This document shows positions 1 to 36,527 of a stretch of 36,527 nt of DNA, one piece after another (position 1 is the first letter of the stretch; each line of letters begins with the position of its first letter). The translations under genes were made by a program, and so were the position numbers. Below the pieces are notes generated by a model. It was not told where the DNA came from. It saw only the letters and a program-made list of their open reading frames with translations, and searched no databases. The DNA is from Polyangia bacterium (GTDB lineage Bacteria > Myxococcota_A > Polyangia > Fen-1088). The stretch lies in assembly GCA_036268875.1 (NCBI GenBank), contig DATATI010000069.1, positions 1 through 36,527 of the forward strand. Direction: 5' to 3'.

Positions 1-135
1 AGCCGGATCCAGGACGTGGACGTGGCGCAGGAGACCTCGAACCTCAGCCGCGCCCAGATCCTGATGCAGGCCGGTGTCTCGGTTCTGGCCCAGGCCAACC
101 AGATCCCGCAGGTCGCCCTCAAGCTCCTCGGGTAA
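1..135 (+). CDS. fliC: Flagellin, C-terminal fragment
   Basis: The frame is open from the first base of the window and ends at TAA 133-135, leaving 44 residues of a gene that begins outside. The fragment has the flagellin D0 C-terminal signature: a helix running from [15 protein letters not shown] through [18 protein letters not shown] and ending in the typical amphipathic tail [10 protein letters not shown]. This helix packs with the N-terminal helix in the core of the flagellar filament and is needed for export and polymerisation. A strong terminator follows, so this is the last gene of its transcript. The symbol fliC is used generically; which flagellin paralog it is cannot be told from 44 residues. 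Confidence 0.9.
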
Positions 136-165
136 TCCGCGAAATATAAAGCGTTTGTTTAAGAA

Positions 166-203
166 CCGCCCCCGGGCTTTTCGGCCCCGGGGCGGTTTTT
201 TTT
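166..203 (+). terminator. Intrinsic terminator after flagellin
   Basis: A GC-rich stem (left arm 166-177, right arm 183-195, loop TTTTC-like, one internal mismatch) is followed directly by eight T residues at 196-203. It lies 30 bases after the flagellin stop and separates that gene from the lipoprotein gene at 255. Confidence 0.9.
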
Positions 204-254
204 CGTCGCCGCCCCGGCACGGTAGGAACTTTGACCCGCCGCGGTTGACTGACT

Positions 255-1517
255 ATGAACATGATCGTGATGAATCGCCGCGCGCTTTGCCTGACGGGCG
301 TGGTGTTGGGGGTCGGCGGCTTGCTCGGCGGCGGTTGCCATGGGGATGACAGCCCGCTCGGTTTGCCCGATGCCTACATGCTGGTCGCTCCGGTTCGCGA
401 TCCCGCCGGTCGCCCGAAGGTGAGCCCCAGCGGTTTGCCGGTGGTCAGCCCGATCGCCATCGACGACCCGGCCACCGCCATTCTGCACAAGCTATTCTTG
501 GTGGGGTTCGTGTCTGAGGTGCTGCGGACCGATTATCTGGCGAAGCAGTTCTTGCGCGAGGCCACCGTGGGCGATGCGGGCTTTTCAGCGGCCGCGCGCC
601 GGTTGGCCAACGAACCAACGGTGTTTCTGGTCGACGATCGCCTCGCCGACGCGACGATTTTTCCCCGGCCGGGGCGCGGCCTGGCGGTCAAGCAGCCCTG
701 GACCTTCGGCGCGCCGAGTGAACGCCCCACGCTGTCCTGGGTGGGCGTGGCGGCGGCGCTGGAACGAGACAGCGCTCTTGGTCAGACGGTGGTCGCTGCC
801 CTGGGACGGCACATCGCTCGTGCTGTCGCCACCGGCGGTGATCCCAGCGCCGCGTCGACAGCGGCGGCGCCCGCGGTCTTGATCGACGGTTACGCGCAAT
901 CCTTGGAAGTGATCGCCCGCGAATGGCGGCTTGGCGAGGGGCCGCAGGGGGCGATGTCACCCGATGCCGGCACCGCCGCCCAGCGCGCGTTGTTCGCGGG
1001 GGTGCGCCAGAACCTTTTTGCCACCGGCCCCAACGGTCACGGCGTGCGCGCGCCGGCCGAGATGCTGGCGGATCCGGGTCTGACGGCTACCGTGCTCTAT
1101 CGGTTCGCCCAGGCCAAAGGCGTGGGCCATCGGGTGGCGCCGCCCGAGCTTTACGGACCGTTCGTCAAGGAACGCGTCCCGCCCGGCATCAGCCCGGCGG
1201 CCGTGCTGGGACCGTTTCGAAACTTCCAGGCCAAGCTGATCGCGGTGTGGGGCCGTGCCGTCCTGCGCGGCAGACCACCGCGCGACATCGTCGACCTGGT
1301 CGAGGACTACGCCACCGATCTGCCGGCCGAACGATCGGAGGCCATCCGTCTGTTCGTCGTCACCACCTTCGGCGCCACCGTGAAGGAGGGCGGCGTCGTG
1401 GCCGGACTGCCGGTGCACGGCAAGCCCAGCAAGGACGTGCTGCCGGAGTTGACCGCCCTGGCGGCCGAGGTCGCCGCCGGCCGCCGCTCGCTGCGCCAGG
1501 CGCTGACCACGCAGTAG
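255..1517 (+). CDS. Putative lipoprotein of unknown function
   Basis: A 420-residue protein that I do not recognise. The N-terminus has a short charged region, a hydrophobic stretch (residues 10-24) and GGGC at 25-28, which would make C28 the lipidated cysteine; the lipobox is weak because position -3 is Gly. The rest is a soluble, mostly helical sequence without cysteine-rich or repeat regions and without any catalytic motif I can name. ATG codons at 255, 261 and 270 are all possible starts; none has a clear Shine-Dalgarno, so the exact start is uncertain. It lies 38 bases upstream of gmd on the same strand and could be cotranscribed with it. Exported location is inferred from the N-terminus; function is unknown. 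Confidence 0.75.
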   Translation: MNMIVMNRRALCLTGVVLGVGGLLGGGCHGDDSPLGLPDAYMLVAPVRDPAGRPKVSPSGLPVVSPIAIDDPATAILHKLFLVGFVSEVLRTDYLAKQFLREATVGDAGFSAAARRLANEPTVFLVDDRLADATIFPRPGRGLAVKQPWTFGAPSERPTLSWVGVAAALERDSALGQTVVAALGRHIARAVATGGDPSAASTAAAPAVLIDGYAQSLEVIAREWRLGEGPQGAMSPDAGTAAQRALFAGVRQNLFATGPNGHGVRAPAEMLADPGLTATVLYRFAQAKGVGHRVAPPELYGPFVKERVPPGISPAAVLGPFRNFQAKLIAVWGRAVLRGRPPRDIVDLVEDYATDLPAERSEAIRLFVVTTFGATVKEGGVVAGLPVHGKPSKDVLPELTALAAEVAAGRRSLRQALTTQ

Positions 1518-1555
1518 CGAGCCCGGCCGCTTGCGGATAAAGTGTCCGGCCACGC

Positions 1556-2566
1556 ATGAAACGCGCGCTGATCACCGGGGTGACGGGACAAGACGGTTCG
1601 TATCTGGCCGAGCTGCTGCTGGCCAAAGGCTATGAGGTCTACGGCATCGTTCGCCGTTCGAGCTCTTTCAACACCGAACGGCTGGACGCCATCTACCAGG
1701 ATCCGCACGCGTCCAATTATCGGCTGCGGTTGGTGTACGGCGATCTCGACGACGCCAGCTCGCTGAACCGCGCGTTGCGGGCGATCAAGCCGGACGAGAT
1801 CTACAACCTGGGCGCGCAAAGCCACGTTCGCGTCAGCTTCGACGTGCCGGAGTACACGGCCTCGACGGTGGCGATGGGCACCCTGCGCCTGCTGGAGGCC
1901 ATTCGCGAGTCGGGCCTGGAACAGACCACCCGCTTTTATCAAGCGTCTTCCAGCGAGATGTTCGGCTCGGCAGCGCCGCCCCAGGACGAGAGCACCCCGT
2001 TCCAGCCGCGCAGCCCTTACGCCTGTGCCAAGGTGTTCGCCCACCAGCTTTGCCAGAACTACCGCGACGCCTACGGCATGTTCATCAGCTGCGGCATTCT
2101 CTTCAATCATGAATCTCCGCGGCGCGGGATCCCCTTCGTCACGCGCAAGATCACCCGCACCGCCGCTCGCATTCGTCACGGCCTCGAATCGAAGTTGTAT
2201 CTGGGCAACCTGGACTCGCGACGCGACTGGGGTTTTGCCGGCGACTATGTGGAGGCGATGTGGATGATGTTGCAGCAGGCGAAGGGCGACGACTACGTGG
2301 TGGCCACCGGCGAATCGCACAGCGTGCGCGAGGTCCTGGACGTCACCTTCGGGGCGCTGGAGCTGGACTGGAAAAAATACGTGGAGATCGATCCCCGTTA
2401 TTTCAGACCCACCGAGGTCGATCACTTGCACGGCAACGCCGCCAAGGCCCAGCGGGTTCTCGGGTGGCGGCCGCGGGTGACGTTTCACCAGCTGATCGAG
2501 ATGATGGTTCGCGGTGACGAGGAAGACGTGCGCTCGTCGCTGGCGGGGCGCCCGCCTAGCTCATGA
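1556..2566 (+). CDS. gmd: GDP-mannose 4,6-dehydratase
   Basis: A 336-residue extended short-chain dehydrogenase that converts GDP-D-mannose to GDP-4-dehydro-6-deoxy-D-mannose in the cytoplasm, using a bound NADP(H). The Rossmann motif [10 protein letters not shown] (residues 8-17) is the hallmark of Gmd, followed by the [12 protein letters not shown] region, the [12 protein letters not shown] motif, the QASSSEMFG segment and the catalytic tyrosine-lysine pair in [20 protein letters not shown] and the [14 protein letters not shown] segment are also typical of the family. Length is slightly shorter than many Gmd proteins, which run to about 340-370. Its TGA overlaps the ATG of the next reductase (ATGA), so the two products are probably made together as one nucleotide-sugar pathway for LPS or exopolysaccharide. 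Confidence in the enzyme class is very high. Confidence 0.95.
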
Positions 2567-3444
2567 ACCCGGTTGCAGCATCGCCCGGCGCGCTGACCGC
2601 GATCATCTTCGGCGCCCGCGGGACCCTGGGCCAGGCCCTGGTCGAGGTGCTGCCGCAACACGGGTACAGCATCGCCGCGGCGCTGGGCAGCGCGGACTGC
2701 GACATCGCCGATGGCGCGGCGGTGCGTGCCGTGATGAAGCGCCTGCAGCCGGCGGTGGTCTTCAACGCCGCCGCCTTCACTGATGTCGACCGCGCCGAGG
2801 ACACACCGGATCGGGCCTTCGCCGTCAACGCCCTGGGCCCGGAAAATCTGGCCAAGGCCGCCAGCGCCTGCGGCGCCGCGCTGGTTCACTATTCAACCGA
2901 CTTTGTCTTTGACGGCGAGCGCGAGCGTCTTTACGACGAGTTTGATCCGCCGTCGCCGCAAGGCCTGTACGCGCGATCGAAGGTGGCAGGCGAGACGCTG
3001 GCGGCGGCCGCGACCGAGCGGCTGTTCACGTTGCGCGTGGGTTGTCTGTACGGCCGCGGCGGGCGCAATTTCCCGTCGACGATCCTTCGCCGCCTGCAAG
3101 CGGGCGAGACCGTGCGCGCCGATCGCGACCGTCGCGGCTCGCCGACGTGGGTGCGGCAGGTGGCGGAGGTTTCGGCGGCGCTGGCCCGCACGTCACACCA
3201 CGGGCTTTATCACTGCACCTCGCAGGGCGAGACCAGTTGGTCCGACTTTGCCCGCTTCATCGCCGATCGTCTGAATCTGCCCGGCGAACGGGTGGTGGAG
3301 ATGACGACCGCGGCGCTGCCGATGAAAGCGCCGCGCCCCCGCCGGGCCATCCTGGACAACCGCCTCTTGCGCCTGCGCGGGCTGGACACGATGTCGACCT
3401 GGCAGGACGCCGCCACCGCCTTCATGGCGTCGGAAGGCGTTTAG
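2563..3444 (+). CDS. rfbD: RmlD-family NDP-4-dehydro-6-deoxysugar reductase
   Basis: A 293-residue SDR of the RmlD substrate-binding family, which reduces a 4-keto-6-deoxyhexose nucleotide. Visible motifs are the Rossmann [10 protein letters not shown] near the N-terminus, [13 protein letters not shown], the STDFVFDG strand, and the catalytic YARSKVAGE (YxxxK). By family the usual substrate is dTDP-4-dehydrorhamnose. However, the gene overlaps gmd by four bases and no rmlA, rmlB or rmlC is seen nearby, so a GDP-linked substrate (a GDP-rhamnose or GDP-6-deoxytalose type reaction) is at least as plausible. That is inference from context. Its stop overlaps the stop of the convergent GGDEF gene by four bases. 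The symbol follows the family, not a proven substrate. Confidence 0.85.
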
Positions 3445-4304
3445 GCGCGCGTCAGCTGCTGGGCGGTCTGCGTGCTCACGTTCTGCGGCGTGCTCAGCGT
3501 CGGAACCAGGCGCAGGTGACTGCCGGTGCGGACCTTCTCCGGCGCTACCATCGCGATGTCGCGGCCTTGGTTCTTGGCCCGATAGAGGGCCTGGTCAGCG
3601 GAGGCGTGGAGGCCTTCGGGGCCCGGCGCGTCGGTGCGGTCGATGTCAGAGACGCCGATGGAAACTGACAGCGGCAGGTGCGCGCCGCTGAGGTGGCGTA
3701 CGCTGGCCAAAATTCGCTGCGCCAGGGCCAACGCTTCACGCGCGGTGGTGTTCACCGCCAGCACGGCGAACTCGTCGCCGCCGTGGCGGGTGGCCAGATC
3801 GGTGGTGCGGCAGTTCTGGCGCAACGCCTCGGCCACCACCTGCAAGGCGCGATCGCCCGCAGAATGGCCGAAGTGATCGTTGACCATCTTCAGCCGATCG
3901 AGATCGATCAGCAGCAACGCCAGCGGCGTGCCGTAACGATCGGCGCGGTTCATCTCCTCGGCCATCTGCGCGTGCAGCCGGCGACGATTGGCCAGTCCAG
4001 TCAGCGGGTCGGTCACGCTGACTTTTTCCAGGTGGTCTTCTTTGCGCGCCGCCCGCCAGCCAACAACGGTGAGGGTCAGGAGGGTGAAGAAGAAGGCGTA
4101 GATGTAAACCTCGGGTTGGCTGGTCAGTTGGTCGCCGATCCACGAAATTCCGGGCGCGGTGTGCGTGCGTATGCTCTGCACAGCCAGAAAGCCGAGCGGC
4201 GCGGCCAGGGCCCGCGGCAGCGCGGCGGCCACATAAACCCACCGTCGAGGCCAATGGGACCGAACTATCGAAGTGCTGCTGCTGGTCAAACGGCGGCTGC
4301 TCAT
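3441..4304 (-). CDS. Membrane GGDEF diguanylate cyclase
   Basis: A 287-residue protein with two predicted membrane segments (about 24-44 and 66-84) followed by a GGDEF domain (about 92-260). The start of the domain reads VTDPLTGLANRR, and the active-site loop GGDEF is intact at 175-179, so it should make cyclic di-GMP from two GTP. An RxxD inhibitory site (RTTD, 166-169) lies exactly five residues before GGDEF, so product inhibition is expected. No large periplasmic sensor is present: the loop between membrane segments is about 20 residues. A C-terminal tail of about 35 residues has no recognised domain. The ATG at 4304 is the natural start. It lies 209 bases beyond dnaE2 on the same strand, so it probably has its own promoter. 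Confidence 0.9.
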   Translation of the reverse strand: MSSRRLTSSSTSIVRSHWPRRWVYVAAALPRALAAPLGFLAVQSIRTHTAPGISWIGDQLTSQPEVYIYAFFFTLLTLTVVGWRAARKEDHLEKVSVTDPLTGLANRRRLHAQMAEEMNRADRYGTPLALLLIDLDRLKMVNDHFGHSAGDRALQVVAEALRQNCRTTDLATRHGGDEFAVLAVNTTAREALALAQRILASVRHLSGAHLPLSVSIGVSDIDRTDAPGPEGLHASADQALYRAKNQGRDIAMVAPEKVRTGSHLRLVPTLSTPQNVSTQTAQQLTRA

Positions 4305-4513
4305 GATGAAGACCTGTTACTTGGAAAACGCGTGCCAATCGCCGGGCATTCCTCGCTGCCCGATTTGTGGGGTTTGCAGACTCTTGCCGTGACCCGTGTG
4401 GCGAACCAGCGTGGCAATAAGGAAACGCTGGCTGATAAAGTAACTTTCACTTTCGTTCACAATTACGTCGGGCCATCCGGCGTGTTTCGAGGAAAAGGAT
4501 GCTTATTGGGGTG
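4305..4513. other. Intergenic region with two inverted repeats
   Basis: A 209-base gap between dnaE2 and the GGDEF gene, with no convincing gene. It contains two perfect inverted repeats: a 6-bp one at 4343-4348/4357-4362 and a 7-bp one (CCAGCGT/ACGCTGG) at 4406-4412/4425-4431. Neither is followed by a T-run on the minus strand. Around 4433-4475 the sequence is AT-richer than its surroundings, and on the minus strand a TTGTGA and a TTTATC are 17 bases apart, a possible but weak promoter for the GGDEF gene. Confidence 0.35.
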
Positions 4514-7500
4514 CTAGTGAAAGTCGTGCGAGATGTCCACCTCCGCCGGGCGGCCAGTTAAAATTGTAAATCGATCTGCTTTCAGCGAGACCACGCCTTG
4601 CTGGTTTTGCACCACGCCGTCGATGACCAGCGCGTTGTTGCTGACCAGCAGGGTCTTGTGCTGGACAAAACGGGCCGGCGTGATGATGGCGTTGGCAAAG
4701 CCGGTCTCGTCTTCCAGAGTGAGAAAGACAAAACCCTTGGCCGTGCCCGGACGCTGGCGAACGATGACCACGCCGCCGATGCGAGCGCGCCGCCCGTCGG
4801 GGATCTGGGCCAGGGCCGCCGCCGACACCACGCCGGCTCGGGTCAACTGATCGCGCAGCGCTGCCACCGGGTGCGGGCCGGTCGACACGCTGGTACCGCG
4901 AAAATCGGCGCCGGTCTCTTCGGCGGCGGTCATCTCGGCCAGCGGCGACGGCGCCACGGGCGACACGCGCCCGAACAGCGCGCCTGAGCGTTGCAACGCC
5001 TCGACTTGCCACAGCGCCTGCCGTCGCGTCCCGCCGAGATCACCCAGCGCGCCGATCTCGGCCAGCGTGGCCATCTCCGCCGCATTGGCTCCCACACGCG
5101 ATTGCAGATCGGCCAGCGACGAGAAGGGCCGCGCCGCGCGCTCGCTCACCAGCCGCTCGCCCACCTCCTGGCGCAGGCCGGACACGTACTTCAGGCCCAG
5201 GCGGACGCTGTCCCGGCTTTCCAGATCGCACAGCCACGGTGAACAGGTGACGTCGATCGGCCGCACCTCGACGCCGTGGCGGACGGCGTCGGTGATCAAC
5301 GTGGCCGGGTGATAAAAGCCGAGTGGATAATTATTCAGCAAGGCGCAGACAAAGGCCGCCGCGTGGTGCGCTTTCAGATACGCCGACGCATAAGCCAGCA
5401 AGGCGAACGAGGCGGCGTGTGATTCGGGGAACCCGTACAGCGCGAAGGATTTGATCCCCAGGACGATCTCTTCCTGCGCGTCGCCGGTGATGCCTTTCTT
5501 GGTCATGCCGGCGCGCAGATCTTTTTCGATCAGCTTCATGCGCTCGACCGAACGTTTGAACCCCATCGCCCGCCGCAGCTCGTCCGCTTGCCCGCCGGTG
5601 AATCCGGCGGCCACCATGGCCATCTGGATCAGCTGTTCTTGAAACAGCGGTACGCCCAGCGTGCGTTTCAAGATCGGTTCGAGCGACGGATGCGCGTAAC
5701 GAACCTTGGTCGCGTCTTGCCGCCGCGTCAGGTACGGGTTGACCATCTTGCCAACGATGGGCCCGGGGCGAATGATCGCCACCTCGACCACCAGATCGTA
5801 AAACTCCTTGGGCTGCATGCGCGGCAGGGTGGCCATCTGGGCCCGCGATTCAACCTGGAAGACACCGACGGTGTCAGCGGCGCGCAGCATGCCGTAGACG
5901 ATCGGATCGTCGGCGGGCAGCTGGGCGTAATCGATGGTCTTGGCTTCGTGGCGCTGGATCAGCTGGGCAGATTCCTCCAACACCGCCATCATTCCCAGGC
6001 CCAAAAGATCGACCTTCACGATCCCCAGATCGGCGCAGTCGTCCTTGTCCCACTGCACGACCACTCGTCCCGGCATGCTGGCCGGCTCCAGCGGCACCAC
6101 TTCATCCAGGTGATGGGCGGCGATGATCATTCCGCCCGAGTGCTGGCCCAGATGCCGCGGCAAATTCAGCATCGCCGTCGCCACGTCGGCCAAAAGCCGG
6201 GTTCGCCCATCGGCAAGAGGAAACCCCGCCGCCGCCAGGTGCGCGCCCAGCGGTTCGTCGTCGCCGTGGATCCAGCCGGGAATGTGCCGAGCGATGCGCG
6301 CCAGTTGTTCTTCGGAAAATCCCAGCGCCCGCCCGCAGTCGCGCACCGCCATGCGCGGCCGGTAGGTGATCACGTTGGCGGTCATGGCGGCGCCGCGCGC
6401 GCCGTACTTGCGATAGACGTACTGAATGACCGCCTCGCGCTTGTCCCCCGACGGCAAATCCAGATCGATGTCGGGCATGCGATCGGCCATCGAGCTGGCG
6501 TTCTGCACACGTTCTTCCGACAAGAACCGTTCGAACAGCAGCTCCATCTTCACCGGATCGATGGCGGTGATGCCGAGGACAAAACAGGTGGCGGAATTCG
6601 CCGCCGACCCGCGGCCCTGGATCATGATGTCGCTTTCCTTGGCGAAGCGGACGATGTCCCAGACCACCAGGAAATAACCGGCCAGGTCCAGCTTGCTGAT
6701 GATGCCGAGCTCGCGGGCAAGCTGCGTTTTCACCTTGGGCAGCAGCGGATCGTCGTCGCGTCGGTCGCGGTACCGAACGCGCATGCCTTCCCAGGTGAGG
6801 TGTTCAAGATAACTTTGCTGGGTGTGGCCAGCGGGGACGGGAAAGGTCGGGAAGGTGTAGCCGAGATCCGCCAGCGTGAAGGCGCAGCGCTCGGCGATGG
6901 TGCCCGTGGCGCGCACGGCGGTGGGCAGATCGGCGAACAGCGTTTGCATTTCGGACGGCGGTTTCAGCCAGCGCTCGCCGTTGCTGGCCAGCAGGCGGCC
7001 GATCTCGTCGACGGTGCGGTGGTGGCGCACGCACGTCAGCACGTCGTGCACGGCGCGCTGGGCGGGCCGCGCATAGCGCACGTCATTGGTGGCGACGATG
7101 CCGATCCCGTATGTGCGCGCCTGAGCAACGGCCGCGCGGCAGGCGTACGCCTCGGCGACGTCAAAGTGACGCTGCACCTCCAGGTACAAACGATCGCGCC
7201 CGAACGCCGCTTGCAGCAGCGGCAAGTCCGCGCGCGCCGCCGCGCCCCCGAGCGCGATCAACCCATCGGCGTGCTCGGCCAAAAGCGCATGGGTGACGCC
7301 GCCCACGGAGGGTCTTCCGGACGGTTCTTTCTTGCGACCTTCCTTGGCCCGGGTCAAAAGCCGGCAGAGGTTGCGATAGCCCTGACGGTTCTCCACCAGC
7401 ACCAGCACCGGCCTCGCGGGCGGCGCCAAGGTGATCTCGGCGCCGACGATCGATCGCAGGCCGTGTTTGCGGGCGGCGCCGAAGAAGCGAGGCGCGCCAT

Positions 7501-7648
7501 AGACGCCGTCGCGATCGCCCAGCGCTAGCGCGCCATAACCAAGTAGCGCGGCCGCCTCGACCAGATCTTCCGGCAGCGACGCTCCGTCGAGGAAGCTGAA
7601 CGCCGACCGACACCGCAACTCGACATAGTCGGACGAATTCGTGGCCAC
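4514..7648 (-). CDS. dnaE2: Error-prone DNA polymerase III alpha-type subunit DnaE2
   Basis: A 1044-residue C-family polymerase of the DnaE2 (ImuC) group, the catalytic member of the ImuA-ImuB-DnaE2 translesion mutasome. An N-terminal PHP domain (about 7-200) begins with VELRCRSAFSFLDGAS. The polymerase core has GRGSAANS (345-352), the catalytic aspartates in PDIDLD (392-397) and the third acidic residue in VKVDLLGLGMM. The C-terminus carries a helix-hairpin region and an OB fold containing RQRPGTAKGFVFLTLEDETG, which is diagnostic for DnaE2 rather than replicative DnaE. Length matches the family (about 1030-1090). The start is GTG at 7646-7648; no good ATG lies upstream. A TTGACA-like -35 and a LexA-like half-site palindrome lie just upstream. 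The upstream neighbours on the strand are a lipoprotein gene, then imuB and imuA. Confidence 0.96.
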   Translation of the reverse strand: MATNSSDYVELRCRSAFSFLDGASLPEDLVEAAALLGYGALALGDRDGVYGAPRFFGAARKHGLRSIVGAEITLAPPARPVLVLVENRQGYRNLCRLLTRAKEGRKKEPSGRPSVGGVTHALLAEHADGLIALGGAAARADLPLLQAAFGRDRLYLEVQRHFDVAEAYACRAAVAQARTYGIGIVATNDVRYARPAQRAVHDVLTCVRHHRTVDEIGRLLASNGERWLKPPSEMQTLFADLPTAVRATGTIAERCAFTLADLGYTFPTFPVPAGHTQQSYLEHLTWEGMRVRYRDRRDDDPLLPKVKTQLARELGIISKLDLAGYFLVVWDIVRFAKESDIMIQGRGSAANSATCFVLGITAIDPVKMELLFERFLSEERVQNASSMADRMPDIDLDLPSGDKREAVIQYVYRKYGARGAAMTANVITYRPRMAVRDCGRALGFSEEQLARIARHIPGWIHGDDEPLGAHLAAAGFPLADGRTRLLADVATAMLNLPRHLGQHSGGMIIAAHHLDEVVPLEPASMPGRVVVQWDKDDCADLGIVKVDLLGLGMMAVLEESAQLIQRHEAKTIDYAQLPADDPIVYGMLRAADTVGVFQVESRAQMATLPRMQPKEFYDLVVEVAIIRPGPIVGKMVNPYLTRRQDATKVRYAHPSLEPILKRTLGVPLFQEQLIQMAMVAAGFTGGQADELRRAMGFKRSVERMKLIEKDLRAGMTKKGITGDAQEEIVLGIKSFALYGFPESHAASFALLAYASAYLKAHHAAAFVCALLNNYPLGFYHPATLITDAVRHGVEVRPIDVTCSPWLCDLESRDSVRLGLKYVSGLRQEVGERLVSERAARPFSSLADLQSRVGANAAEMATLAEIGALGDLGGTRRQALWQVEALQRSGALFGRVSPVAPSPLAEMTAAEETGADFRGTSVSTGPHPVAALRDQLTRAGVVSAAALAQIPDGRRARIGGVVIVRQRPGTAKGFVFLTLEDETGFANAIITPARFVQHKTLLVSNNALVIDGVVQNQQGVVSLKADRFTILTGRPAEVDISHDFH

Positions 7649-7657
7649 CGATGAAGA

Positions 7658-7683
7658 CTGAACATTTGATCAGTCCGTGTCAA
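7658..7683 (-). promoter_or_regulatory. Candidate SOS-controlled promoter of dnaE2
   Basis: On the minus strand a consensus -35 TTGACA (7683-7678) is followed by CTGATCAAATGTTCAG (7673-7658), whose half-sites CTGATC/GTTCAG resemble the LexA box before imuA. Compared with the M. xanthus consensus as I recall it (CTRHAMRYBYGTTCAGS), about 13 of 17 positions fit. The site ends 10 bases before the GTG start of dnaE2. No good -10 hexamer is visible, so the promoter call is tentative. Confidence 0.45.
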
Positions 7684-7701
7684 GTGGTGCGCCCGGTCAG
7701 G

Positions 7702-8505
7702 TCAGCGGATGTCGAGATCGTCGATGTAGATTTTTCCGACGTAGCTGTTGGTGTCGAAGATCTGGATGTCGATGCTGCTGACCATCATCGTCGCCGCCGC
7801 GGTCGGCACCTTGTAGCTCGTGGTTTGCCAGTCGCTGGTCAACGGTTTGATCGTCGGCGTCAACGTCATGCTGCCGGCGCTGGTGATGAGGGTTACCGCC
7901 ATGTACGTGGTGGGCTTTGGTTCAGGGAGGGCGGAGACGTGGATGGTGAGCATCTTGCCGGACAGGTTCTGCTGGTTGGCGGCGAGATCGATCAGGACTT
8001 CTGCCGTGGTGGTGTTGCCTGATGAGCCGCTGAAGGCAGTGGTGATCTCCAGGGCGTGCTGACCGCAATAGTGATTGGCGGTGCTGATGGTGACGCTCTG
8101 GGCGGCGGCTTGCATGGTGCCGAGGCGCGCGCCGGAGGTTCCGCTTTCGAAGGTGAAGGTGGCCGCCGGGGTTGGGCAGGGGTGGTCGACGCTGGCGTCC
8201 ATCGCATCGGCCATCGGGCTAAGGTCGGCAGGGGCGTCGACCGCCGCGCCGCCGCTGCCGTCTCCGCCCGTGCCTGCGCCGCCGGTGCCGTCACCACCGG
8301 TTCCGGCGCCACCTGTTCCCGTGCTACCGCCGGTGCCGGCAAGGCCGCCGCCGCCGCTTCCGCTGTTGCCGCCGGCACCGGTGGAGGGAGCGGCCATCAT
8401 GCCCCGGTTCGCGCAGGCAGAGGCCAAGCCGACCCAGAAAGAAGCCAGCAACAACCAGCGCGCCAGGCGACGGGACCTTCGTGACAACAAAGAAAAGTTT
8501 TTCAT
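7702..8505 (-). CDS. Putative lipoprotein with Gly-rich linker and beta-sandwich-like domain
   Basis: A 267-residue exported protein of unknown function. The N-terminus has an Arg-rich start, a hydrophobic core and the lipobox LASAC, making C31 the probable lipidated residue. Residues 41-88 form a low-complexity linker of GTGG/AGTGGD-type repeats, common in surface lipoproteins of Polyangia-like bacteria. The C-terminal part (about 108-267) is rich in Ser/Thr beta strands, has two cysteines, and reads like a carbohydrate-binding-module type jelly roll (FTFESGTSG at its start, IDIQIFDTNSYVGKIYIDDLDIR near the end split over the last strands); that fold is inferred from pattern only. It lies between imuB and dnaE2 on the same strand, although nothing in it suggests DNA repair. 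It is 74 bases from imuB, with a stem-loop in the gap. Confidence 0.8.
   Translation of the reverse strand: MKNFSLLSRRSRRLARWLLLASFWVGLASACANRGMMAAPSTGAGGNSGSGGGGLAGTGGSTGTGGAGTGGDGTGGAGTGGDGSGGAAVDAPADLSPMADAMDASVDHPCPTPAATFTFESGTSGARLGTMQAAAQSVTISTANHYCGQHALEITTAFSGSSGNTTTAEVLIDLAANQQNLSGKMLTIHVSALPEPKPTTYMAVTLITSAGSMTLTPTIKPLTSDWQTTSYKVPTAAATMMVSSIDIQIFDTNSYVGKIYIDDLDIR
8242..8385 (-). repeat. Gly/Thr/Ala-rich coding repeat
   Basis: The segment encoding residues 41-88 of the lipoprotein consists of degenerate repeats of a 9- to 15-base unit coding for GTGG, GAGTGG and GDGTGG. It forms an unstructured spacer that would hold the C-terminal domain away from the membrane. Such repeats can change length by slippage. 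Confidence 0.75.
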
Positions 8506-8534
8506 TCAGCTGGACCAGCGGGGGATGTACAGAC

Positions 8535-8563
8535 GCTGCGGTCCCCTCCGGCCGGGGCGTAGC
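8535..8563 (-). other. Stem-loop between imuB and the lipoprotein gene
   Basis: GCTGCG (8535-8540) pairs with CGTAGC (8558-8563, one G-T pair) and CCCC (8543-8546) with GGGG (8554-8557), with a two-base bulge and a seven-base loop. It starts 17 bases after the imuB stop on the minus strand. There is no T-run, so it is not a classical intrinsic terminator; it could attenuate or stabilise the imuAB message. Confidence 0.35.
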
Positions 8564-8579
8564 ATAGCGAAACATAGGC

Positions 8580-10178
8580 TCAGTCGTAATAGCCGTCCAG
8601 GTACCATTGCCCGTCGCGCCGGTCCTGATGCAGCCGGTAAAGAGCCCCGTCCGAGGCGTGCACGTCCCAGTAGTCCTGCGAAAAATCTCCTCCATCGCCG
8701 GACGGGCGCCACCATTCGCTGTCGACCCGGTAGGGGCCGGCGGCGATCAGGATGCGCGCGGTGGTCTCCTGGCCGCGCAGCGCCGTGGGGCCATTACGAT
8801 CGATCAGCACCTCGATGGGCTGGGCGGGACGGAACCGCCGGATGGTGAGACCGGGGTGGGCGGCCGCGCTGATCGCGGCGCGCGCGGCGCCACCTTCGAT
8901 GGAGAACGGCGCCACGGCGACGGCGTCCTCGCGCCAGGTGTCGGGCGCTTGCGGGGCGCCGACGTTGTCAGGCCCGACCAGCGCCGCCAGGCGAGCGATG
9001 GTGGTGGCCAGACGATCGGGCGCCGGACCAGTGGGACGCAGAAAATCCAGCTGGCCGGCGCGGGCGCGGGCGGGCAGGGCGATCAAGTGAGCGCCGACCA
9101 CCGGCGCCTCGGGCGGTCGCCGGGTCAGATCCAGCCGGCAGAGTTGCAGCAGCGTCGCTGATTCGCGCGTCGGCGCGGCGATGGGCACGTCGCGCACGTC
9201 GACGCCGCGCGGATCCAGCGCCAGCCGCAGCGTCAGCCCGGCGCAGGCCAGGCTGCGACAGGCCAGGCGCGCCAGCGCGCGATCGATGAGGCCACGCAGC
9301 ACGAACGACAGCGGCTCCAGCTCGGCGAGGGGATAGTCGAGCTCGATCGCCTCTTCCAGCGCATCCGCCGGCAGGTGGGGGACGAATGGTTCGTCGTCGA
9401 TGCCGGCGGCCAGTCGGCACAGGCGCCCGCCGACCTCGCCGAGGCGCAAGGCCACCTCGGCTGGAGGCAGGGCCGCCAGCGCGCCGGCGTTGGCCACGCC
9501 CCAGCGTCGCAGCGTGGCGCGCAGTGGATCGAACCCGTCGCCGGGCTCCGGGTGATCGCCGAGCAGATTTTGCAGCGGCAGCGGCGCCAGAAACGCGCGG
9601 GCGCCGCCGGGCGGAACCACCGCCACCGCGCGCGCGCGGGTGGCCACGCGGGCAATCCCTTTCGTCGCCGCGATGGCCACTCGCACGCCCAGCCCGACGT
9701 GGGCGGCGCGCGCGGCGATGGCCTGGGCGATCGCTTGATCGCCTTCCGGGTACAGGCGATCCAGATCGCCGACGTCGAAAAAAACTCGCTCTAGCTCGCT
9801 GTCGTCGATGCGGGCGGCAAAACTGAACGCCACATCGCCCAGCGCGGCGCGTGCGGCGGCGTAGTCAGCGGCAGAGGCGGTCAGAAGGCGCAGCGCCGGC
9901 GCGGTGGCGGCGGCCTGCGCGCCGGTCATGCCGCGGCGGACGCCGGCCCGCCGCGCTTCTTCGCTGATCTCGGTGATGCGCGGTTTTTTGTTGATCAGCC
10001 GGGAACCCTGGGATGGTTCCCGGACTCTCCCGCGATGGACTTCGCTCGGGCCAAGCCCGATCTCTGTCCACGCGTCCTCAGCGGCCAGCAGCGCCACCGT
10101 TCCCCCGCGCGCTTCGGGGGTTCGGCGCAGCACCGCTTGCAAGCCTAGCTGCGGGACGAAAACACAAGCAAGGCGCAT
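8580..10178 (-). CDS. imuB: ImuB, catalytically inactive Y-family polymerase homologue
   Basis: A 532-residue Y-family protein that by family knowledge acts as the hub of the mutasome, binding ImuA, DnaE2 and the beta clamp. It begins MRLACVFVPQLGLQAV where active Pol IV/V would have an acidic metal ligand, and the SxDE catalytic motif of Pol IV is replaced by LERVFFDVGDLDRLY. The polymerase site is therefore dead, as expected for ImuB. Helix-hairpin-helix and little-finger regions follow, and the C-terminus ends in the family-typical DGQWYLDGYYD. Residues about 36-63 look like an insertion relative to ImuB proteins I know and coincide with two DNA hairpins. The ATG at 10178 overlaps the end of imuA by 34 bases, so translation is coupled. 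Confidence 0.93.
   Translation of the reverse strand: MRLACVFVPQLGLQAVLRRTPEARGGTVALLAAEDAWTEIGLGPSEVHRGRVREPSQGSRLINKKPRITEISEEARRAGVRRGMTGAQAAATAPALRLLTASAADYAAARAALGDVAFSFAARIDDSELERVFFDVGDLDRLYPEGDQAIAQAIAARAAHVGLGVRVAIAATKGIARVATRARAVAVVPPGGARAFLAPLPLQNLLGDHPEPGDGFDPLRATLRRWGVANAGALAALPPAEVALRLGEVGGRLCRLAAGIDDEPFVPHLPADALEEAIELDYPLAELEPLSFVLRGLIDRALARLACRSLACAGLTLRLALDPRGVDVRDVPIAAPTRESATLLQLCRLDLTRRPPEAPVVGAHLIALPARARAGQLDFLRPTGPAPDRLATTIARLAALVGPDNVGAPQAPDTWREDAVAVAPFSIEGGAARAAISAAAHPGLTIRRFRPAQPIEVLIDRNGPTALRGQETTARILIAAGPYRVDSEWWRPSGDGGDFSQDYWDVHASDGALYRLHQDRRDGQWYLDGYYD
9999..10070. repeat. Paired palindromes inside imuB
   Basis: Two adjacent hairpins lie in the imuB coding sequence. 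The first is a perfect 9-bp stem (CCGGGAACC 9999-10007 / GGTTCCCGG 10015-10023, 7-base loop). The second is nested: TGGAC (10036-10040) with GTCCA (10066-10070), enclosing TCGGGC (10046-10051) / GCCCGA (10055-10060) with a CAA loop and a symmetric 5x5 internal bulge. The layout resembles REP or BIME-like palindromic elements. The segment codes for an apparent extra stretch of about 25 residues near the ImuB N-terminus. Confidence 0.6.
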
Positions 10179-10900
10179 GACTCTCCCACCGCTGCCGGCC
10201 CACCACTGGCTCCCTTCATCGGCTCGCGAAACAGACCGCCCCGTTCCCGCGCGGCGGTGGTCTGCAGATCCGCCAGCAACGGCGGGCTGGGCGGGCCGGT
10301 GTCGTTCGCGCTGTCGCTACTGGCCGCGCCCGGATGATGACGGTGAAACCGCACTTGTCGCGCGCGCAAGCTGATGGCGGCGCCAGCGAAGGCGCCCACC
10401 GTGCGCCAGGGCGTGGCGACCACGAGGGCGGTTTGCTGGCGCTCGGCCGCGTGCTTCAAACGATTCCACGCCGCGCCGGGGATGCGCGCGCGCCCTTCGC
10501 CGAGGTCCAGCGCGACCAAACCGAAGCCGCCCGCCGTCACCACCAGGTCCGCCGCCTTCAAGACCTGCTCGGCGCCGCAGCGGATCCACAACAAGTCAGG
10601 CAAGGCGACGCCGCATTGAGCGGCCAAGCGGGGATCCAGCGCGCCACCATTGTCCACCAGCGCCACCGTGTGCCCGGCGGCGATGGCGCTGGCCAGCGAC
10701 GCCAGCAGCACCGACGTGCGTCCCGACGAACGCCGCCCGCAAAGTTCACTCAGCGCGCCGCGCGGCCAGCCGCCGCCCAGGAGATCATCCAGCGCGGCGA
10801 TGCCGGTGGAGCAGCGGGCGCGACGCTCTGCCAAGCGGCTGGCCGTGATGAGGTGTGCCGACAGGGCGGGATCCAGATTCAGGGCCGCTTTGATCGACAT
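10145..10900 (-). CDS. imuA: ImuA, RecA-like mutasome accessory protein
   Basis: A 251-residue RecA/SulA-like protein, the first gene of the imuA-imuB pair. The N-terminus has the ImuA pattern TGIAALDDLLGGGWPRGALSEL, followed by a P-loop position reading GRRSSGRT (55-62) in which the Walker A lysine is replaced by Arg61, so ATP hydrolysis is doubtful. Later motifs ALVDNGGALDP and LVALDLGEG fit the RecA core strands. By family knowledge ImuA works with ImuB and DnaE2 in SOS-induced mutagenic lesion bypass. The ATG at 10900 has AGGA seven bases upstream. A near-consensus LexA box lies 16 bases before the start. The 3' end overlaps imuB by 34 bases. Confidence 0.9.
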   Translation of the reverse strand: MSIKAALNLDPALSAHLITASRLAERRARCSTGIAALDDLLGGGWPRGALSELCGRRSSGRTSVLLASLASAIAAGHTVALVDNGGALDPRLAAQCGVALPDLLWIRCGAEQVLKAADLVVTAGGFGLVALDLGEGRARIPGAAWNRLKHAAERQQTALVVATPWRTVGAFAGAAISLRARQVRFHRHHPGAASSDSANDTGPPSPPLLADLQTTAARERGGLFREPMKGASGGPAAVGESCALLVFSSRS

Positions 10901-10915
10901 CGGTCGATCCTGTGA

Positions 10916-10932
10916 CTAAACATATGTTCAGG
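10916..10932. promoter_or_regulatory. LexA box upstream of imuA
   Basis: CTAAACATATGTTCAGG matches 16 of 17 positions of the LexA box I recall for Myxococcus xanthus (CTRHAMRYBYGTTCAGS), and is one mismatch from the GAACNNNNGTTC box of Gram-positive bacteria. AACATATGTT in its centre is a perfect palindrome. It lies 16 bases from the imuA ATG and 97 bases from the start of the divergent PEGA gene, so repression of imuAB is the likely role. Confidence 0.8.
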
Positions 10933-11028
10933 TCAAGGCTGACTTCGCGGCAGTGGCCATCTGTTCAAGATGACCGGGAAATTACGCGTTTTAGGGCGGC
11001 TTGCAGGGTCGATGTACTATCGTCGACG

Positions 11029-12096
11029 ATGCGATCGTTATCGCTGCGCGGCACGGGGATCGTGGTGGGGGTGTGCCTGGCCAGTGCCGTCTGGGCGGCG
11101 CCCGTGGCGAATACAAAATCGACGTCGCCGGGCGCTCTCGGCCGACAACGGGTGGCGGTGGTGCGCCTGGAATTCGACAGCGGCGTGGCGGAAGCCTCGC
11201 GCGACCTGTTCGGGCAACGCCTGGACGAAGGGTTGGCCGCCGCGCAGTTCGAGGTGGTGTCAGCCGCCGAGGCCAGCAAGACGCTGACCGCGCTGCCGAA
11301 TGCCAGCTTGCTCGCCTGCCGTGAACCCGCTTGCTACCCCAGCGTGGCCGAAGCGCTGGCGGTTGGCTATCTGGTGGCCGGCAAGGTGGCGGTCAGCAGC
11401 AAGACCTACGACATCACTTTAGAGCTGGTGAACGGCCGCACCGGCGACACCATCGGCACCAACCGTGAACGCTGTGACATTTGCGGCGTGGAAGAGGCGG
11501 CGGAAAAAATGGGCCTGGCGGCCTCGGCCCTGCGCGCTCGTCTGGAAGCGCTGACCAAGACGCCGGCGCGGTTCATCGTGCGCTCGCGGCCGGCGGGCGC
11601 GGCGGCCACGCTGGACGGCCAGCCCGCCGGCCCCACGCCGCTGGATCGCGAGGTGCCGGGCGGTCCGCACAAGCTGACGCTGGTGGCGCCCGGCTACGAT
11701 CGACTGGATCGTTCCTTCATCGCCGTCAGCGGCGTCGACGAGACGTTGGAGCTGGACCTGGTGCGCTTGCCGACCAAGTTCCCTTATCGCGCCGCCGGCT
11801 GGATCGGAGTGATCACCGGCGTCGCCTTGATGAGCGCCGGCGTGTGGGCCATCAGCATCGACGGCAAGCAGATCGACTGCGCCACTTCCCAGCGCGACGT
11901 TTTCGGCCACTGCCCCTACGTGCGCGACAGCCGCATCGTCGGCGCGGTCCTGATCGGCACCGGCGTGGCGGCGACGACCTTGGGCGGCGTGTGGCTGTAC
12001 CTGGGCAGTCTGGGCGGCCGTGGCGGCGGCAGCGGCGAGACACCGGCGGGGACGGTGCGCGCCGGGACGGGCGTGTTCGCGCGCGGATTTTTCTAG
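11029..12096 (+). CDS. PEGA-domain membrane protein
   Basis: A 355-residue exported protein. The chosen ATG (11029) begins a clear signal peptide, MRSLSLRGTGIVVGVCLASA followed by VWA/APVA; a frame extension to 10912 would overlap the LexA box region and adds no plausible sequence. Residues about 40-175 form an N-terminal domain with four cysteines (two in CREPAC, two in CDIC) that resembles the FlgO/curli-like fold of PEGA proteins in this group (inference). A PEGA domain follows (about 181-247: RPAGAAATLDGQPAGPTP, then PGGPHKLTLVAPGY). Two membrane segments lie at about 256-276 and 303-326. PEGA domains are surface or periplasmic modules often found near Ser/Thr kinases in Myxococcota. The gene converges on the tandem kinase gene with a 19-base gap. 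Confidence 0.85.
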   Translation: MRSLSLRGTGIVVGVCLASAVWAAPVANTKSTSPGALGRQRVAVVRLEFDSGVAEASRDLFGQRLDEGLAAAQFEVVSAAEASKTLTALPNASLLACREPACYPSVAEALAVGYLVAGKVAVSSKTYDITLELVNGRTGDTIGTNRERCDICGVEEAAEKMGLAASALRARLEALTKTPARFIVRSRPAGAAATLDGQPAGPTPLDREVPGGPHKLTLVAPGYDRLDRSFIAVSGVDETLELDLVRLPTKFPYRAAGWIGVITGVALMSAGVWAISIDGKQIDCATSQRDVFGHCPYVRDSRIVGAVLIGTGVAATTLGGVWLYLGSLGGRGGGSGETPAGTVRAGTGVFARGFF

Positions 12097-12115
12097 CCCG
12101 GTTTCAAGCGGCGTC

Positions 12116-15100
12116 TCACTTGGCCAGCTTGGTGGCGGCTTTTTCGATGCGGTCTTTGATCGTCTGATCGTTCGGCGCCAGCGCGTGCGCTTTTTGATAG
12201 TTGGCCGTCGCTTCGTCGTAACGGAGCAGCTTGAAGTAGGCGTCGCCCAATAGCACGAGGTGCTTGGCGTTCCTGGGGGCCAGGCGCGAGGCGCGGCGCG
12301 CGTAGTCCAGCGCTTCGGTGTAGTGGGCGCGTTCGAAGGCCACGTCAGCCAGGCCGCCCACCGCCGTCGCGTTCTGAGCGTCGGCGCGCACGGCGCGGTT
12401 GAAGGCCTGTTCGGCTTCGCCCAGGTGTCCACGGGCCAGCGCTGCCAGGCCGATTTCGGCGGCTTTTCTCGAAGTCACCGGATCGCGCGGCTGATCCGGA
12501 TCCGCCTCCGCTTCTTTCTTTTTCGCCTTGGCCGCCGCCCCGGCGACAGACGTCGCGGTCGGCGCGGGCGGACCGACGAACACGGCGGGCATGGCCGTCG
12601 CGGCGGGGTTGGCGCTCCCCGCCGCGGGCGGCTCATTGGCTCGTTCGCGCGCGTCGAGATCCTGCGGATCCAGGTCGGCTATCAACTGATAAAGCGGGCG
12701 GGCCGCGTCCTTGTGTCCGACGTTCCACTCGGCCTGGGCGCGCGTGCGGAGACCGTCGGACAGCCGCGCCCGTTGCACGCCGCCCACGTCGAAGTCAGCC
12801 AGCGTCTTCAAGGCCAGCCGCGCCTCGGACAGATGTCCTTGGGTCGCCGCCAAGAACGTCCGGGTCGCCGCCTCCTTGGCGTTGTCGGTGGGCGAGGACG
12901 CCGGCGGCACCGCGGTCGTGGCGGTCGTCGGGCGGCGCTCGCGGGTGCGGATCTCCTCGGGCAAAAGCTCGGCCTTGCGCTGCAACTCCGGATCGTCGGG
13001 CATGAACAGCAGCGCTTCTTTGTATTTGGGCAAGGCCAGATCGCGCAGGCCGGCCTTCAAAAGCTCGTTGCCGATCACCGTCAGCGCCGATGCGTACGCC
13101 CGCCGCAAACCAAGCGCGCCCGCCGAGCGACGCCCGGTCTTGCTGGCCTCTTCCTCGGCGCTGATGATGAAGTGCAACGCCGAATCGTCGAACGGGCGCA
13201 CGTACCGCTGCCGCCGCGCCGCCTGATCCGCCCGCAACAACGCTGACGCCACCGCCGGCGCTTCGTCGGTGTTGGTCAGCTCGACGCGCACCTCTTTGAC
13301 GATCACCTGTGGTTTGCGAATCACGCCCAGATACAAGGCAACCGCCACCGCCACCGTCGCGATGCCGCTGGCCGCAGCGATCACCGTCCGTCGCGCCCGC
13401 CGGCCGGGGGCGGGCATGCGCCGTTCCAGGCGCGCGCGCCACTCGTCGTCGACGGCGGGCAATTCCAGATCGTCCCAGGGCGTGGTCAGCCCGGCGGCGA
13501 TCTGGGCGTCGCACAGCAGCGCCTCGACCGCGGCCATGGTCTGCGGGCGGGCGGCGGGATCTTTTTCCAGCATGCGCATCACCAGCGCGGCCAGCGCGTC
13601 GGGCACCTGCTGAGCGGTGTGGTGACCCAGCGGTTCGGGCAGATCCTTCACCTGCATGGTCAGCGTGGCGATGTTGTTCTTGCCGTGAAAGGGGACCTTG
13701 CCTGACAACATTTCGTAGGCCATCACGCCCAGCGCATAGATGTCACTGCGGCGATCGTAGCCGTGGCCGCCGGCGCGTTCGGGGGCGATGTACTCCGGCG
13801 TTCCCGAGATCTCTTCCTGCTCGGCGGTTTGGTTCAAAAGGCCGGCGATGCCAAAGTCGACCACCTTGACCGCGTCGGTGCGCTTGCTCTGGGCGATCAA
13901 CATGATGTTGTCGGGCTTGACGTCCAGGTGAACGATCGACTTTTCGTGGGCGGCGCCCAGCGCCTTGGCCACCTGGCGCAGGATGCCGATGGTCCGTGCC
14001 GGCGAAACGTGCGTCGATTCGCGCAAAACCCGACCGAGCGATTCGCCTTCCAGGTATTCCATGGCGAAGAAGACGCGGCCGTCGGGGACCTCGCCGAAGT
14101 CGGTGACGTCGCAGATGTACGCGCTGCCGATCTTCGAAGCGGCGCGCGCCTCCTGGCGGAAAAGCTGCAGCGTCTCGGGATCGGGCGCCACATCGACGCG
14201 CAACACTTTCAGCGCCACCTTGCGTTCGATGTCGACGTGCTCGGCGGCGTACACCGTGCCCATGCCGCCTTCGCCGATCTTCGAGACGATGCGATAGCGC
14301 GTGCCTGGCACCACCTTGCCCGGCGCCAGATCCACCGGCGCGGTGACCAGCTTGGGCCGGCGGCCGGCGGTGGTATTGCCGGCGTCGGGTCGACGGAGCG
14401 TGATCACCCGCCAGGTGGGCGGGGCCAGCTCGCGCTTGGGATCGACGGTCTTCATCAGCTGGCCCAGCTCGGCGCGATCGCCGATCAGGGCGCCAGCAAA
14501 ATTGGCGCGCACCAGCGTCTTTAGTTGCGTGTTCGGCGGCGTCGCGGTCGGCGCGGCCAGCACGCGCAGGATGCCGGCCAGGGCGGTGCGCAGTTTTTCG
14601 CAGTCAGCCGGCCGCTGCGCCGGATCGCCTTGCAGCGTGGAGCGCGCCAGGCGCATCAAGGCGTCACCCGACGCGGCGGGGTTGGCGGCCAGCAGCGCCG
14701 GATCAGGCCGCGCGCCGGTCATCATCTGCCACAGCAGATCGCCGACCAGGTAAACGTCGCTGGCTGCGGTGGCGCCGTTGTTGTTGGCCGTGTTGTTGGT
14801 GGTCGCCAGCTCGGGCGGCACGATGATTTCCGTGCGCGGGGCAGCGCGCGAAAGGGTGGCGCCGTAGTGAACCACCTTCACCTCGCCGTCGGTGGACAGC
14901 AGGATCGATCGCGCCGACAAGGCCAGCGGCGCGCCTGCCATCGCCGATTGGCGGTCGTTGATGTGACGCAGGTACTGCAGCGCCGCCGCCACCTCCATCG
15001 CCACGTACACCGCCAGCTCGGCGGGCAGAGGCCGTTGGGTTTGTTTCAATCGGGCGATCAGCGCCGCCAGATCGCCGCCTTCGACCAGCTCGCTGACGAA

Positions 15101-15400
15101 GAACAGGCGCTGGTCGGCCATGCCGATGTCGTACAGCTGGACGACGTTGCCATGAATTCGCCGCACCAGGTCCGACGCCTCGGCGCGCAGGGCGGTGACC
15201 AGCTCGGGGGTGCGCGTGGAAGTTTCGGGCAAGACCTTCAGCGCGCAGAAGCGTTCGATCTCCACCGGCCGCAGAGCGGCGAAGACCTCGCCACGCTCGC
15301 CTTCGGCAAGCTGCTTCAACAGCAACAGCTTGCCGAACATGCGCGGCAGCCGACTTTCACGCGTGGCCGCGTTTGCCCCTTTGAGTGTCGCCTCGCCCAT
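12116..15400 (-). CDS. Tandem pseudokinase-kinase membrane protein with TPRs
   Basis: A 1094-residue protein with two kinase-like domains in series. Domain 1 (about 22-285) keeps a Gly-loop-like GERGEVF (34-40) and the lysine of ALK (K55), but the HRD loop reads ALSARS (160-165) and DFG reads HYG (178-180), so the catalytic Asp, Lys, Asn and metal-binding Asp are all absent: a pseudokinase. Domain 2 (about 368-632) is intact: GEGGMGTVY (376-384), K398, HLDVKPDN (491-498), DFG (515-517) and GTPEYIAPE (533-541), a Hanks-type Ser/Thr kinase. A membrane segment spans about 671-694. The C-terminal 400 residues contain Pro/Ala linkers and TPR-like helices, clearest at about 1000-1090. With one membrane span the TPR part should be outside the cytoplasm. 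No paralogous sensor as in the other two kinases. Confidence 0.92.
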   Translation of the reverse strand: MGEATLKGANAATRESRLPRMFGKLLLLKQLAEGERGEVFAALRPVEIERFCALKVLPETSTRTPELVTALRAEASDLVRRIHGNVVQLYDIGMADQRLFFVSELVEGGDLAALIARLKQTQRPLPAELAVYVAMEVAAALQYLRHINDRQSAMAGAPLALSARSILLSTDGEVKVVHYGATLSRAAPRTEIIVPPELATTNNTANNNGATAASDVYLVGDLLWQMMTGARPDPALLAANPAASGDALMRLARSTLQGDPAQRPADCEKLRTALAGILRVLAAPTATPPNTQLKTLVRANFAGALIGDRAELGQLMKTVDPKRELAPPTWRVITLRRPDAGNTTAGRRPKLVTAPVDLAPGKVVPGTRYRIVSKIGEGGMGTVYAAEHVDIERKVALKVLRVDVAPDPETLQLFRQEARAASKIGSAYICDVTDFGEVPDGRVFFAMEYLEGESLGRVLRESTHVSPARTIGILRQVAKALGAAHEKSIVHLDVKPDNIMLIAQSKRTDAVKVVDFGIAGLLNQTAEQEEISGTPEYIAPERAGGHGYDRRSDIYALGVMAYEMLSGKVPFHGKNNIATLTMQVKDLPEPLGHHTAQQVPDALAALVMRMLEKDPAARPQTMAAVEALLCDAQIAAGLTTPWDDLELPAVDDEWRARLERRMPAPGRRARRTVIAAASGIATVAVAVALYLGVIRKPQVIVKEVRVELTNTDEAPAVASALLRADQAARRQRYVRPFDDSALHFIISAEEEASKTGRRSAGALGLRRAYASALTVIGNELLKAGLRDLALPKYKEALLFMPDDPELQRKAELLPEEIRTRERRPTTATTAVPPASSPTDNAKEAATRTFLAATQGHLSEARLALKTLADFDVGGVQRARLSDGLRTRAQAEWNVGHKDAARPLYQLIADLDPQDLDARERANEPPAAGSANPAATAMPAVFVGPPAPTATSVAGAAAKAKKKEAEADPDQPRDPVTSRKAAEIGLAALARGHLGEAEQAFNRAVRADAQNATAVGGLADVAFERAHYTEALDYARRASRLAPRNAKHLVLLGDAYFKLLRYDEATANYQKAHALAPNDQTIKDRIEKAATKLAK

Positions 15401-15618
15401 GCCGCGCGTTGGCTAACCGTACCATGGCCGACGGTTTTCCGGCGGCCTGATCGATTTTCGGCCCAGGCCATCTATTTTGTGCGCTGTTTGTAAGGGCGTC
15501 GCCTTTCACAGCCATCATCATTATTGTTGGGTTTGGCCGTCGGTCCAGTGCCGCTGGCAGCGGCCCGCGCTGGACGGCGCGCGAGTTCCCATCACTAAAA
15601 CGCTGCCGCCGTCGTGCC
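15401..15618. other. Intergenic region with a nested inverted repeat
   Basis: A 218-base gap holding the promoter region of the tandem kinase and the 3' region of the Cys-rich lipoprotein gene, both on the minus strand. GTCCAG (15543-15548) pairs with CTGGAC (15570-15575), enclosing the perfect hairpin GCCGCT-GGC-AGCGGC. There is no T-run after it, so it may be a Rho-type or weak terminator for the lipoprotein transcript. No gene or clear promoter hexamers are visible. Confidence 0.35.
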
Positions 15619-16707
15619 TTACTGGCAGATGCCGTACAGCGTGTCGTTCTTCAGCATGGTGCACGACTGGCCGGTCGGGCAGTCGCCGGTCGAACCGGCC
15701 TTGCAGAGGCGCCGACATTTTTTCGGGTCGGTGCCCATGGTGGTGCAGATGAGTCCGGGGCGGCAGTCGGCGAAGACGGCGCAGGTGTCGCCTTCGTTCT
15801 TCACGCTGCCGGCCGGGACGCAGCGACAGTCGACCTGATCCTGTTCGCCGATCAGCAAGCACCCGAGGCCGGTGGGGCAATTGGTGGTGGCCAGGCCGCG
15901 CGGATCGCAACCGAAGGTGCAGGTCTTGTGGCCGGTGGGGACACCGTTGCAGTCGACTGGCCCCACGCACAAGCTGCCCGCGCCCAGACCAATGCCGGTC
16001 GCCGACGTGCAGTCGCTGTCGGTCTTGCAGAACTTCAGGCAGACCTGAACGTTGCACTGCGCTTCGGTGGTCGAGTAATCGAAGCACTGCGTTCCTTGCG
16101 TGCAGGCGCTGTTGTCGTTCGGGCAGGACTGGCCCGGACCCGACGGGCCGGCTGGCACGCACAGTCCTTGACCGGCCTTGCAGTCGACGAAGCAGGTCTT
16201 GTCGGCGCCGCAGGTGGCAGCGGCCGCCGGATCGCAGCCGGGGAAGGGCGCGACTTCTTGATCGCCGCCATCGCCGACGCCGCCGTCGGTGGGGCAGATC
16301 GGCGCGTTGCTGGTCAAGGTGACGGCGGCGGAGGTCACCGTGTCTTTTTGTACGTTGGCCGTCGTCGAGCCGGTGGCCACGCGGCAGCCGGCGGCATTGC
16401 TGGCGGCCACCGCCAGCGTGACCGGGCCGTCGCGATCATTGCTGAAGCTGACCGACAACGTGACCGGCGGATTGATCAGCGATCCGGCCACGCCGATGGT
16501 CGACGATTTGCCGGGATAAGTCAGCGTGACCGCCGAGCCGGCGCCGGCGCCGGTGACAGCGACCTCGACGGTGTCGACGCGGACGATGGCTTGATCGGCG
16601 GCGGCCAACGTCAGCACGACGAACGACTGATGCTTGGCGCAGCCGGCCGCGCTGAAAATGAGGCCAGCCAGCACCGCTCGGACGCTGGACCGCAGGCTAG
16701 AACGCAC
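15619..16707 (-). CDS. Cys-rich surface lipoprotein
   Basis: A 362-residue lipoprotein: signal peptide with lipobox SAAGC (C23). Residues about 28-135 look like a Ser/Thr/Val-rich beta-sandwich domain (VDTVEVAVTGAGAGSAVTL, then VTLSVSFSNDRDGPVTLAV). From about residue 137 to the end the protein contains many regularly spaced cysteines in EGF- or Dickkopf-like spacing (CGADKTC, CKAGQGLC, CPTGQSC), a pattern frequent in secreted proteins of Myxococcota. The fold would be held by disulfides, so it is extracytoplasmic. Function is unknown. Its ATG lies 11 bases inside the end of the Pro-rich gene, and it is the last gene of the packed block that starts at 25806. Confidence 0.85.
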   Translation of the reverse strand: MRSSLRSSVRAVLAGLIFSAAGCAKHQSFVVLTLAAADQAIVRVDTVEVAVTGAGAGSAVTLTYPGKSSTIGVAGSLINPPVTLSVSFSNDRDGPVTLAVAASNAAGCRVATGSTTANVQKDTVTSAAVTLTSNAPICPTDGGVGDGGDQEVAPFPGCDPAAAATCGADKTCFVDCKAGQGLCVPAGPSGPGQSCPNDNSACTQGTQCFDYSTTEAQCNVQVCLKFCKTDSDCTSATGIGLGAGSLCVGPVDCNGVPTGHKTCTFGCDPRGLATTNCPTGLGCLLIGEQDQVDCRCVPAGSVKNEGDTCAVFADCRPGLICTTMGTDPKKCRRLCKAGSTGDCPTGQSCTMLKNDTLYGICQ

Positions 16708-17182
16708 GCATGTCCCCCAGCGTGGTGTTGGGCGTGTTGGGCCCGGACGACGAACTTGCCAGCAAGATCGCTCCCGCGGTCAGGACGACCACGCCGATGG
16801 TTCCCCAGAACCAGGCCTTTTTGTAGAACGGCTTGTTCGGAGGTGGCGTCGGCGCCGCCTCGAGGGGAACGGCGACCTCTGGCTCAGGAGACGGCGCGTA
16901 GACGGGTGGCGGGGCGACCGGAGGCGCGAAAGAAGGCGCGCCGGGCGGTTGCACGTCAGCGGGTGGCGCCGGCGACAGCGGCACCACGGCGTCACCGTCG
17001 GGCACCGTCGGCGTGCCGGGCGCGGGCAGCGGCGCGGGCGGTTGCGGCGGCGGCGTGGTGCCACTTTGCTGAGCGTGGGCGCTGGCGCCGCCGGCCAGGA
17101 CCAGGCCGGCCAGCGTCAGCATCGCCACGCGCATCCGCAGCGTCGGCAAGCGAAGGGGAGATAAGCGCGGCATCGGCGTCAT
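16697..17182 (-). CDS. Pro-rich exported protein with C-terminal membrane anchor
   Basis: A 161-residue protein if the ATG at 17182 is used; AGG lies ten bases upstream of it. The frame is open to an ATG at 17224, and ATGs at 17173 and 17134 are also possible. A signal peptide (MRVAMLTLAGLVLAGGASAHA) is followed by about 75 residues dominated by Pro, Ala and Val, then FYKKAWFWG, a membrane segment of about 20 residues, a short Ser/Gly stretch and the tail NTTLGDMRAF. In my experience the aromatic-YKKxWFW segment, membrane helix and TTLGxM-type tail recur at the C-termini of myxobacterial TPR and PEGA proteins; here the module is detached from any TPR. It overlaps the start of the Cys-rich lipoprotein gene by 11 bases. 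Function is unknown. Confidence 0.75.
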   Translation of the reverse strand: MTPMPRLSPLRLPTLRMRVAMLTLAGLVLAGGASAHAQQSGTTPPPQPPAPLPAPGTPTVPDGDAVVPLSPAPPADVQPPGAPSFAPPVAPPPVYAPSPEPEVAVPLEAAPTPPPNKPFYKKAWFWGTIGVVVLTAGAILLASSSSGPNTPNTTLGDMRAF

Positions 17183-17250
17183 TGTGCTTTCGCCTGAGAC
17201 GCGCGTCCAGTCCCGGCCATTCACAGCCCGCCGGGGCGAAGCAGCGAAAG

Positions 17251-19314
17251 CTAATCTGTCTCGGGACCGGAGCGCAGATCGCGACGCTGCCCGGCCGGAA
17301 AAAGCCGGTCCATCAGTTCGGCCATGTCCCGGCGGTTGCCGATGTTGGGACCGAGTTCACGTTTGAATTCCTCGGCGCTCTGGTAGCGCTGGGCCGGATC
17401 GTTGGCCAGCGCGCGTTGCAAGATCGCGGCGGCGGCGGCGGGCAGCTCTTCGATCTGGTTGAACTGGGAGGTGGCCGGTCCCACCGCCGCGCGCATCAGG
17501 CGATTGATGGTGGTCTCGCCGCCGTAAAGAAACTGGCCGGTCAGGCAGTAGTACAAGACCAACCCGGCCGAAAAAATGTCGCTGCGCACATCGACCGATT
17601 CTCCGCGCGCCTGCTCGGGCGACATGAAGCAGGCGTTGCCCTTCACCATGCCCACCTCGGTGCGGCTGACCCGGCGTTCGGCCTTGGCGATCCCGAAGTC
17701 GGTCAACTTCACCTCGCCGCGATAGGAGATGAGGATGTTCCCCGGCGCGACGTCGCGATGAACGATGTCCAGCGGCTTGCCGTCCTTGTCCGTCTGCGAG
17801 TGGGCGAAGGCCAGCGCCTCCAGCACGTCGTGAACGACGTAAAACGAGATGGGAACGGACAGCGGGGTGCCCACCAGCTCGAGGTGCTGTTGCAGGATCT
17901 TTCCCAGGTCGCGCCCGTGAATGTATTCGAGCGCGAGAAAATATTCTTCGCCGGCCTTTCCGAAATCGAACACCGGGACGATGTTCGAATGGACCAGCCC
18001 CGCTTGCAGGCGCGCTTCGTCGATGAATTGATTGACCACGTCCCGCTGGCGAGAAAGATGGGCGTGCATGCGTTTGACCACGAAGTGGCGCACGAAATCC
18101 TCCGCTCCATACGCGGCGGCAAAAAATATCTCGGCCATTCCGCCTTCGCCGATGCGTTCAATCAAGCGATAGCGGCCCATCTCGGTCAGGCCGCCCGTGG
18201 CGTCCGGCGCCGGCGCGACGGCGACCGCCGAGGCCGAAGGCGAAGCCGAGACCGCGCGTCCGGTGATGTCGACGGGTCGAGTGGTGGCCAGCTGGCTGGG
18301 CAATAGCTGGGTGCCCGAGACCGGTCGTGAACCCGCCGGGCGCGGCACGGTGGGCACCGGCACCGGCGCCTTGGGGTTCATTCCGCTCGGCGGCGTTGGG
18401 ATCTCATCGCCTCGCGCCGACGGCGATGGCTGGGCCGCACGCCGGCGGGGCGCCCGAACCACCACCAGCGCGAACACCGCTAACGCCGCACCCACCAAGG
18501 CGAGCAGGAGACCGCCCCATTCCCGCGCCGGTGGCGGCACCGGCGGCGAGACGCCCAGCAGCCACTGCCGCTCACCGAGCGGCCAGGCCACGCCGATGCG
18601 ACCTTCGGCCAGCATCATCGGGCCGTTTCCTTCGTGCCCCACCAGCGATTCAACCAGCCCGCGCGTCGCCGGCGGTCCGGTCACACCGACCAGACTTTTC
18701 CCGTCGGACAGACCGACGAGATCTCCCGCCTGGCCGGCCACGCGAGCCAAGATCGCCTGATCGAGTGGCGCGCCCAGCAAGACCACCGGCGCGTCAGCGG
18801 TCGCTGCGGCGGCGTTGTTGTCTTTGCCGGCCGGCAGCCGCGCCGCCGCGCCCAGGAAGGCCCGCCCGTCGGCTGCCCGGACCACGCCCGCCGCCGTGCC
18901 CGCGGCCCGCGCCTGCTTGAGCATGTCGATCGCCGTTGCCTCTGCCGGGCGCGCCCCGAGGGCCGCCACCACCCCGCGGTCGGTGATGACGGCCGACAAG
19001 GCATAGCCGGCGCGGTAGGGTATCCACCACTCTTCGTTTTCCAGCAGATCTTGAAAAGTCGTGCGATCGGCGCCCATCTTCCATGCCGAGCGCAGCTCGG
19101 GCAGCGCGGCCGCCGCGCTCGCCGCCGGCACCAACCCGGCCGCCGCGGTGTCCAGCGCTTGCTCGACGCGATCCCGGACGGCGGCGCCGGCCTTGATCAG
19201 ATCCGCGGGCGCCGGGCGCGAGGATTCAAACTGCCACAGGCCGACAGCGGCCATCACCAGCCCGGCCGCCAGCAGGGTGTATTTCAGCGTCGCGCGCCGA
19301 CCATCAGTTCTCAT
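17251..19314 (-). CDS. Transmembrane Ser/Thr protein kinase with extracytoplasmic sensor (kinase 1)
   Basis: A 687-residue receptor kinase with reversed topology relative to PASTA kinases: sensor first. Membrane segment 1 (about 11-28) and segment 2 (about 267-286) bracket an extracytoplasmic domain that contains EEWWIPYR (94-101) and looks like a Cache-type fold (inference). A Pro-rich cytoplasmic linker (about 295-375) leads to a Hanks kinase: GEGGMAEIFF (389-398), K414, HRDVAPGN (519-526), DFG (539-541) and SPE (565-567). The usual Lys of the HRDxK loop is Ala, as Ser or Ala often is in myxobacterial kinases. The ATG at 19314 lies 11 bases inside the cupredoxin gene, so translation is coupled. 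The sensor is homologous to that of the kinase at 28153-30186. Likely role: relaying an envelope redox or metal signal (inference from neighbours). Confidence 0.92.
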   Translation of the reverse strand: MRTDGRRATLKYTLLAAGLVMAAVGLWQFESSRPAPADLIKAGAAVRDRVEQALDTAAAGLVPAASAAAALPELRSAWKMGADRTTFQDLLENEEWWIPYRAGYALSAVITDRGVVAALGARPAEATAIDMLKQARAAGTAAGVVRAADGRAFLGAAARLPAGKDNNAAAATADAPVVLLGAPLDQAILARVAGQAGDLVGLSDGKSLVGVTGPPATRGLVESLVGHEGNGPMMLAEGRIGVAWPLGERQWLLGVSPPVPPPAREWGGLLLALVGAALAVFALVVVRAPRRRAAQPSPSARGDEIPTPPSGMNPKAPVPVPTVPRPAGSRPVSGTQLLPSQLATTRPVDITGRAVSASPSASAVAVAPAPDATGGLTEMGRYRLIERIGEGGMAEIFFAAAYGAEDFVRHFVVKRMHAHLSRQRDVVNQFIDEARLQAGLVHSNIVPVFDFGKAGEEYFLALEYIHGRDLGKILQQHLELVGTPLSVPISFYVVHDVLEALAFAHSQTDKDGKPLDIVHRDVAPGNILISYRGEVKLTDFGIAKAERRVSRTEVGMVKGNACFMSPEQARGESVDVRSDIFSAGLVLYYCLTGQFLYGGETTINRLMRAAVGPATSQFNQIEELPAAAAAILQRALANDPAQRYQSAEEFKRELGPNIGNRRDMAELMDRLFPAGQRRDLRSGPETD

Positions 19315-20209
19315 ACGAACCGTAGGCGCCTCCCTGTTTGTTCAAATGGGGACCTGTCGATCGCACCTCTGTCGACAAGGTCACGCTGGCGCCGTCCGCG
19401 GTGACGTCAACCTGCTGAGAGGCCGGCTTTAAATCAGGTCCCCAGACCACCACCCGGCGGTTGCCGATCGGGATGGCCGGCAGGTGAAAGGTGCCGTCGG
19501 GGCGCACGCGGGTCCAGTGCGTGTTCGGCACCACCAGCACGTCGGCGCGCATTTTTGAATGAATGTTGCAGAAGATCTCGACATGACCTGGCTTCAGCAG
19601 CGTCACCGGCTTGGGCACCTGTCCCGCCTTCAGCGTGCCCACGTCGAACGCATCGCCCGGGGTGTTGGAGAAAACATTGTGAAAGACGGTGTCCTGGTTG
19701 GGAAACAACACATGCGATCCGACCGGAACCACCGCCACCATGGGGACGAACTGGCGATTGGCCTGCTTGATCTCGATGGTGGGCGGATGCGCCGGCAGGC
19801 CGTGCGAACCGTCGAGATAAACATAGGCTTCATTGGGCAGACCGCCGCCCACCTGCACGCGGCCGGTGATCGCCGCGGTGCTGGCCGCCGGGGTCGCTGC
19901 CGTCGGCGCGCCGCGGGACCCAGGCGATCGCGGCAGCGGTCCCGGCGCAACCGCGCCGGGGACCAGCGATGGTGCCGCCGTCGGCGCCGGTCCCCCGCTG
20001 TTGAGATAACGCAGCAGCGACTCCTGCATCTGCATCAGCTGCAAAATCAGCTGCCGCTGTTCACGCTGATCTTGCTGGAGGCGGGCAATCTCGCTCTCCA
20101 GCCGGGTGATATCGCCGGCGACGGGGGGCGCATCCGCCGCCCGGGCCGCCGCCGAACCGAGCAGCAGCGTCAATCCCCCGGCCAGCAGCGTGCGTGAACG
20201 ATGGCGCAT
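19304..20209 (-). CDS. Periplasmic type-1 copper (cupredoxin-like) protein
   Basis: A 301-residue exported protein. The ATG at 20209 is preferred over the TTG at 20221 because GAGGAG lies just upstream and overlaps the stop of the barrel gene. A signal peptide (1-24) is followed by a coiled coil (about 33-68), a Pro/Ala linker (72-112) and a cupredoxin-like domain (about 113-228). The type-1 copper ligands are visible: H177 in VFHNVFS and C214, H217, M220 in FCNIHSKM. The last 70 residues (RVRPDGTFHLPAIPIGNRR onward) resemble a carboxypeptidase-regulatory-like beta domain. Such proteins are often annotated as methylamine utilization proteins. Expected role: electron transfer or copper handling in the periplasm, possibly with the di-haem protein of the same operon. 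No amine dehydrogenase genes are present. Confidence 0.88.
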   Translation of the reverse strand: MRHRSRTLLAGGLTLLLGSAAARAADAPPVAGDITRLESEIARLQQDQREQRQLILQLMQMQESLLRYLNSGGPAPTAAPSLVPGAVAPGPLPRSPGSRGAPTAATPAASTAAITGRVQVGGGLPNEAYVYLDGSHGLPAHPPTIEIKQANRQFVPMVAVVPVGSHVLFPNQDTVFHNVFSNTPGDAFDVGTLKAGQVPKPVTLLKPGHVEIFCNIHSKMRADVLVVPNTHWTRVRPDGTFHLPAIPIGNRRVVVWGPDLKPASQQVDVTADGASVTLSTEVRSTGPHLNKQGGAYGSYEN

Positions 20210-20217
20210 CGATCTCC

Positions 20218-21522
20218 TCAATAGCTTAGAACCAGGCTGCTGGTGAAGACGTCATCCGGGATGCTTGGCACGTTGCCGTACTCACCGTTGCGAAGATACT
20301 CCGCTTTCAGCGTCGCCCAAGTATCCAGCACCAGACGAACCCCGACCGTACCGCGCCAGTTTCGGCTGACGTACGCCCGCTGTGTCGGCAAGGTGATGTC
20401 GGCGCTGCGGTAGCCGAGGCTGCCCAGCAAGCCCCACGACGGCGTCAGCATGGCGTGGACCTCGACATATCCGCCGCCGTGCAGGGCCAGCGAGTAAACG
20501 TTCTGCGTCGGATCGCCGGCCGCGGCGCCTTTCAACCATTGCGCCAGCACGTCGACCGGGCCGGCGCGGGCCAGGAGGTCGAAGCCATAGAACCACATCG
20601 GGTGTTGCACGCTGGTGGTGCGATCCTGCGGGCCGTAGCTGCCGGAGGCGCCCAGCTCCAGCGAAAACGGCAGCGGCAGGCGCACGGACAGTCGTCCGCT
20701 GACGGTCTTACCGGCGTTGCTGTCGGTCTCGTCGTAAAAGAAGAACTGCTCGGTGGTGTTCGAACCGTTGGTGGCGGCGGCGGCGATGGTCAGCCAGTCG
20801 TCTTCGCCGAACTTGCTGCGCACCTTGACGCCCAGGGCGGGGCCGGTGGTGTAACGGGCGATCAAGGACGGCGTGATGCCAAACCGCTGGTCGGATTTGC
20901 GCTGGCGGTATTCGATGCCCAGGACCGAATCAATTTTCCCGACGAAGATCGACGTGCGCTGCGATTGCGTGGGCAGCCATTCCAGCTGGGCGAGATCGAC
21001 GTCCAGCATGTCGCCCAGCGAAAAATTGCTGCCCGTGCGCGGGGTGAAGTTCACGCTGGTGGTGATGATGGCGCTGGGCACAGGGGTGGCGCGCAGGCGC
21101 AGGTTGATCTCGTTGACGATGAACCCGGGCGCGCCGCGCGAATGAATGCCGTCGTATCGATCGACGCCCGGCGGATTTCCCAGATCGGCGACCTCCCCGC
21201 GCGAATTGATCGCCGGGGCCAGGATGTCGCCAGGGAAGACCCAGGTGTAGCCGGCGTATCCCGGATAGGTGTGCATGACATCTTGAACGAAGCCGCTGCC
21301 GTTTCCTTCCGTGGCGAAGAAGCCAAAGTCGACATAGCCGCTGACCGTGACCGTCTGCCGCCGGTGGGTGGCCAGCTCTTCGTTCTGACGGATCTGTTCG
21401 GCCAGGGGATCAGAGTCTTCCAGCGACGAATCGTCGGGGGGGTCGACCTGCGCCTGGCCGGCCCGGGCGGCGGCGACCAGGACCAGCGCCAGACCGGCGG
21501 CGGCCTGCCGGGGCAACTTCAA
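20218..21522 (-). CDS. Outer-membrane beta-barrel (porin-like) protein
   Basis: A 434-residue protein with a signal peptide (to about residue 24, ARAGQA/QVD), a short acidic coiled stretch (about 28-50) and then alternating hydrophobic strands starting with TVTVSGYVDFGFF. The chain ends in LVLSY, a terminal aromatic strand as in outer-membrane barrels. Strands such as TSIFVGKIDSVLGIEYR and RGTVGVRLVLDTWATLKAEYL are typical of porins that face a periplasmic partner. The start is TTG (21522), with GGAG seven bases upstream, and overlaps the stop of the di-haem gene by four bases (TTGA). It could provide a path for substrate or house an outer-membrane electron carrier; the sequence alone does not decide. 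Confidence 0.82.
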   Translation of the reverse strand: MKLPRQAAAGLALVLVAAARAGQAQVDPPDDSSLEDSDPLAEQIRQNEELATHRRQTVTVSGYVDFGFFATEGNGSGFVQDVMHTYPGYAGYTWVFPGDILAPAINSRGEVADLGNPPGVDRYDGIHSRGAPGFIVNEINLRLRATPVPSAIITTSVNFTPRTGSNFSLGDMLDVDLAQLEWLPTQSQRTSIFVGKIDSVLGIEYRQRKSDQRFGITPSLIARYTTGPALGVKVRSKFGEDDWLTIAAAATNGSNTTEQFFFYDETDSNAGKTVSGRLSVRLPLPFSLELGASGSYGPQDRTTSVQHPMWFYGFDLLARAGPVDVLAQWLKGAAAGDPTQNVYSLALHGGGYVEVHAMLTPSWGLLGSLGYRSADITLPTQRAYVSRNWRGTVGVRLVLDTWATLKAEYLRNGEYGNVPSIPDDVFTSSLVLSY

Positions 21523-23351
21523 AGACCGTCTCCGTTGGCGTCGATCGTCGCGTCAGCGCCGGCATCGGTGGGGCAGGCGAGCGTCGCGCTGGCTGGCGCG
21601 GCACCGTTCAAACAGGTCGGGGCATAAGTGTCGGCCGGCGGACCGATCAGCACCGACGGTCCCGGTCGGCCGGTCAACGTTCCCAGGAAGGCCACCAGAT
21701 CGGTGCGATCCTGATCGGACAGGTTCAAAGGCGCCAGTTCCGACGTGCCCCAATCCCGGCTGACGTCCGACAGCGCTTGATCGTAGTGCCAGACCACATC
21801 GGCCAGCGTGGCGTACGATCCGTCATGCATGTACGGGCCGGTCATGGCCACGTCGCGCAGGCTGGGTGTCCGCCACGCGCCCAGCCAGCGCGCCGGTGGC
21901 TTGGCGCCGCCCGCGTCGTCGTAGGTCGCCGGACCTTCGTCGGCGCACCCGTGGAGATCGCCGATCGTCGCGCCGCTGTCGCAGTCGGCTTTGTGAGCCA
22001 AATAGAATTCGTTGTCGAGGCAGGTGCAGCGGCGAAAGATGGTGGTCGCCGGGATCGACGGCGCGCTGGTGGACGGGCACTGGCGAAACGTGGTGGTTGC
22101 CGACGGCGACGTGGCGCTGCTGGCGGCGTGCAGCTTCTGCATCCCGGCGAAGGCGCCGACCGGCAGGCAAGCGCCGCCGGTGGCAACGCCCGCGGGCGCG
22201 CCGGTCGCGGTGCTGTCGACCTGGGCGTCGCCCGCGCCGCCGTCGGCGATCGCGTCGGGGAGGCGGCAATCGCAGCCCGGAGTCTCGCACGCCGGCACCG
22301 TCGGCACGTGATTGCCGGCCTGGCCGATGCCGATGTCGTGAAACTGGCGGTCGGAAAACAGGCTGCTGTTGTGGCAGTTCACGCACCCGGCGTGGCCAAT
22401 GAAAAGTTTGAGGCCGCGTTTCTCCGACGGATTCAAAACATGGGACGCCGGACCGGCGTTCACGAAGGCGTCGAACCGCGAACGATCGCTGGTCAGGAAC
22501 CATTCGTAGGCGCCGATCGCCTTGGCGACGTTGGCGTGCACGCGCGCGGCCAGGGTTTGCGGCAGCTCGGGATGGCACAGGCGCGCATCGTCGTAGGCCG
22601 TGCGGAAGGCGGCAGTCTTGGCCGTCGATGCGCTGGGGACGGCCATGTACGAACCCATCTGTGACACGTCCGCGTTCAACGACGTCAGGTCGCCGAACAC
22701 CGCCTGGTAATCGTCGTCGCCGAGGTAGCATTGCGCGACCAGGTACAGCGTCTTTTCTCGGCGGCTGTTCATGGAGACCGAGCTTTCCATGACCTGCGCC
22801 GCTTGCGACCAAAGGGCATCCGCCCGGCCATTCCAGTAAAACACCGGGAAGAAACGGGCGACGTTCAGCGTCTGCTGGGCGTTGACGTCGTACCAGCCGG
22901 CCCCGTTCGACACGTTGGACGGCTGCGAGGTGAAATCCGAGCCGTAATGAGCGGGATCGTGACAAGTGGCGCACGAGATCCCAAGCTCGGGCGTGGTCGC
23001 TCCCGGCAGACGGGGAGCGGGCGCCGGGCAGCTGTAGCTGTCTTTCGGGTCGGCGCCGTCGCCCGACAACCGCGGATCGTAGTAGAGGCGCCAACCCAGC
23101 CGGACAATCGCCGGCAGGTCGGCGGGATCGGTGGCGCTTTGGACCGCGTCCCACTGGGTGGGATCGAGAAACTCGTTGGACGGATCAGCGGGCGGTGGCG
23201 AGGCCGCGACGTTGGCCAGCGACGAGACCAAGGTCCATTCGTCGCCCGAGAAAAAACAGTCGTCGCCGCTGGCGCAGTGGCCGCCCCAGCCTTTGCCGCA
23301 GCCGCCGAGCAGACCAATCGCCAGGACCGCCGCTGGAACACGCCACCCCAT
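21519..23351 (-). CDS. Di-haem cytochrome c peroxidase / MauG-family lipoprotein
   Basis: A 610-residue lipoprotein (ATG 23351; a TTG at 23393 is a weaker alternative). The lipobox LGGC puts the lipidated cysteine at 18. Two c-type haem sites are present, CATCH (127-131) and CVNCH (323-327), with the family motifs FHDIGIG, WRTPSLRDV and TGPYMHDGS; the Met of YMHDG is a usual distal ligand region in this family. Family members reduce hydrogen peroxide or oxidise protein residues (MauG). It is much longer than the usual 330-400 residues: a Cys-rich insertion of about 120 residues (about 355-475, nine cysteines) sits between the second haem and the WRTPSL motif, and a tail of about 30 residues follows the last family helix. 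It heads the chain of overlapping genes for barrel, copper protein and kinase. Confidence 0.93.
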   Translation of the reverse strand: MGWRVPAAVLAIGLLGGCGKGWGGHCASGDDCFFSGDEWTLVSSLANVAASPPPADPSNEFLDPTQWDAVQSATDPADLPAIVRLGWRLYYDPRLSGDGADPKDSYSCPAPAPRLPGATTPELGISCATCHDPAHYGSDFTSQPSNVSNGAGWYDVNAQQTLNVARFFPVFYWNGRADALWSQAAQVMESSVSMNSRREKTLYLVAQCYLGDDDYQAVFGDLTSLNADVSQMGSYMAVPSASTAKTAAFRTAYDDARLCHPELPQTLAARVHANVAKAIGAYEWFLTSDRSRFDAFVNAGPASHVLNPSEKRGLKLFIGHAGCVNCHNSSLFSDRQFHDIGIGQAGNHVPTVPACETPGCDCRLPDAIADGGAGDAQVDSTATGAPAGVATGGACLPVGAFAGMQKLHAASSATSPSATTTFRQCPSTSAPSIPATTIFRRCTCLDNEFYLAHKADCDSGATIGDLHGCADEGPATYDDAGGAKPPARWLGAWRTPSLRDVAMTGPYMHDGSYATLADVVWHYDQALSDVSRDWGTSELAPLNLSDQDRTDLVAFLGTLTGRPGPSVLIGPPADTYAPTCLNGAAPASATLACPTDAGADATIDANGDGL

Positions 23352-23412
23352 CGTTTTTTCGCCGTCTCGAACGGCCGAAACCTTATCCGACAATCCGGGT
23401 CGAAGGAAGCCG

Positions 23413-25806
23413 CTATCTGCTGCCGGGCACCGGCGGTCCGCTGCGGCGGAATTGCTCGACCCAGGTCAGACGTTCGGCGGTGTCCTGATCGCGCAGGCGC
23501 TCGGCCTCGGTCTCGGCGTCGGCCAGCAGGCGGCGCAGGGCGCCCCGCGCGCTCAAGAAATCGCCGATGCGGTAGCCGGCCTCGACGATCATGTGGCGGC
23601 ACTCGCGCAGAAAATCCGGCGGCAGCGGCGGGGCGGTGGAGGCGCCGCTTGGGATGTCGTCCTCCTCGCAAGCGGCGCGCAGGTAGGGCAGAGCATGGGT
23701 GGCATCGCGTCCCAGAAGTTGTCGGCCCACCAGGTACGGACCCAGGCGATCGTCGGGGTAAAGACGCGCGTAGTCCGTCAGCAGGAAAAATCCCAGCACC
23801 GCGTCGGGCGCCTGATCCAGATCGTCGCCGTACAAGACGCGGCCCAGGGTCTGGCGCGCCTGCAGCGTGCGCAGGGCGCGCAGGCGAGCCTGGGCCGTGC
23901 GCCGCTCACCCTCGTCGGTGGACAGGGCGATGACTCGCTTCTCCGATGCTTCGGCGTTGGCGAAGTCCCCCGCGTGGTAGTGCAGCGTCGCCGCCAGCGA
24001 CGAGGCCCGCGCCCGCAGCGGATCGGTCAGCTCGGCGTTGGTGGCCAGCTGGTTGAACGTCTGCTGGGCCCGCCCGCGTTCGCCGGCCATCGCCTCGGCC
24101 CAGCCGAGCTCGAGGCGAAAGGTCGGCTCGTCGGGATCGTCGCGGCAGGTCTCTTCCAGCATGCGCACCGCGCGGGCGGGCGCCGTGCGCAGCAAGCCGC
24201 GCGCGTCGGCCACCCGGGCCGCCAGCTCGCGCGCGCAGATCTTCTTGAAGATGGCCGGCCGGCGAAACAGCTCCTTGGCCCGCGCCCGATCGCGCGTCGA
24301 CAGCGGCTGCCGCGCCAGGAACTGCCGCCACTCGTCTTCCAGGTTGGCCAGCGGCGTTCGGTAGACGTCGCGGAAATTTCCCGCCGAATGATAGAGGCGA
24401 CGCAGTTTCTCGGCCCCGCGTGTCTGCAGCAGGAACGTGCAGAACGATCCGGCCAGCACGTACGCCCGCGGTCCGGACACCGCGCTGAACCCGGCGCCCA
24501 CCACCGTCGCAAGCGGCGGGGCGCGCCCGTCGGCGACGATGGCCTGCGCCTGCTGATGGATGGTGGACGGCCCGTCGGGATCGCCGGCGTCGGCCGCTTC
24601 GGCGATGCCTTCGATGAGGCCGCTCGCGATGCGCGGGTAGGGGATCGGTCCTTTCCAGTGCCAGCCGAGGGCGATGCCCAGCAGCGGATCGCCGAACACG
24701 CCCGCGAAGACGTGCGCCATCTCGTGGCGGATGCGCGAGGAGGGAAAGCGTTCGGCCTGCACGAAGATCTCGCGGGTCCACGGCTTGGCGTACAGCGTGT
24801 GGCCGGCGCCGACGGTGTCCTTCTTCAGCTCGGCCGACGGGAATTCGTAGACGGTGATGGGACCGGCCGGCTCGACGCCCAGCGTGTGGCGAAGCTGGTC
24901 GTAACGAAACTCCAGATCCTCGGCGGCCAGGCCCAGGTCGACCTTGGTCTTGCCCGCCGTCGATGAATAACGCAGCACGAAGTGCTGCGTGCGCATCTCT
25001 TGATCCAGCACGCGGAGGACGTCGGCGTGGCGGGTGTGAAAGCCCAGGACGCCGCGCTCACAAAACAAGATCGCCGACGCCACCAGTAAAACGGACGCGC
25101 CGGCGACCAGCTCGCGCGGCCACCGACGCGGGTTCGCGCCCCGACCGAGAGTCGCCGCGGCGGTGGTCACGGCGGCGGCGATCCACACCAGGTTGGTCAG
25201 GCGAAACCACAACAGACGCTCGGGCGGCCGGATCGCTTCGTCGTAGATCGGCCCCGGGAAATAGCCCCCGAACGGATCGAAGGCGAAGACCGCCGGATCG
25301 ACGTAGGCGCGCACCAGGGCCCAGGCGATCGACAGCGCGGGCAGCGCGAACGCCACCAGCCGCCCGCGGCGTGGGAAGATCATGGCTGCCAGCGCGCCCG
25401 CCGGCGCGGCGTACAGCATGGTCCCCACCGGCAGCAGGGCATAAAAAGCCAGGCCAGCGCCGACGCTGCAGTTGGCAACGCGAACGGCGTTGGCCAGCGA
25501 CAGCAGCAGCGGCAGCAGCAGCAACGTCAACCCCGTCAGGGCGGCGCGGACGGCGAGGCGCCCCACCGGCGGCGGCTGGCCGGGCGACCAGGCGCCCGCT
25601 GCTCTCGCCCGCGCCACCACGCCGTGGCCGACGTCCACGCCGGCCAGCGCGGCGCCGAAACCGAGGGCGAACGAAAAGTCGAAGCCCAGCAGATCAAACA
25701 GCGGCACGAAGTCCAGGGCCGCCGCCGCCACCGCCAAAAGCCCGCCCCAGATCAGCGCCCGCCGCCCCAGGCGCGCGTTGACGGCGCCGAGGGCGCGCCT
25801 TACCAT
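23413..25806 (-). CDS. Polytopic membrane protein with gluzincin-like peptidase domain and TPRs
   Basis: A 797-residue protein (ATG 25806; the open frame runs further upstream only as antisense of the PilZ gene). The N-terminal 250 residues contain about seven hydrophobic segments. A soluble part begins near 262 with a peptidase-MA-like domain: RHEMAH (HEMAH 361-365) supplies two zinc ligands and the catalytic Glu, and LIEGIAEAAD about 35 residues later gives a plausible third ligand (E399). The C-terminal 300 residues are helical TPR-like repeats (CRDDPDEPTFRLELGWAEAMAG, split here over two helices). I infer a membrane-anchored zinc metalloprotease whose substrate is unknown. It starts 12 bases from the divergent PilZ gene and ends 61 bases before the di-haem gene, so it may lead the same operon. 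Confidence 0.83.
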   Translation of the reverse strand: MVRRALGAVNARLGRRALIWGGLLAVAAAALDFVPLFDLLGFDFSFALGFGAALAGVDVGHGVVARARAAGAWSPGQPPPVGRLAVRAALTGLTLLLLPLLLSLANAVRVANCSVGAGLAFYALLPVGTMLYAAPAGALAAMIFPRRGRLVAFALPALSIAWALVRAYVDPAVFAFDPFGGYFPGPIYDEAIRPPERLLWFRLTNLVWIAAAVTTAAATLGRGANPRRWPRELVAGASVLLVASAILFCERGVLGFHTRHADVLRVLDQEMRTQHFVLRYSSTAGKTKVDLGLAAEDLEFRYDQLRHTLGVEPAGPITVYEFPSAELKKDTVGAGHTLYAKPWTREIFVQAERFPSSRIRHEMAHVFAGVFGDPLLGIALGWHWKGPIPYPRIASGLIEGIAEAADAGDPDGPSTIHQQAQAIVADGRAPPLATVVGAGFSAVSGPRAYVLAGSFCTFLLQTRGAEKLRRLYHSAGNFRDVYRTPLANLEDEWRQFLARQPLSTRDRARAKELFRRPAIFKKICARELAARVADARGLLRTAPARAVRMLEETCRDDPDEPTFRLELGWAEAMAGERGRAQQTFNQLATNAELTDPLRARASSLAATLHYHAGDFANAEASEKRVIALSTDEGERRTAQARLRALRTLQARQTLGRVLYGDDLDQAPDAVLGFFLLTDYARLYPDDRLGPYLVGRQLLGRDATHALPYLRAACEEDDIPSGASTAPPLPPDFLRECRHMIVEAGYRIGDFLSARGALRRLLADAETEAERLRDQDTAERLTWVEQFRRSGPPVPGSR

Positions 25807-25818
25807 CGCGGCACGCCC

Positions 25819-26268
25819 ATGTCCGACGAGAACGATCGGCGAAACCAGAACCGAGCGCCCATCGAATTGAAGGTCGAGTACAAGCGGCTGAACACCTTCT
25901 TCTACGATTACACGAAGAACATCTCGAAGGGTGGCACGTTCATCAAGACGGACAAGCCGCTGCCGATCGGGACGGTGTTCCTGTTCAAGCTGCTGGTCCC
26001 CGCCCGCACCGAGCCCCTGCCGCTGCGAGGCGAGGTCCGCTGGGTGGTGCGCGAGGGCGAGCCGCTGCCGCCCGAGGCGCCGCCCGGCCACGATCAGGGC
26101 ATGGGCATCCGGTTCGTCTATGACAGCGCCGAACAGCAGCGAGGTCTCGAACGGGTGGTCGAGAAGATGATGGTCGACAGCCTGGGCCAGCTCATCTATT
26201 CGCGGCTGGTGGGCGCGGCCAGTGATCCCCGACGCGGCCCGATCAAGGACGAGAAGGGCCGGTCCTAG
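25819..26268 (+). CDS. PilZ-domain protein (TIGR02266-like)
   Basis: A 149-residue protein from the ATG at 25819; upstream frame extension is antisense to the protease gene and is low-complexity. It has the pattern of the small PilZ family abundant in Myxococcota: RAPIELKVEYKRLNTFF, then YTKNISKGGTFIKT, IGTVFLFKLLVP, and GEVRWVV. The canonical RxxxR of c-di-GMP-binding PilZ domains is not clearly present (NRAPIELKVEYKR is the nearest), while the DxSxxG position reads NISKGG. Binding of c-di-GMP is therefore uncertain. Its 3' end overlaps the convergent glycosyltransferase gene by 26 bases, and its start is 12 bases from the divergent protease gene, so its promoter must lie within the protease coding sequence. 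Confidence 0.88.
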   Translation: MSDENDRRNQNRAPIELKVEYKRLNTFFYDYTKNISKGGTFIKTDKPLPIGTVFLFKLLVPARTEPLPLRGEVRWVVREGEPLPPEAPPGHDQGMGIRFVYDSAEQQRGLERVVEKMMVDSLGQLIYSRLVGAASDPRRGPIKDEKGRS

Positions 26269-28156
26269 CGGCGGCGCGTTTCAGCTCGTCCAGGGCGGCG
26301 CGGGCGGCGTCGACGTTGCCAAGGCCGATCTCGGCGCGGGCCAGCTGCGCCAGCACCGCCGGGCGATCGTCGGCGCCCGCGGCCAGTGCGTGCAACAGGT
26401 GCGCGCGCGCGGTGTGGAATTTTTTCTGTTCAAGGTAGCCACGCCCGATCAAGAAGTTCGTCAGCCACAACTCGGGATCGGACTTGAGGTGCTGTTCCAG
26501 CAGGCCGATGGCTTTGTCTGGCTGCCCAGCGCCCAGGGCCAGCAGCGCCAGCCGGGCCACCGGCAAGGCGAAGCTGCTGTTTTGCAGGGCGGCCTCTTGA
26601 TAGTGCGCGACCGCTTCGGGCAGGCGCCCGGCCGCTTCGGCCAGCTCGCCCAGGCGCACCTGAGCGGCGCCGAACGACGGCGCCAGCGCGCGGCACTGCT
26701 GGAACATCTGCGTGGCTTCGTCGACGGCGCCGGCGGCGTGCAGGGCGTTGCCGATCAAATAGGCGGCGTTGCACGACTGCGGGTTGCGGCGCAGCGCCTC
26801 GCGCAGCGTTGCCAGCGCCACCGCCGGCTCGCTCTGCACGCCGCCGAGAAACAACCACGGCACATAAAACGCGGGTGCCGCGCGCCGGGCTTCGGCAAAG
26901 CAGCGCCGGGCCTCGGCGGGGCGGCCGCTCTGCTGGTGGCGGAGGCCGTCGTATAGCAGCCGCTCGACCGCGCCGTCGCCGGCGGCGCGATAGTGCGCGT
27001 CGGGAAAGGTCCAGCTTCCTTCGGGGAGCGGACGCGGCGTCGCTGATCGTGCTGTCGTTCCGGCGGCTTTTTCACTCCTGCCGGGCGCCGGATATCCGAG
27101 CTGCGACGCCACCGATAGATAAAAGCCCAGACGATCGGCGGCGTGCGGCCGTTCCAAGCGCGTCGCCGCCACCCGCTGGCGCGCGCGGGTGGCCATTGCC
27201 CGCCGCTCCGTCGGATGCGACGCCGCCCAGTCCAGCGCGGCTTGCAATTGCGGCAGATCGCCGAACAGCAGACCGTTGTCGCCCGGCGCAATCGTCTGTC
27301 GGTACGGCTCCAGATCCGCGGCGATCGCCAGCACGCCGTGCGCCGCGTATTCCAGGTATTTGACGTCCGAACGGCAGCGGTTGAACGCCGTCGGCAAAAG
27401 CGGCGCCAGCCCGACGTCGAGGCCGCGCAAGAAATCGTAGTAGGCGTCGATGCTGCCGCCGGGAGTGAACGAGAACCGCTCCGCCGGCAGCCAGGCGAAC
27501 AGCTCGCGGAAGGACGGATCGCCCATGATGGCCAGCGTGGCGCGCGGATGGCGGCCGAAGAAACTTTGCAGCGCCGGCACCATCCAGCGCAGATCGTCGC
27601 GGTGGCCGAGCGAGCCGCCCCAGCCGACGGTGACGGCGCCGTCGTCGGCGCTGGCATCACCGGCGGGTGCCGGACGCTCGGCCGGCATTTCCCACAGGTG
27701 ATTGCCGAACACCGCCAGACGTGGGTTCAGCTCCCCGAAGCGGCGTTGCAGCTCGGCGACGGTGAACTGCACAAAATCCGCCTGCCGGGCCAGCTGTGAA
27801 GACAGGCTGCGCGAGATGAGGTTCACCGCCAGATACGCCGTCGGGTTCCACGGCTGCGGCGCCAGGAAGTGATCGTTGATCTCGTATCCGGTCAGCTTGC
27901 GCCGCCGGCGGCGCGCCTCGATCACCGGTAGAAAATCGGCGTCGACGACGTCGCACAAGATCAAGATGTCGGCGTCCAGCAGCAGGCCGGTGGTCGACAG
28001 CTCCGGCGTCAGCAGCGATCCGCTGAGCACGCTGACGTTCGGCAGCTCGCCGAGCGCGCGGCACGGCTGCAGCGTGCGGTAGATGTGATCGCCCTGGCGG
28101 CCGCGGTTGGGCGACTCGAGGTGAACGATGACCAGCGAATCGCCGGTCGCGCTCAC
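26243..28156 (-). CDS. Glycosyltransferase (GT4-like) fused to TPRs
   Basis: A 637-residue cytoplasmic protein. The N-terminal 350 residues resemble family-4 glycosyltransferases: GRQGDHIYR near the start, VGWGGSLGHRDDL opening the second Rossmann domain, DVGLAPLLPTAFNRCRSDVKYLEYAAHGV (the sugar-nucleotide-binding region, described here by its two halves) and DNGLLFGD. Residues about 385-630 are TPR repeats (LRRNPQSCNAAYLIGNALHAAG-type units). Such fusions act on surface polysaccharide or protein glycosylation. The start is GTG and overlaps the stop of kinase 2 by four bases (GTGA), implying coupled translation. It is the last gene of the ABC/kinase operon. Confidence 0.85.
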   Translation of the reverse strand: MSATGDSLVIVHLESPNRGRQGDHIYRTLQPCRALGELPNVSVLSGSLLTPELSTTGLLLDADILILCDVVDADFLPVIEARRRRRKLTGYEINDHFLAPQPWNPTAYLAVNLISRSLSSQLARQADFVQFTVAELQRRFGELNPRLAVFGNHLWEMPAERPAPAGDASADDGAVTVGWGGSLGHRDDLRWMVPALQSFFGRHPRATLAIMGDPSFRELFAWLPAERFSFTPGGSIDAYYDFLRGLDVGLAPLLPTAFNRCRSDVKYLEYAAHGVLAIAADLEPYRQTIAPGDNGLLFGDLPQLQAALDWAASHPTERRAMATRARQRVAATRLERPHAADRLGFYLSVASQLGYPAPGRSEKAAGTTARSATPRPLPEGSWTFPDAHYRAAGDGAVERLLYDGLRHQQSGRPAEARRCFAEARRAAPAFYVPWLFLGGVQSEPAVALATLREALRRNPQSCNAAYLIGNALHAAGAVDEATQMFQQCRALAPSFGAAQVRLGELAEAAGRLPEAVAHYQEAALQNSSFALPVARLALLALGAGQPDKAIGLLEQHLKSDPELWLTNFLIGRGYLEQKKFHTARAHLLHALAAGADDRPAVLAQLARAEIGLGNVDAARAALDELKRAAARTGPSRP

Positions 28157-30186
28157 GACCGTCGGCGGGCCAGCTCTTGGCTGGCGCTGCCGGTCGCGCC
28201 GATTCCCTTGTTGGTGGGAAGGGTCATGGCGAAGCGGGTTTCTTCTTGCTGAAAATCGGCGGTGAACAGGACGCGCATCATCTGAAGCGTGGCGCTGGCC
28301 CCGCCGGTGGCGTGCGGGTGGACGGCGGCGCCGAACTCGGCGGCGCTTTGATAGCGCTGGGCCGGATCGACCTGCAGCGCCTTGGCCACGAGCTCCGCGC
28401 AGGGGCCGGGCAGGGCGGCGATGCGGGCCAGCTCGTCGGGACCGGGGCCGGTGGCGGCCTTGACCAGCAGCTCATACGTGGTGTTGCCGCGATAAAGGAT
28501 CTCGCCGGTCAGGCAATAGAACATCACCAGGCCAAGGGAAAACAGATCGGCGCGGGCATCGGTGTCGGTGCCGCGCGCCTGCTCGGGGGCCATGAAGCTG
28601 ACGTTGCCTTTCACGACGCCGCTCTGGGTCTTGGTGACGCGGCCCTCGGCTTTGACGATGCCGAAATCGAACAGCTTGACCTCGCCGCGCGCCGACACCA
28701 GCACGTTGCTGGGCGAGACGTCGCGGTGGACGATGCCCAGCGGCTTGCCGTTGTCGCCGGTCTTGCCGTGGGCATATTCCAGCGCCTTCAAGGTCTCATG
28801 GACAACGTACATCAGCACCGGCACCGGGATGGCGCGCCCTTCGCGCTCGATCACCCGGGCGGTCAGGCGGCTGAGGTCGCGGCCAAGGATGTACTCCTGG
28901 GCCAAGAAGAACTCGTCGCCCACTTTGCCAAAGTCGAACACCGGCACGATGTTCGAGTGCACCAGCGTCGATCCCAGATTGGCCTCGTCGATGAATTGCG
29001 CGACGACGTTGGGATCGCGGGCCAGCTCGGCGCGCAGGCGTTTCACCACGAAGGTGCGGCGAAAACCCTCGGCGCCGAAGGTGACCGCCGTGTAAACCTC
29101 GGCCATGCCGCCTTCGCCCAGGCGATCCAGCAGGCGATAGCGGCCGAACATCACGCTGTCGGCGGCGCCGGCAACGGCGGTGGGTGGTGGCGTGCTCTGG
29201 CGCAGCTCGGTGGCGGCCGCGCCAAAGGGGACCGGCACGGTGACGTGCGCGGCGGGTGGCAGCACCGGCGTGCTCAGCGGCGACTGGCGCGCGTCGGTGG
29301 TCCCCGGCGCCACCGTCGGCGGCGAGCGCCGAAACGCAAAGAAAAGAGCCAGGATCGATCCCAGCCCGGCGATGCCCCACACCACGCCCTTGTTGGTGGT
29401 GGCCGAAGCGGCCGTGTCTTCCACGGCGGCGCCGGCGCCGGCGTACGTCCACAGCCACAGGTTCGGCGCCAGCTGGCTGACCGCCGCTGCCCAGGTAGCC
29501 TCGGCCGGTTCGAACAGCGGGCCGGCTCGTTCCTGGCCGACGGCGCGCCGGAGCAGCGCTCGCTCGGCCTCCGCGCCGGCTTCGATCAGCGGGCTGCTGC
29601 CGTCGCTGAGCAAGACCGCCCCGTGGGCGCGATCGGCCAGCAGCTGCATCGACGCGGCGTTGATCGGCCTGGCCAGGACCAGCACCGCCGCCTCGCGGCG
29701 CTCGGGGTTGGTGACGGTGACGGCGGCGGCGGCGCACGGCCAGCCCTTGCCTATCACCAGCTCGGCCACCGCCTCGCCGGTCTGTCGGGCGCGGCGAATC
29801 AAGGCGTCGGCGACCAGCTGCGAGCCGGCCATGCCTTCCACCACGTCCAGCTTTTCGCCATGAAACGAGACCGCATAGACCTTGAACTGCGCGCGATAGG
29901 GCGCCCACCATTCTTCGGTTCGGAAGGCGTCGCTCAACGTCGCGGCGTCGACGTTCCCACGGAGAGCGGCCTCAAGCCGCGGGTTCGACGCCGCGTTGTG
30001 GGCCTGCAGCTTCAGCTCGGCGATGTGATTGGCCAGCGCCTCGTTCGACAGCAAGCCCGCCGTCTCGGCCGCGCGCGTGCTTTCGCGCTTGAGCCCGTGC
30101 AGGCGGTTGGCGTCGATCGCGCGGGCCGCCGCGGCCGCCGCGCCCAGCGCCGCCGCCGCCACGATGATCGCCACCAGCCACTTCAC
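28153..30186 (-). CDS. Transmembrane Ser/Thr protein kinase with extracytoplasmic sensor (kinase 2)
   Basis: A 677-residue receptor kinase, paralogous to the one at 17251-19314. Membrane segment 1 is at about 3-23 and segment 2 at about 267-285. The sensor between them has EEWWAPYR (91-98) and a later stretch AVLVLARPI...VLLSDGSS that aligns with kinase 1. A Pro-rich linker (about 288-345) precedes the kinase: GEGGMAEVY (357-365), K382, HRDVSPSN (487-494, Ser in place of the usual Lys), DFG (507-509) and APE (533-535). All other catalytic residues are intact. The start is GTG at 30186 with GGAGG 13 bases upstream. It is 31 bases after the DUF4340 gene and overlaps the glycosyltransferase gene, so it belongs to the ABC operon. 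Confidence 0.92.
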   Translation of the reverse strand: MKWLVAIIVAAAALGAAAAAARAIDANRLHGLKRESTRAAETAGLLSNEALANHIAELKLQAHNAASNPRLEAALRGNVDAATLSDAFRTEEWWAPYRAQFKVYAVSFHGEKLDVVEGMAGSQLVADALIRRARQTGEAVAELVIGKGWPCAAAAVTVTNPERREAAVLVLARPINAASMQLLADRAHGAVLLSDGSSPLIEAGAEAERALLRRAVGQERAGPLFEPAEATWAAAVSQLAPNLWLWTYAGAGAAVEDTAASATTNKGVVWGIAGLGSILALFFAFRRSPPTVAPGTTDARQSPLSTPVLPPAAHVTVPVPFGAAATELRQSTPPPTAVAGAADSVMFGRYRLLDRLGEGGMAEVYTAVTFGAEGFRRTFVVKRLRAELARDPNVVAQFIDEANLGSTLVHSNIVPVFDFGKVGDEFFLAQEYILGRDLSRLTARVIEREGRAIPVPVLMYVVHETLKALEYAHGKTGDNGKPLGIVHRDVSPSNVLVSARGEVKLFDFGIVKAEGRVTKTQSGVVKGNVSFMAPEQARGTDTDARADLFSLGLVMFYCLTGEILYRGNTTYELLVKAATGPGPDELARIAALPGPCAELVAKALQVDPAQRYQSAAEFGAAVHPHATGGASATLQMMRVLFTADFQQEETRFAMTLPTNKGIGATGSASQELARRRS

Positions 30187-30217
30187 CAGGTGATTGTTGC
30201 CTCCGAGGGTCCGGGCG

Positions 30218-31252
30218 TCAATTACTCCCGGACGCCATTTTCTCGGTGTCCGTGATGATCTGTGCGGTGCTGTGCAAGGTGACCCAGCTGGGCGTGTGTT
30301 CGGAGCGCGCCATGATCTCCGGGGCGCCGCCGCCCGATTGGCCGGGCTCGCCGCCTTCCATCTTGCCCAGCTCTTCCCAGCCGATGCTCTTCTTGCCGTC
30401 GAAGTATTCGACGCGCGCCACCACTTTCGGCGCGCCTGCCTTCGGCATCTCGCCTTTGCCCAGGATGTCCATCGGGAAGGTCCGCCACACCATGTCGTGC
30501 CAGGTGTTCATGGTCTGGTCCGGCTTGTCGGGTTTGTCAGCCGGGGCAAACTGGGCCGCGCCGTTGCGTTCGCGATTGAGGTGCACGATCGTCCGGGTCT
30601 TGCCGCCCGCCGTGACCGTCACGCGATCAAAGTCCGCCAAGGTGAAGGTGTGCAAACGGCGATCGATGAGCCGCGCCTGCGCTGCCTGCAGATCGCCCAG
30701 CAGGCCGCGCGGCATCACGTAGACGCGGCCGTCGGCGGCATCGCGCATGAACGATTCACCACCCGGTGTGCCCTGCGGCTGGCCGATGGTGAAGTGGCGG
30801 GTCTCGCCCTTGGCGGTGACGTCCAGCTTCTTCGTCGATCCTTCCAGGCCCAGCTCCTTCACCTTCTGCGCGTCCAGCACGCCGAAGGCGCGCGGCGAGC
30901 GCAGCGGGGCGAACTGATCCAGCGCCTTTAGCGCCGCCTCGGTGCCGCGCAGATCGCGCGGTGGGGTCAGCGGCGCGGGCGGCGTCGGCGCCGGGTTCTT
31001 CGGATCGGGCTTGGGCACGTACTTGTCGACGAAATGAATCCACACCGCGTCCTCGCCGTTCTCTTTGGCCCGGGTCAGATCGTAGGCCACCTTGTCGTCT
31101 TCATAGTGAACGGCCCTGAGATCGTTCTTGGTCACGTCGACGACGTTGACCTCGCCGGGGGCGCGCTCCGGCTCGCGCTGCCAGGTGAAGTTGGCGGCCA
31201 AAAGGCCCAGCGCGGCCAGCCCCCCTTGCAACGCGGCGGCTTTGCCGGTCAT
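30218..31252 (-). CDS. DUF4340 protein associated with a GldG-type ABC system
   Basis: A 344-residue protein with one N-terminal membrane segment (about 7-22) and an extracytoplasmic, beta-rich domain. KYVPKPDPKNPAPTPP is a proline-rich loop at about 80-95. LGLEGSTKKLDVTAKGETRHFTIGQ and RVYVMPRGLLGDLQAAQARLIDRRL (quoted as two landmark regions) are typical of DUF4340, a domain usually encoded directly after GldG-like ABC auxiliary proteins. The role is unknown in the family; a periplasmic partner of the transporter is likely. It overlaps the GldG-like gene by four bases (ATGA). Confidence 0.85.
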   Translation of the reverse strand: MTGKAAALQGGLAALGLLAANFTWQREPERAPGEVNVVDVTKNDLRAVHYEDDKVAYDLTRAKENGEDAVWIHFVDKYVPKPDPKNPAPTPPAPLTPPRDLRGTEAALKALDQFAPLRSPRAFGVLDAQKVKELGLEGSTKKLDVTAKGETRHFTIGQPQGTPGGESFMRDAADGRVYVMPRGLLGDLQAAQARLIDRRLHTFTLADFDRVTVTAGGKTRTIVHLNRERNGAAQFAPADKPDKPDQTMNTWHDMVWRTFPMDILGKGEMPKAGAPKVVARVEYFDGKKSIGWEELGKMEGGEPGQSGGGAPEIMARSEHTPSWVTLHSTAQIITDTEKMASGSN

Positions 31253-33135
31253 GGCTGCCCTCCTTGCGGCGAGACGACCGGCGGCGGGCCGGACGCTTTC
31301 GTTTTCTTGCGCCGGGTTCGCTTGGTCACCACGAAGCCCAGCCCCAGCACGATCGCCGGGGCCAGGAAGATCGTCGAGTAGAACCAGAACTGATCTTGCT
31401 TGCGGGTATGCGAGATCGGCACGTCGGTCTCGCTGGCGATGAGGCCGGCGAAGACCTCTTCGTTCAGCAGCCAGCGCACCACATCGATGGCCAGCAGGCT
31501 GTTGCCGCCGAAGCGAATGACCGCGTCCGACAGACAGTCCGAATCGGTCAGCACGAACAGGCGGGCGTCCTTCTTGCTGACGGCGGCGCCCAGCTCCCAG
31601 GCACGGCGGTCTTCGCCGGGATCGGGCTGGAAGTTGCCGTTCTTGTCTTCGAACGTCTGATAGCTGGCGGTGATGGGCGCGTCGACGCTCATGTCTTTGG
31701 GGCGATCCTTGATCGGCTCCAGCCAGCCGGCAGTGGGCATGATCAGGGGCGCGCGGCCGCCCATCTTCTGTAGATCGGTCACCGACTGGTGCACGGAGAA
31801 CTGCGACGTCACCAGGTTGGCCCGATCGCTGTCGGTGTGCGTGCGGCGGGCGAAGGCTTGATCGTTGGCCAGCATCACCGGGTGATACTTCAGCGCGAAC
31901 GGCGTCAGGATGTCCTTCATGTCCAGGCCGGCCTCGGGATCCAGGGCCATCAGCATCTTGCCGCCCTTGTCCATCCAGCGGTTGATGGACGCGGTCTCCT
32001 CGGCGCTGAACGGTTTTTGCGGGCCCAGCACCAGCAACAGCGAGGCGTCCTTGGGCACGTCGGCGGCCAGACCTTCGGCGGCGCCGAGATAGCGCACGTC
32101 GTGGCCCTGGTCGATGAGGACGTCGCGCAGGTCCTTGATTCCCGAGCGCTTGTCCGTCTCCTGCGCGGTTTCATAGTTGCGCTCGCCGTGGCCCTGCACG
32201 ATGAAGGTGACGCGGTTCGGTTTGATCACCATCAGCAGGCGCTGCTGCACTTCCTTGTCCAAGATCCGCAGCGGGCCGCGCGCCTGTTCGATCTGCAGCG
32301 GGATGCCCAGCTGTTCTTTGCGGCCGCCGCGCGAGACCACGATGATCCCGTTGCCCGACACGCCCAGCTCCTTCGCCTTCACCGGGGCGATGTCGTAGTC
32401 GTAGGTGCCGAGCTTCATCTGGCCTGATTCTTTTTGCAGATCGTTGAAGTAGTTCATGACCTCCTCGCGCACCTCGTTGGCGCTGGGGAAGAACACCGAC
32501 ACGTCGATGGGCTGATCCAGGTGGCGGACGATCGCCCGCGTCGATTCGCCGGGCCGGGTGGTGCGGAAATACGCCAGGTCGAACTTCACGTCGCGCTCGG
32601 ACGTCACGTAGGTGACGGTGAAGGCGAACACCAGGGCACAGGCCAGGCCGATGCCCGACAGCATGGCGTCCTTGATGCGACCCACCTCGATGCGCGGGGC
32701 CCGGGCCATCTGGGCGTACGCCATCTCGACCAAGGTGATCGGCCACGCCGCCGCCAGCCAGATCGCCGGCCATAGCGCCGCCAGCGCCGTCGCCAGCTTG
32801 GGCCACGAATGTTCAAGGGCCTTGCCCCCGCGCAGCGTCGGCACGTCGGACTGGATGAAGTAGAGCAGCAGCGCAAAGATGCCCAGCGCGTACAGCTTGA
32901 CCAGCGTTCGCTCGGCCTCGCGGCGATCGGAGGCAGCGCGTTGCATGCGCGAGACGCGCATGATCAAGGCGGCCAGCACCGCCATCAGGCCCAGGAGGGT
33001 GGCGATGCCACGCCCGCTGCCGGCGCCGATCAGCCGCTCGCCGGTGAACACCAGCAGCATGCCCACGCCGTAAAGCGCCGACCAGCGCGCGCCGCCGCCC
33101 AGCTTGGGCGCCGAAGAAGATCCGGTTATCGCCAT
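31249..33135 (-). CDS. GldG-like ABC transporter auxiliary membrane protein
   Basis: A 628-residue protein. Four to five membrane segments occupy the first 190 residues, followed by a large extracytoplasmic domain (about 195-590) of the ABC_transp_aux / GldG type. Landmarks include REEVMNYFNDLQKESGQ, ERNYETAQETDKRSG, LRDVLIDQGHDVRYL and MDKGGKMLMALDPEAG. A final membrane helix (about 592-612) ends in the Arg/Lys-rich tail KRTRRKK. In Bacteroidota GldA/GldF/GldG are linked to gliding; in other bacteria the same set is a general exporter of unknown cargo. The gene overlaps the permease by ten bases and the DUF4340 gene by four. Confidence 0.9.
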   Translation of the reverse strand: MAITGSSSAPKLGGGARWSALYGVGMLLVFTGERLIGAGSGRGIATLLGLMAVLAALIMRVSRMQRAASDRREAERTLVKLYALGIFALLLYFIQSDVPTLRGGKALEHSWPKLATALAALWPAIWLAAAWPITLVEMAYAQMARAPRIEVGRIKDAMLSGIGLACALVFAFTVTYVTSERDVKFDLAYFRTTRPGESTRAIVRHLDQPIDVSVFFPSANEVREEVMNYFNDLQKESGQMKLGTYDYDIAPVKAKELGVSGNGIIVVSRGGRKEQLGIPLQIEQARGPLRILDKEVQQRLLMVIKPNRVTFIVQGHGERNYETAQETDKRSGIKDLRDVLIDQGHDVRYLGAAEGLAADVPKDASLLLVLGPQKPFSAEETASINRWMDKGGKMLMALDPEAGLDMKDILTPFALKYHPVMLANDQAFARRTHTDSDRANLVTSQFSVHQSVTDLQKMGGRAPLIMPTAGWLEPIKDRPKDMSVDAPITASYQTFEDKNGNFQPDPGEDRRAWELGAAVSKKDARLFVLTDSDCLSDAVIRFGGNSLLAIDVVRWLLNEEVFAGLIASETDVPISHTRKQDQFWFYSTIFLAPAIVLGLGFVVTKRTRRKKTKASGPPPVVSPQGGQP

Positions 33136-33851
33136 CGCCGTGCCTCCATCACCCGGGTGGCCGAGAACAGCGCCAGGTAGACGACCATCAAGTAGTAGCC
33201 AATGTCGCGGATGTGCACCGCGCCCGCCTGAAACGGCGGAAAGTGTTTACCGTGCAAGGCCATCGCCACGAACACGTCGGTGAACGGCCGCTCGGTCACG
33301 CGCGCCAGCAGCCAGCAGACGATCAGCGCCACCACGATGCAGCCGGTGAAGATGGCCGCCAGCACCTGCGTGCGGGCCAGCGCCGACCCGAAGGTGCCGA
33401 TGGCGATGGTCGCCCCGCCCAGCAGCAAGAGGCCGAGATAGCCGGCCACCAAGTGCCCGGCCGAGATCTTCCCGTTCACGAAGATCAGCGCCGGCATGTA
33501 AACCGTCCCTAGGGTGATGAGACCGAGGAAAACGAACGCCGAGAGAAATTTTCCCAGCACAATCTCCCAGTCGTGCACCGGCGACGACGTCAGCAGCACC
33601 AGGGTGCCGGTCTGCCGTTCCTCGGCCAGCAGACGCATCGAGATGAAGACGCTGGCGATGATGGTGGTGCCGCTGGAGAAATAAAAGAACAGGCTCAACA
33701 CCTCGGCAGACATCTTGTCCGGGCCGCCGAGCGCGAAGGCGTTGAACAGCAGGCCATCGATCAGCAGCACGGCGGCCGCGATGATGTAGCCGGTCATCGA
33801 CCGCAGATACGCCGACAGCTCGCGGCGCATGATCAGGAACGTCGCGTTCAT
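33126..33851 (-). CDS. ABC-2 type permease, GldF-like
   Basis: A 241-residue integral membrane protein with six predicted helices. It has the ABC-2 family pattern MRRELSAYLRSMTGYIIAAA at the N-terminus and the conserved segment LLAEERQTGTLVLLTSSPV followed by EIVLGKF. It forms the channel of the exporter with the ATPase encoded immediately upstream. The ATG directly follows the TAA of the ATPase gene with no gap. Confidence 0.92.
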   Translation of the reverse strand: MNATFLIMRRELSAYLRSMTGYIIAAAVLLIDGLLFNAFALGGPDKMSAEVLSLFFYFSSGTTIIASVFISMRLLAEERQTGTLVLLTSSPVHDWEIVLGKFLSAFVFLGLITLGTVYMPALIFVNGKISAGHLVAGYLGLLLLGGATIAIGTFGSALARTQVLAAIFTGCIVVALIVCWLLARVTERPFTDVFVAMALHGKHFPPFQAGAVHIRDIGYYLMVVYLALFSATRVMEARRWR

Positions 33852-34796
33852 TTAAGACGGCTCCTTGTCAGGCTTGTTGCGGGTGAGCTGCAGGAAGATC
33901 GACTCTAGCTGGGCGGCGCCGCGATCGATGCGCAGCAGGTCCAGTCCGTTCTGGATCACGGCCCGCGCGATCTTGGGCCGCTGATCGGGCGTCGCCTGCA
34001 GGCGAACGGTCACCACGCCGTCGGTGTCATGCAGGACCGTCGCCGCGCCGACGCCGGGGACAGTGGCGACGGCGTCCAGCACGCGGCGGGCGGGACCGGC
34101 CACTTCGATCTCCACCGTGCCGCCGGCGCCCATGCGCGCCGCCAGCTCTTGCTCGGTGCCCTGGGCGACGAGCTCGCCCGACTGGATCACCAGCAGGCGA
34201 TCGCAGGTTTGGCTGATCTCCGACAGGATGTGCGACGACAGCAGCACGGTGTGCGCGCCGCGCAGGTTGCGGATCAGCGAGCGCATCTCGACGATCTGCA
34301 CCGGGTCAAGGCCGCTGGTCGGCTCGTCGAGGATCAGCAGCTTGGGCTTGTGCACCAGCGCCTGGGCCACGCCGACGCGCTGGCGATAGCCGTGCGACAG
34401 GCTGCTGATCAGCACGTCGTGCATGTCGCGGATGCCGGTTTTCTCCTCGGCGTCAGCGACGTGTGCGACCGCCTTGTCGGCCGGTACGCCGCGCAGCTGG
34501 GCGGCGAACTGCAGGTACTGGCCGACCGCCATCTCGGTGTAAAGCGGCGGGGTGTCGGGCAGAAAGCCGATCCTCCGCCGGATGGCGTGCGGGTCGCGCG
34601 CGACGTCGATCCCGTCGACGACGACCTCGCCCGCGGTGGGCAAAAGGACGCAGCCCAGCACCTTCAGCGTGGTGGTCTTGCCGGCGCCATTAAGGCCCAG
34701 AAAGCCGATCACCTCGCCTTGCTCGATGCTGAAGCTCAGGTCCAGGATGGCGGCGTGTTCGCCGTAGTACTTGGTCAGTCCTTTGACTTGAATCAT
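33852..34796 (-). CDS. ABC transporter ATP-binding protein, GldA-like
   Basis: A 314-residue ATPase from the ATG at 34796 (an ATG nine bases upstream at 34805 and one at 34853 are in frame, but homologues usually begin [12 protein letters not shown]). Walker A is GLNGAGKTT (34-42), the signature LSHGYRQ is at 133-139 (the family form LSKGYRQ/LSHGYRQ), Walker B is LLILDEP (153-159), and the switch His is in [11 protein letters not shown]-terminal domain of about 90 residues is typical of exporter ATPases of the CcmA/NatA type. It powers the ABC-2 permease encoded next. It heads the operon and diverges from purF. Confidence 0.93.
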
Positions 34797-34856
34797 GGCA
34801 TCCATGTCGGGGCGCAGTATGCCCGAAATATTCGAGAGACATAAATTGGACACGCG

Positions 34857-34874
34857 GTTCGGTTATTCCCGAAC
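34857..34874. promoter_or_regulatory. Inverted repeat between the ABC operon and purF
   Basis: GTTCGG (34857-34862) and CCGAAC (34869-34874) form a perfect 6-bp inverted repeat with a 6-base spacer, in the only space between two divergent genes. It could be an operator for either. No purine-repressor box is recognised and no convincing -35/-10 pair could be placed around it. Confidence 0.35.
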
Positions 34875-34912
34875 TCGCGTCGGCGGTTCTATGTGGTAAC
34901 TTTCCGCGCTCG

Positions 34913-36316
34913 ATGTGCGGGATCGTCGGTATCTACGGCCACCCAGAGGCGGCCAACCTTGCCTACCTGGGTTTGTACGCTTTGCAACACCGGGGGCAGG
35001 AATCGGCCGGCATCGTCTCCAGCGACGGCGAGCGCCTGCGCTGGGTGCGCGAGATGGGGCACGTGGGCGACATCTTCACCGCCGAACGGCTGGGCCAGCT
35101 GGACGGATTTTCCGCCATCGGCCACGTGCGCTACTCCACCGCGGGTGATTCGTCGTTGAAGAACGCCCAGCCGATCGCCGTGGATTACTCCGGCGGGTCG
35201 GTCGCGGTGGGCCACAACGGCAACCTGGTCAACGCCGTCGAGCTGCGCGAGCGTCTGGAAGCCGAAGGATCGATCTTCCAGACCACGTCCGACACCGAGG
35301 TGATCGTCCACCTCATCGCCCGCTCCCGCGAGCGCACGCTGCCCGAACGCACCGCCGATGCCTTGCGCCAGGTGCGGGGCGCGTATTCGCTGGTTTTTCT
35401 CGCTCAGAACATGCTGATCGCCGTGCGCGACCCGATGGGCTTCCGGCCCATGGCCCTGGGCAAGCTGAAGGACGCCTGGGTGATCTCCTCGGAGACCTGC
35501 GCCTTTGAATTGATCGGCGCCGAGTTCGTGCGCGATGTGCAGCCGGGCGAGATGATCGTCATCGACAAGGACGGCATGAAGAGCGTCAACGCTTTCGGCC
35601 CGCAGCGCCCGCGCCGCTGCGTCTTCGAATGGGTGTACTTCGCCCGGCCTGACTCGGTCATCGACGGGCGATCGGTCTACCGCGCGCGCGAACGCATGGG
35701 GCGTCGTCTGGCGGTGGAGCATCCGACCGAGGCCGACGTGGTCATCCCGGTGCCGGATTCGGGCATGGCGGCGGCCATCGGGTACGCCCGGCAAAGCGGG
35801 ATCCCCTACGACCAGGGGCTGATGCGCTCGCACTTCGTCGGCCGCACCTTCATCGAGCCGTCGCAGCAGATCCGCCACTTCGGCGTGAAGCTGAAGCTGT
35901 CGCCGGTGCGCGAGGTGCTGAACGGCAAGCGCGTGGTGGTGGTCGACGATTCGATTGTCCGCGGCACCACGTCGCGCAAGATCGTCGGCATGATCCGCAG
36001 CGCCGGCGCCCGCGAGGTGCACATGCGCATCAGCTCGCCGCCGACCGTGGGCCCCTGCCGGTACGGCATCGACACCCCGACCCGCGAAGAGCTCATCGCC
36101 TCCAGCCACAGCGTCGATCAGATCCGCGAGTTCGTGGGCGCCGATTCGCTGGGTTACCTGTCGTCCGAGGGCCTGTTCCAATCGGTGGAGGGTCCCGCTC
36201 CGGGCGGCGAGGCCCGCGATGGCGAAGGCTTCTGCGACGCCTGCTTCTCCAGCCGCTATCCCATCGCCGCCGAACCACCGCCGCGCTTGCGGCAACTGCG
36301 GTTGATCAACGCGTAG
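34913..36316 (+). CDS. purF: Amidophosphoribosyltransferase, Fe-S type
   Basis: A 467-residue cytoplasmic enzyme that catalyses the first committed step of purine synthesis: PRPP plus glutamine gives phosphoribosylamine. The N-terminal Ntn glutaminase begins MCGIVGIYG with Cys2 as nucleophile. The C-terminal phosphoribosyltransferase has the PRPP loop [14 protein letters not shown] (341-354). Cysteines C236, C382, C441 and C444 match the four 4Fe-4S ligands of the Bacillus subtilis enzyme, so the cluster should be present. Unlike the B. subtilis precursor, no propeptide is encoded: no in-frame start is visible just upstream. No clear Shine-Dalgarno precedes the ATG. Length agrees with the family. 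Confidence 0.96.
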
Positions 36317-36336
36317 GCGCTCGCTGCGCTCGCTAC

Positions 36337-36363
36337 GCGGGAGGGCTGGCTGGGTCCTCCCGC
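36337..36363 (+). other. Hairpin downstream of purF
   Basis: GCGGGAGG (36337-36344) and CCTCCCGC (36356-36363) form a perfect 8-bp stem with an 11-base loop, 20 bases after the purF stop. There is no T-run, so it may be a 3'-end protecting structure or the first part of a two-step termination region. Confidence 0.5.
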
Positions 36364-36439
36364 CTTATGATTGGTCACTTCTGCCGAGGTCACCCGGTTA
36401 CGCGCGGGGCGAAGGTCAGCAACCCCGATTGGAGGGCGG

Positions 36440-36527
36440 CTTTCGCGCGTTTGCGCTCCTGGCGGAGCGCCCTTTTTTGGGATCCGTCAAAGAGCGCCCT
36501 CGTCAGAGGAGCGCAAACGCGCGAAAG
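36440..36527. repeat. 21-bp perfect inverted repeat at the window edge
   Basis: The bases 36440-36460 are the exact reverse complement of 36507-36527, the last 21 bases of the window, with 46 bases between them. The left arm also supplies the left stem of the intrinsic terminator at 36453-36478, so two alternative hairpins exist. The repeat may extend further beyond the window. It could be the end of a palindromic repeat element, or an artefact if the window edge is a contig edge. Confidence 0.8.
36453..36478 (+). terminator. Intrinsic terminator downstream of purF
   Basis: GCGCTCC (36453-36459) pairs perfectly with GGAGCGC (36464-36470) across a four-base loop, followed by CC and six T residues (36473-36478). 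It is about 140 bases after the purF stop and is the nearest recognisable intrinsic terminator on this strand. Confidence 0.75.

Follow-up and report, generated by a model that had tools for sequence, protein, structure and literature searches.

The window, that is, the whole 36,527-nucleotide stretch of DNA analysed here, contains four minus-strand genes at 17251-23351 that run head to tail in the order MauG-type protein, barrel, cupredoxin and kinase. A second kinase of the same build is encoded in the same stretch. With genes called by a purpose-written codon-model script, the features are as follows:

21519..23351, minus strand: di-haem lipoprotein of the MauG/CCP family (ATG start, 610 aa; lipobox LGGC, two CxxCH)
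20218..21522, minus strand: porin-like outer-membrane beta-barrel (TTG start, 434 aa; AlphaFold model and PDB match to OprP)
19304..20209, minus strand: periplasmic cupredoxin (ATG start, 301 aa; signal peptide, type-1 copper site H177/C214/H217/M220)
17251..19314, minus strand: receptor Ser/Thr kinase (687 aa; N-terminal periplasmic sensor, C-terminal kinase domain)
28153..30186, minus strand: second receptor kinase of the same build (41% identical to 17251..19314 over most of its length)

The tight spacing described in the original prediction is borne out: the MauG-type and barrel genes overlap by 4 nt, with TTGA common to the stop and the start, the barrel stop is followed after an 8-nt gap containing GGAG by the cupredoxin ATG, and the kinase ATG lies 11 nt inside the cupredoxin gene. 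The two CxxCH sites, the four copper ligands and the intact kinase that it had also named were all confirmed residue by residue. The region 17251-23351 is presumably transcribed as one mRNA. Rfam and tRNA scans of the window gave no matches.

The four gene products

The 21519-23351 protein matches the Pfam family CCP_MauG (PF03150) with 81.4 bits against a cut-off of 25.6, and its CxxCH sites are at residues 127 and 323. Its Tyr523 aligns with Tyr294 of MauG, the distal haem ligand (Tyr instead of Met), and the position recurs as HY in close relatives. Since the scores for MauG proper (TIGR03791, 119.8 bits) and MbnH (TIGR04039, 99 bits) fall far below the respective equivalog cut-offs of 443.85 and 362.85, we regard the protein as a relative of these enzymes and do not assign it their substrates. 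MauA and MauB searches gave no match in the source genome, and the same two family searches matched no control genome either. A lipobox is also present in many homologues, and the lipoprotein is probably located on the outer membrane, next to the barrel.

The barrel was modelled with AlphaFold at a pLDDT of 82, and the nearest PDB fold to this model is OprP (Foldseek E 3.7e-13, TM 0.57), which suggests a 16-strand porin type (OprP/OprO-like); a sequence match in the PDB was not found. Sharing 30-67% identity with 21 aligned homologues, it is better conserved than any other extracytoplasmic part.

Blue-copper proteins are familiar as carriers of electrons. In the cupredoxin of the window, the His, Cys, His, Met set H177, C214, H217 and M220 is invariant in 13 aligned sequences, and C214 is the only Cys of the protein. 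As the Pfam score for Cupredoxin_1 (PF13473) is 21.7, under the cut-off of 27, its identity rests on these ligands and on a profile match, which is nearest to the copper domains of nitrite reductase (NirK), amicyanin and plastocyanin. The signal peptide is accompanied by an N-terminal stretch that looks coiled-coil-like on inspection of the sequence and by a CarboxypepD_reg-like C-terminal stretch.

The fourth protein is an intact Hanks-type Ser/Thr kinase (Pkinase, 120.4 bits against a Pfam cut-off of 31.7) with a GEGGM loop, K414, HRD519-521, DFG539 and SPE565. It was proposed earlier as a link between periplasm and cytoplasm, and its architecture agrees with this: a first transmembrane segment (about 4-31) precedes a CHASE4/double-Cache-like periplasmic sensor (about 32-264), a second transmembrane segment (266-287) and the cytoplasmic kinase domain (382-648). 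It shares the intact Hanks-type domain with PknB-type Ser/Thr kinases but differs from them in that the sensor is N-terminal and periplasmic, the kinase is C-terminal and PASTA domains are missing.

The AlphaFold model of the sensor (pLDDT 90.8) resembles most closely the CHASE4 domain of IsmP from P. aeruginosa (8wct; Z 14.7, rmsd 5.7, 193 residues, 21% identity), followed by LuxQ (Z 12.8) and then a broad set of Cache receptors. This predicted likeness comes from fold comparison alone, as a sequence profile of the sensors found no relative among solved structures including CHASE4. The window kinase likewise has no Pfam CHASE4/dCache match, and dCache_3 was found in 5 of 37 proteins encoded directly downstream of cupredoxins.

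Recurrence of the genes in relatives and across bacteria

The original prediction would have failed if the four genes were neighbours in no related genome; instead, their order repeats in relatives and the genes travel together. The source genome (G000) has a second full cassette (L031, on G000:C21), the same four-gene order is found in G003 (L035), G007 (L043) and G011 (L044), the barrels of the latter two loci having been found by tblastn, and in G001 the order holds as far as the contig end (L039). At one further locus each of G001 (L038) and G007 (L042), the MauG gene is a neighbour but divergently oriented, and the 4-nt overlap between MauG and barrel genes occurs again in L031, L035 and L039. 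The cassettes, which for this family were sampled from draft assemblies only, are of two types, within each of which the parts keep together. Compared with the window, those of the window-like type are 64-69% identical in the barrel, 50-54% in the cupredoxin and 71-76% in the kinase domain, and L031-like cassettes 56-58%, 42-44% and 54-58%, respectively. Because the flanking genes differ between cassettes, we take these four genes as the unit.

Sensors of the window type were found 22 times in seven genomes of the same family. About 13 of them, including all of the closest ones, are encoded beside a cupredoxin; about 9 are not, which counts against the explanation we favour below. The latter comprise a small group (L185-L188) and the orthologues of the 28153-30186 kinase (L181-L184, L189), which have a separate neighbourhood that is itself conserved; one orthologue lies one gene away from a barrel-cupredoxin pair (L192, G006). 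In the window the 28153-30186 kinase has no adjoining copper protein, and it is related to, but probably not part of, the four-gene unit. The sensor is thus tied mainly, not exclusively, to cupredoxins.

For a broader view, the cupredoxin alignment was scanned against 84,980 species genomes, from which we used the best 80 of 541 confirmed loci, not a random sample. By record title, these best 80 include Myxococcota, Acidobacteria, Eisenbacteria, Planctomycetota, Armatimonadetes and Gemmatimonadota, as well as Verrucomicrobia/Opitutae, Calditrichaeota, Omnitrophota, Schekmanbacteria and Lindowbacteria. Scan loci minus duplicates, together with family and plasmid loci, gave 94 cupredoxin genes with a downstream gene from about ten phylum-level groups. 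A membrane signalling protein is encoded directly downstream, meaning by the next same-strand gene with one five-CxxCH cytochrome allowed between, in 61 of these 94 cases (65%) versus 35 of 609 control genes drawn from the same loci (5.7%; p~1e-38), the domain seeds for the count of 61 also being taken from these loci. The outputs are Ser/Thr kinase (15), HD-GYP (13), histidine kinase (11), SpoIIE (7), cyclase (5) and GGDEF/EAL (2), the remaining 8 being sensors cut by a contig end or lacking an assigned output. A Pfam scan made independently on 37 proteins encoded immediately downstream recovered the same classes (HATPase 13, HD-GYP 11, Pkinase 7, cyclase 5, GGDEF 1; HAMP in 19), with SpoIIE found separately.

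Additionally, the distances among cupredoxins and among their sensors are correlated (Mantel r=0.805 over 52 pairs, reached in 0 of 2000 permutations), a value that still includes shared species descent. At the acidobacterial loci, the cupredoxins are 50-58% identical and the sensors recognisably related, and the output switches between histidine kinase and HD-GYP. A barrel lies directly upstream of the cupredoxin in many lineages; by a strict outer-membrane-protein rule this was seen for 25 of 91 cupredoxins versus 23 of 677 control genes, the former being a minimum, as the rule misses several clear homologues of the barrel.

The haem partner differs by lineage, being MauG-type in Myxococcota and a secreted globin in Proteobacteria, and SpoIIE cassettes contain an additional five-CxxCH cytochrome. 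A cassette of barrel, cupredoxin and SpoIIE is present in the cultured Polyangium fumosum DSM 14668 (L114). On plasmids of Caballeronia, Comamonas and Novosphingobium, an EAL-domain protein is encoded after the cupredoxin, which is mostly annotated as 'methylamine utilization protein'. The Caballeronia and Novosphingobium plasmids additionally have genes for a DUF3034 protein and a truncated haemoglobin beside that of the cupredoxin; the truncated haemoglobin that was examined (L154) has a signal peptide. The occurrence of copper/MauG gene pairs next to GGDEF/EAL genes, which the original prediction named, therefore holds for the c-di-GMP pairing, which is real on proteobacterial plasmids (EAL/GGDEF) and in Acidobacteria (HD-GYP), but not for the haem protein, which on the plasmids is the secreted truncated globin and not MauG. 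Its contrast between c-di-GMP output elsewhere and a kinase here was too narrow: both exist, but the output types number at least six. As the haem partner changes with lineage, the constant core is the cupredoxin and the receptor.

No description of the cupredoxin-receptor pairing was found in the open-licence literature searched; the copper papers PMC8478169 and PMC10141476 deal with different sets of genes.

A possible envelope-spanning sensory unit

Gene order gives good support to the view that cupredoxin and receptor function as a pair. Beyond this, the explanation we favour, with moderate confidence, is that the products of the four genes make up a single sensory unit spanning the envelope, in which the cupredoxin is the periplasmic input of the receptor and the MauG-type protein and the barrel set its state. 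In essence this agrees with the original prediction, which had the kinase reporting the state of a periplasmic redox or copper pathway, but the window is a single instance within a far wider pattern. The cupredoxin would dock on the CHASE4-like domain of the kinase, and its copper or redox state would switch the cytoplasmic kinase. The MauG-type lipoprotein may exchange electrons with the cupredoxin, in one direction or the other, and so set this state, with peroxide or another oxidant as the likely trigger and the barrel perhaps letting the substrate in, and the output domain would be interchangeable between lineages. Against this explanation count the 33 of 94 cupredoxin genes that have no signalling gene directly downstream by the criteria used, and the search for cupredoxin-sensor fusion genes, which found none.

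LuxP, a periplasmic protein, is the known partner of the receptor LuxQ, and our best reading is that the cupredoxin may act for the kinase as LuxP does for LuxQ. In both cases a CHASE4/double-PAS periplasmic receptor domain is encoded beside a soluble periplasmic protein, a pairing known here from the genes, and LuxQ is among the best fold matches of the sensor. However, the partner here is a blue-copper protein whereas LuxP has a sugar-binding-protein fold, and the present set has at least six output types together with an outer-membrane barrel and a haem protein. A receptor with a periplasmic partner is thus an already known type, and what is new lies in the pairing: a redox-active partner is unusual, and the choice of outputs is unusually wide.

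Alternatively, the receptor could bind metal or haem itself and tune the cell to metal supply, with the cupredoxin, barrel and haem protein serving copper or haem handling and the cupredoxin being at most a copper donor; we consider this rather unlikely. The solved structures closest in fold are CHASE4 domains of P. aeruginosa, for which binding of ferric iron (IsmP type; PMC10904736) or of copper and haem (PA14 homologues; PMC13277305) has been reported. These c-di-GMP receptors, IsmP (PA2072) and PA0847, share the fold predicted here, but they have a GGDEF-EAL output, the available text of these sources names no cupredoxin partner for them, and their metal-binding residues were not found conserved in our sensors, which also show no sequence match to CHASE4 structures. 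Because the window sensor lacks Cys altogether and its only His is not conserved in the aligned relatives, a protein partner is favoured over direct copper ligation, which we rank lower. Further, the partner has a copper site of the electron-carrier type, and the pairing is not with known metal exporters.

Less probable still is that the first three genes form a redox enzyme module, either a peroxidase or a MauG/MbnH-like system for oxidative maturation of the cupredoxin or the barrel, and that the signal of the receptor is an unrelated small ligand, bound in a Cache-like pocket, with regulation merely being shared. MauG and MbnH do modify partner proteins, and Tyr523 matches the MauG haem ligand. 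Cache-like domains also usually bind small molecules, and the fold matches of the sensor include amino-acid and organic-acid receptors. Nevertheless, in lineages other than Myxococcota the pair of cupredoxin and receptor is retained although MauG is missing, which indicates that the receptor goes with the cupredoxin and not with the enzyme. Among known systems, the mau operon (MauG and amicyanin) and MbnH/MbnP resemble the present set in that a di-haem MauG-family enzyme is encoded with a copper protein, amicyanin being among the nearest cupredoxins; unlike them, the set here includes a receptor, and its haem protein scores well under the MauG and MbnH cut-offs. Coincidental adjacency in a gene-dense stretch, where the flanking genes are likewise minus-strand and closely spaced, is refuted by the repeated order in relatives and the pairing of 65% versus 5.7%.

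More tentatively, and in our judgement somewhat short of an even chance, the envelope-spanning unit may represent a widespread class of co-receptors, in which the signal is carried by a blue-copper protein that serves as a subunit of one-component membrane receptors and, via barrel and haem protein, informs whichever output the lineage has attached about the flow of electrons or the redox state of copper at the outer membrane. If true in many phyla, this would be a general route from redox or copper events in the envelope to phosphorylation or second-messenger signals, and the many proteins that at present carry the label 'methylamine utilization protein' or are called hypothetical would acquire a function. 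The four-gene unit would also offer a way to learn what myxobacterial receptor kinases sense, as a signal is known for few of them.

Genes flanking the four-gene set

23413-26091 (-), flanking gene, 61 nt upstream of the four-gene set
16697-17224 (-), flanking gene on the downstream side, gap 26 nt

Given the shared strand and these gaps, the transcript of the four-gene set may extend beyond the four genes, but neither neighbour is kept beside the set in relatives.

Further kinase genes of the window

28153-30186 (-), second receptor kinase
12116-15400 (-), 1094-aa kinase-like protein

The second receptor kinase is built like the kinase of the four-gene set, with 41% identity between the two across most of the protein. 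Its neighbourhood is kept in relatives (genes at 26243, 30218, 31249 and 33126), and in the same-family genome G006 its orthologue lies one gene away from a barrel-cupredoxin pair.

On sequence inspection, the 1094-aa protein resembles a tandem of pseudokinase and kinase: its N-terminal kinase-like part has no HRD motif, the second kinase domain reads HLD, a transmembrane helix lies near residue 671 and the C-terminus is TPR-like.

Variant cupredoxin loci

Split receptors adjoin the cupredoxin at three loci (L041, the same locus as L077; L045; L078). There the Ser/Thr kinase is a protein of its own, with a transmembrane helix at its C-terminus, and is followed by a sensor protein with two transmembrane helices and without an output domain. 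In the SpoIIE-phosphatase cassettes (L050, L051, L059, L101, L104, L107 and L120), an additional multi-CxxCH cytochrome adjoins the cupredoxin, and after several of these cassettes comes either another SpoIIE protein or a Ser/Thr kinase.

3509-7836, locus L154 on a Caballeronia plasmid: DUF3034 barrel-like protein, truncated haemoglobin, cupredoxin and EAL protein

The truncated haemoglobin of this row carries a signal peptide; secretion of a truncated globin is unusual.
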